Shown piece by piece: positions 1 to 64,000 of a stretch of 64,000 bases of DNA; the stretch's first letter is position 1, and the number at the start of each line of letters is the position of its first letter. This DNA is from a virus. The notes under the pieces were generated by a model. That model was not told the origin of the DNA and did no database searches. It saw nothing but the letters and a program-made list of their open reading frames with translations. Both the position numbers and the translations under genes were made by a program. The DNA lies in the IMG/VR virus record IMGVR_UViG_3300021376_000030, positions 20,920 through 84,919 of that record; one strand, 5' to 3'.

Positions 1-183
1 TTTAAACCTGATGGATATAGAAAAGATGGACATTTAGTATACATTGACTATAGATGTGCAAAAGAGTTAATAAAAAAACTAAACTCTCAGATTAGAGAAA
101 TTGAAGCTACTTATTACCCTGCAGAATTATACAATAGAATAAATAAGATTGTATATGAAGGAGCAGGGCTCCAGCGGCAATAA
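1..183 (+). CDS. C-terminal fragment of an unknown protein (cut by window start)
   Basis: An open frame runs from base 1 to a TAA at 181-183, giving 60 codons with no start inside the window. The peptide is charged and helical-looking (KELIKKLNSQIREIEATYY), with no motif I recognise. Its end overlaps the next ORF, as in compact phage operons. It is probably the tail of a gene that begins upstream. Confidence 0.55.
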   Translation, partial: FKPDGYRKDGHLVYIDYRCAKELIKKLNSQIREIEATYYPAELYNRINKIVYEGAGLQRQ

Positions 184-391
184 AAAACCTTATTATTCCT
201 TGCAAGCATTTTTTGATTTGTTAGGAAAAATGGATGGAAGCGGTATTAATAGTATAGCATATGATAACTTTAAAACAAACCGTGAAGTTATAAATTTTAA
301 TATGGATCTTTATGACAACTTTCACGGACGAGATGGGTGGAATTATAATCTTTTAACTGGCAAACTCGAACGATTAGATAATAATAAGTAA
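155..391 (+). CDS. Hypothetical protein, 78 aa
   Basis: This frame is open from TTG 149 or ATG 155 to TAA 389-391. I prefer ATG 155; ATG 231 is a shorter alternative. The start overlaps the end of the preceding frame by 29 bp. The product is polar and aromatic-rich (DNFHGRDGWNYN) with no membrane segment. The tRNA cluster begins 33 bp downstream. Function unknown. Confidence 0.5.
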   Translation: MKEQGSSGNKKPYYSLQAFFDLLGKMDGSGINSIAYDNFKTNREVINFNMDLYDNFHGRDGWNYNLLTGKLERLDNNK

Positions 392-424
392 TTGCACCTG
401 TAACACAGCTGAGAAGAGCAGGAC

Positions 425-501
425 GTGCCCGTAGCTCAATTGTCTAGAGCAGCGCTCTTCTAAAGCGCAGGTTGCAGGTTAGATTCCTGCCGGGCACGCC
501 A
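425..501 (+). tRNA. tRNA-Arg (anticodon TCT)
   Basis: The acceptor stem GTGCCCG (425-431) pairs with CGGGCAC (491-497), followed by G73 and an encoded CCA (499-501). The D stem is GCTC/GAGC, the anticodon stem GCGCT/AGCGC with loop CTTCTAA (anticodon TCT at 459-461), and the T stem GCAGG/CCTGC. The D loop has T where G19 is expected (443) and the T loop has A where C56 is expected (481), so a U19-A56 elbow pair may replace G19-C56. It reads AGA, a codon suited to an AT-rich genome. Confidence 0.93.
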
Positions 502-543
502 ATTAGAACTAGTTCTAGTTGGTTCAATCCATCCCTATTCAAT

Positions 544-615
544 GCCAGAGTAGCACAACGGAAGTGCGCCTCATTTGTAATGAGGGGGTTATCGGTTCAA
601 ATCCGATCTCTGGCT
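544..615 (+). tRNA. tRNA-Thr (anticodon TGT)
   Basis: Acceptor GCCAGAG (544-550) pairs with CTCTGGC (608-614), with T73. The D stem is GCAC/GTGC, the anticodon stem CCTCA/TGAGG with loop TTTGTAA, and the T stem ATCGG/CCGAT with loop TTCAAAT. All arms are regular. No CCA is encoded, unlike the Arg tRNA upstream, so the tail would be added by the host enzyme. Confidence 0.95.
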
Positions 616-619
616 CGTT

Positions 620-692
620 TGCCAGGTGGTGCAATTGGTAGCACAGCAGACTTTGGATCTGCGTGTTCTAGGTTCGAGTCCTAGCCTGGCAG
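620..692 (+). tRNA. tRNA-Gln (anticodon TTG)
   Basis: Acceptor TGCCAGG (620-626) pairs with CCTGGCA (685-691), followed by G73. The D stem is GTGC/GCAC, the anticodon stem GCAGA/TCTGC with loop CTTTGGA, and the T stem CTAGG/CCTAG with loop TTCGAGT. It starts only 4 nt after tRNA-Thr, so the two are surely co-transcribed. No CCA is encoded. Confidence 0.95.
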
Positions 693-729
693 ATTACGCT
701 TTTTATTATGTATTATTTAATGTATAGAA

Positions 730-737
730 CATAAATA
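730..737 (+). promoter_or_regulatory. T4-type late promoter-like motif CATAAATA
   Basis: CATAAATA lies 5 nt before the ATG at 743. There is no Shine-Dalgarno-like sequence between them. It belongs to a family of such motifs at a near-constant distance from start codons in this window. Confidence 0.45.
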
Positions 738-742
738 ATTAT

Positions 743-961
743 ATGCCTGTGACTGTTACAAAAGTAGATACTTTTCAAGCCAAACTGAATAGTGCGTTAT
801 TCAATCTAACTCAAGCTGATTCAACGACATATCCTGCTATTACATCTGTGAGGATTGAAGGACCAGATACATCAAACGCATTTCCCAATTCAACTTTTGA
901 GCCTTTGACAGCTTACTATATCTTTGATCAGTACGCAATAAGAACTAAAGCTGCTGTATAA
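743..961 (+). CDS. Hypothetical protein, 72 aa, possibly virion-associated
   Basis: ATG 743 follows a late-type CATAAATA motif by 5 nt. The soluble product is rich in Thr, Ser and Asn (ALFNLTQADSTTYPAI), with no Cys and no membrane segment. The late-type promoter suggests expression with the structural genes; that is inference. No family recognised. Confidence 0.6.
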   Translation: MPVTVTKVDTFQAKLNSALFNLTQADSTTYPAITSVRIEGPDTSNAFPNSTFEPLTAYYIFDQYAIRTKAAV

Positions 962-991
962 GCTAGTACAATACCGACTAAATAATGTTAT

Positions 992-1663
992 ATGAATATA
1001 GATGAACTATGGGCAAATAAACAAGCCGCAGATGGTCTATTAGCATTGATAATAGCATTTGTTACTGGTGTTTTAAGCCCCATAGTAGCTTCATGGGCAA
1101 GAGCAAAATTTACCAAACAAGATGTTAAAATAGATGAAGAAGAAACCGATGAAATTTTAAAAATGTTACACGCAAATGAACGAATTGATAGTAGGTTAGA
1201 AAGTTTTCGAGCTGAACATAATTTTGATAGAGTATGGATTGCTCAATTTCATAATGGCGGGTCCTTCTATCCTTCAGAAAGAGTATTAAACAAATTTCAA
1301 AAATTAAGCTTAACTTATGAAGCTTGTAAAAATGGAATATCCTCTGAATTAAGCACAGTACAAAATATACCAGTATCACTATTCACGGGTGTTTTAAGAA
1401 AAGTAAAAGAAGAAGGACATTTTGGAATAGATGACATTGATAAAGCATCTGATACCGGCATGTCATTAAAATCGTTTTGGATTGAAAGAGGGGTGCGAGG
1501 TTTTCATATTGCCGCAATTAAATGCTTAAACAAAAAATTGTTGGGTTTATTAATTGTGGATTGTGTAACTGATCCTTGCGAATTTAGTAAAGAAATAATA
1601 GATACATTAATTATTGAATCAAAAATTTTAGGCGGCTATTTAATAAAACAAGAAGTTGATTAA
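992..1663 (+). CDS. Membrane-anchored GAF-like protein, 223 aa
   Basis: Residues about 15-34 (ADGLLALIIAFVTGVLSPIV) form one membrane segment near the N-terminus. Next come an acidic linker and a globular region with the motif RVWIAQFHNGG, which I associate with GAF-like sensory domains found in phage and bacterial proteins. The end (LLGLLIVDCV) fits a GAF beta-strand. No catalytic output domain follows, so it may sense a ligand or dock a partner at the inner membrane. The upstream motif CTAAATAATG resembles the late motifs. The ligand is unknown. Confidence 0.6.
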   Translation: MNIDELWANKQAADGLLALIIAFVTGVLSPIVASWARAKFTKQDVKIDEEETDEILKMLHANERIDSRLESFRAEHNFDRVWIAQFHNGGSFYPSERVLNKFQKLSLTYEACKNGISSELSTVQNIPVSLFTGVLRKVKEEGHFGIDDIDKASDTGMSLKSFWIERGVRGFHIAAIKCLNKKLLGLLIVDCVTDPCEFSKEIIDTLIIESKILGGYLIKQEVD

Positions 1664-1673
1664 GAGCAATATT

Positions 1674-1853
1674 ATGTATAATAAATTTATGACTGATGAT
1701 GAGTATAAATCATTAGAAGTAGATGCTGCATCATTATACCTATTGAGACGACAGAAAGAAACACTTCATCAACGAGTTTCAGATTTTTTAAGAATAATCA
1801 TAATTTCTGTTCCTATTTTAATAACATTTATAATTTATTTAATTTTTAATTAA
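1674..1853 (+). CDS. Small single-pass membrane protein, 59 aa
   Basis: I chose ATG 1674 over the in-frame TTG 1656, which lies inside the previous gene. The N-terminal half is charged (TDDEYKSLEVDAASLYLLRRQK) only up to about residue 30. Residues about 40-58 are strongly hydrophobic (IIIISVPILITFIIYLIF) and end at the C-terminus, giving a tail-anchored topology. The gene is 10 bp after the GAF-like membrane protein, so the two may act together at the membrane. Function unknown. Confidence 0.6.
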   Translation: MYNKFMTDDEYKSLEVDAASLYLLRRQKETLHQRVSDFLRIIIISVPILITFIIYLIFN

Positions 1854-1854
1854 T

Positions 1855-2133
1855 GTGCGTGTTATATTGCGGCTTAAGATAGAGGAAAAGTATCATACCA
1901 GTAAATACCGGTCTGAGACTCAGCATTTAATTGTAGAGACTGTTATGATGGCCATCGATAAATTTAGTCTTGTGGATGATTTTTTTGAAATGATTGTTGT
2001 GACTAAAGATGATTATGTTACTAAATGTTATTTAAAAATGTCAGAAGAAATTTACGAGTATTTTTTGGATTCTTACGGGGGTAAAAAATATCTGGAAAGA
2101 GATTACCAAGTTATTTTTTTAAAAACCGCTTGA
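1855..2133 (+). CDS. Hypothetical protein, 92 aa
   Basis: The frame starts at GTG 1855, one base after the TAA of the previous gene; the overlapping ATG at 1853 stops after nine codons. The product is soluble and mixed alpha/beta in pattern, with the block LVDDFFEMIVVTKDDYVTKC and a Lys/Tyr-rich end. No cysteine pairs, nucleotide-binding motif or membrane segment are visible. Function unknown. Confidence 0.55.
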   Translation: MRVILRLKIEEKYHTSKYRSETQHLIVETVMMAIDKFSLVDDFFEMIVVTKDDYVTKCYLKMSEEIYEYFLDSYGGKKYLERDYQVIFLKTA

Positions 2134-2163
2134 TATTTTATAATTTTCATTTATTTTAAATGT

Positions 2164-2319
2164 ATGCATAACTTTTTAATCAATGTATTTTTTGTTGGTT
2201 GGATTGTTATTCTAGTTGGCTATGTATATTACAATTTTGCTTTCTATCTTACTCGACGTAAGAAGAATGGTGGAGGTGGCCCACGTTCGCGTGGACGCCC
2301 TGCTACTATAAACAAGTGA
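2164..2319 (+). CDS. Small membrane peptide with Gly/Arg tail, 51 aa
   Basis: ATG 2164 to TGA 2317-2319 encodes 51 residues. Residues about 4-27 are one hydrophobic membrane segment, followed by a basic tail containing RRKKNGGGGPRSRGRPA. The tail has a GRP-like run reminiscent of AT-hook or nucleic-acid-binding tails, but it could simply be a positive-inside topology signal. It lies between another small ORF and a tRNA, a usual site for phage host-takeover peptides. Function unknown. Confidence 0.5.
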   Translation: MHNFLINVFFVGWIVILVGYVYYNFAFYLTRRKKNGGGGPRSRGRPATINK

Positions 2320-2347
2320 GGTTTAGGGTGACCCTCTTAAGTAAAAA

Positions 2348-2381
2348 CCCTATATTTTTTCGAATACGATAGGGGGCTTTT
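2348..2381 (+). terminator. Weak hairpin terminator candidate before a tRNA
   Basis: CCCTAT (2348-2353) can pair with ATAGGG (2369-2374) across a 15-nt AT-rich loop, followed by GGCTTTT. The stem is only 6 bp and the T-run is short. It could also be a processing or spacer hairpin for the tRNA that begins at 2382. Confidence 0.3.
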
Positions 2382-2472
2382 GCCTCCGTCGTCTAACTGG
2401 TTAAGACCCACGACTTATACTCGTGAAGCTCTAGATTTGGGCGCAATGTAGGTTCGAATCCTACCGGAGGTA
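2382..2472 (+). tRNA. tRNA with long variable arm and anticodon TAT (unusual)
   Basis: The acceptor GCCTCCG (2382-2388) pairs with CGGAGGT (2465-2471) with a G-T closing pair, then A73. The D stem is GTCT/AGAC with GG in the loop, the anticodon stem CACGA/TCGTG with loop CTTATAC (anticodon TAT at 2416-2418), and the T stem GTAGG/CCTAC. Between them is a 22-nt variable region that can form GCTC/GGGC. Long variable arms normally mark Leu, Ser and bacterial Tyr tRNAs, but TAT would read the Ile codon ATA. The structure is clear; the amino acid it carries is not. Confidence 0.85.
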
Positions 2473-2514
2473 GAAAAACCTTGCAAATAACAATAATTCT
2501 ATTATTATAATTTT

Positions 2515-2664
2515 ATGGCTGGCAAAGGATCAAAACCGCGTAGTTGTTTTAGTAAGAAATTTAAAGATAATTTTGACGCAATTGAGAACTGGGCTTCCAA
2601 AGAAAATAAAGAGATCAGAAATTATACCGTTAAAAAAGGTAAAAAAATTTACAAATACCCCTGA
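2515..2664 (+). CDS. Small basic protein, 49 aa
   Basis: ATG 2515 to TGA 2662-2664. The N-terminal pattern MAGKGSKPRSCFSKKFKDNF resembles a short family (GKGxKPR...F) that I recall in phages and bacteria without known function. It is lysine-rich and soluble. It sits between two tRNA genes, 42 bp after one and 1 bp before the other, and is read with them. Function unknown. Confidence 0.55.
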   Translation: MAGKGSKPRSCFSKKFKDNFDAIENWASKENKEIRNYTVKKGKKIYKYP

Positions 2665-2665
2665 T

Positions 2666-2738
2666 GGCCCAGTATTCCAATGGCAGAGAAAAACGACTTA
2701 AAATCGTTCAAGTGTCAGTTCGAGTCTGACTTGGGCCA
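2666..2738 (+). tRNA. tRNA-Leu (anticodon TAA) with short variable loop
   Basis: Acceptor GGCCCAG (2666-2672) pairs with TTGGGCC (2731-2737), then A73. The anticodon stem is AACGA/TCGTT with loop CTTAAAA (TAA at 2699-2701), and the T stem is GTCAG/CTGAC with loop TTCGAGT. The D stem has three good pairs and a C-A mismatch. The variable region is only 5 nt (CAAGT), although bacterial Leu tRNAs normally have a long variable arm. The next ORF begins 3 nt downstream. Confidence 0.85.
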
Positions 2739-2741
2739 CAT

Positions 2742-3032
2742 ATGAACTCAGATAAATTATTTGAGCAGTTGGAAATTTTGGATAATTATTATCGGTGGTC
2801 TGTAAAAGAATTAGATAAAATAATAAAGAAGTACATAAAGATAGAGGAAAACCCTGAGTTTGATATATCTAAAGAAGATAAGCTAGATGCATTGGTGAAT
2901 CAATTTAATGAACTAGACCGAAGACATAAAGCTAATGAAGCTGTTTTTAGGAAGCTTATATTAGAGTCTAGGCAATATTTTTTAGACAAATATAATTTAG
3001 ATATATTGAAAATAGTTAATAAACATTTATAA
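2742..3032 (+). CDS. Hypothetical protein, 96 aa, helical
   Basis: ATG 2742 is 3 nt after tRNA-Leu, so tRNA processing would leave it almost leaderless. The product is charged and predicted helical throughout (KELDKIIKKYIKIEENPEFD; LDALVNQFNELDRRHKANE), with coiled-coil-like heptads and no Cys. It looks like a small soluble helical-bundle protein. No family recognised. Confidence 0.6.
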   Translation: MNSDKLFEQLEILDNYYRWSVKELDKIIKKYIKIEENPEFDISKEDKLDALVNQFNELDRRHKANEAVFRKLILESRQYFLDKYNLDILKIVNKHL

Positions 3033-3039
3033 TAAACAA

Positions 3040-3222
3040 ATGAGGAAGCTTACCAGGAAACAAATTCGGAAGCTTAAAAAAGAAGGCAGACTTCGTGATG
3101 AGATAGAAATTTGGGTTGACCGTCACAATCATAAGTTAGAGTTGCTTCGTACGTGCGCAAGCTTGATTGCGGCCATTAGTTCAGCATTAGTGTTGTTTAA
3201 AGTAGTATTGCATTGGTTTTAA
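3040..3222 (+). CDS. Small tail-anchored membrane protein, 60 aa
   Basis: The N-terminus is very basic (MRKLTRKQIRKLKKEGRLRD). The last 25 residues form one hydrophobic segment (ASLIAAISSALVLFKVVLHW). It would sit in the inner membrane with its basic end in the cytoplasm. It shares its stop with the next start (TAATG), so translation is coupled to the deaminase-like gene. Function unknown; size and topology would also fit a lysis or exclusion peptide, without direct evidence. Confidence 0.6.
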   Translation: MRKLTRKQIRKLKKEGRLRDEIEIWVDRHNHKLELLRTCASLIAAISSALVLFKVVLHWF

Positions 3223-3623
3223 TGAAAGTTTTTGATCGTATTAAAGAGGTGAGTCTGGCCCTCTTACAAGAGCACCCTGCCTGTCATAGATGCAGGCATT
3301 TTAGTTTTATTTTAGATGGATCACATATACTAAAAATTGGTTATAATAGAAGAAAAACCCACCCTAAAAATCTTTTATATGCATATAAAAATCGCAGGGG
3401 AGAGTTCATGGCCGATCAAATTGGTATTCACAGTGAAATGGACGCAGTAATTAAATTGGGCTATACTGATTGTTCGGGGCTAACATTGGTAAACACAAGA
3501 ATTAACAGAAACAATGTGTTTGATATGAGTAAGCCATGTAATGGTTGTTTAGATATGCTTAGAAAATTAAACTTTAGTAAAGTATTTTATATTGACAATA
3601 GCAAGCAGTTTAGACAGCTTTAA
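3222..3623 (+). CDS. Cytidine/deoxycytidylate deaminase-like protein, 133 aa
   Basis: I use ATG 3222, which overlaps the previous TAA; the TTG at 3213 is unlikely. The zinc-deaminase signature is present: H70-S-E72 (IHSEMDA) and P105-C-x-x-C109 (KPCNGC). This predicts a zinc-dependent base deaminase fold. The substrate is unclear; it is short and lacks the region a true dCMP deaminase uses for regulation. An extra CHRC pair near residue 21 could bind metal. A second deaminase lies at 20756. Its 3' end overlaps the converging gene by 4 bp. Confidence 0.7.
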   Translation: MKVFDRIKEVSLALLQEHPACHRCRHFSFILDGSHILKIGYNRRKTHPKNLLYAYKNRRGEFMADQIGIHSEMDAVIKLGYTDCSGLTLVNTRINRNNVFDMSKPCNGCLDMLRKLNFSKVFYIDNSKQFRQL

Positions 3624-4282
3624 TCTTCTGGAAGCGGTAACCCTGGGGGAAGACTTGGTACATTTACCGGAAAAGGTATTTTCCAGTGATCTACATTTGC
3701 ATAGACTGTAGGTATCGTTTTTAACCAGTCACTATGTTTTTTGAGTTTAGTTGTTTCTTCCTCAGAAAAATATTCAGGAAACTTAGAAAGATATTTATCA
3801 ATAGTATTTGCGAAGCTTAAAAAACCGTTCAAGGTTGTTTCTCTAGTATTTGCATGTATTCTGTAGGGAAATGAAGCGCTTATCTTATTAGTTTCATGAT
3901 CAAATTTTATTCCAGGAAACGTAATTACAAGACCTATAACCCCTGTACCTTTACTATAAGTAAACGTATATTTTCCTCCCGGGACATCTTCTTCAAAATC
4001 CGGCACATCTTCATTTGTATAATCACCCGTTACAGATGCAGCACCTACAAGATTATCTAATGCATCAACAACTATAAATGCGTGCCCTGGTATTCTACAT
4101 TCTTTAGGTACTACAGGCTTTATATCCGTTTTGTCAACAACCCCGTTTATGGTACCGTCTTCTAATGTTACATCAAGTGTTAGAAATCTATTTCCTGTAT
4201 AAATACAATTTACAGTATTATTTTTTAAGGTAGTTGTCTTATAAGGTTCGTCTGGCAAAATAAATGTAAATGGCTTATTCAT
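3620..4282 (-). CDS. Hypothetical virion-type protein, 220 aa
   Basis: This is the last gene of the minus-strand structural operon. The first two thirds look beta-rich (TVNCIYTGNRFLTLDVTLED; GKYTFTYSKGTGVIGLVITF). The C-terminal third is helical, ending in a Pro-rich tail (PSLPPGLPLPED). It has only two Cys, unlike the three Cys-rich genes beside it. An ATAAATA motif lies 4 nt before its start. I infer a minor structural or fibre-associated role from its position only. Confidence 0.6.
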   Translation of the reverse strand: MNKPFTFILPDEPYKTTTLKNNTVNCIYTGNRFLTLDVTLEDGTINGVVDKTDIKPVVPKECRIPGHAFIVVDALDNLVGAASVTGDYTNEDVPDFEEDVPGGKYTFTYSKGTGVIGLVITFPGIKFDHETNKISASFPYRIHANTRETTLNGFLSFANTIDKYLSKFPEYFSEEETTKLKKHSDWLKTIPTVYANVDHWKIPFPVNVPSLPPGLPLPED

Positions 4283-4286
4283 ATTT

Positions 4287-4293
4287 TATTTAT
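4287..4293 (-). promoter_or_regulatory. Late promoter-like motif ATAAATA (minus strand)
   Basis: On the minus strand ATAAATA ends 4 nt before the start codon at 4282-4280. It overlaps the stop of the upstream Cys-rich gene, so it could give a separate late transcript of the final gene of the operon. Confidence 0.4.
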
Positions 4294-5327
4294 TGTTGAA
4301 AAAAGCAAGAGTCACAACATATAAATTTTATTCTGACAGCACCTAACCCTCCTCTATAGCCGCCACTTCTTACATTTACACAACTACTATGTGCGGGGCC
4401 AGCAAATCCATAAGGAACGTAGGGTAAACAACCGTTTGTTTCATAACACCCACACATTGTTGCACCACTCCAACATTGAAACGGTGCCCAGCCATAAGTT
4501 GGAAATCTAGAAGCAGCTTGAATTGCATAAAGATAGTTATTAAGACCTTGACCTGACCAATTCGCACCCCCATCAGTGCCATTACCGTGTTTATAATGTA
4601 TAACTGCGGGATCTTCAGATATAGTACCTGCAGGAGCCCATACATGCATTTGTGAGTAACATGCAACAAAATATAACGCATCACAATGCATAAAGTTTGT
4701 ACAAGAGAAACACCCTATACAATTTACATCACCTCCATACGCACATGCAGGCGCCCTACATTGTGCACAAGGTCCTCCTACGTTGCCAGTATTACAAATA
4801 ACACCGCACCCCTCGCCATGTGAAGCAAATTGAGACCCAGGAAATCCTATGCTCAAAAAACAACAAAACGGAGTATAAGAAGCCGTGTTACACAGGCTTG
4901 TTCCTCCTATACCGCCTTCCGCACACATACACCCGTTTGTGTTTCCGCAACAATCGCATGCGCCGGTCCAGCATATTCCGGTTGGTTCTCCTCTTCCTCT
5001 TACATAAAAATCTCCAGAATCATTATTAGCGCATGATAGACCGGGTGAGCCGTTTACAAAAGAATTAGGATATACACAAATAGTTTTTTTAGAATACGCT
5101 CCAGGATTGCCTGGTATTCCACCTCCACAGCAACACATACGAGCACCAGATCCACCAGAACCCCATATTTCTATTAAAGCGTTCCCACACCCTGGAGACG
5201 GCCAATAAAATCCGCAAGTTAATCCAACCTGGGTTGAAGGGGCAAAAGTCCAAATTCTTCCTCTATCTAAATTGTCTTCTCTCGGAACAACCTGTCTACG
5301 TGTTAGTAATGTGGTTAATGATGCCAT
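4290..5327 (-). CDS. Cysteine-rich, Gly-rich structural protein, 345 aa (copy 3)
   Basis: I count 34 Cys in 345 residues (about 10%). The N-terminus MASLTTLLTRRQVVPREDNL is nearly shared with the next copy. It then has an IEIWGSGGSGARMCCCGGG block followed by GAYSKKT, matching the layout of glycine-rich tail-tip domains (VWGAGG...GGGGAYAKKT) with many glycines replaced by Cys. The end RGGLGAVRIKF is also shared. It is likely an extracellular virion protein, perhaps disulfide- or metal-stabilised. Its start overlaps the stop of the preceding copy (TAATG). Confidence 0.75.
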   Translation of the reverse strand: MASLTTLLTRRQVVPREDNLDRGRIWTFAPSTQVGLTCGFYWPSPGCGNALIEIWGSGGSGARMCCCGGGIPGNPGAYSKKTICVYPNSFVNGSPGLSCANNDSGDFYVRGRGEPTGICWTGACDCCGNTNGCMCAEGGIGGTSLCNTASYTPFCCFLSIGFPGSQFASHGEGCGVICNTGNVGGPCAQCRAPACAYGGDVNCIGCFSCTNFMHCDALYFVACYSQMHVWAPAGTISEDPAVIHYKHGNGTDGGANWSGQGLNNYLYAIQAASRFPTYGWAPFQCWSGATMCGCYETNGCLPYVPYGFAGPAHSSCVNVRSGGYRGGLGAVRIKFICCDSCFFQQ

Positions 5328-6355
5328 TATGATAATAAATATGGGAAATAGGTAAATTTTGCTGCTCCCAATCCTCCTCTCACTGCATGATCTCTAACAC
5401 CGGCGCAAGGAAATCCAGAAAGACCGCCCCACGCTATAGGTAGAGTTTGCTGACATTGTGTTTCTTCTCTACAACCATAAAACAAACATGCCCAACAATA
5501 TGCATAAGGTATTCCTCTTCCGGGAAATCTTGTTAAACCATTTATTGCATGAATCATAGGTATAACTCCTTGACCGGACCAATATGAATGACCATTAGTA
5601 TTTTCAGATGTTACTGCAATAGTTCCGCCCGGCTTAGACGAATAAAGACCGGGCGGTATGCCCATATGATTGATGAAATAACATGTATTACATTCGGCTT
5701 GACATCCAAAAAAAGCAGTGCACGAAACAGAGCTTCTTATTCCTATATCATTTTCACAATTACACACGCTTACATATGCATTTCCATGATTTGATTCAGG
5801 ATAAGTAGAGCTAATATTACACACTATACCACAGTTTAACCAACAACAACAAAAACAACACGACGGTGTATTACACCAATCTGAGGCTCTAAAACAGCAA
5901 TAAACACTACCTCCAGTTAAACAAAATGCTGTACCTCCTAACCCCCCTTGTGCACAAGTACAGCCACAATATGTGCTTCCATCACAATTTAATGCACCAG
6001 ACCAATACCAGCAAGTTGCTTCACTACAGCCTTTAAAACAAACATTATCACAATGACAACCATGGCCTATATTACCACAAAATGTGGTTGATGGGTTAAC
6101 TCTTAAATGTACTTTTGCATATGCTCCTGAATTACCAGCAACTCCACCGCCACAACAACACATTTTTGCACCAGATCCGCCTGCACCCCACGATTCAAAT
6201 ATTACTGTACCGCAACCTGGTGGATTATAGCACCACGCATAAGGTATATCATAAAACTCTGTACCTGGGCAAAAAACTTGAACCTGACCTCTTTCTAGAT
6301 TATCCTCGTTAGGCACAACTTGTCTACGCGTTAATAATGTAGTTAAGGAAGCCAT
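5327..6355 (-). CDS. Cysteine-rich, Gly-rich structural protein, 342 aa (copy 2)
   Basis: It has 38 Cys in 342 residues, the highest of the three. The N-terminus MASLTTLLTRRQVVPNEDNL matches copy 3 almost exactly. The conserved blocks are ESWGAGGSGAKMCCCGGG, GGLGGTAFC and, near the end, RGGLGAAKFTYF. Clusters such as CCFCCCW are extreme for a phage protein. Start and stop overlap the neighbours by one base, so the three copies are translationally coupled, which fits expression in fixed proportion. Confidence 0.75.
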   Translation of the reverse strand: MASLTTLLTRRQVVPNEDNLERGQVQVFCPGTEFYDIPYAWCYNPPGCGTVIFESWGAGGSGAKMCCCGGGVAGNSGAYAKVHLRVNPSTTFCGNIGHGCHCDNVCFKGCSEATCWYWSGALNCDGSTYCGCTCAQGGLGGTAFCLTGGSVYCCFRASDWCNTPSCCFCCCWLNCGIVCNISSTYPESNHGNAYVSVCNCENDIGIRSSVSCTAFFGCQAECNTCYFINHMGIPPGLYSSKPGGTIAVTSENTNGHSYWSGQGVIPMIHAINGLTRFPGRGIPYAYCWACLFYGCREETQCQQTLPIAWGGLSGFPCAGVRDHAVRGGLGAAKFTYFPYLLS

Positions 6356-7368
6356 TATACACTTATTCTTTCTCTATCAACATAATCTAGATAGGTTATT
6401 TTTATATGACCCATTCCTCCCCGGTAGCCTACCCCCCGATAATTTACTACAGATGTATTATCAGGTATAGCGCCAACACCTGGGGGAAAATATTGTATAC
6501 AACCAGACATATCATAGCCGTTACAAACCCCGGTATAAGCACCCCAACAAGCTGCAGGAGGAAATCCAGTTGCAGGATTTCTTGATGCTACATTTAATGC
6601 ATTTATAAATTGATGATAGCCAATACCTTGAACATTTGCATAACATCCGCCGCACGATCCATTCCAGTCTCTTTGAAATGTAATTATAGCACCGTCTGTT
6701 GATATAATACCTGGAGGTACCGGTACATGGTGAAGTGCAAAACAGTATTCACAACACGGGTTACAACCTAACATAAACGTAGTACAGCCTACTATGCTGG
6801 GGCAATTTATATCACCTCCAAATGCGTTTCCAATCGCTACACTGCTAGAGGTATTGCAAATTATACCACATCCTGGGCCAGTAAAACATCCCTGCGATCC
6901 GCAATATCCAGCTGCAATAAAACAACAATATATACTACCAGTGTTTATACAAAGTGTATTACCGCCGAATCCACCCTGTGCACACATACACCCACATGTA
7001 TTATTTGCACCTGTCCAGCAAATACATGTAGATTCACTACAACCTCGAAAATTTAATGCGGGGTTATTACAAGAGTGACCGGGCCATCCGCATACATAAC
7101 TTCCTGCACAAACTTCTATAGTTTTCTTAGCATATGACCCGGAATTACCAGGGGTCGCACCTCCACAACAGCACATCCATGCCGAGGAGCCACCCGCGCC
7201 CCATATCTCTATAATTGCTGTACCATTTCCTGGTGCATTCCAACAAAAATAACACTGCGCATAGGTATATATATTACCATTTGTATAGCTATGCAGCTTA
7301 CCCTCTTCTTGATTATTTTCTAATGGTCTTAACTGTCTTTGTGTTAAGAGTTTATTTAACGAGGCCAT
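6355..7368 (-). CDS. Cysteine-rich, Gly-rich structural protein, 337 aa (copy 1)
   Basis: It has 32 Cys in 337 residues. The N-terminus MASLNKLLTQRQLRPLENNQ is the most divergent of the three. IEIWGAGGSSAWMCCCGG, GSYAKKTIEVC, CAQGGFGG and RGGMGHIKITYL match the shared framework. It is the first of the three genes and starts 19 bp after the large fibre gene. Its neighbourhood points to a tail-fibre tip or capsid decoration role; no enzymatic motif is visible. Confidence 0.75.
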   Translation of the reverse strand: MASLNKLLTQRQLRPLENNQEEGKLHSYTNGNIYTYAQCYFCWNAPGNGTAIIEIWGAGGSSAWMCCCGGATPGNSGSYAKKTIEVCAGSYVCGWPGHSCNNPALNFRGCSESTCICWTGANNTCGCMCAQGGFGGNTLCINTGSIYCCFIAAGYCGSQGCFTGPGCGIICNTSSSVAIGNAFGGDINCPSIVGCTTFMLGCNPCCEYCFALHHVPVPPGIISTDGAIITFQRDWNGSCGGCYANVQGIGYHQFINALNVASRNPATGFPPAACWGAYTGVCNGYDMSGCIQYFPPGVGAIPDNTSVVNYRGVGYRGGMGHIKITYLDYVDRERISV

Positions 7369-7387
7369 AGCATTACCTTTCTGAGGG

Positions 7388-10066
7388 TTACGCTATACCC
7401 ACAAGCTTCCAATCTGGAATGCCTCCATCTGTAGGAACAGAATATACTAACATTACCATGGATCCATTTTTGTCTATTTTAAGAATATTATCTAAAACTC
7501 CATCTTGAATGCCGTTAATAGTTACTGTGGGGTGTGCGCTTACAGTAATATTGCGAGTAGCGGCTTGTCTGCCGCCGTCTAATATTCTAACTTCCATTCC
7601 GTCAGGCATTTCCAGGGGCAATACACAAGTAACTGTAGCTGTTCTGGTGCTAACATTCAATGAATGTCTCATTGCTGTAACAGCCAGTATAGTTGTGGTT
7701 CCAGATATATCAGGACCTATATTAACTCCGGAAACTGAAGCCCATCTGGCTCCTTGTTGTACAAAACTAAATCTAACCAATGTATCGCCAGACAATGGCC
7801 CAGTATCATTAGGATCTTTATTATAAATAGGTGGTTTTTCAAAACGAACAATGCCTGTACCGCTGGGTATAATATTTAAATCTGTATCAGGATTGGTTGT
7901 ATAGATTGTGTTGCTACTTAATCTTATTACATTAGTACCAATATAATTGGCAGCAGAAAGAGCTTCAGCAGTAACTGTGCCAATAACACCAACACCACCA
8001 GATACCACTAACGTACCAGTTTCTTTACTGGTTGAATCAATATTTTGAGTCAATCTTAAAAATCTAGCAGATAAAGATTCTGCAGATAAAGTTCCGGATA
8101 TATTTGTGACTCCTTTTATAAAATTAAATCCAGAAACTTCATTTGTTCCAACCAGGTAATTAGTACCAGATAAACCTATTGTACCAGATAGTTGAGTTAT
8201 GTTATTACTAGTAAATCTGGTTAAAACTTGAGAAGTATTAAATATTGAAGCGGTGCCTGTTAAATTAACCACACTTGTTTGTTGTGCAGAGAGTATATTA
8301 TTAATAGATAATGTACTAGTCCAAATTTTACCTGTATTATATTTTAAGGAAGAACTACCAATTATTAATTGATTATTTCCATCAACAGTAGCCCCTTTGC
8401 CTATTACCAAAACATTGCTTGGTGAACCCACAACATCTGCAGTACTACCAATAATAATATTATCACTTGAGCCTACTACACCCTGTCCTGCGTTGTAGCC
8501 AATTATAATATTATCATTTCCAGAAGCATTTTTACCAGCTTGATAGCCAAGTAATATGTTATTATTGCCTGTGCTAGAATCTCCTGCAGCATAACCTATA
8601 TGAATGTTTTGAGTACCAACAATATTGTTTTGACCTGCATTAGTACCAATAAAAATATTGTTGTTAGCATCAACATTAGAATAACCCGCATGGTAACCAA
8701 TGAAAATATTATCACTTCCAAATTGATTAGACTTTCCTGGATCAATACCTATGAATATATTCTGTAATCCTGCATTTGTGTTGTTTGTAGAACGACCCAA
8801 ATACATGGTTTGATTGTCGAAATCAATCTGTAAGTTGTTAATATAGCTAGAAGCACTAATTTCTCCGACAACAGTTAGCTCTCTATGAGGAAACTTTGTT
8901 TTAACTCCTACAACTCCTTTTGGTGATGTGCTCGGGGCTGTAAAAGCATTACCAACATATAGGACATCTACTCCGTCACCATCAACAAAGCTTGCAACAG
9001 TACCTGCTCCGGGGCCTTGAAATACATATAACGCAGGCCCGTCACCATAATTTACTACACTTAGTGCACTAGTAGTAGTAATAATAGTATTTGCAAAATA
9101 TGCGCTGCCTGCAGCGAAGAAATTACCAAGCACCCGCAAATCATTTGTAACTAATGCCGAACTTAAATATACTAAGTCGGAAGACAAATAGTCTTTAGTT
9201 GTATATCTTGCACTTGTGTCAAACCATGAACTATAAACTGATGACCAGCTAGCACTATTTGTATTAACTGTGGAGTAAGAAGTTTCCAATTTAGGAAGAT
9301 ATGCATTATCAAATAAATTTTGTATATTTTGTCCGCCGCTATAAAATCCTGTTTGAGTAAATATAACATCAGTAGCACTTATAGTCCCGACAACAGTTAA
9401 AGTTTCGTTAGGAGCAGTTGTCTTTATTCCAACAGCACCTGTATGAGGCCCAGGAGGTGAGGTGTTACCAATAACCATAACAATACCTCCCTCTTTATCC
9501 CAAAATTGTGCTACATCATAAAAACCATCTTGTTGAACATATAGTGCTGGTCCTATACCAACATTTACCACACTCAAGGAGCTTGTTGTGGTAGCATTAG
9601 TAGTAATATAATTAAGACCACTTAATGCAGATAATGCTCCAAAAATTAATACATCTCCTAAAACGTTTAGATTACCAGATAATTCACCTCCAGTTAATTT
9701 AAAATATAAACTACTTGCAGAGGTTTCCGTAAGCCATGTACCACTATTAGTAGCCAATGTTGTGTATGTGGAAACCCAGCTACTACTATTTAAATTGACT
9801 GAAGTATAATTTGACAAATAGCTTGAGCTATTTGAATTGAGAAAAGTATATGCTGAATCTATAGTACGAGTAGATAAAAGTCTTCTTGTACCGTTTAAAT
9901 CAACAGTAAGAATGAATGTTGCACTAATTGGTTTTGCTGAGGTAACTGGTACACCAAAATTAGGCTCTGCATTACGTAGATCTAAAAATTGATAGCGCTG
10001 GGGATCTGCTTGTAAAGGGGAATTAACCCTTTCCCTGTTGCTTAAGAGAAAAGGAAAATTGCTCAT
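7388..10066 (-). CDS. Large tail fibre protein, 892 aa, with trimeric-adhesin-like head repeats
   Basis: A short N-terminal attachment region is followed by NSSSWVSTYTT-type repeats like those of the fibres at 55.8-62.3 kb. Two copies of a module (SALSVVNYGDGPALYV ... GVVGVKT ... LTVVGEISA) come next. Around residues 430-570 are repeats of NNIFIGYxAG type that resemble the head repeats of trimeric autotransporter adhesins, predicting a trimeric beta-roll. The C-terminus is beta-rich with PDGMEVRILDGG. It is probably a receptor-contacting fibre. It overlaps the stop of the upstream gene by one base. Confidence 0.8.
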   Translation of the reverse strand: MSNFPFLLSNRERVNSPLQADPQRYQFLDLRNAEPNFGVPVTSAKPISATFILTVDLNGTRRLLSTRTIDSAYTFLNSNSSSYLSNYTSVNLNSSSWVSTYTTLATNSGTWLTETSASSLYFKLTGGELSGNLNVLGDVLIFGALSALSGLNYITTNATTTSSLSVVNVGIGPALYVQQDGFYDVAQFWDKEGGIVMVIGNTSPPGPHTGAVGIKTTAPNETLTVVGTISATDVIFTQTGFYSGGQNIQNLFDNAYLPKLETSYSTVNTNSASWSSVYSSWFDTSARYTTKDYLSSDLVYLSSALVTNDLRVLGNFFAAGSAYFANTIITTTSALSVVNYGDGPALYVFQGPGAGTVASFVDGDGVDVLYVGNAFTAPSTSPKGVVGVKTKFPHRELTVVGEISASSYINNLQIDFDNQTMYLGRSTNNTNAGLQNIFIGIDPGKSNQFGSDNIFIGYHAGYSNVDANNNIFIGTNAGQNNIVGTQNIHIGYAAGDSSTGNNNILLGYQAGKNASGNDNIIIGYNAGQGVVGSSDNIIIGSTADVVGSPSNVLVIGKGATVDGNNQLIIGSSSLKYNTGKIWTSTLSINNILSAQQTSVVNLTGTASIFNTSQVLTRFTSNNITQLSGTIGLSGTNYLVGTNEVSGFNFIKGVTNISGTLSAESLSARFLRLTQNIDSTSKETGTLVVSGGVGVIGTVTAEALSAANYIGTNVIRLSSNTIYTTNPDTDLNIIPSGTGIVRFEKPPIYNKDPNDTGPLSGDTLVRFSFVQQGARWASVSGVNIGPDISGTTTILAVTAMRHSLNVSTRTATVTCVLPLEMPDGMEVRILDGGRQAATRNITVSAHPTVTINGIQDGVLDNILKIDKNGSMVMLVYSVPTDGGIPDWKLVGIA

Positions 10067-10422
10067 TAGTTTGCATTAAACGCTTCTAATAAAGACAAAA
10101 CAATATTAACCGCGCTAGGAGCGCTGCAGTAAGCTACAACCCCATCACCTTCTGTGATTAATACCTTGCCTAATGCCATATTAGCAGCATCATTTTTTGG
10201 TATATTAAAACCGGAGACAAGATAATACAATGTTTTATCTGTAGCGCTAGAGATACCTATGGTAATAGTTTCAGTCGATGAGTTGGCAACATTAGCACAC
10301 TGTACACTCAAAATAATTGTAGCTCGTTGATCTGGACATATATATATAGGTATAATATTAGGGGTAAATGTATCAAGAGTTCCTATATAACGGGTAAATT
10401 TATTTAAGGGAATCTGAGCCAT
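10066..10422 (-). CDS. Small structural protein, 118 aa
   Basis: The product is beta-rich and Asn/Thr-rich (TETITIGISSATDKTLYYLV) with MAQIPLNKFTRYIGTLDTFT at the N-terminus. It overlaps the start of the big fibre gene and follows the beta-helix gene by 9 bp, so it is likely a fibre connector or adaptor. An ATAAATA motif precedes the start by 6 nt. No known family recognised. Confidence 0.6.
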   Translation of the reverse strand: MAQIPLNKFTRYIGTLDTFTPNIIPIYICPDQRATIILSVQCANVANSSTETITIGISSATDKTLYYLVSGFNIPKNDAANMALGKVLITEGDGVVAYCSAPSAVNIVLSLLEAFNAN

Positions 10423-10428
10423 ATAGTT

Positions 10429-10435
10429 TATTTAT
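10429..10435 (-). promoter_or_regulatory. Late promoter-like motif ATAAATA (minus strand)
   Basis: On the minus strand ATAAATA ends 6 nt before the start codon at 10422. It could drive the small structural gene and the fibre and Cys-rich genes after it. Confidence 0.4.
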
Positions 10436-11877
10436 TCTATTGATAGTACAAACGGGGTTATTAAAGAGAAAATAGATCTTTGGAACGTTCGACCTTCAAT
10501 GGTTCCTGTAGCCTGTCTTATAGTAAAGTCAGTACCTACTTTAAAATCACCTTGCTCATTAGTTAATGTTACAAATATCTTTCCGCCATCTCTTTCACAT
10601 ACTTCATTTTCAGGTTTTGCAACACCCCCTAATACCGGTAATGCTTTATTTAAGATAGTTCCAGATCCAACAAATTCCATTGTATATGCACTTGCAAGAA
10701 TAGAACTTCTTAAATAAAATTTAATTGAAGTACCTGCGGGTATATCATAAACTAAATTTTCATCTGTAGTAAATTGTACTCTCTTGAATACAGTGCTTGT
10801 CGAAAGAGCAGAAGTCACCGTATAATAAGTATTAGGATAATTAGGTTCATTAAATACCATTAAAGGTGCAGGTGTAGTAGCTATTTGTGTGGGAAGAACT
10901 TGATCAATTACAAGAATGTTATCTCCTGCAGAAACACTATTCACCAAAGTGCCTGTTATTACTGGAGTATTAGATCTTCCAAATGCTGCAAGACCAGACA
11001 ACCCAAACGATGCATTTGATGTATTAATATCACAACCTCCTCCAGCACTCACAATCACCGCAGTAGTACAAGCAACAGTAAAAATACTTACCAATTGTGC
11101 ATAACCATTATTTAAAATTACAATACCCTCGCCACCTTCATTAAATTGAGTGTAAGAATCTAATACCATACTTCTTATGTATCCCCCGACTCTACTTCCG
11201 TCTATTCTCATACCACAGCCTGCATCGTTTGCTCCATCTGATGATGATCTAGTAATCGAACTACACCCCTGAACATAAGGACTAGTAACAATATAGAGAG
11301 GATTTCCAAAAGTATGGATATTAGTAGAAGGTGGAGTAACTTGATACAAAGTTAAAGGAGCTGTATTAAAAGCAACTGCATACTCAGGATTACCAGAATT
11401 AAGGCTAGGAAATGCTACAGCCGCAGATGGTCTTTTATGCTGTCGAAATGTAAATCCCCACACGTAATCTGCATTTGTTACCCACAATATGTCATAGGTC
11501 GGATTCAACGGAATAATACTAGTTCGCCTTAAATTGTCACCGTGCAAAGTTGTATTAGGAGGCACATATATTGGATTTTTTTCGTAATAAGTTCCTGATT
11601 TAACAAAAATAGAATAATTGTTATAAGGGCGAGCTGCTGCGTAAGAGCAAGCTCTTTTAATAGTTTTAAAAGGATAATTTTCTGCTACACCAATATTGGT
11701 GTCAGCACCACTAACTGTAACATAAAGAACGTTTGGCGTTTCAAATAAACCGCCGCTTATAAGATTAGAAATAGTATAGAAATCTACCTTAAACTCTCCT
11801 TGATTTGGTCTAAACCCTACTAGAAAATCTGATGCCAATGGTTTAGTCTGTGCGAAATCACTAAAATTACGGTACAT
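10432..11877 (-). CDS. Beta-helix (pectate-lyase-like) virion protein, 481 aa
   Basis: Residues about 60-130 carry the opening of a right-handed beta-helix: YPFKTIKRACSYAAARP, then IFVKSGTYYEKNPIYVPPNT and a GDNLRRTSII turn. Such domains occur in phage tail spikes and baseplate wedges. The rest continues as short beta repeats with many Asn/Gly turns. No clear catalytic triad for polysaccharide cleavage is visible, so a structural role is as likely as depolymerase activity. CTAAATAA precedes the start. Confidence 0.7.
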   Translation of the reverse strand: MYRNFSDFAQTKPLASDFLVGFRPNQGEFKVDFYTISNLISGGLFETPNVLYVTVSGADTNIGVAENYPFKTIKRACSYAAARPYNNYSIFVKSGTYYEKNPIYVPPNTTLHGDNLRRTSIIPLNPTYDILWVTNADYVWGFTFRQHKRPSAAVAFPSLNSGNPEYAVAFNTAPLTLYQVTPPSTNIHTFGNPLYIVTSPYVQGCSSITRSSSDGANDAGCGMRIDGSRVGGYIRSMVLDSYTQFNEGGEGIVILNNGYAQLVSIFTVACTTAVIVSAGGGCDINTSNASFGLSGLAAFGRSNTPVITGTLVNSVSAGDNILVIDQVLPTQIATTPAPLMVFNEPNYPNTYYTVTSALSTSTVFKRVQFTTDENLVYDIPAGTSIKFYLRSSILASAYTMEFVGSGTILNKALPVLGGVAKPENEVCERDGGKIFVTLTNEQGDFKVGTDFTIRQATGTIEGRTFQRSIFSLITPFVLSIE

Positions 11878-11922
11878 AGGTATATTATTTAGTTTTGTAC
11901 CGACTAAAATGAGTAATAGATA

Positions 11923-12117
11923 CTACGAATTATTTGCAGGAGAAGCGTCAGAATTAACCGTTTCCAGAGGAACGATATCTACACGACTCAGTACGCGTTG
12001 ACCACTAATAAGGGTAACAGGTACTAGAGCTGCATTGCCTTCCTTAAGAATAGCCTCAATTTTACTCTTAAGTTCAACTAATTCTTGCTCTCTTGACGAA
12101 AGTTCTTGTGTTGACAT
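11923..12117 (-). CDS. Hypothetical protein, 64 aa, short coiled coil
   Basis: The N-terminal half is a helical, heptad-like segment (SSREQELVELKSKIEAILKE). A short beta-like tail (PVTLISGQRVLSRVDIVPLE) follows. It lies between two structural genes in the same operon, so it may be a trimerisation or assembly factor. No family recognised. Confidence 0.55.
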   Translation of the reverse strand: MSTQELSSREQELVELKSKIEAILKEGNAALVPVTLISGQRVLSRVDIVPLETVNSDASPANNS

Positions 12118-12134
12118 ATCTTATATATATACTT

Positions 12135-12491
12135 TTAATTTGTTATTTCAATATATGAAAATCTTTTACTTGATGATGCTAGCGTATATCCTGCATCATT
12201 AGCAAAAATTATATCTAAATGTTGAGGATGATAATAAGCGGGAAGAGTAAACTGTAAGGTGTTATTTGTCCATGCAGTATAATCCGAAATAGGGTAAGCG
12301 CTAAAGGGTGGGTTATTAGCACTCACACTTTTAACCCCACTATATAAATTATAATATTGTTCTGTACCATCAAATTTATTAGAGCTTAAAAACAACCCAA
12401 CATTAGTTTTGTAATTAAACATATTACCTTGAAGAGTAATAATTTTGCCAGATACGCCTGTTTTAACGGTAAATGTAGGAAATGTCTTCAT
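12135..12491 (-). CDS. Hypothetical structural protein, 118 aa
   Basis: The product is beta-rich with an Ig-like pattern (GKIITLQGNMFNYKTNVGLF ... TLQFTLPAYYHPQHLDIIFA). Its start overlaps the last base of the gp15 gene (TAATG), which links it to tail completion. It may be a small Ig-like decoration or a tail terminator partner. I cannot assign a T4 gene number. Confidence 0.6.
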   Translation of the reverse strand: MKTFPTFTVKTGVSGKIITLQGNMFNYKTNVGLFLSSNKFDGTEQYYNLYSGVKSVSANNPPFSAYPISDYTAWTNNTLQFTLPAYYHPQHLDIIFANDAGYTLASSSKRFSYIEITN

Positions 12492-13318
12492 TACGGTCCA
12501 AATGGAGTATATAATTCTACCGAAGAAATAACCGGGCGACCAGAAACTGTAACTGTTTCGGTATTAGCAACAGCAGAAAGAGAAATAGCATCATCTGTGG
12601 TTATTGCTTGAGTTTTTAGGGTAGTATAACTTCCATACTCTAATGTAGTGCCTGAACTTACTGCTGTAATATTAGTATCAATTTTAAAAATATTTTTTAC
12701 AGGAGCTTGAGGATCGGGAAATAACCAACCTTTAATCGTAAATCCGGTATCAGCAATTATTTGTGCTTTTTGTGAGCCGTTAATATCAGTGGGATAGGAA
12801 AGATTGACGCTACCGTTCCAAGACACTTCACTTCTAATCTCTTGTGTATATGGTAAATTAAATTCTTTTGGTATTGTCCAACTTAAAATAATATAGGGAT
12901 TGTTAAAAGGTATAAAATTGCTTAATATTTGATCCATATCTGATTGATAGCGAGTAATTATACTCATCTTAACATCAATATTAACTGGTACTGGGGCTTT
13001 ATAATAAAATGAAACACTCGAGGGTTGATCTTCAATAGGAGTACCGTGTGCATAAAAACCTGCATTTTTATTGAAAACTCTATTATTGTCCCTCATAATT
13101 GAGCCAATGGTTACACTAACAACAGGTAGAGTTAAATTTTGACCTGGGTTAATTAAATCAAACAAAACCCGCTGTTTTGGAGCATAGATATATCTTACTT
13201 GTTGTTTTGCACCAACATTACGATTTTTGTCATATCTATTAATAACAACATGATCAAATGCTGCTAAAAACTGTATTAACAGATCTTTTACTTCAAAGTA
13301 ATAGCTTTGTAATTTAAT
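12491..13318 (-). CDS. gp15: Tail sheath stabiliser and completion protein (gp15-like), non-canonical start
   Basis: The core SIITRYQSDMDQILSNFIPF followed by GFTIKGWLFPDP matches the T4 gp15 pattern (SIFTRYEDDMFQI ... FEVNGWMYPP). The first ATG/GTG/TTG in frame is TTG 13165, which would remove a conserved N-terminus. The frame stays open upstream and encodes LQSYYFEVKDLLIQFLAAFD, which aligns with the gp15 N-terminus. No ATG, GTG or TTG lies there. ATT at 13318-13316, 7 nt after GAGAGGT, gives 275 aa against 272 in T4. I therefore place the start at this ATT; ATA 13336 is an alternative. Confidence 0.75.
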   Translation of the reverse strand: MKLQSYYFEVKDLLIQFLAAFDHVVINRYDKNRNVGAKQQVRYIYAPKQRVLFDLINPGQNLTLPVVSVTIGSIMRDNNRVFNKNAGFYAHGTPIEDQPSSVSFYYKAPVPVNIDVKMSIITRYQSDMDQILSNFIPFNNPYIILSWTIPKEFNLPYTQEIRSEVSWNGSVNLSYPTDINGSQKAQIIADTGFTIKGWLFPDPQAPVKNIFKIDTNITAVSSGTTLEYGSYTTLKTQAITTDDAISLSAVANTETVTVSGRPVISSVELYTPFGP

Positions 13319-13356
13319 ATACTTTACCTCTCTTATATTTAAGAGGTTAAAGGGGC

Positions 13357-13560
13357 TTAATTATAGTATTTCCACTTGTTTGCAGATAACTTTACAGATA
13401 GCTTTCTCTTAACGGAAGGCTTCATAAAAGATCTACGGATTCTAACTTCTTCTAATATACCGCATCTCTTAACTGCATTTGTAAATTGTTTAAGTTTTTT
13501 ATCAAAATATAGTTTATTTGAACATTTATTTTTATCTAATTTTACTTCACAATTTATCAT
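13357..13560 (-). CDS. rpsU: Ribosomal protein bS21, 67 aa
   Basis: The segment LKQFTNAVKRCGILEEVRIR follows the bS21 pattern ([20 protein letters not shown]), then comes a KPSVKRKLSVK basic tail. Length (67) and very high Lys/Arg content also fit. bS21 sits beside the 16S rRNA 3' end on the small subunit and takes part in initiation. Phage bS21 copies are known from other aquatic myoviruses. Here it lies inside the structural operon, 38 bp before gp15, and so is presumably made late. It could bias host ribosomes toward phage messages, many of which lack a Shine-Dalgarno sequence. Confidence 0.87.
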   Translation of the reverse strand: MINCEVKLDKNKCSNKLYFDKKLKQFTNAVKRCGILEEVRIRRSFMKPSVKRKLSVKLSANKWKYYN

Positions 13561-13564
13561 TTGT

Positions 13565-13921
13565 TTATTTATCCTGAATTGTTACTTCTTCCATAATAGA
13601 AATTTCTGCAATAGTGTTAAAAAATTTGTTTGGTTTTTTAGAAATTAAATTTTTAGCTGAATCTTCTATGTGTCTTAAGTTATGGCTTAACTTGTCTATG
13701 GTATAGTCTAAAATAATTCTTTTATCTACAACATTATATCCATAAGGGTAAGGTATTTCAAAGATTTTTTTCGTATGATGAATGCCTAGAGTAAAAACAA
13801 GATAAAAGTCCTTTATACAAAAAAGTATCAATTTACCACTCTTGACCGTCTTACCATTAACAATAAAATTAACTTTTTGTTGAAGGAAGTTACTGATAGA
13901 TCTCTCTAATTTTGATGTCAT
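13565..13921 (-). CDS. Hypothetical protein, 118 aa
   Basis: A basic N-terminus with SKLERSISNFLQQKV is followed by a beta-rich centre (GKLILFCIKDFYLVFTLG). The C-terminus is helical, ending TIQDK. No motif recognised. It is packed 1 bp after the previous gene and 4 bp before the bS21 gene, so co-expression with them is certain. Function unknown. Confidence 0.6.
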   Translation of the reverse strand: MTSKLERSISNFLQQKVNFIVNGKTVKSGKLILFCIKDFYLVFTLGIHHTKKIFEIPYPYGYNVVDKRIILDYTIDKLSHNLRHIEDSAKNLISKKPNKFFNTIAEISIMEEVTIQDK

Positions 13922-13922
13922 A

Positions 13923-14300
13923 TTATGTATCCATGTAAGATATTTTTTGTGATGGTGTTAAGCCAACTAAATTTTCTTTGAAGTATTTCCAGAATGCTTC
14001 ACCTGCAGGTATAGATGTTATAAGATCACAACTATCACAGCCAACTGCTCGATAATCTTGCATAAAAATATCCCATACAATAACAAGATTTTTTTGTGTG
14101 GGGTTATATTTTAAAGGTCCTTTTGCTGGTCTATAATTTAATGTCATTCTCCCATCAACACTATTCAACAAAGATTGAGCATTAGTACAAAGCATTCTCC
14201 GGGTATTAGGCTTGCCCGGTTTAAGTCTGCGCCGGGCAAACTTTATTTCACAAACATTATTTTGTAGCACGGACCTTAAGCTTGTTAGTGATACTAACAT
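13923..14300 (-). CDS. SH3-like (possible WYL_2/DUF2693) phage protein, 125 aa
   Basis: It has the blocks LRSVLQNNVCEIKFARRRLK, TRRMLCTN and NLVIVWDIFMQDYRAVGCDS, which resemble a small conserved T4-like phage family that I recall as DUF2693/WYL_2 (Sm-like SH3 barrel). That assignment is from memory. The strongly basic N-terminus suggests nucleic-acid contact. It overlaps the GroES-like gene by 44 bp, an unusually long overlap for this operon. Confidence 0.6.
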   Translation of the reverse strand: MLVSLTSLRSVLQNNVCEIKFARRRLKPGKPNTRRMLCTNAQSLLNSVDGRMTLNYRPAKGPLKYNPTQKNLVIVWDIFMQDYRAVGCDSCDLITSIPAGEAFWKYFKENLVGLTPSQKISYMDT

Positions 14301-14706
14301 CTTTTTCCCTCGGCTTAACTACACCGAATATTCGTTGTTCATTTAAAAAAATACCTGCGCGCAATGTCCCGTAATTAACTACATCAATATTTGCTATTGG
14401 CACCCCCATATTGTTAGGGAAGCAAACATGGTCTCCAACCTTGACCAATCTACAGTTAATACCTGTTAATATTACCTTACCAATACGCCATGCATTCGTA
14501 TCAGCATTTACAGGTACTAGAATACCGTTTCTAACTATTGTATTTGAACTGCCGCCATCATCAACAAATTCAACTAAAATTACATCATCTAAAAGATTTA
14601 CAAGATCATATCCCATAAACATACTATTAAATATATTTTTAGGCATTCCTCCTAAATCAATTAAACTTTTCTGTACAGGTAGTTGATCTACATTTGGTTT
14701 GCTCAT
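14257..14706 (-). CDS. GroES-like co-chaperonin (gp31-type), 149 aa
   Basis: The order of elements fits a GroES-fold protein: LLDDVILVEF strand, a mobile-loop-like DDGGSSNTIVRNGILVPV, WRIGKVILTG, then VKVGDHVCFPNN. T4 gp31 replaces GroES to fold the major capsid protein inside GroEL, and this could do the same. It is about 50% longer than GroES, with extra N- and C-terminal tails. Sequence identity to classical GroES is low, so it rests on fold-like pattern and context among head and tail genes. Confidence 0.6.
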   Translation of the reverse strand: MSKPNVDQLPVQKSLIDLGGMPKNIFNSMFMGYDLVNLLDDVILVEFVDDGGSSNTIVRNGILVPVNADTNAWRIGKVILTGINCRLVKVGDHVCFPNNMGVPIANIDVVNYGTLRAGIFLNEQRIFGVVKPREKDVSITNKLKVRATK

Positions 14707-14736
14707 ATAGTCACTTATGAGTCAATTAGTTGAAAA

Positions 14737-15015
14737 TCAAGAGGTACTGCCTTTAGCAGGTTTTTTGATATAATGTATTCTTTGTTTGCGGTATTTTGGT
14801 AATAAATTAGACAGAAACCTATATTGATCAATATTATCAAAATTCTTTCCAAATCTATTAAGAGTATCGTTAATAATACGAGCGGCTAAGGGATCAAGCA
14901 TTGATAACCAACGATTAACCAGAAATGGTTGATATCCTTTTTCTTCTTCAAAATTAGTAAAGGGGTTTGTTTTTTTAGTAAAGGCAATACCCTCAATAAT
15001 GTCAAAAATGTTCAT
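14737..15015 (-). CDS. Clamp-loader small subunit (gp62-like), 92 aa
   Basis: The short protein has MNIFDIIEGIAFTKK, then KGYQPFLVNRWLSML, and DQYRFLSNLLPKYRKQRIHY near the end. That order (FDFVNSI..TKK / YNPFxVNRxLS / QYxFLLNxIRKKKRF) is the one I know for gp62-type subunits of cyanophage-like T4 relatives. With gp44 it would load the gp45 sliding clamp, which also activates late promoters. The gp44 partner is not in the window. Its start overlaps the methyltransferase stop (ATGA). Confidence 0.7.
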   Translation of the reverse strand: MNIFDIIEGIAFTKKTNPFTNFEEEKGYQPFLVNRWLSMLDPLAARIINDTLNRFGKNFDNIDQYRFLSNLLPKYRKQRIHYIKKPAKGSTS

Positions 15016-15566
15016 TTGATTAAAATACCTAGACCAAAATGTTCTCTTATATTATAAAAACTTGCATTATGTTTACCAGATAAATCTATACAAACTTGTT
15101 TAACTACTGGAAAACTCTCTGTATCGTGCAGAAGAACAATATCACTATGTAACAAAGACCATTCCGCACAATCAAAGGTAGGTTGATATTCATGCACTAT
15201 ATCAACATGAATTAGATTATAATGATTATTATTTTTTTTAATGAAATTATAAAAATTGTCTTTAATAAGCTCAACATTTGGGAAGTGTTGGAGATTATTC
15301 TTTGTCTGTTCGTACAAATTATTCATCTTATTATTTGCATGTTTATCACTTTCAAATGTATCTACCCCAATAACCCTTTTAAAAAAATTTGAAAACACAG
15401 ATGTAGAATACCCACGATCTACTCCAAACTCTAATGCTATATTATTTTGTATTTTAAAATCATGCATTATTTCAGCTATATATCTTTCTAATCCAAGCCA
15501 AGCTGATGGGCAGCTATAAACTTTTAAAATACCTGCGTATTCACCAGTAGGTGTATACGGAATCAT
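15012..15566 (-). CDS. Class I SAM-dependent methyltransferase, 184 aa
   Basis: Motif I is IALEFGVDRGYSTSVFSNFF, the acidic end of strand 2 is VIGVDTFE, and motif IV-like LIHVDIVHEY and IVLLHDTESFPVVKQ follow. This is the layout of the Methyltransf_24-like group, which includes sugar O-methyltransferases. The target is unknown; sugar, small-molecule and protein targets are all possible. The one-base and 4-bp overlaps with neighbours show it belongs to this operon rather than to the glycan island. Confidence 0.72.
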   Translation of the reverse strand: MIPYTPTGEYAGILKVYSCPSAWLGLERYIAEIMHDFKIQNNIALEFGVDRGYSTSVFSNFFKRVIGVDTFESDKHANNKMNNLYEQTKNNLQHFPNVELIKDNFYNFIKKNNNHYNLIHVDIVHEYQPTFDCAEWSLLHSDIVLLHDTESFPVVKQVCIDLSGKHNASFYNIREHFGLGILIK

Positions 15567-16156
15567 TAATGTGAAATAATCTTGGTTGATGCAATAAAGA
15601 TATTATCATTAATCTGATAAAAGGAAGAAATTACCTCAGACATAAATTGTGTGCATTGAGTATCGCTTAGTTCGGTACTAAATGCAAACGCCGGTGCTTG
15701 CTTACCAGCTCTTACATTGATACCTGTATGACCTAACGCGGCATTATCCTTTACATGTACAATACTTACACTACATTTACCCTTATGTTGTGTCACACCG
15801 CCCTGGGTAAACTCTTTTGTAACCATTAAATCATCACCATCTACTTCTATAGGTGCATTAATAAATTTAAAAAGTATATTGGCAATATTTGTATTAAACA
15901 TTCTTTGATAACTAATTGCACCAAACCCCTCGGTAATAAGAGGTATTTCATAAAGAAAATGAATCATATCCTCACTATATATAAAATCCTTGTTAAGTGA
16001 GTCCTCTTGATCGATCAAACCTTCTGTCTCCACTTTTGCAGGAGCACGAAAAGCAATAATGTTGCCTATGGGTAAAGTCTTATCACGAAAATAGCGATAT
16101 GCAAAACGTCTGTGAAGAGCTACACCGTCATAAACTTTAATATCTGTAACGATCAT
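15566..16156 (-). CDS. DUF366-like protein, 196 aa
   Basis: The protein has YDGVALHRRFAYRYF, GNIIAFRAPAKVETEGLIDQ, IYSEDMIHFLYEIP and, toward the C-terminus, CSVSIV ... HTGINVRAG. This succession matches what I remember of DUF366, a family found in archaea and bacteria with no proven function. I find it surprising in a phage structural operon. It is the first gene of the 17-gene minus operon and diverges from the portal gene across a 183-bp gap. Confidence 0.65.
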   Translation of the reverse strand: MIVTDIKVYDGVALHRRFAYRYFRDKTLPIGNIIAFRAPAKVETEGLIDQEDSLNKDFIYSEDMIHFLYEIPLITEGFGAISYQRMFNTNIANILFKFINAPIEVDGDDLMVTKEFTQGGVTQHKGKCSVSIVHVKDNAALGHTGINVRAGKQAPAFAFSTELSDTQCTQFMSEVISSFYQINDNIFIASTKIISH

Positions 16157-16339
16157 ATCTATAGATAATAACTACACTCGAGGATAATTCAACGAAAAAG
16201 ACTCGTCCCGCATTTTTTTCTCTCCTGTCCATTATAAATGGTTCTGATCCTAATACCCACATACTATTATAATCAAATTTTGTAAGAAATCAACTAACAT
16301 TTTTCAATTGAAACCAGGTTTTTTTATTATAAATAACTA
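16157..16339. promoter_or_regulatory. Divergent promoter region between structural operon and portal gene
   Basis: This 183-bp gap separates two divergent late transcription units. On the plus side it ends in TATAAATA before the portal ATG. It also has short AT-rich tracts and a pyrimidine run (TTTTTTTCTCTCCTGTCC near 16214). On the minus side I see no clear TATAAATA just upstream of 16156. I find no ORF or RNA gene in it. Confidence 0.4.
16328..16335 (+). promoter_or_regulatory. T4-type late promoter motif TATAAATA
   Basis: A perfect TATAAATA ends 4 nt before the portal ATG at 16340. With a T4-like spacing, transcription would begin about at the ATG. There is no Shine-Dalgarno-like sequence in front of this gene. 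Confidence 0.6.
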
Positions 16340-18166
16340 ATGCCTGAATACGGTAATACAGATACTGATCGATCGCAAACATTTGGACGATCTTTAATGA
16401 ATTATATTAACTCTAAGCTTCCATATCAAAGTTACTCTACTATTGATACCATTAGCAAGCTTAATCCAAAGTACAAGATATTTCAAGATACAGGCAGTAG
16501 GCGTACCGAGGCATTAGCAAGACAGAGTATTAGCAGTAACTCAGAAATTAATAATCTTGATCCCGCGGGAATTATTGGTCTGGATAATAATTTTACACAA
16601 TACATGTATGCAAATATACAGCATGATAAAATTTCAAGATTACGCGATTATCGTGTTATGGCATCATTTTCAGAGGTTGCAGATGCATTAGATGAGATAT
16701 GTGATGAAGCTGTTAATAGAGACAAAAATGGTAGAGTTATAAAATTAACTTTTCCTGACTTAGATATTGACGATAAAGATAAAGAGGTGTTGCAAGGTGA
16801 ATTTCAGAAATATGTAAATTATTTTGATTTACCCCACAAAGGGTGGGAGTATTTTCGTCAACTTCTTATAGATGGTGAAATTTATTTTGAGCACATTATA
16901 CACAAGAGTTACGAAGAAGAAGGTATTTTAGGTGTTGTTACTATTCCTACAGAATTTGTTGATCCTATTTTCGGTAACGTCCAGAATATGATGATTAAAG
17001 GATATCTTTTAAGAAAGCCAGTTTTTGATAAAACAAATCCAACTAAAATAGTTGACTATGAGATGGTGCCTATGGATAAAAACCAAGTCACTTATATTAA
17101 TTCTGGTATATGGAATGAAAACAGAACTATAAGACTCCCGTTCATAGAAAATGCGAGAAGAGCTTATAGACAGTTAAGCCTTACTGAGGATGCTATTGTA
17201 ATTTATCGCTTAGCTAGAGCACCAGAGCGTTTAGTTTTCAACGTTGATGTAGGTAATATGCCCCCGCCTAAGGCTGAGGCGTATTTAAAGAAACTAATGA
17301 ATCAATACTGGTCTTCAAAGACATACGATAGTAGTCAAAACTCAGGGGTTGCTGTTAAGAAGTTTAACCCACAATCTATATTAGATAATTTCTGGTTTGC
17401 TAAAAGGCAAGGCAGCGAGGGTACTAGCGTAACAAGATTAGAAGGCGGTCAAAATTTAGGAAAATTAGAAGACTTAGAATATTTTGTAAAAAAGCTTTAC
17501 AAAAGCTTAAAAGTGCCTGTATCTCGATTAAATGTGGATGATGCTTATAAAGACGATGCAAATATTTTAAGAGAAGAATTAAAATTTGCAAAGTTTGTAG
17601 TAAGAATGCAGCAGAATTTTGCTCAAGGGTTAAAAAATGGGTTCATTACACATTTAAGGTTGCGAGGATTGTGGAAAAAATATGAACTAAGAGAAGATCA
17701 TTTAGACTTGGAATTTAATGTACCTATTAATTTCTTTGAAATGCGGGAAGCACAGAAGCAAGAAATTAAGACAAATACATTTCAAAATATCTTACAAGCA
17801 TCTGATAATATTAGCAAAACATATGCTCTTAAAAAATACATGGATTGGACAGATGTTGAATTACAAGCTAACAGGGAGTTTATGCGTAAAGATATGGCTT
17901 TTGCGTGGGAGTTAGAGCAAATAAAGGCGGGTGGACCTAGTTGGAAGGAAAATGCAATTGCTGCGGCTGGAGAGGCTGAAGGTGAATTAGGCAGTGCAGC
18001 TGGCGGAGGTGTATCAGGTTCTACACCTCCTGCGTTCGGACCAGCGCCAGGAGGTGAGGCCGAGGCAGGGCCTGTAGCAGCACAAGCTGCAGCTGAGCCT
18101 GCACCTGTTGAGGGAGGCACTATTCCGGCTCCTACAGGGGCTGCACCGGCTACTCCAGCCGTTTAA
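16340..18166 (+). CDS. gp20: Portal vertex protein (gp20-like), 608 aa
   Basis: The gp20 signature runs through the protein: DYRVMASFSEVADALDEICD, HKGWEYFRQLLIDGEIYFEH, LTEDAIVIYRLARAPERLVF, NMPPPKAEAYLKKLMNQYWS and LKVPVSRLN. Twelve copies form the unique vertex through which DNA enters and leaves the head and to which the tail attaches. The last 70 residues are an unusual Ala/Gly/Pro-rich tail (GAAPATPAV). Its end overlaps the converging peptidase gene by 17 bp. Confidence 0.95.
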   Translation: MPEYGNTDTDRSQTFGRSLMNYINSKLPYQSYSTIDTISKLNPKYKIFQDTGSRRTEALARQSISSNSEINNLDPAGIIGLDNNFTQYMYANIQHDKISRLRDYRVMASFSEVADALDEICDEAVNRDKNGRVIKLTFPDLDIDDKDKEVLQGEFQKYVNYFDLPHKGWEYFRQLLIDGEIYFEHIIHKSYEEEGILGVVTIPTEFVDPIFGNVQNMMIKGYLLRKPVFDKTNPTKIVDYEMVPMDKNQVTYINSGIWNENRTIRLPFIENARRAYRQLSLTEDAIVIYRLARAPERLVFNVDVGNMPPPKAEAYLKKLMNQYWSSKTYDSSQNSGVAVKKFNPQSILDNFWFAKRQGSEGTSVTRLEGGQNLGKLEDLEYFVKKLYKSLKVPVSRLNVDDAYKDDANILREELKFAKFVVRMQQNFAQGLKNGFITHLRLRGLWKKYELREDHLDLEFNVPINFFEMREAQKQEIKTNTFQNILQASDNISKTYALKKYMDWTDVELQANREFMRKDMAFAWELEQIKAGGPSWKENAIAAAGEAEGELGSAAGGGVSGSTPPAFGPAPGGEAEAGPVAAQAAAEPAPVEGGTIPAPTGAAPATPAV

Positions 18167-18596
18167 TTCGACGTAAAGCAAATTTTAATTTCTTAGTTTC
18201 GTATAGCCGAGCATCTACTTCTTCTGGAGCAAACCAGTACTTATCATTAACTAATAACATATCTTTTTGAGAATATGTAAACTGGGCTTGAAGACGTTGA
18301 ATTTTATATTGAATAAAATGTCTTAATTCATGTAGTAAATTTCTTACCATTCTTTTAACTTTTTGTTTTTTATTCTTAGTATATACATCTATACCTATAG
18401 AAATACGGTTATTAACAATATCATAATCGCTATGTATGCCATTTTTTTTAATGTGTATGTATAAAGTCTTATTGGAAGGATAGCCTTCCTTATAACATAG
18501 ATATTTTAAAACATTACACAGTGACTTAAAACACACCTCATGTTTTTTAAGCCAAATATGGGATGGTCTTGAGAATACTATATTCACTTTAACCAA
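18150..18596 (-). CDS. HExxH zinc metallopeptidase-like protein, 148 aa
   Basis: The helix LLHELRHFIQY carries H89-E90-x-x-H93, and WFAPEEVDARLYE gives E125/E126 in the position of a third zinc ligand and an ExxDA motif. The two thirds before it look like a small beta-helix scaffold of the minimal gluzincin type. A single small domain with no signal peptide suggests a cytoplasmic or head-processing protease. It could equally be a protein-DNA crosslink-type SprT-like enzyme. Its start overlaps the previous gene by 13 bp. Confidence 0.7.
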   Translation of the reverse strand: MVKVNIVFSRPSHIWLKKHEVCFKSLCNVLKYLCYKEGYPSNKTLYIHIKKNGIHSDYDIVNNRISIGIDVYTKNKKQKVKRMVRNLLHELRHFIQYKIQRLQAQFTYSQKDMLLVNDKYWFAPEEVDARLYETKKLKFALRRIKRLE

Positions 18597-19186
18597 ACAG
18601 TTGTCGGGTCGAATGCTGTAGTATCAAGAAAATCCCATACTTCATATTGTGGCTTATTATCGACGCTCGCCGCTTTAATAAGATTATTTAGAAGAGTTTG
18701 TAAGTCTTGAATATGCCATACATCATCCAATAAACGTCTACCTGAAGTACGGGTTTTGTGTGCGACATGATCTGCATATGAATAAGCAAAACCAGCAAAT
18801 GGCGGTATCATACAACCAAGGCTTACTAGGTTACCTAAAATTCTAGAACACACTTCTTTACCTCCCACTGAATGCATTGTTACAACTGCACATGCAGGTT
18901 TACCAACCAAATATTTTGAACCTTCAAGCACTGTCATTTTTTCAAATAAAAGCTGCATAGGTGAACCCCAACTATCCCAATATGTTCCTGTAGCGAAAAT
19001 TAAACAATCTGCTTTTTTAATATTCCGCTTTACTCCATTCCAACAAAATGTAGGCTGCAAATGAATTGTTTTAACTCTCACATCATCGTGTGTCTTGAGA
19101 ATCATTTTCTTAATCTTTTTGAGTAGCATAAAAGTATTGCCAGAACGCCCTCCTATGGCTCCGTTAATAACAAGAATATTTTTCAC
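18584..19186 (-). CDS. Flavodoxin-fold NAD(P)H-dependent oxidoreductase, 200 aa
   Basis: The start MKNILVINGAIGGRSGNTFM is the FMN-phosphate loop of NADPH-dependent FMN reductase/flavodoxin-like proteins. ADCLIFATGTYWDSWGSPMQ is the second FMN-contact loop, followed by a KPACAVVTMHSVGG strand. It probably reduces a small molecule or quinone using FMN. Partner and pathway are unknown; it may supply electrons to redox enzymes in the genome such as the radical SAM proteins, which is inference only. Divergent from the small genes after 19323. Confidence 0.75.
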   Translation of the reverse strand: MKNILVINGAIGGRSGNTFMLLKKIKKMILKTHDDVRVKTIHLQPTFCWNGVKRNIKKADCLIFATGTYWDSWGSPMQLLFEKMTVLEGSKYLVGKPACAVVTMHSVGGKEVCSRILGNLVSLGCMIPPFAGFAYSYADHVAHKTRTSGRRLLDDVWHIQDLQTLLNNLIKAASVDNKPQYEVWDFLDTTAFDPTTVWLK

Positions 19187-19322
19187 CTATGTATATTATA
19201 AATGAAAATTACCATAAAATCAAATACAATCTATAACTATATATAAATCAATAATTTAACTATTTAAATTTAGAACGTTAAATTTTATTTGATTTCAGCC
19301 TATATATAAGTTATATTATGGT
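19187..19322. promoter_or_regulatory. Divergent AT-rich promoter region
   Basis: A 136-bp, very AT-rich gap separates a minus operon (to 18150) and a set of small plus-strand genes. The plus-strand promoter at 19289-19317 lies here. I see no ORF or RNA structure in it. Confidence 0.45.
19289..19317 (+). promoter_or_regulatory. Sigma70-like promoter TTGATT-N17-TATATT
   Basis: TTGATT (19289-19294) is followed after 17 bp by TATATT (19312-19317), and the ATG comes 5 nt later at 19323. The same TTGATT-like -35 box recurs before three other genes here at 16-17 bp spacing. Confidence 0.5.
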
Positions 19323-19523
19323 ATGGAAACATTCACAGTAGTTATTAAAAACGTGTACGCTACAGATAAAACCAGGTCTATTAAAATTAGAGCAGAAGAC
19401 CATTACTTAGCTCATAAGCAAGGATGTGACGAGAGTAACCAGCTGCGTGAAGATATTATTTCTATTAAAGATAGTCGAAAAACAGAAGTGTATAATATTG
19501 AAAAAGGCTTCCTTTTCGAATAA
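19323..19523 (+). CDS. Hypothetical early-type protein, 66 aa
   Basis: ATG 19323 follows a sigma70-like promoter by 5 nt. The product is soluble and charged: METFTVVIKNVYATDKTRSI, then RAEDHYLAHKQGCDES. It looks like one small alpha/beta domain. It starts a run of three tiny genes, the usual appearance of phage early genes that act on host functions. No family recognised. Confidence 0.6.
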   Translation: METFTVVIKNVYATDKTRSIKIRAEDHYLAHKQGCDESNQLREDIISIKDSRKTEVYNIEKGFLFE

Positions 19524-19557
19524 ATAATAAAAAGACACCCGCAAAGATGAATAAAGA

Positions 19558-19791
19558 ATGAACAGCGTTCAGCTTGTTGTTACGGATCAGGGTACGAGCG
19601 GGGCATATCACACAAAGTTATTTATTGATGAACAAGAATCCGGCATCCTTTATTTGAATAGCGAGCAGTTTAACTCAATTTCTAAATTTTTAAAAGATGG
19701 ATGTAGTCAAAACGGTATTATTTTTTCTGTTGAAAACCCATATGACTTAAGCTATATGGATGATGTGGAAGAGGAAGATTATCTAGAATAA
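19558..19791 (+). CDS. Hypothetical protein, 77 aa
   Basis: ATG 19558 overlaps the end of a four-codon mini-ORF (ATGAATAAAGAATGA, 19546-19560), which may couple its translation. The product is acidic, ending VEEEDYLE, with a beta-rich start (VQLVVTDQGTSGAYHTKLFI). The acidic tail is reminiscent of DNA-mimic inhibitors, but nothing else supports that. Function unknown. Confidence 0.6.
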   Translation: MNSVQLVVTDQGTSGAYHTKLFIDEQESGILYLNSEQFNSISKFLKDGCSQNGIIFSVENPYDLSYMDDVEEEDYLE

Positions 19792-19799
19792 ATAATTGG

Positions 19800-20006
19800 G
19801 TGAAGAAAACCCAATTGGCAGGAAAAAGTTTCTGTGAAGAATTCTGCTCTCATGTTTATGAGGATAGAACTCATAGTAGTTTTCTCATCAATGTTGATCA
19901 TGAATGGTTTGCTACACTCAATAAAGGCATGGAGAAATTAAACTATAAGTTAGTACATTTTACAGAAATGCCGAAATCGTTGACTTGTGTATACGTAAAA
20001 GCTTGA
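19800..20006 (+). CDS. Hypothetical protein, 68 aa
   Basis: It starts at GTG 19800, 8 bp after the previous stop. It has CEEFCSHVY with two cysteines near residue 12 and a hydrophobic C-terminal strand (LTCVYVK). It is a small soluble protein in a tight early cluster before the nuclease. Function unknown. Confidence 0.55.
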   Translation: MKKTQLAGKSFCEEFCSHVYEDRTHSSFLINVDHEWFATLNKGMEKLNYKLVHFTEMPKSLTCVYVKA

Positions 20007-20037
20007 CTTATCTTTTTTATCCTGTATCCTATAATAA

Positions 20038-20772
20038 GTGAAAGAAAATAATGTGATACCAGTATTTAATTCGGATCTTCACACTTACACAGATCCAAAT
20101 GATGGGTTTAGGTATACAAGCGTAACTAGATGGATTGACAAATTCAAACCGGTTTTTGATAAACAAGCAAAAGCTGCAAAATTGGCCGCAAAGGAAGGTG
20201 TATCAATAGATTTCATTCTGGAAGATTGGCAAAGAAAGAAAGAAGAAAGCATCAAATATGGCACTCGCCTTCATAAGGCATTAGAATTATTTCACAATAC
20301 CGGTAATATAGAAGATGAACAATGTAAGATTGTAGTAGATGAATTTAAAAAACTTAAATTAACATTTTCCGAACAAACTTTTCACGAAAAATTGGTTTAC
20401 AATAGACAGCTAGGCATTGCGGGAATGGCCGATATTATTACACATAATGATGATAATACTTTTAATGTTTTTGATTTTAAAACTAATAAAAGATTTAGAT
20501 TTCAAACCAAGTTTAGTGATGGTGAATTATTAGCACCTCTTGGTCATTATCCTAATACTGAATATTATCATTACTCTCTCCAGCTTAGTATGTATGGATA
20601 CTTGTATAAGAATATGACTGGCTTAGATGTAAAGAGATTAAAAATATATTGGTATGAAAGAAAAGAGCCTGAAAACTACGAAAACTTTGATGGCTGTTGG
20701 CGGGTATTTAATTTACCCTACCTTGAAGATGATATTTTATATTGTTTAAGCAATAATGAAAAAGCGGTATAG
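20038..20772 (+). CDS. PD-(D/E)XK nuclease, RecB/Cas4-like, 244 aa
   Basis: Conserved nuclease-core residues appear in order: H79 (YGTRLHKALE), D132 (GIAGMADIIT), D146-x-K148 (VFDFKTNK), and Q182 in the YSLQLSMYGYL helix. This is the layout of the RecB-type family of single-strand exonucleases and of phage repair/recombination exonucleases. It has no CxxC cluster, so no iron-sulfur site. It starts at GTG 20038, with a second GTG at 20053 also possible. TATAAT lies 2 nt before the GTG. It overlaps the deaminase gene by 17 bp. Confidence 0.8.
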   Translation: MKENNVIPVFNSDLHTYTDPNDGFRYTSVTRWIDKFKPVFDKQAKAAKLAAKEGVSIDFILEDWQRKKEESIKYGTRLHKALELFHNTGNIEDEQCKIVVDEFKKLKLTFSEQTFHEKLVYNRQLGIAGMADIITHNDDNTFNVFDFKTNKRFRFQTKFSDGELLAPLGHYPNTEYYHYSLQLSMYGYLYKNMTGLDVKRLKIYWYERKEPENYENFDGCWRVFNLPYLEDDILYCLSNNEKAV

Positions 20773-21175
20773 TTGGGAAGAATACGCTTTACATATTGCA
20801 AAGGTAGCCTCACTAAGAAGTGAAGATCCTTATTGTAGAGTTGGAGCATGTGCACTGAGTCATAGCAATAGAGTGCTTGGTGTATCATATAATGGATTGG
20901 TAAGTAAAAAGCGAGTACCAGATACATTTTGGCAGGATAGAGATAAAAGAAGACCTTTTATTATTCATGCAGAGCAAAATCTATTGAGTTTATTTGGCAG
21001 AGGAGAAGCGCGGCTTTTGGCTGTAACTTTATTACCATGCTCAGATTGTGCTAGACTAATATGCAGCTGGAACATACCTGAAGTCGTTTATCTGCATGAT
21101 TACAATAGAGATTTAAAAGCAATTGATATTTTTAAATTTTACAACGTTAGACTCAAAAAAATTAGTATAAAATAG
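20756..21175 (+). CDS. dCMP deaminase-like protein, 139 aa
   Basis: The zinc site is complete: H71-A-E73 (IIHAEQN) and P94-C-x-x-C98 (LPCSDC). The opening YALHIAKVASLRSEDPYCRVGAC matches the start of the dCMP/ComE-type deaminase family up to the stretch given, and the LGVSYNG strand follows. A dCMP deaminase makes dUMP for thymidylate synthesis. No thymidylate synthase is in the window. It overlaps the nuclease gene by 17 bp, so the two are co-regulated. Confidence 0.82.
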   Translation: MKKRYSWEEYALHIAKVASLRSEDPYCRVGACALSHSNRVLGVSYNGLVSKKRVPDTFWQDRDKRRPFIIHAEQNLLSLFGRGEARLLAVTLLPCSDCARLICSWNIPEVVYLHDYNRDLKAIDIFKFYNVRLKKISIK

Positions 21176-21194
21176 TAGAAAACCTTGTTTGCTG

Positions 21195-21202
21195 TATAAA
21201 TA
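21195..21202 (+). promoter_or_regulatory. T4-type late promoter motif TATAAATA
   Basis: A perfect TATAAATA ends 6 nt before the ATG of the fibre gene at 21209. It marks the switch from the early-type genes upstream to late structural genes. Confidence 0.6.
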
Positions 21203-21208
21203 ACGTAT

Positions 21209-21784
21209 ATGGCAATAGCTACTATTTCGGTAAATTTTGCTAGTACAGCTGATATTCAATCTGGTACTAGTTCTGTTGTAAGCGTTAATCCTGCTAATTT
21301 AAAGGCTGCACTGCAAAGTGGTTCAAGTCTTTTTGCATTAACAGTTGGTGCAGCAACTTTTCAAGGAGCGTTAACTGTAACTACTGGTGGGTTAACTGTA
21401 AATACAGGTGGCGCAACAATTACTGCTGGCGGTTTAACCATCTCAGCAGGCGGATATACAGTAACAGGGGATTCTTTTATAACAGGCAAATTACAGGTTA
21501 CTGATGACGTTGTAGCATTTTCATCTTCTGATGCACGATTAAAGGACAATGTACAAAAAATTGAAAATGCAGTAGAAAAGGTCAAAAAGCTATCTGGAGT
21601 AACATTTGATTGGAAGCCAGAGTCTGGATATTCTGGAAAAGATTATGGAGTTATTGCTCAAGAAGTTGAAAATATTTTACCTGAAATAGTTGTAACAAGG
21701 GATAATGGTTACAAAGCTGTTAATTACGATAAGTTAATTCCTTTACTTATTGAAGCCATAAAAGAACTTAGCAATAAGGTATAA
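21209..21784 (+). CDS. Fibre protein with self-cleaving S74 (intramolecular chaperone) domain, 191 aa
   Basis: Residues 50-100 are GGLTVNTGGATITAGGLTI-type repeats of a triple beta-helix. The C-terminus from about 105 is the endosialidase-type intramolecular chaperone (peptidase S74): SSSDARLKDNVQKI supplies S107 and K112 of the Ser-Lys dyad, then GVTFDWKPESGYSGKDYGVI and VNYDKLIPLLIEAIKEL. The chaperone helps trimerise the fibre and cuts itself off next to S107. At 191 aa it is very short, so it may be a tip segment attached to another fibre. Confidence 0.9.
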   Translation: MAIATISVNFASTADIQSGTSSVVSVNPANLKAALQSGSSLFALTVGAATFQGALTVTTGGLTVNTGGATITAGGLTISAGGYTVTGDSFITGKLQVTDDVVAFSSSDARLKDNVQKIENAVEKVKKLSGVTFDWKPESGYSGKDYGVIAQEVENILPEIVVTRDNGYKAVNYDKLIPLLIEAIKELSNKV

Positions 21785-21790
21785 TTTCCT

Positions 21791-22408
21791 ATGGCTTCTA
21801 GCGGCATACCAGTAACAGGAACCGTTAGTATAGGTTCTCAAGCAGGAATAACAAGAAGTGTTAACCTGCTCATGGGTCTTGCAGCAAGTACCTTAAATTC
21901 TAGTCTTAGTGGTCGGGAGCAGCAAGCTATGACTTATATTATCACCTATGGTGTATGTATGCCTGGTGAGCTAGAGAAGAGTACTATTACCTGGGCACCC
22001 ACCGGTAATGCTCCTTACGGTACTCCAGGCAATAGCTATCTTCCCGCAAGACTAAGTGAATTTAGAGGTAGTTATAGCTGGCCACAAATTATTTCAGGAA
22101 ATCCTATTATCGCATCTAATAATCCAAACCCTCCAGGTCCTGGAAATAGTATATTGACAGTAACCGGTAACGGTTCTCCCGCTTATATAGGTTCGGGCAC
22201 ACCCTACTTTTTCTATATCCTCGGACCTAGTGGGAGAATTCCAGCATCTGGGTGGAGACAAGCTAACATAAGCTCAGGATCTGCCACTACGTTTGGGGGT
22301 GATGGAACAGGGCTTGCAGTTGGCACATATAATGTTTGGGTTAAAGATTTTGAAGGTTGTGGAACACTAGAAAATATTAAGATTACAGCTACTGTATCTT
22401 ACCCATGA
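21791..22408 (+). CDS. Hypothetical structural protein, 205 aa
   Basis: It begins 6 bp after the S74 fibre gene. The protein is rich in Gly, Ser and Pro with beta-turn patterns (SGIPVTGTVSIGSQAG; PNPPGPGNS; GTYNVWVKDFEGCGTLENIK). The C-terminal part resembles a repeat with a conserved Cys seen in surface proteins (VKDxxGC). It is probably a fibre tip or attached accessory of the S74 protein. No enzymatic motif is visible. Confidence 0.6.
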   Translation: MASSGIPVTGTVSIGSQAGITRSVNLLMGLAASTLNSSLSGREQQAMTYIITYGVCMPGELEKSTITWAPTGNAPYGTPGNSYLPARLSEFRGSYSWPQIISGNPIIASNNPNPPGPGNSILTVTGNGSPAYIGSGTPYFFYILGPSGRIPASGWRQANISSGSATTFGGDGTGLAVGTYNVWVKDFEGCGTLENIKITATVSYP

Positions 22409-23397
22409 ACAAACCATTATTATTAAAAGCATTATCTAAAGCTTACATTATTCTGAATGTTAAAGAGCTTGAAGGTTTTTCTATAATTCATGCGTCATTA
22501 AATCCTAAAATAGTAGAATTATTTTGCGGTAACCAAACCTATGAGATTAATAATAATAATGAGACAGATGATATTACTTTAATAGACCTTAAAAATGAAT
22601 TACCACTTACAATCAATACATGCAATATTTCAACATTAGATTACCCGGGGTTTCCATTTGAAATCCCCCCTGTTTATATTTTAAATGAAAGATACGAAGG
22701 GCGTATCACAGTTGACGATATTATAAGACTTCAAAAAGAGCCTATTCAAGATTTAAGATATTTGAAAGAAATACAGAAAAGTAAAAATTCTGAAAATAAC
22801 ATCATAACAAATACAGCTATATACAATCTAAGACTACTCTATCATTATTATAGCAAAGTAGAAAAACTAGACAAAAAACATATATTGTTTAATGATAAGG
22901 TCTTAAAGAAATTTAAGAAAAGATTGCCTAAAAAATTCATTTTAGACTCAGAGTTTATTAATCGATTACTAGAAGAAAACAAATCACTGTTTGATTTTGA
23001 TGATCAAGAAATACAAAAGCGAATAGGTTATTATAACAGTTTAAGCGACGAATTTTATAGCAAGCGTCTTGGATTTGATGTAGATAACCTTCTTTCTACT
23101 GATAAAGAGATACTTAATAAATGTATAAGCAGATGGAAGGAAATTATTACAGAGCATGCAACTGAGGCTTCTGATACACTACAAAAAGAAAAAGAAGTAT
23201 TTAAAGAAAATAATCCAGAAAACAAAACAGAATTAGAGGAAATAGAATTTGTACAAAATATTTTAAAAAATTGTGCTAATGATGTTGATTTTAGTAAATT
23301 TAAAACACCTAAAGAAGTTTTTTCGTTTTGGCCCCCTGTATTATATCCCCCGCCTCAGTTTGTACTGGACCCATATCATTGGGTTTTTAAGAAATAA
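22405..23397 (+). CDS. Hypothetical protein, 330 aa
   Basis: It overlaps the previous stop by 4 bp. The first 110 residues are mixed, including PFEIPPVYIL. The middle is Lys/Glu-rich and helical (FNDKVLKKFKKRLPKKFILD; LQKEKEVFKENNPENKTELE). The end FWPPVLYPPPQFVLDPYHWV is Pro/Trp-rich. Its position after the fibre genes suggests a late role such as an assembly chaperone, without sequence proof. No family recognised. It converges with the next gene with an 11-bp overlap. Confidence 0.6.
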   Translation: MNKPLLLKALSKAYIILNVKELEGFSIIHASLNPKIVELFCGNQTYEINNNNETDDITLIDLKNELPLTINTCNISTLDYPGFPFEIPPVYILNERYEGRITVDDIIRLQKEPIQDLRYLKEIQKSKNSENNIITNTAIYNLRLLYHYYSKVEKLDKKHILFNDKVLKKFKKRLPKKFILDSEFINRLLEENKSLFDFDDQEIQKRIGYYNSLSDEFYSKRLGFDVDNLLSTDKEILNKCISRWKEIITEHATEASDTLQKEKEVFKENNPENKTELEEIEFVQNILKNCANDVDFSKFKTPKEVFSFWPPVLYPPPQFVLDPYHWVFKK

Positions 23398-24124
23398 TAT
23401 AGTTATATAAATCTGAGCCAGGGTAAAAATTTTTAACAGTCAAATCCCAGTATATCGTTTTTACATCTTTATTCATATATTTCCCAAACAAACAAGGTAT
23501 TACACCAAATAAATTTTGCATATTTTTTACATCTTTTATAATATCTTGTGAACAATTACTCTCTATTATACGATTTACCCACAAGCCATAATTATCTGGA
23601 AATATCACTATGCATTTGTTAGGATCTAATGTAACTTCTAAATATTTTACATCAGACTCTAGTTGACTAATTTCTGTTTTTTTAAGAATTTTTTTTATGT
23701 CTTCTTTTTCAGTTACATAATAATATCTACGAATAGTATCTTCTACTGATATTCCTTGCTTATATTTTGATAGTGCTATGTCGTCTAATGAGTCACTGTC
23801 AACAAATTTATAATAGTCTTTAAACTTAATGTGAAAATAGCTCTTTATATGATTATTATATTTTTTTAACGCTAAACAATTGTTAAAGCATCTGTCAGGA
23901 TCTGCATGTTGAACTAGATTTATATATAAATTCTTGTTTTCTGCAAATGGAAAATCTTTATTTTGAATAGGAGTTTCAATATTAAAATATAATTTGGTCG
24001 CTACAGGGGTGTTATTTTTATACGTTACACCATAAAGACCAAGCCAGCCATTATCAGAAAAAGAATAATTATATACATTACTAATTTTCTGATACCAATT
24101 ATATAGATCTTTAAAACTATTCAT
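23387..24124 (-). CDS. Hypothetical protein, 245 aa, in glycosyltransferase operon
   Basis: The protein is Tyr/Asn/Lys-rich with no recognised motif. Features include YGVTYKNNTPVATKLYFNIE and the closing strands IVIFPDNYGLWVNRIIE. The first block could be a prenyltransferase-like or acyl-transfer domain, but I cannot support either. It starts 4 bp before the end of a glycosyltransferase gene (ATGA-type overlap), so it likely acts in the same sugar-related pathway. Confidence 0.55.
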   Translation of the reverse strand: MNSFKDLYNWYQKISNVYNYSFSDNGWLGLYGVTYKNNTPVATKLYFNIETPIQNKDFPFAENKNLYINLVQHADPDRCFNNCLALKKYNNHIKSYFHIKFKDYYKFVDSDSLDDIALSKYKQGISVEDTIRRYYYVTEKEDIKKILKKTEISQLESDVKYLEVTLDPNKCIVIFPDNYGLWVNRIIESNCSQDIIKDVKNMQNLFGVIPCLFGKYMNKDVKTIYWDLTVKNFYPGSDLYNYIIS

Positions 24125-24903
24125 GTAGTCTTAACTAACTCTGCATATTTACTTGAATGCTTGTTCTTTCCATAACCACTACAAACATAGGAATCATTTA
24201 ATTCATTATCTAAATCATAAGCTACAAATGTATTAGGTAATTCTTTGAAATGAACAGAACTTCCGATCTGCCTATATGCATATGCCATCCAATAAGAATC
24301 ACCATACCATACTATTTTGCTTAAAATATTATCTTTTATTATCTTGAAGTATTCTTTTGATTTGTCTGTACTTCTTATAACCATGCAACCTTCTCTAAAA
24401 TGTACGTCTAAATTATTTAAGTCTATTATATTACAATCAAAATGTCTGAAATTAAATTTTCTTCTTTCCAAGTCCCTGCCTTCCATTTTTCCTTTTTTTG
24501 AATATTTCAGTAAAATATCAGCATTTGTATCTGTAGTTTCAAAAAAATTGTAGACATCTTTCAATATTAAATTATCTGCATCCATGTTTATAACATAATC
24601 ATATTTAAATAGTAGGTCGTATACATTATAAACCTTTTTTAAATTAGCATAAGCTCCTGCCATGCCTACAAATCTCTCTTTTAAAATTTCTGATGTTTTG
24701 TTTTTTATTAAGATATGTTCTTCAAAAAATACCTGATTAGTATGAGTTACCTCAATATTATTATTTTCTATAATAGCACCAGGAGAGTTTATAATATCTA
24801 TATTAGCAAAACATCTAGGTGCATTTTTATTAAGGGTATCTAAGCTTTTTTTAAGGTAGGGTAAGTATGCAGCATCACAGCTATAGGAAAAGCATATCTT
24901 CAT
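24121..24903 (-). CDS. GT-A-fold glycosyltransferase, 260 aa
   Basis: YDYVINMDADNLILKD supplies the DxD metal/nucleotide-sugar motif after a Rossmann-like first half. DVHFREGCMVIRSTD and KIVWYGDSYWMAYAY match the acceptor-side region of GT8-like or related GT-A enzymes. It should transfer a sugar from an NDP-sugar. Donor and acceptor are unknown. It lies 3 bp after the radical SAM gene and shares its operon. Confidence 0.75.
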   Translation of the reverse strand: MKICFSYSCDAAYLPYLKKSLDTLNKNAPRCFANIDIINSPGAIIENNNIEVTHTNQVFFEEHILIKNKTSEILKERFVGMAGAYANLKKVYNVYDLLFKYDYVINMDADNLILKDVYNFFETTDTNADILLKYSKKGKMEGRDLERRKFNFRHFDCNIIDLNNLDVHFREGCMVIRSTDKSKEYFKIIKDNILSKIVWYGDSYWMAYAYRQIGSSVHFKELPNTFVAYDLDNELNDSYVCSGYGKNKHSSKYAELVKTT

Positions 24904-24906
24904 ATT

Positions 24907-26193
24907 CTATTTAACTTGTTTTCCGTAAATACAATTTCTACAAATTATCGATTCTGATTCATCATTAAACCCTCTCAAAAATTTACCATAATTTTCACTA
25001 TTATAAATATCATCATAGGTACCGGTAATTAAATTACCTAATACATGCTGCTTCTCCACATCCATACAACATAGTACCACATCACCATCTGGGGTTATCA
25101 TTTGACGCCTATATAGGCCCACAGAACAGTATATCTTGCCCGCTAGTCCTTTATTTTGTCTTGGAGCATCATATTTGATAGGGGCATTTATCCTAGTATG
25201 GGGAATACACACCTCAAATACATGATCTAATTCATTTTTGTTTATTAATTCCTTGATACGGCTATCAATGTTTTTACCTAAAAACGAAAATCTATTATCA
25301 ACTACTATATTATTAGTTTTATATTGTTTATTCATTTGTGAAAAAAATTTATCTATTATATTATAATAGTTGTCGCTGTTTGTCTTATATGACATAAATT
25401 CATCTCTTAGGTGTAAGCATCTTCCAGTCCAATATTTTTCATTTAAAAAAAGATCTATATTCTCAGGATAATCTTCTGGTATGGTAGTAGCGATGTTCAA
25501 TCTATGGCCTTTTTGATAGCTATACTCTATTACGTCTACCAACTTATCATATTGAAGAGGGTCGCAAAACCCTGCAAATACTAAACCAACCTCTTTTGGT
25601 ATTTTATCTAAAATTAATTTAAATCTATCCACGGACATATATTTTTCAGATGATGCCTTATGAAGTGTGGCATGGGGGCAATAGGAACAATTTACACTAC
25701 ACCCAGTAAATAGTGAAAATTCTAAAGTAATAAAAGGGTCTCGCCCCCATCTAGTAAGATTATCATCTTTGATATTGAAAACATAATACGGGTATGGAAT
25801 TTCTTTTCTACCAGCATAAACAAAAGGATTAGGTGAGAGCATTACAGGCCAGTCATTTAAAAGTTCAAAAGGAGTTTTTGCTTTAGTATTATAGTTTTTT
25901 ATTTGATAAAAAGTTTTCTCTAAAAAAGCATAATCATCATCAGAATCCACATTCGCTTTATAGTAATCTAATGTGCGGTGTATTACCTTGTCAATAACAC
26001 CATTAAAAATGGTTTTAGCATTATTAATGTATTCTTCTTTATGTAACATACTCTCTAAATTAAATCCAAATAACAACAAAGACAGAGCGACATTTACATC
26101 TTTTTGGACAGCTAAATTAGCCCAGGAATAAGGGTAATTAATATTAAATTCTTTGCTAATACCTTCAATATATTTGTATTCAGCAAGTTGCAT
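24907..26193 (-). CDS. Radical SAM/SPASM-type enzyme, 428 aa
   Basis: The radical SAM cluster motif is C165-x3-C169-x2-C172 (GCSVNCSYC), after a 160-residue N-terminal extension. The GLVFAGFCDPL strand is next, then a C-terminal region with ITPDGDVVLCCMDVEKQHVL and a final ICRNCIYG, a SPASM-like set of ligands for additional iron-sulfur clusters. SPASM enzymes modify peptides, cofactors or aminoglycosides. The domain from residue about 155 to the end is paralogous to the protein at 36365. Substrate unknown; the glycosyltransferases beside it suggest a sugar or peptide attached to one. Confidence 0.85.
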   Translation of the reverse strand: MQLAEYKYIEGISKEFNINYPYSWANLAVQKDVNVALSLLLFGFNLESMLHKEEYINNAKTIFNGVIDKVIHRTLDYYKANVDSDDDYAFLEKTFYQIKNYNTKAKTPFELLNDWPVMLSPNPFVYAGRKEIPYPYYVFNIKDDNLTRWGRDPFITLEFSLFTGCSVNCSYCPHATLHKASSEKYMSVDRFKLILDKIPKEVGLVFAGFCDPLQYDKLVDVIEYSYQKGHRLNIATTIPEDYPENIDLFLNEKYWTGRCLHLRDEFMSYKTNSDNYYNIIDKFFSQMNKQYKTNNIVVDNRFSFLGKNIDSRIKELINKNELDHVFEVCIPHTRINAPIKYDAPRQNKGLAGKIYCSVGLYRRQMITPDGDVVLCCMDVEKQHVLGNLITGTYDDIYNSENYGKFLRGFNDESESIICRNCIYGKQVK

Positions 26194-26224
26194 AAAATAT
26201 TTAAAAACAATAAGTACTTATTCA

Positions 26225-26896
26225 ATGGCCAAGATTAACGAATACATTTATAATTTTTTGTCAGACTTTAAAAACAATTATAGCCTATTAAAGAATGATG
26301 TATATAACATACAGAATAACTACGGCTTGGCAGATATGCACTATAACAGTTATTCGCCTGAAAGTGATTTACTCTATCCTTGTAATAGAATAAGCGATTT
26401 TGTTGCTGATGAAGAAAATTGCCCCGAAAACACCTTTAAAGGTATTCCACTTTACGAACAGGAAACACAAGCAACCAAATTTTTTGATGTTATTAATCAA
26501 AATCCTCTTCTTAATTTATTATACCCAGAGCGGGATAATATGAGATATGATTTCCCTGAACCCCCTGACAGTATGAAAGAATTTTGTAAGCAATACAAGG
26601 CAATGACCACGTTTATGTATAGTTCTATGAAAACACATAAGAGCATACGACCCGAATATAAACATATTATTCTTTTAATATATGATAAGGGCGACGGGCC
26701 TATCACTATCCGATCAAACGGAATTGATGCAACATTAAATGAAAATTTTAATAGTTTTTACTTTTTGCATGATACTCCATGCGAAATTATTAATCCATTC
26801 TATGAAAAAAACTTTATATTTTTAGGTGTATTTGAATTTGAAAATTATGCTGAATTTTCATCTCGTAATACCGTAAACTCTATACCAGGTTTTTGA
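26225..26896 (+). CDS. Hypothetical protein, 223 aa
   Basis: I use ATG 26225; the TTG at 26153 lies inside the divergent radical SAM gene. The protein has a helical start (IYNFLSDFKNNYSLLKND) and a C-terminal half that looks like a cupin or 2-OG oxygenase-type beta-barrel (IILLIYDKGDGPITIRSNGI; FNSFYFLHDTPCEIINPFYE), but no clear metal motif is present. It may act on the same small molecule as its neighbours. Its end overlaps the next gene by 52 bp. Confidence 0.55.
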   Translation: MAKINEYIYNFLSDFKNNYSLLKNDVYNIQNNYGLADMHYNSYSPESDLLYPCNRISDFVADEENCPENTFKGIPLYEQETQATKFFDVINQNPLLNLLYPERDNMRYDFPEPPDSMKEFCKQYKAMTTFMYSSMKTHKSIRPEYKHIILLIYDKGDGPITIRSNGIDATLNENFNSFYFLHDTPCEIINPFYEKNFIFLGVFEFENYAEFSSRNTVNSIPGF

Positions 26897-27171
26897 AATC
26901 GAGGATCCCGTTCCATTACTAACTTTTTTTTATGCTCTATAGAAAAATCTGTAAGTTTTTGAAGTTGATGCTGCTGCACCTTTCTGAAAGGATGGTATCC
27001 TATAATTATATCCTTATCAGTTTCCACTATTCGTAAAAACCCTTGCTTTGAGAGCATTGTAAAATATGCTTCTGGTGTGTATTTAGCTTTAAGCTTATTC
27101 TCTAACATAGCAAAATGATCTAACACCTCTACCAAATCGCCATTAGATCGCATCCAATAATTTTTAATCAT
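26845..27171 (-). CDS. Hypothetical protein, 108 aa
   Basis: The protein opens MIKNYWMRSNGDLVEVLDHF and continues with a helical middle and KDIIIGYHPFRKVQQHQLQK. It resembles a small phage protein seen in T4-like genomes, with no function known to me. It starts 8 bp inside the end of the glycosyltransferase gene upstream, and its 3' end overlaps the converging gene by 52 bp. Confidence 0.55.
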   Translation of the reverse strand: MIKNYWMRSNGDLVEVLDHFAMLENKLKAKYTPEAYFTMLSKQGFLRIVETDKDIIIGYHPFRKVQQHQLQKLTDFSIEHKKKLVMERDPRFQKPGIEFTVLRDENSA

Positions 27172-27979
27172 TTATTTTATTTAATATCTGCTTGTATTTT
27201 GTAAGTATCTTTAGCAAAAGCACTCTTTCCTTAATAGAAGACACTATACCGCTATCAAAATTATCTTCAATATTATTGCTTGTTGTTAGCCAGGGCTTAT
27301 TCTCACCAGCGTAATGAAAAATTAAACCATTCTTGAGCTTAGAATCAGTAATAAAAGGTGTGGATATAAAGTATTCTGCTGGTAGAAGCGTAACTAAATT
27401 ATTAAAATATAAATTCAAAGGACCTTGATTGCCAAGCCAATTTGCCGATTTATATATTTTAAATAATCCTAATCTTACTTCTTCACACAGGAATTGTTTA
27501 TTTATTACCATTACCCCGGCATTAAAACATTTGTCAAAATTAAAATTTTTATTCTTTAAAAACTTACTTCCAGAGCAAAGTAATTTACTATGCAGGCCGT
27601 CAGGGTTTGGATGATAAACTGCACCAAAAGCAACAGGATTGGAGAACAGGTGTTCAATATTACCACAAACAATCATATCAGCATCAAAGAATACTATACT
27701 ATCATATTGCAAAGTAAAAATTTCAAATCTTTTAGCAGGGTTAATTCTCCATTTTCTTCGTTTGAATGTACGATCAAAACTATAATTGTTGCATACTGTT
27801 TTGAAAATTACATTTGGATAAATTTTCTTTATCTCACTCTTGTTATACTGTGTTATATTTTCTTCTTCAATAATCACACACGGGGGAGTTAATTTATTGT
27901 ATTGTAAGTAGCTATATAAAAATACTCTGAGAGCATCTACATAGTCATTAGTAATTGTAAATACCATGGCGCTATTCAC
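27164..27979 (-). CDS. GT8-type glycosyltransferase, 271 aa
   Basis: The GT8 (glycogenin-like) landmarks are in order: SIVFFDADMIV (D99-x-D101), CFNAGVMVIN, GNQGPLNLYF and the C-terminal FHYAGENKPW. Retaining GT8 enzymes use UDP-sugars and a metal ion. The start is GTG 27979 or ATG 27967. It is a paralog of the protein at 32063. The 8-bp overlap with the amidinotransferase gene suggests the two act on one product. Confidence 0.85.
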   Translation of the reverse strand: MNSAMVFTITNDYVDALRVFLYSYLQYNKLTPPCVIIEEENITQYNKSEIKKIYPNVIFKTVCNNYSFDRTFKRRKWRINPAKRFEIFTLQYDSIVFFDADMIVCGNIEHLFSNPVAFGAVYHPNPDGLHSKLLCSGSKFLKNKNFNFDKCFNAGVMVINKQFLCEEVRLGLFKIYKSANWLGNQGPLNLYFNNLVTLLPAEYFISTPFITDSKLKNGLIFHYAGENKPWLTTSNNIEDNFDSGIVSSIKERVLLLKILTKYKQILNKIND

Positions 27980-29069
27980 TAAAGTAATCCTCCAGCTCGC
28001 TTTCCCTGTTAATGTCCAAAGTTAGACAATGATGACCCCCTCCAAATAGTCTACTGTATCTTATTTTATTAGGTATTGCTTCTATATTGTATTTTCTAAG
28101 CTTAGAGCTCAAGATATCATAATATTCAGGCATACAAATAATTGTTTCTGGTGATAGTGAAAGTATATTGCAATATATTTTTTCAGAAGCTAGCGGTATG
28201 TAGCCTGTTGATGTAGTAGGGGATAATTCAGTTGGCACGTGAATAAACTCCCATTGTTGCAAAGGCTTAGGTAATTTATTAACAATATCTAATGTTATTA
28301 GCGCAAGCCCAGGGCGAAGAGGTAAAAAAACGGAATCAATATGATGATCAGCAATATCAACTACCCACACTCTGTAGTCTTTACCTAAGATTTGTTGTAA
28401 CCATTTAGCACCAAGTCTCTCATGTTCTGTTGATGCATTCATTAATATGGTATTACCTAACCGCAAACAGTTTGCTGCATCAAACATGATTTCAACCCCA
28501 CAATCTAACTCTTGACTATATTTTGATTTTAACGACTCATAATATTTCTTAGCATCTAAAGATTTATAGACTCTGGACATATCATAAGAATTGTCTGTTA
28601 CTAGAGGTCTAGGTGCACATATCCATGATGCACCATGCTTGAAATATTCTAAAAACAAATGCTTTAAATAATCGTTTTCAAATTGTCGCCATCTTGCAGC
28701 CACTGGGGTTTCTATTATTTTGTCTCCTATTACCATGGTCAAATCACGTACATTAAGAGCTGGGTAGTTGGTACTAGACCAGCACAATGTTTTTGTAGCC
28801 TTTAAACATGCAGGTACTTTTGGTCTTAATACCTTAACACCATTATTTTCAAGTAAAGATACAAATGAATTTAAATCTTCAGTATGCTCTTCAATTATTT
28901 TAGAATTTAAAACCCATCTGTCGGCATAATATGAATTACGAGTATCGTATATATTATCATGAAAAAACAATTTGAACGTTATATCATTGTGTGGTAATTC
29001 TGCGGGAAATCCATTTCCTACAATTACCTCCTTCAGCTTACCCCACTCATTATGACTGTTTACTTGCAT
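27972..29069 (-). CDS. Glycine/inosamine amidinotransferase-like enzyme, 365 aa
   Basis: The opening SHNEWGKLKEVIVG is the N-terminal signature of the arginine:glycine and inosamine-phosphate amidinotransferases. The catalytic set is present: D197 (EIMFDAANC), H242/H243 in ADHHIDSVFLPLRPGLA, and the nucleophile C348 in GGGHHCLTLD. These enzymes move the amidino group of arginine onto an amine. Length (365) is normal. In StrB1-like members the acceptor is an amino-cyclitol, and here the sugar-enzyme neighbours favour an amino sugar over glycine. The acceptor is not proven. Confidence 0.88.
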   Translation of the reverse strand: MQVNSHNEWGKLKEVIVGNGFPAELPHNDITFKLFFHDNIYDTRNSYYADRWVLNSKIIEEHTEDLNSFVSLLENNGVKVLRPKVPACLKATKTLCWSSTNYPALNVRDLTMVIGDKIIETPVAARWRQFENDYLKHLFLEYFKHGASWICAPRPLVTDNSYDMSRVYKSLDAKKYYESLKSKYSQELDCGVEIMFDAANCLRLGNTILMNASTEHERLGAKWLQQILGKDYRVWVVDIADHHIDSVFLPLRPGLALITLDIVNKLPKPLQQWEFIHVPTELSPTTSTGYIPLASEKIYCNILSLSPETIICMPEYYDILSSKLRKYNIEAIPNKIRYSRLFGGGHHCLTLDINRESELEDYFSE

Positions 29070-29965
29070 ATTTGTTTAAACATTTCATGGTACTGCTGTA
29101 CAATAATTTTGTGGCAATTTTCATTTGCGCGCTTTTTGCACCTACCAATCATTCTCAAAAAAGTTTTCTTATCTTTTTTTAAGAACATCATTTTTGCAAA
29201 AAGCTCTTTTGGTGTTTCGGCAAAAATTGTATCATATTTCGATTTAACTACTCCTGATATGGTGGTTTCTCTATTAAGAATACTCGGTATACCCATATAC
29301 CAAGCTTGATATAGCCTATTTGCGTGACGGTGCGTTTTGCCAGTAATAGGAGACCATATGGATGAAGGATGAAGAAATTCACCGTTGTCTTTCTTATATA
29401 ATGGTAATTTTTTGTCTCTCAAAAATACAAACACATCCGTAGGTATATCGCAATAATTTTTGTTGTTTATTATCTTAAAATTTATTCCATAGTAGGCACA
29501 ATTCTGGATAAATCTCTTACCAGATAACTCTTTGTCAAAACTGTGCGCTGCGCCTACACCAGTAAAATTTACGGGGGGAAACTTAGGGTTAAATTTAATA
29601 ATATTAACAGGAAGAGGAAAATGTATGAAAAACGTGCGCTTATTAATCATCTGCTTGTTATGAGTGACTATAAAATCAACACCCTGAACTTCCGGAAAAT
29701 CACCTATAACCTGTACAGTTTTATATTTACCAATTTTAATTTTATCTTTAGTATCATAATGAAATATTACAACATCATTTTTTTGTATATTTTTTGGAAC
29801 GTCTGTAACTAAAAATAAATTATATTGTTTATTTTTTAAATTATTTTTTAGAATCCAATAATTATAAACTATATGGTGAAAGTTACCGTTACAAAGATTT
29901 GAATATTCATCTTTGCATTCTAAATAGTTATTACCCAATTTGTGAGCCAAAAAGTATATATTCAT
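29060..29965 (-). CDS. GT-B-like glycosyltransferase, 301 aa
   Basis: HRHANRLYQAWYMGIPSILN in the C-terminal half matches the donor-binding region of GT-B glycosyltransferases (GT4-like), where the acidic E is often seen in the following helix. The first half is a Rossmann-type region beginning with MNIYFLAHKLGNNY. It is shorter than usual (301 aa), so a domain may be minimal. Its start codon shares the CATG at 29963-29966 with the divergent gene. The operon continues into the amidinotransferase gene with a 10-bp overlap. Confidence 0.65.
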   Translation of the reverse strand: MNIYFLAHKLGNNYLECKDEYSNLCNGNFHHIVYNYWILKNNLKNKQYNLFLVTDVPKNIQKNDVVIFHYDTKDKIKIGKYKTVQVIGDFPEVQGVDFIVTHNKQMINKRTFFIHFPLPVNIIKFNPKFPPVNFTGVGAAHSFDKELSGKRFIQNCAYYGINFKIINNKNYCDIPTDVFVFLRDKKLPLYKKDNGEFLHPSSIWSPITGKTHRHANRLYQAWYMGIPSILNRETTISGVVKSKYDTIFAETPKELFAKMMFLKKDKKTFLRMIGRCKKRANENCHKIIVQQYHEMFKQICK

Positions 29966-30818
29966 GAGTGTAGCTATATTATTGCCTGTATTTAATTGTG
30001 AGGATACTATAAATCAAACAGTTCAAAGCTTGCTTCTTCAATCATATTCCGATTTCATACTATATGTGATTAATAACAATTGTAGTGATAAAACAATTGA
30101 TATAGTTAAGGGTATCCCTGATTTTAGAATAAAAGTTTTTAACTATAATGCTATACAAAAATGTAGCGCGGCTTTAAATTACGGGCTCGACATAATTAAA
30201 GAAAATATTATTTGTCGTGCTGATGGAGATGACATATACCATCCAAATTATATACAATATTATGTTGATGAGCTTAGCAAAAATAAGCATAAGATAGTTT
30301 ATGGGAGCTATAAGTTTAATTATCATGATGGGCGAGTAGAAAATACTACCCGGTTAACTGATCTAGATTTATTAGTATGGCGATTAATGTTTTTTAATAC
30401 TGTGGATCATAATGTTGGGTATGATAGAAAATATATTAATCTATTAGGTCAATATAACACGCTATTACACTCAGAAGACTACGATCTATGGTTAAGAAGT
30501 GTAATATACAATCCAGACAGTATAAGCGGTATACAATCCACCGATATATTGTGTGAATGCTACAAATCAAAAACTTGCATGACGGAAAAGTATAAGCATA
30601 GCAACGACATTAACGTGCGATTATCTTGTGATTTTATTAGAAAATATCTTAATATTCCTGTAGACAGCAAAATTATTTCTAAAATAAAAAAGAACGAAAC
30701 GCTTGATCAGCAAGAAAAATTAATGATTAACTGCATACTAGATGCTTTTTGTAAGAAGCGAGGGATAACAACAAACAAACTTAACAAATTTATTAAGGAG
30801 TTTCAATTTTATGTGTAG
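29964..30818 (+). CDS. GT2-type glycosyltransferase, 284 aa
   Basis: The N-terminus SVAILLPVFNCEDTINQTVQ, the QSYSDF segment, NNNCSDKT and ICRADGDDIYHP (D87-G-D89-D90) are classical GT2 motifs. The later LHSEDYDLWLRS supplies the ED motif of the catalytic base. It is an inverting enzyme that uses an NDP-sugar. It is the first gene of a plus-strand operon with asnB and a GT8, and overlaps asnB by 8 bp. The start overlaps the divergent gene start, so both promoters must lie inside coding sequence. Confidence 0.88.
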   Translation: MSVAILLPVFNCEDTINQTVQSLLLQSYSDFILYVINNNCSDKTIDIVKGIPDFRIKVFNYNAIQKCSAALNYGLDIIKENIICRADGDDIYHPNYIQYYVDELSKNKHKIVYGSYKFNYHDGRVENTTRLTDLDLLVWRLMFFNTVDHNVGYDRKYINLLGQYNTLLHSEDYDLWLRSVIYNPDSISGIQSTDILCECYKSKTCMTEKYKHSNDINVRLSCDFIRKYLNIPVDSKIISKIKKNETLDQQEKLMINCILDAFCKKRGITTNKLNKFIKEFQFYV

Positions 30819-32088
30819 CATTCTATTCACTACAAAGCAGCTTTCTGCAGAAAGTATATCTAATGCTAATAAATTACTGCAATATAGAGGGCCAGATAAT
30901 TTTAATACTTATCAAACCGGGGTGGGTACATTTTTACACAATAGATTAGATATTGCTGGCAACTGCTTACAGCCTTTCTCTGAACATGACATAGATATAA
31001 TTTTTAATGGCGAAATATATAATTATACCGAAGATAATGAAGCCCTCTATATTCTTAATCTTTATAGGAAATATGGAATAAAATTTGCACAATATTTGGA
31101 TGGTGAATACGCTATACTGTTAGTTGACAATAAAAGGCAGAAAATACTCTCTGCAACAGACCCGTTTAAAACAAAACCATTATGGGTTTCTATAGATAAT
31201 GGGTTTCACGTTTCTACATATAAAAGCGCATTGTTGGAGTGTGGTATATCTAATGTTGAGCCTCATAAGCCAAATACAGTAATGGTTTATGATATTAATA
31301 AAAACAAGATAAGAAATTATACAAATATTACGTTTGATTTAAGGCAACATAAGCAAACTTATGAAGACTGGATTGCCGCTTTTAAGCTATCTATATTAAA
31401 TAGATCTAAAACAGATAAAAAAATATTTATAGGGTTAAGCAGCGGCTATGATAGCGGCTGTATTGCTTGTGAATTAAACAATATTAAAAAGCCTTTTAAC
31501 GCATATAGCATTGTAAACAATGAAAATTATAATATTATTCAGGAAAGATGTAATATATTAAACAATGTTGAAATGATTGATTATAATGAAAAAAACAACC
31601 TTTATGTATTGTCACACTTTCAAAAGTATTGTGAGCTAGATACGAATACAGAATATGGGTATTTGGAAGATAGATCATCTATACCCTTGATGCATATTGG
31701 AATTCGCGCAAAAAATAGTGGTTGTAAGATATTCTTTTCTGGTACTGGGTGTGACGAGATTATAGGCGATTACTATGTAAAAGGTAATTATGATCAAGAC
31801 AAAGCGTCCTGCTTTCAAGGAAAATTTCCTAACGATCTTAATTCTATCTTTCCATGGAAAAACGTCTTTAACGGGACAATGCGAAAATATCTTACGAAAG
31901 ATGAATATATTATCGGTTGTCTAGGAATTGAAGCCCGGTATCCGTTTTTGGACAAACACCTCGTTCAAGAATTTTTGTGGCTATTACCAGAATTAAAAAA
32001 TGCTTTTTATAAAGCACCTCTTAGGGATTACCTAATACAAAATAATTTTCCGTATAAAGAAAATGAAAAGAAAGGCTTTCGTGTCTAA
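30811..32088 (+). CDS. asnB: Asparagine synthetase-like (glutamine-hydrolysing), 425 aa
   Basis: Cys2 is the glutaminase nucleophile after Met removal. LQYRGPDNF, LHNRLDI and IFNGEIYNY complete the class II glutaminase site, and GLSSGYDSG (about residues 208-216) is the ATP pyrophosphatase loop, followed by FFSGTGCDEIIG. The protein is shorter than most AsnB proteins (about 550 or more). Members near sugar-modifying genes often amidate or make amide bonds on other substrates. The closeness to GT2 and GT8 genes makes that a real alternative to asparagine synthesis. Confidence 0.9.
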   Translation: MCSILFTTKQLSAESISNANKLLQYRGPDNFNTYQTGVGTFLHNRLDIAGNCLQPFSEHDIDIIFNGEIYNYTEDNEALYILNLYRKYGIKFAQYLDGEYAILLVDNKRQKILSATDPFKTKPLWVSIDNGFHVSTYKSALLECGISNVEPHKPNTVMVYDINKNKIRNYTNITFDLRQHKQTYEDWIAAFKLSILNRSKTDKKIFIGLSSGYDSGCIACELNNIKKPFNAYSIVNNENYNIIQERCNILNNVEMIDYNEKNNLYVLSHFQKYCELDTNTEYGYLEDRSSIPLMHIGIRAKNSGCKIFFSGTGCDEIIGDYYVKGNYDQDKASCFQGKFPNDLNSIFPWKNVFNGTMRKYLTKDEYIIGCLGIEARYPFLDKHLVQEFLWLLPELKNAFYKAPLRDYLIQNNFPYKENEKKGFRV

Positions 32089-32866
32089 AGCAATTGTTTA
32101 TATTTTAAACAAAGAGTTTTTAACTGCATTTAAAGTATCTTTGTATTCGTTATACAAGTATAATAGTTTAAAAAACATTAAATTAGTTATTTTTTATTAC
32201 GAAGACTGTCTATTACCGGAACTAAGTACTATTTTTAGTAAATTAAAATTATCTGTAGATTTTAAACCAATAAATAGAGGCCTCTATAACAATTGTATAT
32301 TTGATGGTGCATACAGAAAGTGGCAATTTAATCCTGGATATAGATTTGAACTGTTTGATTTAAAGTTTGATGAGATACTGTATATAGATTGCGATACTTT
32401 AATTAATGGCGATATAACTTCATTCTTTAGTCAACAGGGTAATTTTTGTGCATGCCCGTTAAATCCGAGAATCGCTATTTACTATGCAAGAGGCAACGGG
32501 TTTAACGCCGGTATTTTTTTAGTAAGAAAGAAATATATTTCTAAATCATTTAAAAGGAAATTAATTAAGTTTTGCGAAGAGTCAAATAATTTATCTGGTA
32601 ATCAAGTTGTTCTAAATCATTTTTTTAAAAACAAGACAACTTTTTTGCCGCAAAAATATAATGTCACAACAGATGTATTGTCGTCTGAGCTATTGGCCGA
32701 AGGTCTTATATTTCATTTTGTTGGTGAACTCAAGCCCTGGAATAATAAACTGCAGGAAAGTTATAATGAATATGTGTTAAGTAATACAGGATTGTTTTTA
32801 TTGTCAAAATTATTTTTAAGATACAAACAATTAGAAAAAGAGTCTAGTTTATTTTTTAATAACTAA
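32063..32866 (+). CDS. GT8-type glycosyltransferase, 267 aa
   Basis: It is a paralog of the protein at 27164: ILYIDCDTLINGD (D109-x-D111), GFNAGIFLV, GNQVVLNHF and LIFHFVGELKPWNN correspond to the same GT8 landmarks. It overlaps asnB by 26 bp and ends just before a late motif. It probably adds a sugar in the same pathway. Donor unknown. Confidence 0.85.
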   Translation: MKRKAFVSKAIVYILNKEFLTAFKVSLYSLYKYNSLKNIKLVIFYYEDCLLPELSTIFSKLKLSVDFKPINRGLYNNCIFDGAYRKWQFNPGYRFELFDLKFDEILYIDCDTLINGDITSFFSQQGNFCACPLNPRIAIYYARGNGFNAGIFLVRKKYISKSFKRKLIKFCEESNNLSGNQVVLNHFFKNKTTFLPQKYNVTTDVLSSELLAEGLIFHFVGELKPWNNKLQESYNEYVLSNTGLFLLSKLFLRYKQLEKESSLFFNN

Positions 32867-32867
32867 A

Positions 32868-32875
32868 TATAAATA
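32868..32875 (+). promoter_or_regulatory. T4-type late promoter motif TATAAATA
   Basis: A perfect TATAAATA ends 5 nt before ATG 32881, next to the end of the GT8 gene. This suggests the following small gene is late. Confidence 0.5.
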
Positions 32876-32880
32876 TCCTT

Positions 32881-33126
32881 ATGTCAGATATTGATCCAAA
32901 AATTTACGGGGCAAAAATTTACGAAGCAGAGATTAAACAATTTTTTAATTTGGAAAAACCTGTACCTAAAATATTCAAAAACGGTAAAAAATTAAGAGAA
33001 GATTATGTTGCAAGAGAAGAATTTCTAAAAAAAATTAGCCTGTGCAATGGTTGTGAATTAGTTCAGTTTAGGGCTTATTTTATTACTCAGTTGCTTGATA
33101 ATATTAAAGACCCTGCAGTTAATTGA
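32881..33126 (+). CDS. Hypothetical protein, 81 aa
   Basis: ATG 32881 lies 5 nt after TATAAATA. The product is Lys/Glu-rich, with KIYGAKIYEAEIKQFFNLEK and a CNGC pair near residue 60. It is soluble with no signal sequence. It separates the GT/asnB operon from the PIG-L gene. Function unknown. Confidence 0.55.
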   Translation: MSDIDPKIYGAKIYEAEIKQFFNLEKPVPKIFKNGKKLREDYVAREEFLKKISLCNGCELVQFRAYFITQLLDNIKDPAVN

Positions 33127-33150
33127 GTTTAATTAAATAGTATATATAAT
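33123..33150 (+). promoter_or_regulatory. Sigma70-like promoter TTGAGT-N16-TATAAT
   Basis: TTGAGT (33123-33128) overlaps the end of the previous gene; TATAAT (33145-33150) follows after 16 bp, and the ATG comes 6 nt later at 33157. Same layout as the promoters at 50968 and 54401. Confidence 0.55.
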
Positions 33151-33156
33151 AAAGCT

Positions 33157-33810
33157 ATGAATGTCCTGTGTTTAGTACCGCACGGTGATGATGAAATTTT
33201 GTCTGCAGGCGGTTCATTGATCAAACATAAAAGGCAAGGCGATACACTAACAATATGCATTCTCAAAGGAGATAAGGACCCTCGTAATGCTCAACAACTA
33301 GAGAATAGTAAAGAGGTTGCGCGTTTTCTTAATGTAGACAAACTACAACATTTAGATATTTCAGAATCTCTTCTTAGCTCGGATATAAAGTATGTGGCAG
33401 GTGCAATAGAAAGTTTTTTATTAAATGAGCCGTTTTTTGATATTTTGTATACTGTTTCTCCTTACGATAATCATCAAGATCATCGGGGAGTCTTTTCTGC
33501 AATTAATGTTGCTTTAAGAGCAACAGGGCCTTTTGTTATTCCTCGCATTTTATGTGGTGAAACACTATCTTCATCTGATCAAACTTTTGGAATTACAAAA
33601 AAGTTTACTCCCACCTATTACAATATTTTATCCGAAGATGATATTAATAAAAAAGTTGAAGCTCTTTTATTCTATCCTGGTGAGCTTAGACAGCCTCCCC
33701 ATCCCCGGTCAATACAATTAATAAAAACACTAGCAGCGTTAAGAGGGTCTGAATGTAATAGCAATTATGCAGAAGCGTTTATGGTGGCCCGGTGGCATAT
33801 CAATGAGTAG
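33157..33810 (+). CDS. PIG-L/LmbE-family deacetylase, 217 aa
   Basis: The zinc-binding signature PHGDDE lies at residues 8-13, and SPYDNHQDHRGV supplies the HxxH site (H106, H109). PIG-L enzymes remove acetyl groups from N-acetyl sugars, for example GlcNAc-inositol. That would free an amine, the very group an amidinotransferase would need. It follows a TATAAT promoter by 6 nt, and the next gene overlaps its end by 8 bp. Confidence 0.85.
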   Translation: MNVLCLVPHGDDEILSAGGSLIKHKRQGDTLTICILKGDKDPRNAQQLENSKEVARFLNVDKLQHLDISESLLSSDIKYVAGAIESFLLNEPFFDILYTVSPYDNHQDHRGVFSAINVALRATGPFVIPRILCGETLSSSDQTFGITKKFTPTYYNILSEDDINKKVEALLFYPGELRQPPHPRSIQLIKTLAALRGSECNSNYAEAFMVARWHINE

Positions 33811-34705
33811 CATACTTGTGACAGGGGGGAGTGGGTTTATAGGTAAAGAAATTATTAAGCATTTAGAATGGGTAAAATATAGACCTGTTAATTTTGATAT
33901 TAGCGATAGAAACAATCTTTTATGCATAAATCAACTTGAGCGATATATTAAAAATACTGATATGGTAATTCATATTGCCGCTCAGGCTAATTTTATGGAA
34001 ATGGAAAATTTATTAGGAGCACAAAGCGGTGTAATGATAAATGTTGTAGGGACTCATAATATAGCCTATCTTTGTGCAAAGTATAAAAAGCCTCTAATAT
34101 ATGGATCCACAGTATGCACTTACGGTAATATTGAAACAATAGGCAAAGAGAATTCAGCGCTAAATCCATCTGACCTGTATGCTTATTCAAAGCTAGCCGG
34201 TGAAAATATAATATTAGGGTATGCAAAAACGTTTGGGCTTGAATATATTATTTTACGTTTTGCAACTACATATGGGCCAGGTATAAGACCTGCATTAGGT
34301 GTTCATAAATTCATTACTGCCGCTAAAAAAAATCTTCCATTAAAGATACATGGAAACGGAAAACAAACACGCACCCAAACTCATGTATATGACATTGCTT
34401 CGGGTGTCGTTAAAGCTGTTCAACGATTTAATAAAGCTAAAAATAATATAATAAATCTATCTGCATCCGAACAAATTACAGCAAAAAAAATGGCTAAAGA
34501 TATAATTAAAAAGCTAAATAGTAAGTCAAAAATTATTAATATAGATCAACGAAAAAACCAAACGTTTTATGAGAGGTTTTCTACAGATAAAGCAAAAAAG
34601 CTATTAAAATGGAGCCCGGTTTATAGCTGGGAAAAAGGTATAAAAAATACTATTGAATGGTTTATTAGCGCAAAAGATGGGCGTCATCAACTGCCATCCC
34701 GGTAA
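33803..34705 (+). CDS. NAD-dependent sugar epimerase/dehydratase, 300 aa
   Basis: The extended SDR fold is clear: ILVTGGSGFIGKEIIKHLEW, then YAYSKLAGENIILGYAKTF (YxxxK) and RFATTYGPG. The family acts on nucleotide sugars. I use ATG 33803, which gives MSSILVTGG; the longer frame from 33767 is inside the deacetylase gene. The reaction is not determined by sequence alone. Its last 41 bp overlap the converging radical SAM gene. Confidence 0.85.
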   Translation: MSSILVTGGSGFIGKEIIKHLEWVKYRPVNFDISDRNNLLCINQLERYIKNTDMVIHIAAQANFMEMENLLGAQSGVMINVVGTHNIAYLCAKYKKPLIYGSTVCTYGNIETIGKENSALNPSDLYAYSKLAGENIILGYAKTFGLEYIILRFATTYGPGIRPALGVHKFITAAKKNLPLKIHGNGKQTRTQTHVYDIASGVVKAVQRFNKAKNNIINLSASEQITAKKMAKDIIKKLNSKSKIINIDQRKNQTFYERFSTDKAKKLLKWSPVYSWEKGIKNTIEWFISAKDGRHQLPSR

Positions 34706-36023
34706 TAGTTCGTACAAAAGTATCCATTGGCTCATCTCTAAACAGCTCTATACAATATTTTTCGTTTATAGTATAAAGCTTGTGCACCTTTTTTTCGTCT
34801 AAATTATACTCTTGGATAATTTTTTGAGCTAAATTATATCTTTCAGTAAAATTTACCCGCAGATAATCTACTAAGTATATTGCACTAGGATTATTTGTTT
34901 CATGATTTACTACACAATATTTTATATATTTTAATGCATCTAGAAATGCATTAAAGTTATAACCAGAATTACCATCAGAATATTCCTGAGCATCAATAGA
35001 GTAATAATGGTCAAGCGCTTGCTGCAGCGAAAGCTTGTCGGTGTATCTCAAGTTTAACATCAGAGGAAATTCTAAATGATGAAAATAAAGCTTTGCCCGA
35101 TATTTATTTGCTAAATCTAAGATATTCTTTAAGTCAAAAAGGTTTTCAGTACATACCACTGGAGATAAAAAAAACTGTTTATTATTTTTATCTAATGCTT
35201 CTTTAAATTTTTCTATATTTGAAATTACTCTATCATATTGTGCATTTTTTCTTATTCGTTCATATACCTCTTTTGTAGCTGCATCAAGTGAAACGCTTAA
35301 GTTTATATTAAGATTTTCCAGATAACGTTTAATTTTATCATTATATATAGTACCGTTTGTTTGTATATAGCAAAGTGTTTGAGATTTTTGCTCTAAAAGA
35401 AAATCAAATATCTTGTAATATGCCCCTATTAAAAACGGCTCACCTCCAAAAAAATTAATTCGTTTTGCGTTTAAAAGAAAAGGCTTTAATTCTTCAAAAA
35501 ACTCTTCAGTTTCGTAAACTTCAAGTAAAGGTTCTCGTTTTTCTCTATTTTTTCTAATAGAAGAGGAATAAACACCATTACACATTATACATTCTAAATT
35601 GCACTTATTACTGAGCTCAAAGTCCAATCTATATGGGTATTTCAATTTTCTAAAACTATCATCATACCTCTCAGATAACGCTGAGTCTTCTGTATCATAA
35701 TGTTTTATTTTTAATGTTTTGTAGTTGGCTGAATCAAGCATTAATTCGCACTGCTGACACCCTAGCTTGAAGCTAAAACTATCCATTTCCTCTCTTAGCT
35801 TCTTTAACTCTTCTCCATTCCAAATTTCCATCAAACTTCTTTGCGGATAAAAGCCAACCGCATAGTCCCTGTTTGCACAACATACAGTTATTCGTCCTCC
35901 CTGATTAAAATTCATAGTAGTAAATGGTGCTTGGCAAAGCGTGCCAAATTTGTCTTTTCTATTTTGCAAGAACTGAGTTTTGGTTAGATGCTTTTGACTA
36001 CTAAGTAGCTCTTGTATAATCAC
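34665..36023 (-). CDS. Radical SAM enzyme with N-terminal SPASM/twitch-like domain, 452 aa
   Basis: CNLECIMC (C141, C145, C148) is the radical SAM cluster motif, followed by FFGGEPFLIG. Before it comes a region with C30, C48-C49 and C89-x-x-C92, with GRITVCC and LMEIWNGEELKKLREEM, which looks like a SPASM/twitch module moved ahead of the core. Normal SPASM proteins have it after. The protein is long (452 aa) and single-gene on this strand. Substrate unknown; the island suggests sugar or peptide chemistry. Confidence 0.8.
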   Translation of the reverse strand: MIIQELLSSQKHLTKTQFLQNRKDKFGTLCQAPFTTMNFNQGGRITVCCANRDYAVGFYPQRSLMEIWNGEELKKLREEMDSFSFKLGCQQCELMLDSANYKTLKIKHYDTEDSALSERYDDSFRKLKYPYRLDFELSNKCNLECIMCNGVYSSSIRKNREKREPLLEVYETEEFFEELKPFLLNAKRINFFGGEPFLIGAYYKIFDFLLEQKSQTLCYIQTNGTIYNDKIKRYLENLNINLSVSLDAATKEVYERIRKNAQYDRVISNIEKFKEALDKNNKQFFLSPVVCTENLFDLKNILDLANKYRAKLYFHHLEFPLMLNLRYTDKLSLQQALDHYYSIDAQEYSDGNSGYNFNAFLDALKYIKYCVVNHETNNPSAIYLVDYLRVNFTERYNLAQKIIQEYNLDEKKVHKLYTINEKYCIELFRDEPMDTFVRTITGMAVDDAHLLR

Positions 36024-36044
36024 GTCTTATTTACTATATATGAT

Positions 36045-36374
36045 ATGATAGTACAGTATATAATTGGTTTAGGTATTCTGACAACATCTTTATTGATATG
36101 GTTTTATAGCCCGCTACGGACTTCTTTAGGTCAAATATTTTTTGATAGAAATATATTTTCTAATGATCAATTTGAGACCGCGCTACTTATTAAGTCTCCA
36201 TTTTTAGGAAAATTATTGGGGTGTTATATCTGCCTTTCATTCTGGTTATCTTTATTAATCGGTATCGCTAGTCATTTTTACTTTAATACGCCTTTAACCT
36301 TTATTCCTTTGGTGTGGTTTACCTACCCCGGCCTTGCTTATATATACAAAGCAATAATTGATAGATGCAACTAA
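36045..36374 (+). CDS. Small polytopic membrane protein, 109 aa
   Basis: I use ATG 36045; the frame can be extended to 36012 only by entering the divergent gene. There are about three membrane segments (residues about 3-20, 58-78, 80-100), the middle one containing GCYICLSFWLSLL. The CxxC at the membrane edge resembles small DUF1360-like proteins, but I am unsure. It overlaps the next radical SAM gene by 10 bp, so the two are co-expressed and might form a complex. Confidence 0.65.
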   Translation: MIVQYIIGLGILTTSLLIWFYSPLRTSLGQIFFDRNIFSNDQFETALLIKSPFLGKLLGCYICLSFWLSLLIGIASHFYFNTPLTFIPLVWFTYPGLAYIYKAIIDRCN

Positions 36375-37195
36375 AGCTTCCTACCTACACTGTAGAAATT
36401 AGTCTCTATGTTGGATGTAGTGTAAACTGTAATTACTGTCCCCATTTAAGCCTACTTAAAAAAAGCTCAGCAAAGTCTTTAACAGTATCAGATTATAAAC
36501 TCATACTCTCTAAAATACCAAAGTTTGTTGGAATAGCTTTTATTGGTATGAGCGAGCCTTTGTTACATAAAGATTTTAAGGAAATCTTATTACATACAAT
36601 TAATGAAGGGTACGAGGTGGTTTGCTTTACTACTCTACCAGACAAATACCCAGAACATGTAGATTTATTTTTAGATTCAAATCTATGGTTAGTTAGATCT
36701 CTCCACATACGAGATGATCAAATGTCATATAAGAATAATAGCGATTATTATTACAGTAATATAGAAAAGTATTTTTCTCAAATTAATAAAAATTGTAGCG
36801 GCATAAAAAAGGATAGAATCTCTATTTTATCAAAAAATATAGATTTAAAAATACAGACACTTCTACAAAAGTATGATTTATTAGACTATGCTCACAGGAG
36901 TGAGCCCTTTACCAGGATAAATGCACCTATGAAGTATAAAGCCAAGCCTAATAAGAAACTAAAAGGTAAGATTTATTGCTCTGAGCATCACGATAAAATA
37001 CAGCATTTATTACCAGATGGTGATGTGGTCCTATGTTGTATGGATGTAGAAAAAAATCATGTATTGGGCAATCTCTATAAAGATAACTACGAATCATTGT
37101 TTAGAAGCAAAGAATATAATAAAATTCTTAATGGCTTTAATGATCACAAGGTAAACACTATATGCAGATCATGCGCATTTGCCAGAAAAGCATAA
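36365..37195 (+). CDS. Radical SAM/SPASM-type enzyme, 276 aa (short paralog)
   Basis: GCSVNCNYC gives C18, C22, C25. The later LLPDGDVVLCCMDVEKNHVL and TICRSCAFA match the SPASM-like region of the protein at 24907 almost residue for residue. It lacks the 150-residue N-terminal extension of that paralog. It begins in the membrane protein gene's end. The pair of paralogs on opposite strands suggests duplication then domain gain or loss. Confidence 0.85.
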   Translation: MQLKLPTYTVEISLYVGCSVNCNYCPHLSLLKKSSAKSLTVSDYKLILSKIPKFVGIAFIGMSEPLLHKDFKEILLHTINEGYEVVCFTTLPDKYPEHVDLFLDSNLWLVRSLHIRDDQMSYKNNSDYYYSNIEKYFSQINKNCSGIKKDRISILSKNIDLKIQTLLQKYDLLDYAHRSEPFTRINAPMKYKAKPNKKLKGKIYCSEHHDKIQHLLPDGDVVLCCMDVEKNHVLGNLYKDNYESLFRSKEYNKILNGFNDHKVNTICRSCAFARKA

Positions 37196-37198
37196 ATA
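37191..37198 (+). promoter_or_regulatory. Late promoter-like motif CATAAATA
   Basis: CATAAATA ends 4 nt before ATG 37203 and overlaps the end of the radical SAM gene. Confidence 0.45.
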
Positions 37199-37202
37199 TA
37201 AT

Positions 37203-37553
37203 ATGGCAAATTACTGGCAGCCCAAAATAGATAATTGGATTACAGAAAATATTAATGTCAACAACACGGGGGCATTTCCTATAAGCTACCAATATGCACC
37301 TAACGAGGGGGAAGAAAAATTTAAAATACATGTTGCAAACTATGGTCCAATGTCATTAAAAGAAATGAAAGAAAAAGTATGTGAAATACTAGAAGATTTG
37401 CATAATGCTGCAAACACTGATGATCATTCTGGCATTGAAAGAATACATCATCAATTATATGGTTCTCCTGAATTTAATAATCTGCTTGCAAAATTTGTGG
37501 ATACAGTAAAGCATATAAGGGCTAGTAATTCACCAGATCAAACCGAACGTTGA
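37203..37553 (+). CDS. Hypothetical protein, 116 aa
   Basis: I choose ATG 37203 over the upstream ATG 37179, which lies inside the previous gene. The protein is acidic to neutral and helical, with TENINVNNTGAFPISYQYAP and HSGIERIHHQLYGSPEFNNL. The FKIHVANYGPMSLKEMKEKV segment has the look of a small regulatory fold. The late-type motif suggests a structural or maturation role. No family recognised. Confidence 0.6.
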   Translation: MANYWQPKIDNWITENINVNNTGAFPISYQYAPNEGEEKFKIHVANYGPMSLKEMKEKVCEILEDLHNAANTDDHSGIERIHHQLYGSPEFNNLLAKFVDTVKHIRASNSPDQTER

Positions 37554-37581
37554 ATTTGTAGAATTATGCGTAATTACTACA

Positions 37582-37761
37582 ATGACAACTGGTAAGACAA
37601 AAACTAAGATAACTGCTGATTTTGTCCTGGATGTATACGAACAGAGTAAAAAGAAAAAGGGTAAAGAAGCTCAAGACTTACTACAAACGGCTATCACTCT
37701 TAGCAAACATTTAAATGAGTGGCTGGTGGTGCCAGATAATGTTACAAAAAAGAAGTCTTGA
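37582..37761 (+). CDS. Small basic helical protein, 59 aa
   Basis: ATG 37582 to TGA 37759-37761 (59 aa). The Lys-rich core KKKKGKEAQDLLQTAI and ITADFVLDVYEQSK look like one amphipathic helix pair. It lies in the 236-bp gap between the previous gene and the phosphoribosyltransferase, which otherwise looks empty. Function unknown. Confidence 0.5.
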   Translation: MTTGKTKTKITADFVLDVYEQSKKKKGKEAQDLLQTAITLSKHLNEWLVVPDNVTKKKS

Positions 37762-37789
37762 TATTTAATAAAATACTTTAAAATTAAGA

Positions 37790-38236
37790 ATGGAAAAGCT
37801 TTTCTTGTCGTGGAGCGATATTTATAACTCCTTAAACTGCATTGTTAATGAAACAAGTAATTATAGTAATAATGCTGCTATTGTAGGGTTGTCTCGTGGA
37901 GGGTTGGTACCAGCAGTAATCTTTTCACATTTAAAAAATATTAACACTTTTTATACTTGCGGAATAAAAAGTTACAATGAAACTAATAAAAGCACAGAAG
38001 TTATGTTTCAGTATCCAGATAAAAAGATTCTAAGCGATAAAGATGTTGTATATGTTATAGATGATATATGTGATTCAGGCGGTACCTTAAAATTTATGGA
38101 AAATTATTTGTTGCCTTTAAAGATGGTTTCTATTACTCTTGTATATAGAACAAATGAAGTCTACAAACCAAATTATTTTGGCACTCAGCTTTCGGACAAC
38201 AGGTGGGTTGTTTTTCCGTGGGAAGAGACTAAATAA
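37790..38236 (+). CDS. Type I phosphoribosyltransferase, 148 aa
   Basis: The PRPP-binding motif VYVIDDICDSGGTL lies at residues 87-100, and AIVGLSRGGLVPAVIFSHL gives the second loop of the type I PRTase fold. Xanthine/hypoxanthine/guanine phosphoribosyltransferases are the closest family by motif, so a salvage role for a purine base is the simplest idea. It might salvage purines released from host DNA. Possible weak promoter TTGATA-N15-TAAAAT lies 5 nt before the ATG. Confidence 0.78.
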   Translation: MEKLFLSWSDIYNSLNCIVNETSNYSNNAAIVGLSRGGLVPAVIFSHLKNINTFYTCGIKSYNETNKSTEVMFQYPDKKILSDKDVVYVIDDICDSGGTLKFMENYLLPLKMVSITLVYRTNEVYKPNYFGTQLSDNRWVVFPWEETK

Positions 38237-38293
38237 TAAACTAATATAGAGACATAGTTTTCTCCGGCCTATAGCCGTCATATATTTCATTTT

Positions 38294-38860
38294 ATGAAAA
38301 CAACAAATAAAATACATAAGCTAAGCACACTGATCATAATTCTAATGCTGTCGACAGCATCTTTTTGTTTCACTGATTATCCAGAAAGACAAAAAAATAT
38401 TAAAGATGTTAGGGCAGAATTAAAATCTATGAACCCAGCAGAAGAAAAGAAAGTTGCTAAACAAATTGAAGTCAAGCAAAATGGTGTAAAGTATGATGGT
38501 GTTTTTATTCCAAAAACTGATAGAGGAGATTTTAATGTATTGACTGTGCGCTTAACTGTATATTGGGCTCGCGGTAGCGGCACAGATCGTTATAGTGCTA
38601 AAAAGAAAAGCTCAACCGGCTATACATTAAAACAGGGTGAATCAATTGCGGTTGATCCTCGTATTATTCCTTATACTAAAGAAGTTATTATACCAAACAT
38701 TGGATTAGTTAAAGCGGTTGACACCGGTACCGCTGTTAAAGAAAAGCGCGCATCTCGGGGCAAACTACCTGTAATAGATGTCTTCTTTGAACATAAAAGG
38801 GATGCTATATTATTTGCTAATAGATATCCAAAAATAGTAAAAGTAGCTGTATTAAATTAA
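38294..38860 (+). CDS. Exported 3D-domain (MltA-like) peptidoglycan enzyme, 188 aa
   Basis: Residues about 10-24 are a hydrophobic signal segment. The C-terminal half is a 3D domain, with the three aspartates D121 (AVDPRIIPY), D143 (AVDTGTA) and D162 (VIDVFFE). This double-psi barrel is the active part of MltA and Rpf-type lytic transglycosylases. The same domain ends the protein at 49746, so the phage has one secreted and one virion copy. It is 7 bp before the SleB-like hydrolase gene, giving a small wall-attack module. Confidence 0.82.
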   Translation: MKTTNKIHKLSTLIIILMLSTASFCFTDYPERQKNIKDVRAELKSMNPAEEKKVAKQIEVKQNGVKYDGVFIPKTDRGDFNVLTVRLTVYWARGSGTDRYSAKKKSSTGYTLKQGESIAVDPRIIPYTKEVIIPNIGLVKAVDTGTAVKEKRASRGKLPVIDVFFEHKRDAILFANRYPKIVKVAVLN

Positions 38861-38867
38861 ATAATAC

Positions 38868-39401
38868 ATGCGGTTCAATTTACTAGTAAAACAATTATTA
38901 GAGGCAGCAGATGTGCCTCCTCAGCCCCCAGGCATTGTTCAGTCTGCTCCTAAGCAAGCTATAAGAAATATGGATATAATAGCAGCAGCATTAATAGGAG
39001 AAGCCGGCGGGGAGGGTGAAAAGGGAATGCACGCTGTTATGAATGTAATTTCCAACAGAGCTCAAACATCGTCTGATTTTGTCAAAGGAACAGTACAAGT
39101 TGTATTGAAACCAAAACAATTTAGCTTTTTTAATAAGTACACATCAGGGCAGGAGAGCATGGCGTCAATTGTAGATAAGGCAAAACAACACCCTAATTGG
39201 CCTAAAGCTTTAGAACTAGCTTTGGCGGGGTTATCAAAAAAACTACCAGATATTACAGATGGTGCAACCCACTATCATGTATCAAGCGGGCCGAGCAAAG
39301 TACAACCAAAATGGTCACACCCTCAGGTTGGCGGGAAAAACCCTCAAGCAGTCGTCACTAATACTATAGGCAGACACACGTTCTTAAAAAATATTCGTTA
39401 A
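38868..39401 (+). CDS. SleB-type cell wall hydrolase, 177 aa
   Basis: ALIGEAGGEGEKGMHAVMNV (E45 and E49 near the conserved glutamate) is the SleB/CwlJ Hydrolase_2 signature, with GATHYHVSSG near the C-terminus. It cuts peptidoglycan. There is no signal peptide. Instead the N-terminus MRFNLLVKQLLEAADV has an L-x-E site at residues 10-12, as in T4 capsid-targeting sequences cut by the prohead protease. A near-copy of this motif starts the opposite-strand protein at 39622. Confidence 0.85.
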   Translation: MRFNLLVKQLLEAADVPPQPPGIVQSAPKQAIRNMDIIAAALIGEAGGEGEKGMHAVMNVISNRAQTSSDFVKGTVQVVLKPKQFSFFNKYTSGQESMASIVDKAKQHPNWPKALELALAGLSKKLPDITDGATHYHVSSGPSKVQPKWSHPQVGGKNPQAVVTNTIGRHTFLKNIR

Positions 39402-39622
39402 CGCTTTCTCTTTTTTTTCTTGGTGACCATCTTTATCACTACCTGATCCTGCTGACCGGGTGCTATACCCTGGGGGCCTGCGCCCTTGAAACCTGATGGT
39501 AGCGGTCCTCTAAAATTTATATTTGGACCTGGGGATGGGGCAGGCCTGCCTTGAATATTTCTTGTTTGAGGGTAGACATTAAAATCTTCTAGTAATTTAG
39601 CAACCAAACTATTAAATTTCAT
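39398..39622 (-). CDS. Small Pro/Gly-rich protein with capsid-targeting-like N-terminus, 74 aa
   Basis: The first 12 residues MKFNSLVAKLLE match those of the SleB-like protein next door (MRFNLLVKQLLE). After them the protein is Pro/Gly-rich and ends with a very basic KKKKRKR. A head-internal, DNA-contacting peptide would look like this. It converges with the SleB gene by 4 bp and overlaps the tail-collar gene by one base. Confidence 0.55.
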   Translation of the reverse strand: MKFNSLVAKLLEDFNVYPQTRNIQGRPAPSPGPNINFRGPLPSGFKGAGPQGIAPGQQDQVVIKMVTKKKKRKR

Positions 39623-40776
39623 TAATATTTTATAATCTTAGTCACAACTGCTGACGGTTGTAAATTATTATGTGCTACTAGTGCATTAGATGCAGCATTG
39701 TTTTGGGTTGTAAGACCGCTTGGTGTTGTGCCACCGCCTTGGGCGCTTCTATTACTCGATTCGCAGCCTCCCGCAGATTTAAAACATCCCCCATATGACT
39801 GCTGGTGTGCGTGCGCTCTTAACCCACTTTCGTTTGCAGTTAATAGATGTGCCTCTGCTCCGCCGATATTTCCTACAGTATTTCCCAATGTAGATGTAGC
39901 ACTACCTCCAGCGCCGACAGATGTTCGTCTTCTTAAATCAGGTACATTGAAAGTAGTGGAACCGTCACCAACACCCCAGGTTGTACCAATTGCAGTAAAC
40001 AAGGTTGCATAGGTTGATCTACTCACCGCAGATCCATCACAAAGCAAATAACCCACAGGGGCTGATGTACCGGCAAAATCTAAAACTGTCCCCGTAGGTA
40101 TACCAGCAATATCAAGAGCACTTGCAAGAGAAGTTTTGATTGCCGCTGCAAAATCAGTAAAAGGAACATCTTGCGGTAACCCTGCAGTGGCAAGTCGGGC
40201 TTTAACTGTATTCGGCTGCATTACTGCTAATTTTTCGTTTGCTACACCTGCTGGTGTAATGTAAAGAGTATCTCCACTAAATGTTAGTTCAGGACCTGGA
40301 TCAGCTATACGTATTGTTTGATTACTAGAGATACGCTCTAATCCCCTTCCTATAGCAACACTTTGAAGGTAAGTCGCGTCTAGTGAATTTGTTTTTACAG
40401 CTAAATTGCCACCACTATTTGTTATAGTTGTTTCATCTGGCAATGCTGCGGCGCCATATTTTGTATAGCTAGATACAAGAGTAGAGTCGCTGGCGGTTAA
40501 TGCATATATAAAACTAGATGTAGTATCATATACAATATCACCAATGACTGGTGCAAAGGCGAGTTGTGATACTGATAAATTTGAAGCTACCGGGCCAAAT
40601 GCTGTAATACCAAGATTTTTTATACCTACAGGGACCCCGCCAGCCGTAGATCCGTCACCCACATATAGTCTTTTTGAATCTGTAGTATAGCCTGGCTCAC
40701 CTTGCAATAAAATAAGGCCTGAGCGCTCTGACTCTAAGCCTCTTCTAAAAACAATTCGTGTAATAGGGTCTGGCAT
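39622..40776 (-). CDS. Tail-collar fibre protein, 384 aa
   Basis: The C-terminal half carries the phage tail collar domain: GTVLDFAGTSAPVGYLLCDG, SRSTYATLFTAIGTTWG, TFNVPDLRRRTSVGAGG. The N-terminus ITRIVFRRGLESERSGLI and RLYVGDGSTAGGVPVG matches the trimeric attachment domain seen in many tail fibres. T4 gp12 short fibres have this fold. It may be a short tail fibre or collar-attached fibre. It is co-translated with the next minus-strand gene. Confidence 0.87.
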   Translation of the reverse strand: MPDPITRIVFRRGLESERSGLILLQGEPGYTTDSKRLYVGDGSTAGGVPVGIKNLGITAFGPVASNLSVSQLAFAPVIGDIVYDTTSSFIYALTASDSTLVSSYTKYGAAALPDETTITNSGGNLAVKTNSLDATYLQSVAIGRGLERISSNQTIRIADPGPELTFSGDTLYITPAGVANEKLAVMQPNTVKARLATAGLPQDVPFTDFAAAIKTSLASALDIAGIPTGTVLDFAGTSAPVGYLLCDGSAVSRSTYATLFTAIGTTWGVGDGSTTFNVPDLRRRTSVGAGGSATSTLGNTVGNIGGAEAHLLTANESGLRAHAHQQSYGGCFKSAGGCESSNRSAQGGGTTPSGLTTQNNAASNALVAHNNLQPSAVVTKIIKY

Positions 40777-40832
40777 AATATTATATATTTAGTATAATTG
40801 ATTTATTTACAAAGGTAATTATAATAGGTGTA

Positions 40833-41363
40833 ATGAAAGGCACGACAATTACCTGTATAATAACTGAAGAAGAGAAGTATTTCAATAGCACTGTTTTAAA
40901 GAATAAATTAGCTAAATTCGGTACTATTGAGAATTTGCAAAGATATTACGTCTCTCGGTCTGCAGCAAAATTACTTAAGTCTGGTCTATCAGTACAGCAA
41001 GTCAGGGATAAACTCAATAGCAAGTCAATAAAACAGGTAGACTTCGAGGTACTATATAAATTAAAATTATTAAAGACTGCTAAAAAAAGAAAAAAATTTG
41101 TTAGTCCAGAAGAAGCAAAACTACAACGCGAACAAACCGAAAAAAATGAAAAAGACTGGTATAGTTTACAGGAAAAAATAAAAACATGTACTCGGACATG
41201 GGTTGAGGAAATGACAGGCGGTCCAAATAGATGTCAAGTACCTTATGGAGGCACATGTATAAGACCGGACATATATTATGATAATGAACATAGCCGTGAA
41301 GGCCGCTGCAAGCCATGCCCATATCATGTACATTGCTTGTGTGGTAGTAAAGAGGTTTCTTGA
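40833..41363 (+). CDS. Hypothetical protein with C-terminal Cys cluster, 176 aa
   Basis: It is a paralog of the next protein over the first 65 residues (TCIITEEEKYF...SVQQVRDKL). A basic linker (KKRKKFVSPEEAKLQREQ) follows. The last third has CQVPYGGTC, CKPCPYHVHCLC, which looks like a zinc-binding module, partly like a mini-MT or C-rich DNA-binding finger. ATG at 40833 is preceded by a GGTGTA run. A transcription or replication accessory role is possible. Function unproven. Confidence 0.6.
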   Translation: MKGTTITCIITEEEKYFNSTVLKNKLAKFGTIENLQRYYVSRSAAKLLKSGLSVQQVRDKLNSKSIKQVDFEVLYKLKLLKTAKKRKKFVSPEEAKLQREQTEKNEKDWYSLQEKIKTCTRTWVEEMTGGPNRCQVPYGGTCIRPDIYYDNEHSREGRCKPCPYHVHCLCGSKEVS

Positions 41364-41710
41364 AGTCTAGAAAGCTCAAGTGTATTGTTACAGGTAAGAC
41401 GCTAACAGCGGCACCTGATTATTATAAAAAAAAGCTAGAAAAAGCGGGCTCTGAAGAGGAATTACATAGAACATATATCTGTAAAGAAGCTAAAGATCTA
41501 CTTTTAAAGGGGGTTACTGTAGAGCAAATTAGACAACAATTTGAAACTACTGAACAGTTACCGGCTGTACCTAGTGATGTAATATTAGCTATTACCACCA
41601 ATGAATATGGTGTAAAGCGTAATACAATGTTTTCAGAATTAACATCTTTTACTCACCAATCCACAGATTCTGATGTCAAGGATTTTATAAATATGTTATA
41701 TGGAGAGTAG
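41360..41710 (+). CDS. Hypothetical protein, 116 aa (paralog of preceding gene)
   Basis: It starts at TTG 41360, which overlaps the previous TGA (TTGA), with AGAGG 4 nt upstream. LKCIVTGKTLTAAPDYYKKK and KDLLLKGVTVEQIRQQF line up with the preceding protein, without its Cys-rich end. The C-terminal half is distinct (ILAITTNEYGVKRNTMFSEL). It may be a partner in a heteromeric complex. Function unknown. Confidence 0.6.
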   Translation: MKSRKLKCIVTGKTLTAAPDYYKKKLEKAGSEEELHRTYICKEAKDLLLKGVTVEQIRQQFETTEQLPAVPSDVILAITTNEYGVKRNTMFSELTSFTHQSTDSDVKDFINMLYGE

Positions 41711-41924
41711 GGTATTTACAGTAACAAGTGATGGAACAACCTTAAGGTGTATTGATGCAAAAACAGGTAATCAATTTAATACACTAAGACTTAGTGGTAC
41801 CCTTGTGTCAGGCCCAATTGTAACTGGTGATCGGGTCACCGTAGTCATTCGACAAGGTAATACAAATTTTGGTAAAGTCTTTAAACTTCCATCTTTCTTA
41901 CTTACATCTACGTTTCGCGGATAA
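41700..41924 (+). CDS. Hypothetical protein, 74 aa
   Basis: It overlaps the previous gene by 11 bp (ATG 41700). The pattern FTVTSDGTTLRCIDAKTGNQ, SGPIVTGDRVTVVIRQG resembles a single PQQ/beta-propeller blade, although a lone blade cannot fold as a propeller. It is beta-rich and compact. Role unknown. Confidence 0.55.
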   Translation: MESRVFTVTSDGTTLRCIDAKTGNQFNTLRLSGTLVSGPIVTGDRVTVVIRQGNTNFGKVFKLPSFLLTSTFRG

Positions 41925-41973
41925 TTAGTTTTTTTCCTCTTGAATTCTAACTATCTACAGTTACTATCTGTAT

Positions 41974-42465
41974 ATGGAGATTGCATTAGATTACGAACTT
42001 GCAGAACAAGAACCATCGCTAGAATATTCCCTGCTCCCCGAAGACTTTTCGCATTATTTTTTTGCAGGTTATATTGTTAAAAATAGATATGACGAAGAGC
42101 GGCTGTCTATTCATAGTAAATTCAATCCTAAAAGATTTTCATTTACTACAAATAATAGCAAATATAATCTTTACGGCATACTTAGCGAGGCTTCGCCAAA
42201 TCATAAATTAATATCTGCTCTAACAAAAAATAATTTTATCAATATAGGCGAGTATAGTTCAATATTAACACTTAACGGATTATCGTGTCTTACGTGTTTT
42301 CTACATTTTTCTCCTGGGCTCTATCCTATTGATTCCAACTATTTAAATAGATTTTTTCCTTCTATAGATGAATCCATCTTTAATAATAAAAAAATCATTC
42401 CTCATTTTCAAAAAATTAATAATATTTATTTGTTTGCGCTAATTAATCACAAAAAAAGTAACTAA
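41974..42465 (+). CDS. Hypothetical protein, 163 aa
   Basis: It begins MEIALDYELAEQEPSLEYSL and continues with an aromatic-rich globular region (ILTLNGLSCLTCFLHFSPGL). The two-Cys CLTC could bind metal or form a disulfide. No signal peptide or membrane segment is evident. A highly A/T-rich tract with AAAAAAACTTTTTTT follows its stop and may end transcription. Function unknown. Confidence 0.58.
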   Translation: MEIALDYELAEQEPSLEYSLLPEDFSHYFFAGYIVKNRYDEERLSIHSKFNPKRFSFTTNNSKYNLYGILSEASPNHKLISALTKNNFINIGEYSSILTLNGLSCLTCFLHFSPGLYPIDSNYLNRFFPSIDESIFNNKKIIPHFQKINNIYLFALINHKKSN

Positions 42466-42506
42466 AAAAACTTTTTTTAAAAAAAAAAATTACTGCAAAA
42501 CTTTAG
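42466..42506. other. Poly(A)/poly(T) low-complexity tract
   Basis: The stretch holds runs of A and T around ACTTTTTTT with no stable stem because the two arms abut. It could be a weak terminator for the gene before it or a flexible spacer ahead of the nrdA promoter. Confidence 0.4.
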
Positions 42507-42514
42507 TATAAATA
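42507..42514 (+). promoter_or_regulatory. T4-type late promoter-like motif TATAAATA
   Basis: TATAAATA lies 18 nt before the nrdA ATG, farther than the other motifs (4-8 nt). RNR is normally an early/middle function, so a late-type motif here may be chance or may overlap a sigma70-type -10. Confidence 0.4.
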
Positions 42515-42532
42515 TAAAATATTTTTTCTTGT

Positions 42533-44791
42533 ATGAGCACACAATTTTATGTAAAAAAACGATGCGGCAAAACAGAAAAGTTTAATATAGAAAAAATTAA
42601 TAAAGTTATAAGTTGGGCTATTGAAGGCATTTCAGGGGTTAGTTTGTCAGATATTGAGATTAATGCAAAGCTAAACATAACCGATAATGTTTCAACAAGA
42701 GACATTCATCAAAGCATTATAGAGGCTGCTGCTAATTTAATTTCTGTCGATACACCTAATTATCAATATGTCGCGGCTCGGCTACTAAACTATCAACTTA
42801 GAAAAGATGTATGGGGCGGCAAGCACCCACCTAGGTTGGTCGATATGGTATATGGAGGTGTTCGACGCAAGATATATGATGAGCTAATTTTAAAGAAATA
42901 TACAGAAGATGAACTAAATAAAATTGGTGAGTGGATTGACCACGATAGGGACTTTTTGTTTACTTATGCGGGTATCAAACAGCTTTGTGACAAATATCTA
43001 ATTAAAAATAGAGTTACAAATATTATACACGAAACACCGCAGTTTGCATATATTCTAATTGCTACTTATGCATTCGCAAATTATCCACACGAAACAAGAA
43101 TGACATATATTAAAAGATTTTATGATGCAATATCCAAGCATAAGATTAATTTACCTACTCCCATTATGGCAGGAGTCAGAACTACGGCACGGGGATACGC
43201 GAGTTGTTGTTTGATTGGTATAGATGATACCAAAGAATCTATTACAGCCTCAGGTACAGCTGTATCTTTAGCAACTGCTTCCAGATGTGGCATAGGTATA
43301 GATGTTTCTAAAATACGCGCGCTAGGCGCTTCTGTAAATGGAGGTCATGTCGTTCATACAGGCTTAATACCGTTTTTAAAAATTTATGAAGCTTCTGTGA
43401 AGGCGTGGCAGCAAAATTCTATGCGAGGCGGTAGTGCTACAGTAAACTTAATGTGGTGGCATTATGAAATAGAAGATGTAGTTGTGTTAAAAAATAACGC
43501 CGGTACAGATGATAATAGAGTTCGCAAATTAGATTATACAGTTGGAATTTCTAGGTTGTTTTATGATAGAGTTCTTAAAAATGAATCTATAACATTATTC
43601 AGCCCACACGAAGTACCGGAACTTTGGGAAGCATGGGGCACCCCAGCATTTGATAAGATATACGAAGATTGTGAATCAAATAAGAAAATTAAACTTAAAA
43701 AGAAGGTATCAGCTAGAAAGTTATTTTCACTTATTATTAAAGAACGAGTTGAAACAGGTAGAATATATGTTTTGAATGTAGACACAGCTAACGAACATAG
43801 TTCTTGGGCAGACAAAATAACAATGTCTAATCTTTGTACAGAAGTTATTCAACCTTATATACCGCTCAAAGATTATCACGACTCAGAAGCAGAAATAGGT
43901 ATGTGTATTCTTTCCGCTATTAATATGTTAGAAATTAAAAATTGGCAAGACTTAGAAAAGACTTGCGATTTGGTTGTACGGTTTTTAGATGAAATAATAG
44001 ATATTCAAGACTATTTTAATACTGCAGCTTCTAATTTTGCAAAAAAACGCAGGAGCCTAGGAATAGGCATAACCAATCTTGCTGCGTTTCTAGCTAAAAA
44101 CGAATGTAAATACACTTCAAAAGATTCCCTTATTTTAGTAGATGAATGGATGGAGCATTTTCAGTTTTATCTTCTTAAGTCAAGCCTTGTTTTGGCAAAG
44201 GAAAAAGGCAAGTGCGAGAAGTTCGATAGAACGAAATATGCCAAAGGTATCTTGCCTATAGATACATATAAAAAGAAGGTCAACGATATAGTAAAGCGCA
44301 AATTAAGTTTGCCTTGGTCTGAATTGAAGGAAGAAATTAAAAAACATGGGCTAAGACACAGCACGCTATCTGCTGTAATGCCTTGTGAGTCTAGCTCAGT
44401 TATACAGAGTTCTACCAATGGCATAGAACCAGTCCGTTCACTTATAACGTATAAAATGTCTAAAATGGGCAAATTACCAGTCCTAGTGCCTGGTATAGGT
44501 AAATTTGATAAGAATTATGAACTCGCCTATTCAATGCAGGACAACACCGGGTTAATAAATATTAATGCTGTAATTCAAAAATATATTGATATGGCAATAT
44601 CAACAAACATTTATTACAATTACAGTCATTATGACAATCATGTTTTACCAGATAGTAAGGTTATGAAGGAGATAATGTACGCATATAGTATGGGTCTAAT
44701 ATCTTTGTATTATAACAATACTGATGATGGGGACAAGGAACAATCAATGGAACGAGACGCTGACTGCTCGAGTGGAGCTTGTAAGCTCTAA
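42533..44791 (+). CDS. nrdA: Ribonucleotide reductase class Ia alpha subunit (NrdA), 752 aa
   Basis: The first 90 residues form an ATP-cone-like allosteric domain. The redox cysteine is C225 (C225-C226 in YASCCLIG), the same number as in E. coli, and the catalytic group N433-L-C435-T-E437 (NLCTEVIQP) is intact. The C-terminal pair DCSSGACKL regenerates the active site. Together with NrdB it makes deoxynucleotides from NDPs. The start follows TATAAATA by 18 nt; it is 15 bp ahead of nrdB. The enzyme should feed DNA replication while the host's pool is drained. Confidence 0.97.
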   Translation: MSTQFYVKKRCGKTEKFNIEKINKVISWAIEGISGVSLSDIEINAKLNITDNVSTRDIHQSIIEAAANLISVDTPNYQYVAARLLNYQLRKDVWGGKHPPRLVDMVYGGVRRKIYDELILKKYTEDELNKIGEWIDHDRDFLFTYAGIKQLCDKYLIKNRVTNIIHETPQFAYILIATYAFANYPHETRMTYIKRFYDAISKHKINLPTPIMAGVRTTARGYASCCLIGIDDTKESITASGTAVSLATASRCGIGIDVSKIRALGASVNGGHVVHTGLIPFLKIYEASVKAWQQNSMRGGSATVNLMWWHYEIEDVVVLKNNAGTDDNRVRKLDYTVGISRLFYDRVLKNESITLFSPHEVPELWEAWGTPAFDKIYEDCESNKKIKLKKKVSARKLFSLIIKERVETGRIYVLNVDTANEHSSWADKITMSNLCTEVIQPYIPLKDYHDSEAEIGMCILSAINMLEIKNWQDLEKTCDLVVRFLDEIIDIQDYFNTAASNFAKKRRSLGIGITNLAAFLAKNECKYTSKDSLILVDEWMEHFQFYLLKSSLVLAKEKGKCEKFDRTKYAKGILPIDTYKKKVNDIVKRKLSLPWSELKEEIKKHGLRHSTLSAVMPCESSSVIQSSTNGIEPVRSLITYKMSKMGKLPVLVPGIGKFDKNYELAYSMQDNTGLININAVIQKYIDMAISTNIYYNYSHYDNHVLPDSKVMKEIMYAYSMGLISLYYNNTDDGDKEQSMERDADCSSGACKL

Positions 44792-44806
44792 TTATATAAT
44801 TGCTCA

Positions 44807-45871
44807 ATGAAAAGTGTCCTTAATCTCAAGAATATAGATCATACCAAACAGCTGTTATTTTTTGGTGAAGATTTAAATTTGCAACGATATGATAAATTTA
44901 AATATCCTATATTTTTTGAATTGTTTAAGAAGCAAGAAGAATTTTTCTGGTGGCCCCATGAAATATCTTTACAAAAAGATAGAAATGATTATAGAGAGTT
45001 AAAAGGTGAACAAAGATTTGTATTTGATAATAATTTAAAATTTCAAACATTAGGTGATAGTATGCTATCCCGATCTATACATTCACTTAAAGATTATGTT
45101 TCTAATCCTGAGCTAGAGATATGTATGAATACCTGGCAGCGATTTGAAGGTATTCATAGCTATAGTTATTCATATCTACTCAACAACGTACACCCTGATG
45201 CCTCAGCATTTTTTGATAGTATAATGGAAGACAAAGAGATAGTTTCCCGGGCGGAATTAATAAGAAGCAATTTTGATAAAATTTTAGGAGATGATGATAA
45301 GAAAGATATAAAACAGAAGATATTTGATTGTATCTTATCTATTAATGTCATGGAAGGTTTAGTATTTTACGTTAGCTTTGCTTGTTCGTTTTATTTTGGG
45401 TATCGCGGTATTATGGAAGGCAACGCGAAGATTATTAAGTTTATTCAGCGAGACGAAGCTTTACATTTTGCGACCACTCAAAACCTACTTAAAATACTTA
45501 AAGAAGAGGATAAGGAAGGATTTACCTCTATTGCAAAAAAAAGCGAGGATAAAATATATGCATATTATGAGCAGGCAGCTAAAAACGAAATTGAATGGGC
45601 ACAATATTTGTTTAGCAAAGGATCATTACTTGGGTTAAACGCTGATGTGCTTGGCGGTTATGCAAAATGGTTGTGTGATAGTAGACTACGTTCGTTGGGT
45701 TATAAGAAACTTTTTAACCAGAAAGACAATCCAATAGCAGGATGGCTAGATAGCTACTTGGATAGCAGCAAAGTCCAGGTTGCTCCTCAAGAAACTGAAA
45801 TAAGCGCTTATAAAATAGGGGCAAGGAACACTAGTATTGAAGATACATCTTTCGAAGATATCGAATTATAA
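44807..45871 (+). CDS. nrdB: Ribonucleotide reductase class Ia beta subunit (NrdB), 354 aa
   Basis: All iron ligands are in place: D84, E114, H117, E183, E217 and H220, with the radical tyrosine Y121 (EGIHSYSY). That fits a di-iron tyrosyl-radical class Ia subunit. Length and C-terminal tail (EDIEL) are normal. It lies 15 bp after nrdA and is surely co-transcribed. Confidence 0.97.
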   Translation: MKSVLNLKNIDHTKQLLFFGEDLNLQRYDKFKYPIFFELFKKQEEFFWWPHEISLQKDRNDYRELKGEQRFVFDNNLKFQTLGDSMLSRSIHSLKDYVSNPELEICMNTWQRFEGIHSYSYSYLLNNVHPDASAFFDSIMEDKEIVSRAELIRSNFDKILGDDDKKDIKQKIFDCILSINVMEGLVFYVSFACSFYFGYRGIMEGNAKIIKFIQRDEALHFATTQNLLKILKEEDKEGFTSIAKKSEDKIYAYYEQAAKNEIEWAQYLFSKGSLLGLNADVLGGYAKWLCDSRLRSLGYKKLFNQKDNPIAGWLDSYLDSSKVQVAPQETEISAYKIGARNTSIEDTSFEDIEL

Positions 45872-45875
45872 TTTT

Positions 45876-45883
45876 AATAAATA
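45876..45883 (+). promoter_or_regulatory. Late promoter-like motif AATAAATA
   Basis: AATAAATA ends 8 nt before ATG 45892, between nrdB and the coiled-coil membrane protein gene. Confidence 0.4.
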
Positions 45884-45891
45884 ATATACAA

Positions 45892-47145
45892 ATGATTCCT
45901 ATTCTAGATTCAAAACGTTTGATCTCCAATCATTTATATCCAACATTATTTGGTTTTTCAACTAAAAATAAGCTAGCTAGCCAGCTTTTAAATTATGTCT
46001 ATGGTATAGTAATGTTAGTGGCGACAGCTTTTGCTTATCATGCGTTAGGATTAATATTACCAGATTGGAATAAGTTATTTGTTTTACTTGCAAGTCTTTC
46101 AGTAGTAGGTCTACCCTATTGTATAAAAATAGTTTTATTTGGTAATGAGAGGTTTGAGTTGAAACATGCATTGCTTTGTTTAGGAATAAGTATATTGCCA
46201 GCGATTTTTGATTTTGTAGGTTTTTATAGTGAAACTAGCATAAGACAAGCATTAATATCAACTAAATTTGAGCTAGTTGAAAAAGTAAACTATTTCAATA
46301 CAGCTGCAAGAAGTAAGATAGAAGAAGACAAAGTAGATCTGCAAAAAGAAAAAGAAAAGGCAACCACTTCTACAAACAATAAATTTAATCAAGACATAAT
46401 ATCATTAGATAATGACCTTCTTAACATAAAGCAAACTGTAATAGATGAAAAAGAGGGTGTTAGAAGTAGTCAGACATCAGGAAAACCTGGTGAGGGTCCT
46501 CGCACAAGGGAAATAGAAGCAGAGGTAAGAAGGGTAAAAGCTAAAAATGATTTAGAAAGTCGCAGACTATCTGATCAAAAAGATCTCGAACTGCAAGCAT
46601 TAGATAAAACTTTTGCAATAAAAGAAGACCAATTAAATGAAGGGATTAAAGAAATAGAAAAACTTGTTTCCTCTGATGCAAAGACTAAAGGTATTTTATA
46701 TCAGATTAATAATATAGATAATTTTAATGATTTAGCTAAAACAACTATACAGGTAAATAATAGTATTTCTACTATTAGCTCTAAAATGGGTATAGAGCCA
46801 CAGTTTATATCTTTTAAGACAGACGATGTTATAGAGCTATCGTTTGGAGCATTGTTTAGAGGGGAAACAACTGCACTAATATGCTTTTTACTAGCTTTTT
46901 TATTAGAAATGGTTGATACAATTATAGTGTATATGATTAGAGGTACTCGCAAAGTAGAGGCAGAAGTTGAAGAAGAAAAAAAAACTAAACTTTTTCATAA
47001 GACTTATACAAATGTACCTGAGGAAAAAAAGCGTACAAATAAAAATACTGCTGACGATTTAGCTAATATTGAAACATCAGCAGGGTCTGAATCAAAAATT
47101 ACTACTTCCGCTAAATATTTTTATTTAGATCCTCCTGAGCAATAA
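45892..47145 (+). CDS. Membrane protein with long coiled coil, 417 aa
   Basis: Hydrophobic segments lie at residues about 33-56, 62-82, 95-115 and, near the end, 325-350. Between them is a charged coiled-coil region of about 200 residues (VDLQKEKEKATTS; LESRRLSDQKDLELQALDK). The layout recalls DUF4407-like proteins, but I am not certain. It would span the inner membrane with a helical stalk. No catalytic motif is visible. It may anchor replication or act in superinfection exclusion; unproven. Confidence 0.6.
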   Translation: MIPILDSKRLISNHLYPTLFGFSTKNKLASQLLNYVYGIVMLVATAFAYHALGLILPDWNKLFVLLASLSVVGLPYCIKIVLFGNERFELKHALLCLGISILPAIFDFVGFYSETSIRQALISTKFELVEKVNYFNTAARSKIEEDKVDLQKEKEKATTSTNNKFNQDIISLDNDLLNIKQTVIDEKEGVRSSQTSGKPGEGPRTREIEAEVRRVKAKNDLESRRLSDQKDLELQALDKTFAIKEDQLNEGIKEIEKLVSSDAKTKGILYQINNIDNFNDLAKTTIQVNNSISTISSKMGIEPQFISFKTDDVIELSFGALFRGETTALICFLLAFLLEMVDTIIVYMIRGTRKVEAEVEEEKKTKLFHKTYTNVPEEKKRTNKNTADDLANIETSAGSESKITTSAKYFYLDPPEQ

Positions 47146-47181
47146 AATTAGCCTTAAAAATATAAGTAATATTGAAGGTGC

Positions 47182-47229
47182 ATTCAAATAGGGGCGGGAG
47201 GTGGGCTCGAAATTCGAGACTATTTGAAT
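47182..47229. other. G-rich structured element with nested inverted repeats
   Basis: A 10-bp perfect inverted repeat, ATTCAAATAG (47182-47191) and CTATTTGAAT (47220-47229), encloses a G-rich run (47191-47205: GGGG, GGG, GG, GGG) and a second hairpin CTCGAA-A-TTCGAG (47206-47218). It may form a G-quadruplex on one strand and stems on the transcript. It precedes the small ORF at 47241 by 11 nt. I know no family that matches. Confidence 0.55.
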
Positions 47230-47234
47230 AAATA
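47227..47234 (+). promoter_or_regulatory. Late promoter-like motif GAATAAATA region
   Basis: AATAAATA ends 6 nt before ATG 47241 and overlaps the right arm of the inverted repeat. Confidence 0.4.
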
Positions 47235-47240
47235 CATAAA

Positions 47241-47438
47241 ATGAGCTCAACTCAAGCACCTTTATTGTCCGCTACAAAGGCTTATGAGTTTTTTGCAGCA
47301 ATGAGAAATGAAATATTAAAACACAAATGGATTGAAAGTCAAAAAGCTAATCGCGATGTAGGTTTTGAATTTGCTCTGCTAGATTGGATAATAAAATACA
47401 AGCAGATTTGGCAATCTAGATTTAAGGACCTTTCATAG
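47241..47438 (+). CDS. Hypothetical protein, 65 aa
   Basis: ATG 47241 follows a late-type motif by 6 nt. MSSTQAPLLSATKAYEFFAA and DVGFEFALLDWIIKYKQIWQ suggest two helices. It converges with the gp5-like gene with a 17-bp overlap. No family is recognised, but the size and helical pattern resemble small late-regulatory or scaffold peptides. Confidence 0.55.
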   Translation: MSSTQAPLLSATKAYEFFAAMRNEILKHKWIESQKANRDVGFEFALLDWIIKYKQIWQSRFKDLS

Positions 47439-49749
47439 AATCATTTTGCGGGGATGCGGCAGCTCTAGTTGTAGTATTATTATTTTGAGCCGCTTGACGT
47501 ACCTCCTCATTATTTGCCTTTAGCGTTAGCGGCAGGTTTTTAAAATGATGAGAGTGAGCATATGTATATAGGCAATTTGGTGAAGATGTACCCGCTTTAT
47601 TAATTGTTCTTGCATACACTCTTGTCCAGTTCTGACCTCCATCAGTAACATAATCGTTTGCTATGGGCGATACATATCCAATAACTGGATAGCTTCCTGT
47701 GGTCCAGTTAGCATCATTAGTCTGACCGTAAGCTAGAGTATCTTGTGTTTCTTGTATTTCTACCGGTGCTGTCACATGTTGTAATGAAAGCTCGCCTTCT
47801 ATATGGGCACCTCCGCCCACAATTAAGTTACCGTTTATTCCTAAACAGCTATCTATCAAAATTTGTCCACTTTGCCGTTGTTTTAATACCATAATATCTG
47901 ATGTTATCGTTAACCTCTTACCCCCATCAATATTAACTTCATTACTGCTCGCTAAGTTTAACTGCTCTCCACTTATATTAACAATAGTGCCACCCAATTG
48001 TATAGGTCCAAATGTTTTCATACTAATACCACCAGCACCTACCTGAGTTGTATATCTATTACATACGTTTAAGGTGTAATTACCGCCAGGTAAGTCATCC
48101 ACATGAACGTATTCTATTAACGGGCTCGGCTTTTGATTTTGAAAAACACCATAACTTCCAATATAAAGTTCAGAATTATACATTTTACCAATAGTATCAA
48201 CTCTTATACTTCCAAAATCATTCATAACTGTTCCTATAGTTTCAATTTTATGTTTTGTAACATCTACAACCTCATGCCCACCTAAACCTAAGCTGGCCTC
48301 ATGCTTAGAAAACTCTATTATCTTGCTATTAATAAGCGCTTGTAACTGCTGCTTTGCTGGATCTGCATCAAAAGTACCTCCCATAGAGCTCTTACTATAC
48401 CCGGTGCCTCCACAGCTGGGACATTCTGTAGTTGCAGGAAACGCTAGACTCTGAGCATTACCAGGAGAAAAAATACCTATAGGACTAACAGTGTCATACA
48501 AAGCCACACCATCTCGTGCAGTATACCCACCACCACTCGCAAGCACGCTAGGCACTCCAACAGAACTGAAAGATACATTTCTCAATGTGTTATACTTTCT
48601 GTTTTGCCTACAAACTGGACACTCAATATAATTACCCGCAAAACCTTGTTCTAAGCTATTAAAGAGGGTTTTCTCAGCCACACGCTGAGTCTCAAAACGT
48701 TGTTTTATATCTGCAATTACTTGTGCAACATCTTTCCATCTCTGGGTTGATCCAGCGTCTAATGAACCTATTTTTCTATAAACATCACCCCTGACCGTAG
48801 TGTCTCTATCACCATCGGTATACAAATTATCTGTTCCTCTAATAGTTTCAAATTTATCTCCTAATATTAAATGTTGTTCGTTAGCAGACGATAGATATAT
48901 AGACGTGGGATTTGTAAGGCTTATAAAGCTACCGCTATAATGTGTTATGTTTATAGATTCTCTATTGTCTGTATTAACTATCTCAATTGTACCACCTTTT
49001 TGATTAAAAATATATTTGTTTCTATATATTTCTACATTATGGTCGGGTGATTCCGTATTAGGGGTTTTATTTTCATAGGAACCTGGATAATCATTAAACT
49101 CGTACAAACCTTGCCAGTCCGAAGCCCCGTGACTAGTAGCAAAATAAACCGGGTACATAGGATTACCATCAACAAAGAATGTCCATAAATGTGAACCTAC
49201 AGGGGGTATTGAAAAAGATCCCTTAGCTTTATTAGAATAAGAAGAAGGTCTGTAATTCTGACCATACAAGTTAGCTTTGTTAGTACCAGTAGTAGGGGGA
49301 CTAACAAATGCATCTTTTAATGCACATTTATATTTCTCAAAAATATTAGCAGGTTTTTCACCGGTACCATCTGTATTTTGACTGAATTCTGTTGGTTTAA
49401 AATCTTTTACTGGGGTTGATGATGAATAATCATTGCTATCGCTTATGGTTCCTGACCTATTAAAACTATTATATCTTCCCGATGCAACTTCTCCTACAAC
49501 CGGGGCTGCACATTCTGCCCAGGGTAATATATCTTTTAAATCTTCTACAATTTCGGTTAAATCGCTATTTATATTTTTACCTAGAAATTTAAATTTTTTA
49601 TCTGTTAAGGTCTGATTCCAGTTATTATAAACAGTCGGTGATATACTAGGTATATAAACCTTGACCCGACCTTTTTTTTGTGGATCGTTATTAGCAACTA
49701 CTATACCCAGGTAATTACCATAAAATTTACCGTCAGTAAATATATTCAT
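47422..49749 (-). CDS. gp5-like baseplate hub / VgrG-like protein with zinc-ribbon insertion, 775 aa
   Basis: The N-terminus YLGIVVANNDPQKKGRVKVY is the OB-fold of gp5/VgrG-type hubs. The C-terminal half has the repeating beta-strand pattern of the triple-stranded needle. Between them lies an insert with CPVCRQ and ECPSCGGTGYS, a CxxC...CxxC pair like a DnaJ-type zinc ribbon. I see no phage lysozyme domain of T4 gp5 type. The neighbouring 3D-domain gene may supply peptidoglycan activity. It forms the centre of the baseplate. Confidence 0.78.
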   Translation of the reverse strand: MNIFTDGKFYGNYLGIVVANNDPQKKGRVKVYIPSISPTVYNNWNQTLTDKKFKFLGKNINSDLTEIVEDLKDILPWAECAAPVVGEVASGRYNSFNRSGTISDSNDYSSSTPVKDFKPTEFSQNTDGTGEKPANIFEKYKCALKDAFVSPPTTGTNKANLYGQNYRPSSYSNKAKGSFSIPPVGSHLWTFFVDGNPMYPVYFATSHGASDWQGLYEFNDYPGSYENKTPNTESPDHNVEIYRNKYIFNQKGGTIEIVNTDNRESINITHYSGSFISLTNPTSIYLSSANEQHLILGDKFETIRGTDNLYTDGDRDTTVRGDVYRKIGSLDAGSTQRWKDVAQVIADIKQRFETQRVAEKTLFNSLEQGFAGNYIECPVCRQNRKYNTLRNVSFSSVGVPSVLASGGGYTARDGVALYDTVSPIGIFSPGNAQSLAFPATTECPSCGGTGYSKSSMGGTFDADPAKQQLQALINSKIIEFSKHEASLGLGGHEVVDVTKHKIETIGTVMNDFGSIRVDTIGKMYNSELYIGSYGVFQNQKPSPLIEYVHVDDLPGGNYTLNVCNRYTTQVGAGGISMKTFGPIQLGGTIVNISGEQLNLASSNEVNIDGGKRLTITSDIMVLKQRQSGQILIDSCLGINGNLIVGGGAHIEGELSLQHVTAPVEIQETQDTLAYGQTNDANWTTGSYPVIGYVSPIANDYVTDGGQNWTRVYARTINKAGTSSPNCLYTYAHSHHFKNLPLTLKANNEEVRQAAQNNNTTTRAAASPQNDSMKGP

Positions 49750-50822
49750 GCTACTCCATAGTTAGGTGAGCTATTAGCTGCATATTTATAAGGCGATTTC
49801 GGAGGATATACCTTTACTGTAATATAATCTTTATTTTTATTGGCAAAGATTAACGCATCATTTTTGTTAAAGAAGAATACATCTATTACGGGAGCAGTTC
49901 CGCCGCTGGCCGTTCTTGCCTTAACAGCGCCTCCAGTATCCGTAGCATAACGGGTGCCAATATCAGGAAATACAACCCTGCTTAAATACGGAATAAATGC
50001 AGGGTCAACAGCTACGCTTATACCTTCTTCTAATCGTCTACCGGTTGAACTTCTTAATGCTGCTGAATCATAATCGGTTCCAGGACCGTACGCCCAGTAT
50101 ACGGTTCGTCTAACATATACGTCATAACCTTCTTCATTTGATCCGCTGAATTGAGGAGAGCTTATTTGTTGTAAATTGTTTTGAGATGATTTACTAAATG
50201 TAGGACTATTAACACTATTAGCAGTCATTTGATAAGAAGCATTATAAGTATTAGTCTGAGCATCAGAAACAGTTTTTAATATTTTATTTTCAAAAAAGGT
50301 TGAATCATTTAAATCTCTAATTGCCTTAGGCGATAACTTTGCGTTTTGTTGAAATGCGGATTCAACTGCATTATTAATAGTACCATATTGATATGACTTG
50401 GTATTGATGTTAAATAAATTTATTACTTGTGAAGATGTTATTTTTGAAAACTGTTGGGAAATGGTTGCTAGAGTATTAATGGTATTATCAAACCCTATTT
50501 GCGTTACCACACCTTGAGGATTTACAACGGTCTTGCCCGCTACAGAATTAAAAAGCGCTGTGGCATTACGATCAATAGAAGATTTTATACCTGCAATACC
50601 TTCACGCAAAGCATTATCTACCAATGTTGGGTTTGGTAAAAACTCTAAACCATCTGGTTTAACTTGTATTATATTTTGTGGTAGTAAGCTGGAAGATGCT
50701 TCGCTAAAGCCATCAAAACTTGGTATATTTAACATTGAATTTAATAAAGGAGCGCTGCTGGCAGCGGTTTTAGCCTGAAGGTTCGCTGCCAAATTTGTTA
50801 ATTCGGAAATATTGTAATACAC
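49746..50822 (-). CDS. Virion protein with C-terminal 3D peptidoglycan domain, 358 aa
   Basis: The N-terminal two thirds are helical/disordered and Asn/Ser-rich, typical of a tail component. From about residue 232 it is a 3D domain with D273 (AVDPAFIPY), D295 (YATDTGGAV) and D314 (VIDVFFF), similar to the protein at 38294. The gene ends in an ATGA overlap with gp5, so it is produced in fixed ratio to the hub. I infer local wall degradation during injection. Confidence 0.8.
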   Translation of the reverse strand: MYYNISELTNLAANLQAKTAASSAPLLNSMLNIPSFDGFSEASSSLLPQNIIQVKPDGLEFLPNPTLVDNALREGIAGIKSSIDRNATALFNSVAGKTVVNPQGVVTQIGFDNTINTLATISQQFSKITSSQVINLFNINTKSYQYGTINNAVESAFQQNAKLSPKAIRDLNDSTFFENKILKTVSDAQTNTYNASYQMTANSVNSPTFSKSSQNNLQQISSPQFSGSNEEGYDVYVRRTVYWAYGPGTDYDSAALRSSTGRRLEEGISVAVDPAFIPYLSRVVFPDIGTRYATDTGGAVKARTASGGTAPVIDVFFFNKNDALIFANKNKDYITVKVYPPKSPYKYAANSSPNYGVA

Positions 50823-51000
50823 ATATTATTTAAATTGATAATACTGTTTTTACATGTATTATTATGGTGTGAATACATTTTTAGTAAACGTAGATTTCAT
50901 AAAAAGCGGAAATATTAGTTATTAAAAGAATCGGTCAACAAAGAGTTTAGAGTATGTTTTGGCCTATTTGATTTTAATGTTACATCTTTTATAATATTTT
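50823..51000. promoter_or_regulatory. Divergent region between hub operon and DNA-modification cluster
   Basis: This 178-bp AT-rich gap contains the plus-strand promoter at 50968. On the minus side TAAATAAT lies close to the start of the 3D-domain gene. I see no ORF or RNA gene here. Confidence 0.4.
50968..50995 (+). promoter_or_regulatory. Sigma70-like promoter TTGATT-N16-TATAAT for the DpdA-like gene
   Basis: TTGATT (50968-50973) and TATAAT (50990-50995) are 16 bp apart, and the ATG follows 5 nt later at 51001. The queF promoter at 54401 has the same boxes and spacing. Confidence 0.6.
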
Positions 51001-51831
51001 ATGATAATGAAAGTATCTCACGAAATTCCCATCTCTCTACTTGAAGAGTCAAAAAATTTTAATGATTTTGATTACTGCCTGGTACATTTATTGTATCAAA
51101 ATGCCGGTTCACCAGAACAGTTAGATTATTATACATATTATAAGTTTGCCAGATCTTTATATAATAGAGAGGTTTTACTAGATAATTCCATTTTTGAGCT
51201 TGGAAAGGCGTTTGATCCAGAAAAATTTTATGATTCGATAATTTCCTTACAGCCTAATATGTTTATTGTACCAGATGTATTAGAAGATTCACAAGCAACA
51301 ATGGTAAGCTTTAAGGGTTTTAGGGAAAATATAAAATCTATTAAAAATGAATTTACTACTAGATCTATAGGAGCTGTTCAAGGTAAGACCTGGCAGGATT
51401 TAAAAACATGTTATAAGTTTCTAAGCTATGAGGCAGATATGATTGCTATTAGCTTTGATTTTAGTTACTACCATATTATTGGTGAGGGCAAAACACCATT
51501 GGAGCGCTTTTGCTCAGGGCGCCAGCGGTTTATTACAGATTTAATAAATAATGGTGTATGGGATTGGAACAAACCCCATCATTTGCTTGGGTGCTCGCTA
51601 GCAAAGGAGTTTAGATATTATATCGATAACAACATTCACAACATTGTTTCTTGTGATACTAGTAATCCAATTGTTGCTGCAATTCATGGATTAAAATATG
51701 ATGCTGATTACGGGCTGCAAACCAAGCCATCAACTAAGCTAGCTGATTTAATAACACATCAATTCACTCAAGATCAACTCGAACTAGTAAAATACAATAC
51801 TAGTATGTTTAAAAAAATCATTCGTAGATGA
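51001..51831 (+). CDS. dpdA: DpdA-like guanine transglycosylase (TGT-like), 276 aa
   Basis: The protein has TGT-barrel landmarks: VLLDNSIFEL, NMFIVPDVLED (D92), RSIGAVQGKTWQDL, DMIAISFDFSYYHI (D153), HHLLGCSLAKEF and NIVSCDTSNP (D219). The CxCxxC-H zinc site of bacterial TGT is missing, as in phage DpdA proteins. DpdA swaps guanine in DNA for a 7-deazaguanine base. QueF lies in the same cluster, which supports this. The start is ATG 51001 or 51007. It overlaps the formyltransferase gene by 4 bp. A tRNA substrate cannot be excluded by sequence. Confidence 0.75.
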   Translation: MIMKVSHEIPISLLEESKNFNDFDYCLVHLLYQNAGSPEQLDYYTYYKFARSLYNREVLLDNSIFELGKAFDPEKFYDSIISLQPNMFIVPDVLEDSQATMVSFKGFRENIKSIKNEFTTRSIGAVQGKTWQDLKTCYKFLSYEADMIAISFDFSYYHIIGEGKTPLERFCSGRQRFITDLINNGVWDWNKPHHLLGCSLAKEFRYYIDNNIHNIVSCDTSNPIVAAIHGLKYDADYGLQTKPSTKLADLITHQFTQDQLELVKYNTSMFKKIIRR

Positions 51832-52400
51832 GACCCTGGATTGCTTTTTTTAGTCAAACTGGAACAGAGATTCACAATCTTTCTAATGCACTAGGCATAT
51901 ATCCAGATTGCATTGTAACCAACAAGCAAGATCATACCACAACAAATGAATGCTTAATCAAAACTACAGAGTTTAGACAACATAAACTTAATTTACCTAA
52001 CCTGTGGTGCCAGCTACCCAAGACTCCTACAGTAAAAGAATACAACGATGTGTTAGGGCTTTTTAATAACCCAGTCATTACACTGCATGGTTATTTGAGA
52101 ATCATTCCAAAAGAAATCTGTGAAAAGTATGAAATATACAATTTACATCCAGGTTTAATAGACAAATATCCTGAACTGAAAGGGTTTAATCCACAGGAAA
52201 AAGCATTTGCAGAGGGGTATAGACTTGCCGGGTGCGTTATTCATAGAGTAGTACCAGATGTGGACGAAGGTGAAATACTAATGAGTCAGGGCACATGCAT
52301 AGAGGGGTTAGATTTACCAGGTGTATACGATAAATTGCATAGCGTGGCATTTGATTTGTGGAAAAGCTTTTTTGCTGCATATAAAATGTTAGAAGAATAA
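51828..52400 (+). CDS. PurN-like formyltransferase, candidate preQ1 formyltransferase (DpdN-like), 190 aa
   Basis: The formyltransferase catalytic set is intact: N105-x-H107 in IYNLHPGLI, and D146 in VVPDVDEGEI, matching N106, H108 and D144 of E. coli PurN. The 10-formyl-THF binding half is shorter. It begins inside the dpdA-like gene (ATGA). DpdN, described as a dPreQ1 formyltransferase, is the function that fits a formyltransferase beside DpdA and QueF. A purine-biosynthesis GAR transformylase is the alternative. Confidence 0.75.
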   Translation: MRPWIAFFSQTGTEIHNLSNALGIYPDCIVTNKQDHTTTNECLIKTTEFRQHKLNLPNLWCQLPKTPTVKEYNDVLGLFNNPVITLHGYLRIIPKEICEKYEIYNLHPGLIDKYPELKGFNPQEKAFAEGYRLAGCVIHRVVPDVDEGEILMSQGTCIEGLDLPGVYDKLHSVAFDLWKSFFAAYKMLEE

Positions 52401-52401
52401 A

Positions 52402-53355
52402 ATGGATATTTCTCTACACTACGAGAATGTGTTTCTCAAACCTAATCATAATTCTGTTAAATCGAGAGCAGAAATAGATACAGATATAAATTTTCTCGGC
52501 AAAGTTTTTAGATTGCCCATTATACCAGCTAATATGAAATGTTGTGTTGATCAAGATACATGTGAAATGTTAGATAAAAACAATTACTTCTATATAATGC
52601 ACAGGTTTGATGAAGATATTTTAAATTTTGTTAGATATGCAAATGGACAGAATTTTAATACAGTTTCAATCAGTGTGGGTATACAACAAAAAGATAAAAA
52701 TTTAATTGATGCATTGGCAAATAGCTTAATGCGAGTTGATTATATTACCATAGATGTGGCACATGGTCACCATACCAAAGTATCAGACCAAATTAAACAT
52801 ATTAAAAACACTATTCCAAATGTAAAGGTTATTGCTGGTAATGTTGCGACACTTAGAGGTGTAGAATATCTTCGTGATGCAGGCGCAGATGCAGTTAAGG
52901 TCGGTATAGGTGGTGGATATGCTTGTACAACTAAAGACAAGACTGGGTTTACGTATCCAATGTTTAGCTGTGTAATGGAATGTGCCGCAGACATACCAGT
53001 TATTGCGGATGGTGGGATCCGGTGCAATGGAGATATAGCAAAAGCGCTAGTGGCTGGAGCAAGCATGGTTATGTGCGGTTCAATATTTGCAGCTTGTTCT
53101 GATAGCCCTGCTCCAGTTGTTAAAGACTCTAATGGTAGGAGGTTTAAGCAATATTATGGTTCAGCGAGTATTCATAACAAACTTGATAAAAAGAATATAG
53201 AGGGTACAATGAAGCTTATGGAAACTGATTCTTTTACCTATAGAGAGAAATTATTAGAAATAGCTCAGGATTTGCAGAGTGCTATCAGCTACGCAGGTGG
53301 CTATAATCTCAAGTCGTTAAACTTATTTAACGTAAAATACGGGGTAAAATTATGA
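52402..53355 (+). CDS. guaC: GMP reductase-like protein (IMPDH/GMPR family), 317 aa
   Basis: The fold is a TIM barrel with DYITIDVAHGH, KVIAGNVATLRG, KVGIGGGYACTTK (catalytic C175), VIADGGIRCNGD and ALVAGASMVMCGS. The Cys-Thr-Thr loop and absent CBS domains favour GMP reductase over IMP dehydrogenase. GMPR turns GMP into IMP with NADPH. It follows the formyltransferase by 1 bp. It may drain free guanine nucleotides or recycle guanine that the transglycosylase releases once salvaged. I consider both guesses. Confidence 0.85.
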   Translation: MDISLHYENVFLKPNHNSVKSRAEIDTDINFLGKVFRLPIIPANMKCCVDQDTCEMLDKNNYFYIMHRFDEDILNFVRYANGQNFNTVSISVGIQQKDKNLIDALANSLMRVDYITIDVAHGHHTKVSDQIKHIKNTIPNVKVIAGNVATLRGVEYLRDAGADAVKVGIGGGYACTTKDKTGFTYPMFSCVMECAADIPVIADGGIRCNGDIAKALVAGASMVMCGSIFAACSDSPAPVVKDSNGRRFKQYYGSASIHNKLDKKNIEGTMKLMETDSFTYREKLLEIAQDLQSAISYAGGYNLKSLNLFNVKYGVKL

Positions 53356-53708
53356 GCCCGGTTAATAGCGATGAAGTTGTAAAGGTTGTTGAAAGTACAT
53401 ATCCAGAAACCTGCGAGGAGTTTAAAAAGATTCAGCAAGAACAATATGAGGTGTTTTGCAAGAAGCAGTTTGATTACGGGCCACATAACATTTCATTAGG
53501 ATCTGATTTACATAAAAAGGAAGATATTACTGCTTCTATCTCTGCTATTGTAGTACGACTAAATGATAAAATTCAAAGATTAATTAATTTAGTTTTGCGT
53601 AAAAAAACCTTTGAATCCGCAAACGAACCTATATTTGACGCATTTAGTGACACGTCTGTTTATTGTATTATTGCAGAAATTGTCAAGCGTAAGAAATGGT
53701 GTAAATAA
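53352..53708 (+). CDS. DUF1599/Nmad1-like protein, 118 aa
   Basis: The blocks FCKKQFDYGPHNISLGSD, VVRLNDKIQRLINLVLRK and FDAFSDTSVYCIIAEIVKRK match the pattern of DUF1599, also called nucleotide modification associated domain 1 (K-x-x-DYG ... DKxxRLxNL ... DTxxDxxNY). MazG-like nucleotide pyrophosphohydrolases are close relatives. It starts 4 bp before the guaC stop. The name itself comes from linkage to base-modification genes in phages, as found here. Confidence 0.7.
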   Translation: MSPVNSDEVVKVVESTYPETCEEFKKIQQEQYEVFCKKQFDYGPHNISLGSDLHKKEDITASISAIVVRLNDKIQRLINLVLRKKTFESANEPIFDAFSDTSVYCIIAEIVKRKKWCK

Positions 53709-53839
53709 TGTCGGCAGTAAATATTTTTAAAAATAAGCATAATGAATTGCGCAAGCTAAAAAAAGAAAACAGAATACTTAAAGCTGAAATTATTTTCTTG
53801 AAGAAGTTGTTATATGGTATAAAATTAGGTAAAGAATGA
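53708..53839 (+). CDS. Small coiled-coil peptide, 43 aa
   Basis: ATG 53708 to TGA 53837-53839. The peptide is one basic amphipathic helix (NELRKLKKENRILKAEIIFL), with leucine-zipper-like spacing. Its last bases ATGA overlap the kinase start, so its translation is coupled on both sides. It may be a small partner or dimeriser of a neighbour. Function unknown. Confidence 0.55.
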   Translation: MSAVNIFKNKHNELRKLKKENRILKAEIIFLKKLLYGIKLGKE

Positions 53840-54420
53840 ACATTACTTTTACTGGTCCGCAGTGTTCAGGTAAGACTACATTGCTTAAGCAAATGAGGCA
53901 AACTAGAGGCATTATGGATCAATTTTTTTATATAGATGAAGTTACTAGACTAGTTAAAAGAGAGTTTAATGTAGGTATTAATGAAGAAGGTGCAAATGAT
54001 GTAACACAATTGTTAATCATAAATAAGGAACTAGAAAATTTATTTAAATACAATTATGAGATGTGGCCTGGATATAGAGGAGCGGTGCATGATAGGTGTT
54101 TATTAGATGGTTTGGTCTTTACAGAATATTTTTACGAAAAGAAATTAGTTAGTCTGCAAATTTGGTCTCAGGCTTTGAGTTATTGGAATAGGTTTCATAG
54201 TAAATATGATATTATTTTTTATCCTGATCCGCATGAAATTAAATTAGAAGATGATGGTGAGAGAAGTAATAATGCTGAGTTTAGAAATGCTATTATAGAA
54301 AAATATGAAACGTACTATCTAAATCAATTTCAGTGGAAAGACAGAATAGTAAGATTAAAAGGTACAGTACAAGAGAGATTAGATAAAATTAAGAGTATTC
54401 TTGATTTTTATACAAAATAA
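53836..54420 (+). CDS. P-loop nucleotide/nucleoside kinase-like protein, 194 aa
   Basis: NITFTGPQCSGKTTLLKQM is a Walker A motif, HDRCLLDGLVFTEYFY gives the substrate-side acidic group, and DGERSNNAEFRNAIIEKYE resembles the lid of NadR-like and dNMP-kinase-like AAA_28 proteins. It could phosphorylate a (deoxy)nucleoside or modified base monophosphate. Deoxynucleotide supply or modified-nucleotide salvage are both possible. It precedes queF by 14 bp and shares the cluster. Confidence 0.72.
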   Translation: MNITFTGPQCSGKTTLLKQMRQTRGIMDQFFYIDEVTRLVKREFNVGINEEGANDVTQLLIINKELENLFKYNYEMWPGYRGAVHDRCLLDGLVFTEYFYEKKLVSLQIWSQALSYWNRFHSKYDIIFYPDPHEIKLEDDGERSNNAEFRNAIIEKYETYYLNQFQWKDRIVRLKGTVQERLDKIKSILDFYTK

Positions 54421-54428
54421 TATATAAT
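54401..54428 (+). promoter_or_regulatory. Sigma70-like promoter TTGATT-N16-TATAAT for queF
   Basis: TTGATT (54401-54406) lies within the kinase gene end and TATAAT (54423-54428) 16 bp later; the ATG follows after 6 nt at 54435. It matches the promoter of the DpdA-like gene. Confidence 0.6.
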
Positions 54429-54434
54429 ATACTA

Positions 54435-55352
54435 ATGAGTAATACAGTTTTAGATAATAGCAATATTTCCAAACATTTAGGTAGAATTACTGGCTACAAG
54501 TCAACATATGATCCTTCACTTCTAGTACGTGAGCCAAGAATTAATAACCGTAAACATTTGAACATTAATGATGATGATGCACCTTTTAGTGGCTTTGATA
54601 TTTGGAATGCGTATGAGGTATCATGCCTTACGAACGAGGGCATGCCAATTGCTGCCATTGCTAAGATTGTATATCCTTGCAAAAACCATTATATTGTAGA
54701 GAGTAAATCAATTAAGCTATACATGAATTCCTTTAACATGCAAGTATTCAAGGGAAATATTATTCAGATTCTTAATGAGTTGCAAAGCACTATTGCGCGT
54801 GACCTATCCACATTGTTAGAAACCGATGTCAAGGTTTGTGTTCGTCTAGCTAAGGATGTTAGTGATGATGTTTTCTATCAACCAGTATTTTGCAATAAAG
54901 ATTATCCTACTTTAGAAAATGGTATAGATGTTACGTATATTAAACCAATATCGTATACTGAAAATCCAGATATTCTTAGTGGTATAGAAGCATTAGAGCC
55001 TAAAGTTCAAAGATTCCATTCTGCTCTTCTTAAGTCAAACTGCAGAGTCACTTCCCAACCAGATTGGGGTGATGTTTATATTCACTATAAGGGGAAATAC
55101 GAAATTAATCCTACCTCGTTGCTTCAGTATATTGTTTCTTTTAGAGACGAATGTCATTTTCATGAAGAGATTTGTGAGACCATTTATATGAGACTATTTA
55201 ATAAGTTTAATCCAGAAGAGTTAGTTGTAAGTTGTCTATATGTTAGACGCGGTGGTATAGATATTAATCCGACGAGAGCGAGTAGATACGATCTACTAGA
55301 CAAGGCTCTTATTGACGAGTTTAAGTACTTTACAAAAACCGCAAGACAGTAA
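54435..55352 (+). CDS. queF: NADPH-dependent 7-cyano-7-deazaguanine (preQ0) reductase QueF, 305 aa
   Basis: All bimodular QueF signatures are present: HYIVESKSIKLYMNSFNM (E89-S-K-S), LLKSNCRVTSQPDWGDVYIH with the nucleophile C203 and D210, CHFHEEICETIY, and VRRGGIDINPTRAS. QueF reduces the nitrile of preQ0 to the aminomethyl of preQ1. The length (305) fits the long E. coli type (282). In a bacterium it serves tRNA queuosine. Together with the TGT-like and formyltransferase genes here it points to preQ1-type bases in phage DNA. Confidence 0.97.
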   Translation: MSNTVLDNSNISKHLGRITGYKSTYDPSLLVREPRINNRKHLNINDDDAPFSGFDIWNAYEVSCLTNEGMPIAAIAKIVYPCKNHYIVESKSIKLYMNSFNMQVFKGNIIQILNELQSTIARDLSTLLETDVKVCVRLAKDVSDDVFYQPVFCNKDYPTLENGIDVTYIKPISYTENPDILSGIEALEPKVQRFHSALLKSNCRVTSQPDWGDVYIHYKGKYEINPTSLLQYIVSFRDECHFHEEICETIYMRLFNKFNPEELVVSCLYVRRGGIDINPTRASRYDLLDKALIDEFKYFTKTARQ

Positions 55353-55353
55353 G

Positions 55354-55719
55354 TTATTTTAACTTAAGCAGATAGTTCGTGTGGTTTATAACACCTAGAA
55401 TTTCATCCCTTATATTCAATAAATCAGAATCAGTTTGTGGGTTTAGCTTATTGGTTATTTCTTGAAGATAACTTCTGTATGTGTCTAATATTGTTGTCAG
55501 ATCAATTTCTTTTATATCAAATAGCTTTATATCCAGACTCCCATTACTAAAATCAGCATCATTTCTTCCGAGAGCCGTCTCAACAAAATTGTCAATTAAA
55601 CCGTCCAAGGCTTTATATGCCTTACCAAACGCTTTATGAGCAGCATAACTTTTTGTCTGCCAATGAAGTACGCGAAACTGGTTCTGCATTTGAAGCAAAT
55701 CTTGAATAGCTGCATGCAT
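55354..55719 (-). CDS. Small ferritin/Dps-like helical protein (DUF5856-like), 121 aa
   Basis: The first half reads LLQMQNQFRVLHWQTKSYAAHKAFGKAY, residues beyond 20 omitted, with the LHWQTKSYxxHKAFG pattern seen in a T4-like phage family that looks like a small four-helix, ferritin-like protein. The Dps-type iron ligands are not fully present, so DNA or protein binding is as likely as iron storage. It abuts the queF gene tail-to-tail with 1 bp between. Expressed alone on this strand. Confidence 0.6.
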   Translation of the reverse strand: MHAAIQDLLQMQNQFRVLHWQTKSYAAHKAFGKAYKALDGLIDNFVETALGRNDADFSNGSLDIKLFDIKEIDLTTILDTYRSYLQEITNKLNPQTDSDLLNIRDEILGVINHTNYLLKLK

Positions 55720-55783
55720 GTAAATATTTATATATTACTACACTATAATACCTAGATCCTATATTATATTCGTTAAATAACAT

Positions 55784-58474
55784 GTGAGCTTACAGACAGT
55801 TACATTTAATGACAGAATTTCGTTCGCGTTACTTGTAGATAGTAAAAAAGAAAATGTTATCTATTGCAAATCAGTTACCGAACATTTTTTTAACGTAGGG
55901 CTTTTTAGCACAGATAATAGTGATTTACTTTTAGAGTATTATGAAGAAAATGGTGAAAAATTTACTAAAGTAAATGTACAGTTAGGAGATACTCTTTATA
56001 AAGAAGTGGAATTTAAAATCGTTGTTTCTGATAGCAATATTAGTTCTACATTTAATCCATCTTATACTAAACCTATAAAAAATAAAATATTACCTAAAAT
56101 TGTAGAGGAAAAATTACCAGTAGAGGTTTTAGAGAGAGAGATAATTGAAGAGCCAGCTCCTCTGCCACCAATAGAATATCCCAAGGTATACAGACCACTT
56201 AAAGTAGGTGAACTATATGATGTAGCGATAAACAGCTCTGTTCCCATGACATTAATGGAGAGCGATGAAGTAGAAAATATCTTTTTTTGTAGCTCATTCG
56301 AAGATAAACTTTTTAATGTAGGTATTTTTAAAACCGCTGATGCAGAACTTATAAGCGAGTATTCAGTTGAGCAAAACGACAAATATATCTATGTTGATCT
56401 ACTATTTGAAAATGGTGATCTATATCACAAGATACAATTTAAAATTATTGTAGTTGAAAATGAAGATACTCCTATATCAATGTTTAATTTAAAAACCTTA
56501 GATAATGAAACAAAAACATATGTAAAATTTACAGGTACCCCATACATTCCGGCAGACATTACAGAAGAGGAAAAGACTGTAGATTCAATAATAACAGAAG
56601 ATACAGAATTAATAGAAAAAAAACAACAATACGCTAAGGCAATACAAAAGGCGCGGTTATTAGAAACACAATTAAAAGAGCAACAAAAAATATTATACCA
56701 AAAACAAGAAGAACTTCAAAAGCAGTCAGTTGTTATAGAAGCTGCAACCGAAGTAGAAAAATTAATATGGGAAAATATACAGTTAAAGCTAGAAACATTC
56801 AAAAGAGACTTTTCTACAGAGTTCAAAAAGAATTCTAAAAAGAGTTTAGATGAATACATAGTAGAGAAGCTTAAGCAAGATTTTGAAAAGACTACCGAAA
56901 TAGATGAAAAAATTGCTCAATTAGTCGAGCAAGCAGAAAATACTAATAAAATCAGAGATGGTATAAAAAAATATGTAGATAAAGCAGTTGAAGTGGCGTT
57001 AAGAGAGGCAAAAAAATTTGCAGCAAGCATAGGTGGTGGTGGCGGGTCAGTAGCTGTTCAATATGCTAACGGCGGCACAATGAACGGTGATTTAACAGTC
57101 AACGGAGAGTTACAAGTAAACGGGTCATTTAATATATGTGGAGATTTATTACCTTGCACCACAGATATATATAGTTTAGGTTCTCCAACAAAACGATGGA
57201 AAGATTTATATGTGAGCGACAGCTCTATTTATCTAGGTAATGTTACACTGTCAGCTGTTGGTAATACGCTTATTATACCAGAAGATACTCTTTTTATAGG
57301 CAATGCTGTACAAGACGGTGATTTGAATGTCACAACAAGCATTTTATCTGCAGGGGTAGATCTACTAGATGTGTTTGGCTCTAACACCTATATTCAATAT
57401 CTTTCTTGGGCACCATTAACATATGATTTATCTATAACTGGTGGCAATACTGTTTCACTTTTATCTATTAAAAATGATTATCAAGCCTATACACAAAATT
57501 ATACAAAAACTAATTTTCTTCCTTTAACTGGGGGAGTCATTACCGGTAATCTATCAGTAAACAACAATTTGACAGTATTCGGCAATTTGACCGCGTTAGG
57601 AGATGCTTATTTTGTTAATACGGTATTTTCCACTACAAGTGCTCTTTCAGTTATTAATATTGGTCAAGGCCCTGCACTGTACGTATACCAAGCAGCGGGA
57701 CCCCACCCTGTAGCATCATTTGTAGACGGGGATGGTATTGAGGTATTACATGTTGGAAATGCACAACCTGGCAGTGGCGGTAAAATTGGTATTAATACAA
57801 GTAATCCAATAACAGAACTAACAGTAAGTGGGTCTATAAGTGCAAACGGCTCGATAACAGTTGCCAATGGAAATAGCAATAATTGGAATTCTGTATACAC
57901 TTCGGTAGAAAATAATTCCAGCAACTGGAATAGTGTATACACCTCATCTTCTCAAAATAGTGGAAGCTGGAATAGCGTTTATACTTCATGGAATACAACG
58001 AGCAGCATTTATGTAACAACTCACTTCCTTTCAACAAATAATGTACTTTTAAGTGCGGTTACAGTAACGGATGATATTAATGTAGGTGGTACAGGTTATT
58101 TTAGCCATATAGCTGCCGCAACGAAATCATTTTATATTATACATCCCGAAGATACAAACAAACACCTACAATACGGCTCACTTGAGTCACCTTATCACGG
58201 TGTTCGCCTTACAGGAAAGGCGGTCATAGGTATAGAATGTTGTATTGAACTTCCACCCTATATTAAAAGTTTAGTAAAATTAGAAGGAGTAAACGTACAA
58301 ATTACCAACATTAATCATACCCAGCAGCTATATGTGAAGAATATAGATATCGACAAAAACTGCGTGGTTATAGGCAGAAAACACAACATTTTGAATAAAA
58401 ACAAGTTATACGAATTCTTTTGGTCATTTACCGCTATTAGAAAAGATATTCCTGACCTAAAAACGGAAGTATAA
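55784..58474 (+). CDS. Large fibre protein, 896 aa
   Basis: It starts at GTG 55784 (the nearby ATG 55782 stops at once). Two related N-terminal domains (about 1-90 and 140-230; FFNVGLFSTDNSDLLLEYYE versus FNVGIFKTADAELISEYSVE) are followed by a coiled coil at about 270-400. The fibre shaft then has the SALSVINIGQGPALYV module and three NSVYTS repeats. The C-terminal 130 residues (KSFYIIHPEDTNKHLQYGSL) are shared with the next fibre. It is probably a tail-fibre or baseplate-attached rod. Confidence 0.82.
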   Translation: MSLQTVTFNDRISFALLVDSKKENVIYCKSVTEHFFNVGLFSTDNSDLLLEYYEENGEKFTKVNVQLGDTLYKEVEFKIVVSDSNISSTFNPSYTKPIKNKILPKIVEEKLPVEVLEREIIEEPAPLPPIEYPKVYRPLKVGELYDVAINSSVPMTLMESDEVENIFFCSSFEDKLFNVGIFKTADAELISEYSVEQNDKYIYVDLLFENGDLYHKIQFKIIVVENEDTPISMFNLKTLDNETKTYVKFTGTPYIPADITEEEKTVDSIITEDTELIEKKQQYAKAIQKARLLETQLKEQQKILYQKQEELQKQSVVIEAATEVEKLIWENIQLKLETFKRDFSTEFKKNSKKSLDEYIVEKLKQDFEKTTEIDEKIAQLVEQAENTNKIRDGIKKYVDKAVEVALREAKKFAASIGGGGGSVAVQYANGGTMNGDLTVNGELQVNGSFNICGDLLPCTTDIYSLGSPTKRWKDLYVSDSSIYLGNVTLSAVGNTLIIPEDTLFIGNAVQDGDLNVTTSILSAGVDLLDVFGSNTYIQYLSWAPLTYDLSITGGNTVSLLSIKNDYQAYTQNYTKTNFLPLTGGVITGNLSVNNNLTVFGNLTALGDAYFVNTVFSTTSALSVINIGQGPALYVYQAAGPHPVASFVDGDGIEVLHVGNAQPGSGGKIGINTSNPITELTVSGSISANGSITVANGNSNNWNSVYTSVENNSSNWNSVYTSSSQNSGSWNSVYTSWNTTSSIYVTTHFLSTNNVLLSAVTVTDDINVGGTGYFSHIAAATKSFYIIHPEDTNKHLQYGSLESPYHGVRLTGKAVIGIECCIELPPYIKSLVKLEGVNVQITNINHTQQLYVKNIDIDKNCVVIGRKHNILNKNKLYEFFWSFTAIRKDIPDLKTEV

Positions 58475-58475
58475 T

Positions 58476-58483
58476 CATAAATA
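58476..58483 (+). promoter_or_regulatory. Late promoter-like motif CATAAATA
   Basis: CATAAATA ends 4 nt before GTG 58488. The start has no Shine-Dalgarno-like sequence. Confidence 0.45.
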
Positions 58484-58487
58484 AATA

Positions 58488-61400
58488 GTGAGTCAGAACA
58501 TACTTATAACTCCTGGCAAGGGATCTATATTTTTTGATAAAAGTGTTGCTGGTGCCTCGACAAAAACTAATACTGGGTCTGCAATAGAAATCTTATACGA
58601 TAGTAATGGGGGATTAGGATTTCATACTCCGATTTATCCAACTGCAACCGTTTTCGTTAGTGCAGGAAATGTTATAGCTACAAACTCTTTAAGTGCAAAA
58701 ATAATTTATTCTAATTATCCAGGTCTTGCACCAGATTATCCCGGTCAAAATAGTAATTACTGGGGGTCAGTTTACACAACAACTAATGCAGAATCTGCTT
58801 CCTGGGGTTCTGGTGGAAGTGCAAGCACGGTATTAGCAGCTAACAGTGCTAATTGGGATAGTACTTATTCCTCGGTAAAAACTAACTCAGCTAATTGGGA
58901 TTCAACATATACATCTTCCAAGAATAATAGTGCCAATTGGGATTCAACCTACACCTCGGCTTCACAAAATAGCGCTAATTGGGACTCTACATATACTTCA
59001 GTAACCAACAACTCAGCTAACTGGGATAGTGTATACACATCTTCCAAGAATAATAGTGCTAACTGGGATAGTGTTTATACATCTTCTAAAAATAATAGTG
59101 CCAATTGGGATAGTGTCTATACATCTTCTAAGAATAATAGTGCCAATTGGGATAGTGTATACACATCTTCCAAGAATAATAGTGCCAATTGGGATTCAAC
59201 CTACACCTCGGCTTCACAAAATAGCGCTAATTGGGACTCTACATATACTTCAGTAACCAACAACTCAGCTGATTGGGATTCAACCTACACCTCATCTTCA
59301 CAAAATAGCGCCAATTGGGATTCAACATATACATCTTCTAAGAATAATAGTGCCAATTGGGATAGTGTCTATACATCTTCTAAGAATAATAGCGCTAACT
59401 GGGATAGTGTCTATACATCTTCCAAGAATAATAGTGCCAATTGGGATAGTGTATACACATCTTCCAAGAATAATAGTGCCAATTGGGATAGTGTATACAC
59501 ATCTTCCAAGAATAATAGTGCCAATTGGGACTCTACATATACTTCAGTAACCAACAACTCAGCTAACTGGGATAGTGTCTATACATCTTCCAAAAATAAC
59601 TCAGCTAATTGGGATAGTGTTTATACATCTTCCAAGAATAATAGTGCTAATTGGGATTCAACATATACATCTTCCAAAAATAACTCAGCTAACTGGAATA
59701 GTGTATATACATCTTCCAAAAATAACTCAGCTAATTGGGACTCTGTTTATACATCTTCCATTAATAACTCAGCTAATTGGGACTCTGTTTATACATCTTC
59801 CATTAATAACTCAGCTAATTGGGATTCAACATATACATCTTCCAAGAATAATAGTGCCAATTGGGACTCTGTTTACACATCTTCTAAGAATAATAGTGCC
59901 AATTGGGACTCTGTTTACACATCCTCCAAGAATAATAGTGCCAGTTGGGATAGTGTATATACAAGCTCTTCACAGACAAGCAGTAGCTGGAATTCAGTAT
60001 ATACTCAAATGCAATATAGTAGCGCGGCATGGTTAGATGAGTTTGAGGCTAATACCTTATATTTTAAAGTTTCCGGTGGTACTATTTACGGTGATGTTAA
60101 TATTCAACACGATTTAGTGGTTGGTAATAATTTATTTGTAACAGGAAGTGCCACCTTTGCAAGCACTATTTTTACGTCTACAAGCGCTTTGTCCGTTATT
60201 AATACTGGTCAAGGGCCTGCACTATTTGTTAAGCAGGGTCCAGGCCCGGGCGATATAGCCTCTTTTTATGATGCAGATGGTATAGAAGCTCTTCATATTG
60301 GAGATGCAAAATATACGCTAGGTCAAGATCCTGATGGTGTTATCGGTATTAAAACCTCATTCCCTAACAAAACATTATCTGTTGTAGGAGAAATTAGTGC
60401 AACCGGTAGTATCTACACTACTGGTAAATTCTTATCATCAGTGCCCCCGGGCGGTGTTAATGGTTCAAGCACTGATTTATGGGATTTATTCTTCGATAAA
60501 ATAACAGGTAATGATATATATACAAATGTTTATATAAACTCTGCTTCCTGGGGTTCTGGTGGAAGTGCAAGCACGGTATTAGCAACTAATAGTGCTAATT
60601 GGGATAGTACTTATTCCTCAGTAAAAACTAACTCAGCTAATTGGGATAGTACATACACTTCAGTAAAAAATAATTCAGCTAATTGGGATAGTGTATATAC
60701 ATCTTCTAAGAATAACAGCGCCAATTGGGATTCAACATATACCTCTACCAAAAATAATAGCGCTAACTGGGATAGTGTTTATACATCTTCTAAAAATAAT
60801 AGTGCCAATTGGGACTCTACATATACTTCAGTAACCAACAACTCAGCTAACTGGGATAGTGTATATACATCTTCTAAGAATAATAGTGCCAATTGGGACT
60901 CTGTTTATACATCTTCCAAGAATAATAGTGCCAATTGGGACTCTGTTTATACATCTTCCAAGAATAACTCAGCTAACTGGAATAGTGTATATACATCTTC
61001 CAAAAATAACTCAGCTAATTGGGACTCTGTTTATACATCTTCCAAAAATAACTCAGCTAATTGGGATTCCACTTATACTAGTTCTTCTCAAAATAGTGCT
61101 AATTGGGATTCCACTTATACTAGTTCTTCTCAAAATAGTGCTAATTGGGATTCCACTTATACTAGTTCTTCTCAAAATAGTGCTAATTGGGATTCTACTT
61201 ATACTAGTTCTTCTCAAAATAGTGCTAATTGGGACTCTGTTTATACATCTTCCAAAAATAACTCAGCTAATTGGGATTCCACTTATACTAGTTCTTCTCA
61301 AAATAGTGCTAATTGGGATTCAGTATACACATCTTCCAAAAATAACTCAGCTAATTGGGATTCCACTTATACTAGTTCTTCTCAAAATAGTGCTAATTGG

Positions 61401-62318
61401 GATAGCGTATATAGTTCTAGCAAAACAAATAGTGCCAACTGGAATTCAGTATATACTAGTTCTTCACAAAATAGCGCCAACTGGAATAGTACGTATACTT
61501 CAGTAACCAATAATTCAGCTAATTGGGATAGTACGTATACTTCAGTAACCAACAACTCAGCTGATTGGGATAGTGTTTATACATCGTCTTCACAAAATAG
61601 CGCCAACTGGGATAGTGTATACACTTCAATGTACCAAAATAGCTCAGGTTGGCTAGATCAAGACGAGGCTAGTGCAATATTCTTAAAGGTATCAGGTGGT
61701 ATTATTGCAATTGATCCTGCAGACCCGAACAATGGCGACGGCGGTACACTGACTGTCAATAAAGGATTGAGCGCTGCTGTTAGCAGTGGTAACTTTGTAG
61801 TTAAACCTAACTTTAATTTAGGTAATAACTCTTTAATATTTGCTGACGGTGCTAACGAGAGGGTTGGTATTCGTACAAATACACCATATTATACCCTGCA
61901 TGTTAATGGTGATATAAGTGGTACAACTGGCTATTATAATCATATTGCAGCCGAAACCAAGTCATTCTATATTAAGCATCCATCTAAACCTGGTATGCAT
62001 TTGCAATATGGGTCTCTAGAGTCACCCTATCATGGAATTCGTTTGACTGGAAGCGGTATTATAGAAAACGATAGCGTAGTGATTGAATTACCCAATTATG
62101 TACCTCATTTAGTTAGAACAGATGATTTTAATGTACAGCTAACAGGTTATAAACATAGTAAAAAACTATGGGTTGATAGTATAAATGTATCTCAAGATCC
62201 ATATGCAAGTAATTTTGTAGTAAAAAAACACTTTACTTTATTTAAAAAACCATACAAGTTTTTCTGGTCATTTAGTGCTATAAGAAAAGATATTCCTCCG
62301 TTGCAAGTGGAGGTATAA
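58488..62318 (+). CDS. Giant repeat tail fibre, 1276 aa
   Basis: Two long blocks of 14-residue repeats (consensus NSANWDSVYTSSKN), about 28 and 25 copies, flank a SALSVINTGQGPALFV module. The C-terminus (about 1150-1276) carries the same KSFYIKHPSKPGMHLQYGSL domain as the previous gene. Trp/Tyr spacing every 14 residues suggests a repeated trimeric rod. It starts at GTG 58488. Variable unit types (TSSKN, TSASQ, TSVTN) are arranged in runs, as by unequal exchange. It is likely a very long fibre whose length can change. Confidence 0.88.
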   Translation: MSQNILITPGKGSIFFDKSVAGASTKTNTGSAIEILYDSNGGLGFHTPIYPTATVFVSAGNVIATNSLSAKIIYSNYPGLAPDYPGQNSNYWGSVYTTTNAESASWGSGGSASTVLAANSANWDSTYSSVKTNSANWDSTYTSSKNNSANWDSTYTSASQNSANWDSTYTSVTNNSANWDSVYTSSKNNSANWDSVYTSSKNNSANWDSVYTSSKNNSANWDSVYTSSKNNSANWDSTYTSASQNSANWDSTYTSVTNNSADWDSTYTSSSQNSANWDSTYTSSKNNSANWDSVYTSSKNNSANWDSVYTSSKNNSANWDSVYTSSKNNSANWDSVYTSSKNNSANWDSTYTSVTNNSANWDSVYTSSKNNSANWDSVYTSSKNNSANWDSTYTSSKNNSANWNSVYTSSKNNSANWDSVYTSSINNSANWDSVYTSSINNSANWDSTYTSSKNNSANWDSVYTSSKNNSANWDSVYTSSKNNSASWDSVYTSSSQTSSSWNSVYTQMQYSSAAWLDEFEANTLYFKVSGGTIYGDVNIQHDLVVGNNLFVTGSATFASTIFTSTSALSVINTGQGPALFVKQGPGPGDIASFYDADGIEALHIGDAKYTLGQDPDGVIGIKTSFPNKTLSVVGEISATGSIYTTGKFLSSVPPGGVNGSSTDLWDLFFDKITGNDIYTNVYINSASWGSGGSASTVLATNSANWDSTYSSVKTNSANWDSTYTSVKNNSANWDSVYTSSKNNSANWDSTYTSTKNNSANWDSVYTSSKNNSANWDSTYTSVTNNSANWDSVYTSSKNNSANWDSVYTSSKNNSANWDSVYTSSKNNSANWNSVYTSSKNNSANWDSVYTSSKNNSANWDSTYTSSSQNSANWDSTYTSSSQNSANWDSTYTSSSQNSANWDSTYTSSSQNSANWDSVYTSSKNNSANWDSTYTSSSQNSANWDSVYTSSKNNSANWDSTYTSSSQNSANWDSVYSSSKTNSANWNSVYTSSSQNSANWNSTYTSVTNNSANWDSTYTSVTNNSADWDSVYTSSSQNSANWDSVYTSMYQNSSGWLDQDEASAIFLKVSGGIIAIDPADPNNGDGGTLTVNKGLSAAVSSGNFVVKPNFNLGNNSLIFADGANERVGIRTNTPYYTLHVNGDISGTTGYYNHIAAETKSFYIKHPSKPGMHLQYGSLESPYHGIRLTGSGIIENDSVVIELPNYVPHLVRTDDFNVQLTGYKHSKKLWVDSINVSQDPYASNFVVKKHFTLFKKPYKFFWSFSAIRKDIPPLQVEV
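58840..60006 (+). repeat. 42-bp tandem coding repeats, block 1 (about 28 copies)
   Basis: The unit codes for 14 residues (for example AACTGGGATAGTGTTTATAC then TCTTCC). Copies differ mainly at third positions and in the SSK/ASQ/VTN segment. Blocks of identical neighbours suggest recent duplication or unequal crossing-over. Confidence 0.85.
60582..61630 (+). repeat. 42-bp tandem coding repeats, block 2 (about 25 copies)
   Basis: Same unit as block 1, with a run of near-identical GATTCCACTTATACTAGTTC copies around 61060-61220. The two blocks are separated by a 570-bp non-repeat module. The copy number should be unstable in cultures and read assemblies. Confidence 0.85.
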
Positions 62319-63023
62319 ATGGCTATTAATATAAATTCGACTGTATTAAGCAACGGTCTAATTGGGTATTATGATGTTCTTAATATAAAAAGTATAGGGC
62401 CAAATTTTAATAACAATTTAAGATGGAAAGATTTGCTTTCTTTATCAGATAATAGTACAGATTTGGTTGGTTCAGTAAGTTTTGGTGCTACTGCTCCTCA
62501 GTTAAGTTTTACACGGGGCGATAATACAATTATAAAAAGTATCGAAACTACATCAACATCAAGTCTTGCTAGCTATTTAAAAACATCTTATACAACCAAT
62601 AAGACTATACGTACAATTTCTTTTTGGATTAAAAAAAATAATACTGCAGGCACAGAAGGGTCAAATCCATACTTTTTTGACTCAAATTCAAATATTGCTG
62701 ACACATATATTAATAGCAACGGTTATGGACCAGGTTTAGATGGTACTGATAGTTATTATAATGGCATTTGGATAGGAAATAATGACTTTTTTGCCCAGGA
62801 ATTATTATTTTCCGGGCCTTTAGTTAATACATGGAAAAACGTAACACTAGTATTTCCTATACCGTTGACAATAAGCTACTGGACATTATTTGCTAATGTG
62901 AACGGAACTAATACAACAGGTATGAGCTATAATGTAGCTCAAGTTTTAGCGTTTAATACAGCTTTATCCATAGACGATATTGCGACCAATTATTTTGCAT
63001 TTAAGGGAAGATACGGTATATAA
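62319..63023 (+). CDS. LamG/concanavalin-like fibre accessory protein, 234 aa
   Basis: It starts 0 bp after the giant fibre stop. The pattern TIRTISFWIKKNNTAGTEGS, TWKNVTLVFP and YNVAQVLAFNTALSIDDIAT matches LamG/concanavalin A-like jelly-roll domains that bind sugars. It may cap the fibre or bind host glycans. Residues about 1-60 are a small extension (GLIGYYDVLNIKSIGPNFNN). Distinct from the earlier fibres. A LamG assignment is from pattern only. Confidence 0.7.
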   Translation: MAININSTVLSNGLIGYYDVLNIKSIGPNFNNNLRWKDLLSLSDNSTDLVGSVSFGATAPQLSFTRGDNTIIKSIETTSTSSLASYLKTSYTTNKTIRTISFWIKKNNTAGTEGSNPYFFDSNSNIADTYINSNGYGPGLDGTDSYYNGIWIGNNDFFAQELLFSGPLVNTWKNVTLVFPIPLTISYWTLFANVNGTNTTGMSYNVAQVLAFNTALSIDDIATNYFAFKGRYGI

Positions 63024-63043
63024 TTTAAATATATTATAATTAA

Positions 63044-64000
63044 ATGAATACATTAATTACACCAGGGTCTGGAAATATATCATTTAGTAGGCTAGTCTCT
63101 AAAGGTAGTGATTATTTACCGCCTCTTTCTAGTTCTGCTCGAATATCTTATACTAAAGATGGTGGGTTAACTATCGTTAGTACTGCTTCAAGTTCAGAAC
63201 GCTTTAATGTAGAAGGTAATTACGGCAATCTTTTAACTATTAATGATATTGTTTCAGGTACACTTTTTTCTGTTAATGATATTTCAGGATTTACGCTATT
63301 AACAGTTTCAGATACCGGGTCTCTTAGTACTAATAGTGTAATATTTGCATCTGGCGGTTATAGTGATCAATGGAATGTTGCCTATACCAACTTAGTAACA
63401 AATAGCGCTAATTATCTTTCCGGGGCAAGTTTAAACTTTGTAAATACCAATTTTGTTCATATTTCTGGTGATACAATGACTGGCCCTCTCAGTACACCAG
63501 TACTAAGCGCAATAGACATTTATGTAGACGGAAAATATCTTATTACCTCTCGCGGTGGATCAAATCTATTCATGGGTAATAGCGGTATTGATGCATTTAA
63601 AACAAGCGGGGTAAGCAATATAGCTATTGGGTTAAGTGCTGGTCATAATATTACTACTGGTAATAACAATTTTTTTGGTGGAAGTTGCGCCGGTAGAATT
63701 AACACCACAGGCAGTAGCAACAATTTCTTGGGATACAATGCTGGCTTTTTCAACACCACAGGCGGTAACAACAATTTCTTTGGGAGAGAAGCTGGCCGTT
63801 GCAACACCACAGGTAACTACAACAATTTCTTGGGATATGGAGCTGGCCGTCGCAACACCACAGGCAGTAACAACAATTTCTTTGGAACAGCAGCTGGCCT
63901 TTGCAACACCACAGGCAGTAACAACAATTTCTTGGGATACAATGCTGGCCTTTGCAACACTGCAGGCGGTTTCAACAATTTCTTGGGCTTCCAGGCTGGT
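63044..64000 (+). CDS. Fibre protein with NNFLGYNAG repeats, N-terminal part (cut by window end)
   Basis: ATG 63044 opens a frame of 319 codons that is still open at base 64000. The N-terminus MNTLITPGSGNISFSRLVSK resembles the start of the giant fibre (ITPGKGSIFFDKSV). From about residue 205 there are 17-residue repeats of NNFLGYNAGxxNTTGSx type, which recall the head repeats of trimeric adhesins and those at residues 430-570 of the fibre at 7388. The positions after AG vary between copies (FF, RC, RR, LC). Confidence 0.8.
   Translation, partial: MNTLITPGSGNISFSRLVSKGSDYLPPLSSSARISYTKDGGLTIVSTASSSERFNVEGNYGNLLTINDIVSGTLFSVNDISGFTLLTVSDTGSLSTNSVIFASGGYSDQWNVAYTNLVTNSANYLSGASLNFVNTNFVHISGDTMTGPLSTPVLSAIDIYVDGKYLITSRGGSNLFMGNSGIDAFKTSGVSNIAIGLSAGHNITTGNNNFFGGSCAGRINTTGSSNNFLGYNAGFFNTTGGNNNFFGREAGRCNTTGNYNNFLGYGAGRRNTTGSNNNFFGTAAGLCNTTGSNNNFLGYNAGLCNTAGGFNNFLGFQAG
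63660..64000 (+). repeat. 51-bp tandem coding repeats at the window end
   Basis: The units (AACAATTTCTTGGGATACAA, then TGCTGGC) repeat every 51 bp from about 63660. The first is imperfect. The DNA is most conserved around GCTGGC and AACACCACAGGC, and most variable just after GGA and GCTGGC. More copies probably lie beyond the window. Confidence 0.8.

Follow-up and report, generated by a model that had tools for sequence, protein, structure and literature searches.

Within a 64,000-nucleotide stretch of the viral record IMGVR_UViG_3300021376_000030 (IMG/VR), hereafter the window, ORF calling places six tightly packed, co-directional genes on the plus strand between 51001 and 55352 (Table 1). 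All six ORFs proposed in the initial annotation are present, and the gene cluster that it described is real. The promoter said to be shared by dpdA and queF, TTGATT-N16-TATAAT, is no less real: the window holds six exact matches versus 0.41 expected, and the two copies in question end 5 nt (dpdA) and 6 nt (queF) 5' of the respective ATG. The start of dpdA is perhaps the ATG at 51007 and not that at 51001, because several relatives begin with MKVSHE.

Table 1. Genes and promoter copies of the cluster, and an upstream gene considered with it (window coordinates).
Feature	Position	Strand	Basis or remark
Xanthine/guanine phosphoribosyltransferase-like (XPRT-like) protein	37790..38236	+	Pribosyltran 7e-11, XPRT 1e-17
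Promoter TTGATT-N16-TATAAT before dpdA	50968..50995	+	Exact match
DpdA, DpdA3-type DNA guanine transglycosylase	51001..51831	+	Homology, predicted fold, conserved residues
PurN-type formyltransferase, candidate DpdN	51828..52400	+	Pfam Formyl_trans_N 3e-14
GMP reductase	52402..53355	+	Pfam IMPDH/GMP reductase 2e-56, PRK05458 6e-102
DUF1599/Nmad1-like protein (PHROG 1485)	53352..53708	+	Weak DUF1599 matches among relatives
Deoxynucleoside/thymidylate-kinase-fold P-loop kinase	53836..54420	+	AAA_28 1e-12, AF2, Foldseek
Promoter TTGATT-N16-TATAAT before queF	54401..54428	+	Overlaps 3' end of kinase gene
QueF, long (E. coli-type) preQ0 nitrile reductase	54435..55352	+	QueF_N, QueF, TIGR03138

The first protein of the cluster had been described as TGT-like but without the zinc ligands. 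In sequence searches it matches no Pfam or NCBIfam family and no PDB sequence, and weak matches to DUF6610 and CFAP77 were dismissed as noise. Its AlphaFold (AF2) model (pLDDT 93.4, pTM 0.90), however, finds only TGT among its best 50 PDB matches (Foldseek, E 8e-10 to 2.5e-8, TMq 0.62-0.70), and no other TIM-barrel family; its matches among viral structures include proteins of Cellulophaga phage phiST and of Vibrio phage nt-1, the latter being the phage that served to define DpdA2. The protein is 42-43% identical, over 91-94%, to the annotated 'DpdA' of Flavobacterium phage immuto and to a Campylobacter Firehammervirus protein. Residues D61, D92, G197 and D219 are found in all 204 relatives and Q127 in 201 of them, with the catalytic-type Asp pair and the base-pocket D/Q/G assigned to TGT positions by motif order, while the CxCxxC of the TGT zinc site is lost in every one (0/204). 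Fold and missing motif together bear out the original description. When the DpdA profile was aligned with the DpdA proteins of phages 9g, CAjan and Dp-1, no significant match was obtained (hhalign), so the assignment rests on the fold and on the immuto and Firehammervirus homologues. The enzyme is thus recognizable as a TGT by fold, but it is too divergent to be detected from its sequence by TGT or DpdA1 profiles. It groups with the Firehammervirus/immuto DpdA, which we take to be the DpdA3 of the literature, and not with the DpdA1 or DpdA2 type. Genes for the DpdA described here occur in at least several hundred stretches of the virus collection.

QueF had been called with certainty, and the call holds: the Pfam models QueF_N (4e-34) and QueF (1e-21) are both matched over their cut-offs and TIGR03138 is matched at 1e-76, although with 258 bits the protein stays under the curated threshold of the latter (293). 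The NADPH motif E(S/L)KSxKLY is present as ESKSIKLYMNSF and is kept in 80 of 88 relatives, and the catalytic Cys and Asp are also in place (NC..TSQPDWGD, NCRVTSQPDWGD).

The formyltransferase matches PurN structures by profile (3kcq, 2e-17) and is 47% identical to the protein that adjoins DpdA in immuto phages. Across 24 family members, N105 and H107 of the triad N105-H107-D146 are invariant and D146 nearly so. Also invariant in the family alignment are S9 and G12 of the N-terminal S..G(S/T) loop; PurN binds phosphate at the equivalent loop. By its score against the PurN model (46.8 bits, cut-off 150.1), the protein is a distinct family. PurN being the most similar enzyme, its sequence alone would make a role in purine synthesis possible; nevertheless, QueF lies nearby in 96 of the 97 loci with this formyltransferase, which fits preQ1 as its substrate, and its domain and its neighbours DpdA and QueF make it a candidate DpdN, that is, a preQ1 N-formyltransferase.

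The other genes seem to concern nucleotides. The GMP reductase has PRK05458 as its best NCBIfam model (341.3 bits against an equivalog cut-off of 344) and carries the catalytic CTT loop and the NIEG motif; a gene of the IMPDH/GMP reductase family occurs in 14 of the 19 records searched. The Nmad1-like label of the initial annotation proved a fair guess by way of the relatives, as DUF1599/Nmad1 is matched, weakly, by 11 of 19 family members (best E 0.0023), but the window protein itself has no match to Pfam Nmad1. Fusions of the formyltransferase with the Nmad1-like protein were found at three distinct loci of one clade. The kinase matches the PHROG 'thymidylate kinase' (3e-26), its AF2 model (pLDDT 90) finds deoxyadenosine kinase, dCK, NadR and thymidylate kinase with Foldseek, and it shows a P-loop and a DR(S/Y/C) motif that reads DRC in 91 of 92 sequences. 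Kinase action on the base, as in 5-hydroxymethyl-dU DNA, is unlikely, since preQ1 offers no hydroxyl. The XPRT-like gene lies 13 kb upstream of the cluster, and its homologues are near dpdA in about 20 loci; guanine salvage is a possible function, and its link to the cluster is uncertain. Taken together, the kinase and the GMP reductase, Nmad1-like and XPRT-like proteins probably manage purine pools around base exchange.

Linkage was counted over 131 distinct informative dpdA loci. The kinase and QueF are each near dpdA in 119, the formyltransferase in 97, Nmad1 in 47 and GMP reductase in 25, and 21 loci combine dpdA, kinase and QueF without the formyltransferase. A strictly obligatory kinase is ruled out by the 12 loci that have none near dpdA; four of these encode one elsewhere on the contig, and the two that were located lie about 8 kb from dpdA. 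The initial annotation had placed the source of preQ0 elsewhere in the genome or in the host, and the former is borne out in relatives carrying folE, queD, queE and queC: among the 19 relatives searched, QueC was found in 15 records, QueD in 14, FolE in 12 and QueE candidates in 9, the last being weak (E 1e-4 to 1e-6 in single-sequence comparison; 4e-15 and 4e-16 with TIGR03963 for two examples, far under its cut-off). In two close relatives (G002 and G008), queD, folE and queC follow dpdA at a distance of about 24-47 kb, whereas the present record stops 13 kb downstream of it, which explains why the preQ0 genes are missing here; that the virus lacks FolE, QueD, QueE and QueC is ruled out as a conclusion, for the record ends too early. 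One lineage gathers dpdA, formyltransferase, queF, queC and folE in a single compact cluster, and in its 82 kb record the kinase was not found.

Taking into consideration the gene identities, fold, conserved active-site residues, linkage and the pathway genes of relatives, all established by sequence and structural modelling, we propose, with a probability of roughly 0.78, that the cluster is an operon for 7-deazaguanine modification of phage DNA, with formylated preQ1 (fdPreQ1) as the resulting base. The guanine replacement by a preQ1-derived base foreseen in the initial annotation is thereby supported by gene set and fold, and refined, in that the predicted base is formylated preQ1 and not preQ1 itself. 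Phage DNA containing dPreQ1, in a phage with QueF, is experimentally known (PMC6884629). Phage FolE, QueD, QueE and QueC, encoded past the end of the record, would supply preQ0, which QueF would reduce to preQ1. A TGT-like covalent base exchange with an Asp nucleophile would let DpdA put the 7-deazaguanine base in place of guanine in DNA, and the formyltransferase, with 10-formyl-THF as donor, would formylate the aminomethyl arm, yielding 7-(formylamino)methyl-7-deazaguanine; formylation could precede or follow insertion. The nucleotide-handling genes may, for example, salvage the guanine released by DpdA. We infer these substrates, the order of the steps, the extent of replacement and a protection from restriction; the swap of guanine for a 7-deazaguanine in phage DNA is a known disguise against host DNA-cutting enzymes. 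The core DpdA/QueF/formyltransferase chemistry is reportedly already known from Cui 2023, and the linkage of nucleotide-pool genes to this core is, as far as we are aware, apparently new.

It is unlikely that the base in the DNA is preQ1 (or preQ0) lacking the formyl group, with the formyltransferase being a PurN homologue of purine synthesis. PurN proteins are its closest solved relatives, and the 21 loci that keep dpdA, kinase and QueF without it indicate that the pathway runs without a formyltransferase. Yet the gene directly follows dpdA, is nearly always near QueF, encodes a family well separated from PurN, and is accompanied in the operon by no other purine-synthesis gene that we could see. 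Phage DNA containing dPreQ1, in a phage with QueF, is experimentally known (PMC6884629).

We hold it equally doubtful that modification takes place partly on free nucleotides, with the kinase, Nmad1-like protein and GMP reductase lowering dGTP and raising the modified dNTP, and the polymerase making the replacement. T4 with its hydroxymethyl-dC and the Z-genome phages are models for such use of a modified dNTP. The kinase, of deoxynucleoside/thymidylate kinase fold, accompanies most dpdA loci, those of Campylobacter phages included, and was not found in the searched stretches of three DpdA1 phages; the S9/G12 loop kept where PurN binds phosphate, the formyltransferase-Nmad1 fusion and the frequent IMPDH/GMP reductase-family gene point the same way. 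Against it, a nucleotide built de novo would need no transglycosylase, whereas the catalytic residues of DpdA are conserved throughout its family; DpdA, formyltransferase and QueF of the compact-cluster lineage occur in a record that yielded no kinase; and no dADG phosphates were reportedly found in Firehammervirus infection (Crippen 2019). A wider form of this proposal, for which we see only a small chance, would give DpdA3-type phages at large a nucleotide-level arm (deoxynucleotide kinase, Nmad1/MazG-like pyrophosphohydrolase and GMP reductase) through which formyl-preQ1 deoxynucleotides are made or amplified before replication. If true, it would explain complete G replacement and combine base exchange with replacement through the dNTP pool, a hybrid of which we know no case among 7-deazaguanines.

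A role of the genes in promoting queuosine or some other modification of tRNA is very improbable: in bacteria, QueF and TGT-like enzymes do produce preQ1 and place it in tRNA, but this DpdA has no zinc site and is grouped with that of the Firehammerviruses, whose DNA is said to be modified (a finding attributed to Crippen 2019, which PMC6884629 cites), and the cluster shows no additional queuosine genes. Boosting of tRNA modification has been suggested for phages with que genes and without DpdA (PMC6884629).

Through the DpdA/QueF/formyltransferase core, a chemistry that was described recently would now take in a large group of uncultured phages, and steps as yet unstudied are suggested by the kinase, the GMP reductase and the formyltransferase-Nmad1 fusion. 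A testable question follows, namely by which route full G replacement is reached and what becomes of the displaced purine, and the compact-cluster loci offer a nearly complete pathway for cloning.

Among known systems, immuto phages have dpdA, formyltransferase, kinase and queF in the same order as here, whereas their folE, queD and queE lie just upstream, they also have a 'nucleoside triphosphate pyrophosphohydrolase' gene, and the GMP reductase and Nmad1-like protein present here were not found in the stretch examined. Phage immuto is probably among the phages that Cui 2023 is said to describe. The same work by Cui et al. reportedly predicted DpdN to be a dPreQ1 formyltransferase, and DpdN, likened here by description, is likewise a Formyl_trans_N protein beside DpdA and QueF. 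In the Firehammerviruses (CP220 group) the similar DpdA is followed by a gene of the same kinase family as here, but in the CP220 stretch examined neither a QueF nor a formyltransferase of these families was found, and the base is an amide and not the preQ1-derived one predicted here; dADG reportedly replaces all dG in that group (Crippen 2019). The phiST DpdA-like protein is a distant homologue (E 1e-14) that sits with FolE, QueE and QueD, with no QueF, formyltransferase or kinase of the present families detectable. The DpdA1 phages 9g, CAjan and Dp-1 share a TGT-like enzyme with a comparable Asp/Gly motif order (by eye) and the same preQ0 pathway, but their DpdA is not detectably related by profile to that described here, and the stretches searched hold no kinase or formyltransferase of the present families. 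As in the Z-genome (PurZ) and T4 HMC pathways, where phage enzymes reshape the dNTP pool, the cluster may act on nucleotides; this pool-level modification is hypothetical here, and the cluster differs from them by the presence of a transglycosylase.

The virus record is 84,919 bases long, and the window covers its positions 20920-84919. A T4-like portal and a tail-sheath stabiliser are among the structural genes of the window, which also encodes both class I ribonucleotide reductase subunits. At 51001-55352, six ORFs, all on the plus strand, follow one another with overlaps or short gaps, and five of them were named by family searches: Formyl_trans_N, IMPDH/GMP reductase, an AAA_28 kinase-like P-loop protein, QueF and a small protein of PHROG 1485. 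The same searches gave no curated family for the first ORF, which falls in PHROG 19058, a group without annotated function.

This first ORF is a DpdA. By tblastn, its protein matched 20 phage records, 18 of which (14 records of Campylobacter phages and four of Flavobacterium immuto phages) cover at least 91% of it, and the annotation of the immuto homologue reads DNA guanine transglycosylase DpdA. An AlphaFold model built from 41 relatives (mean pLDDT 93.4, pTM 0.90) was compared with the PDB; the best 50 matches are all tRNA-guanine transglycosylases (TGTs), with a best E of 8e-10 and TM-scores on the query of 0.62-0.70. The viral models matched by the same structure include those of Cellulophaga phage phiST and Vibrio phage nt-1, together with annotated queuine tRNA-ribosyltransferases. 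In 204 relatives, residues D61, D92, G197 and D219 never vary, Q127 is present in 201, and none of the 204 has the TGT zinc motif CxCxxC, which bears out the initial annotation of a TGT-like protein without the zinc site at the head of the cluster. Judged by the sequence in which they occur on the barrel strands and by the motifs LDNS-F, VPD, QG, LLG and D-TSN, rather than by superposition, D61, D92, G197, D219 and Q127 would correspond to TGT D102, D156, G230, D280 and Q203, respectively.

As FolE, QueD, QueE and QueC are not in the window, preQ0 had been expected to come from elsewhere in the genome or from the host, and relatives agree with the former. The search covered 19 records, the present one among them; 14 have QueD, 15 QueC, 12 FolE and nine a QueE-like protein. 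QueE, QueD and FolE are adjacent in one relative, where NCBIfam names each so, though under its cut-off. None of the four was found in the present record, an absence to be expected: only 13 kb of it lies downstream of dpdA, and in two close relatives QueD, FolE and QueC lie about 25, 27 and 47 kb (G002) or 24, 26 and 45 kb (G008) downstream of that gene. The record behind L005, a locus with an identical DpdA, stops at a similar distance.

The matches listed comprise 255 dpdA loci (208 distinct), including immuto and Campylobacter phage CP220, and the 131 that extend 4.5 kb or more downstream were scored. Many of these phages are related and the set favours relatives of the queries, so the counts are not unbiased frequencies: among the 131 scored loci listed, the kinase and QueF are each present in 119, the formyltransferase in 97, the Nmad1-like protein in 47 and GMP reductase in 25. 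The kinase, the Nmad1-like protein and GMP reductase, as conserved companions of the DpdA/QueF chemistry, form an unexplained set. The GMP reductase gene has two locations, the operon itself at 21 loci and a site about 4 kb upstream at 6, with 51% identity between the two groups. An IMPDH/GMP reductase gene occurs in 14 of the 19 records; for comparison, the window protein has any match in 73 of 50,697 phage records. A xanthine/guanine phosphoribosyltransferase-like gene is found 13 kb upstream, and about 20 loci have a relative of it close to dpdA. One clade has three distinct loci in which the Nmad1-like protein and the formyltransferase are fused. Convergent to queF lies a DUF5856 gene; about a dozen relatives also have it in the vicinity of dpdA.

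A structure search with the kinase model matched deoxyadenosine kinase, deoxycytidine kinase, NadR and thymidylate kinase. Its relatives among phage records were found by tblastn only in Campylobacter phages, and it was not found in the searched stretches of the DpdA1 phages CAjan, 9g and Dp-1. Twelve loci have no nearby kinase, four of them on contigs carrying it elsewhere; at L164 and L194 it is about 8 kb from dpdA. At L164, L171, L176 and L194, the genes for the kinase and QueF are separated from dpdA by others, which include large opposite-strand ORFs. Six loci (L249, L254, L258, L260, L265 and L266) have a compact cluster that lacks the kinase but unites dpdA with the formyltransferase gene, queF and a QueC-like gene, with FolE upstream in most; these clusters have a small DUF3310-like protein, read by eye, between formyltransferase and queF. 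No kinase was found in the 82 kb record of a different lineage with a compact cluster (FolE, DpdA, formyltransferase, QueF, QueC), and the kinase is therefore a strong companion of dpdA and not a strict requirement. In phiST (L285, 1601-5706), a distant DpdA homologue is clustered with a MazG-like pyrophosphatase, FolE, QueE and QueD, and QueF, formyltransferase and kinase of these families were undetected in that cluster. Pyrophosphohydrolase-like genes lie directly upstream of dpdA at L003 and L179 (the latter by eye).

Base exchange by DpdA would release one guanine per modified site, which could be recycled to GMP and IMP by the phosphoribosyltransferase and GMP reductase. The kinase and the Nmad1-like protein might adjust dNTP pools; that they act on modified nucleotides is less likely. 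We infer these recycling and pool roles, as we do the formyltransferase substrate considered below.

The promoter said to be shared by dpdA and queF, TTGATT-N16-TATAAT, does precede both genes, and with spacers of 15-18 the pattern occurs six times in the window against 0.41 expected. Of 70 non-overlapping ORFs of the window, 10 have a TATAAT whose end lies 0-9 nt ahead of the start codon, compared with 0-3 for each other 10-nt bin, and only four have a Shine-Dalgarno-like motif. This points to transcripts that are leaderless or nearly so, or to a host not using Shine-Dalgarno signals. Three SPASM radical-SAM proteins lie within 24910-37192 among glycosyltransferases, a PIG-L deacetylase, an epimerase and an asparagine-synthase-like protein, and the region has the look of an island for sugar or peptide modification.

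Other features of the window
Feature	Position	Strand	Basis
DUF366 protein (PF04017, E 6e-23)	15569-16156	-	family search
SPASM radical-SAM protein	24910-26193	-	family search
SPASM radical-SAM protein	34668-36023	-	family search
SPASM radical-SAM protein	36365-37192	+	family search
DUF5856 protein	55354-55719	-	PHROG 'starvation-inducible transcriptional regulator'
1276-aa protein, probably a fibre	58488-62318		dozens of NSANWDSxYTSSKN-type repeats

The QueF of the window has the long form known from E. coli; its NADPH motif is ESKSIKLYMNSF and its Cys/Asp pair lies within NCRVTSQPDWGD, features of the nitrile reductases that produce preQ1. PurN is nearest to the formyltransferase among solved structures, and the score is far under the PurN cut-off. 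N105 and H107 are kept in its family without exception, and D146 almost so. Of the 131 scored loci listed, 97 possess the formyltransferase, at 96 of them near QueF, and 21 have QueF and the kinase without it. The family also keeps an S..G(S/T) loop, at what we take to be the substrate-phosphate binding site of PurN, and the substrate could therefore be a nucleotide or DNA, not the free base.

The main point of the initial annotation, a 7-deazaguanine DNA-modification cluster, is judged right as a prediction, given the fold and homologues of DpdA. PreQ1 with a formyl group was reportedly described by Cui et al. in 2023 as fdPreQ1, with DpdN as the predicted enzyme. The chemistry of the cluster is of a known kind, and fdPreQ1 is the specific prediction. 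In Streptococcus phage Dp-1, the phage QueF and DpdA yield dPreQ1 (PMC6884629).
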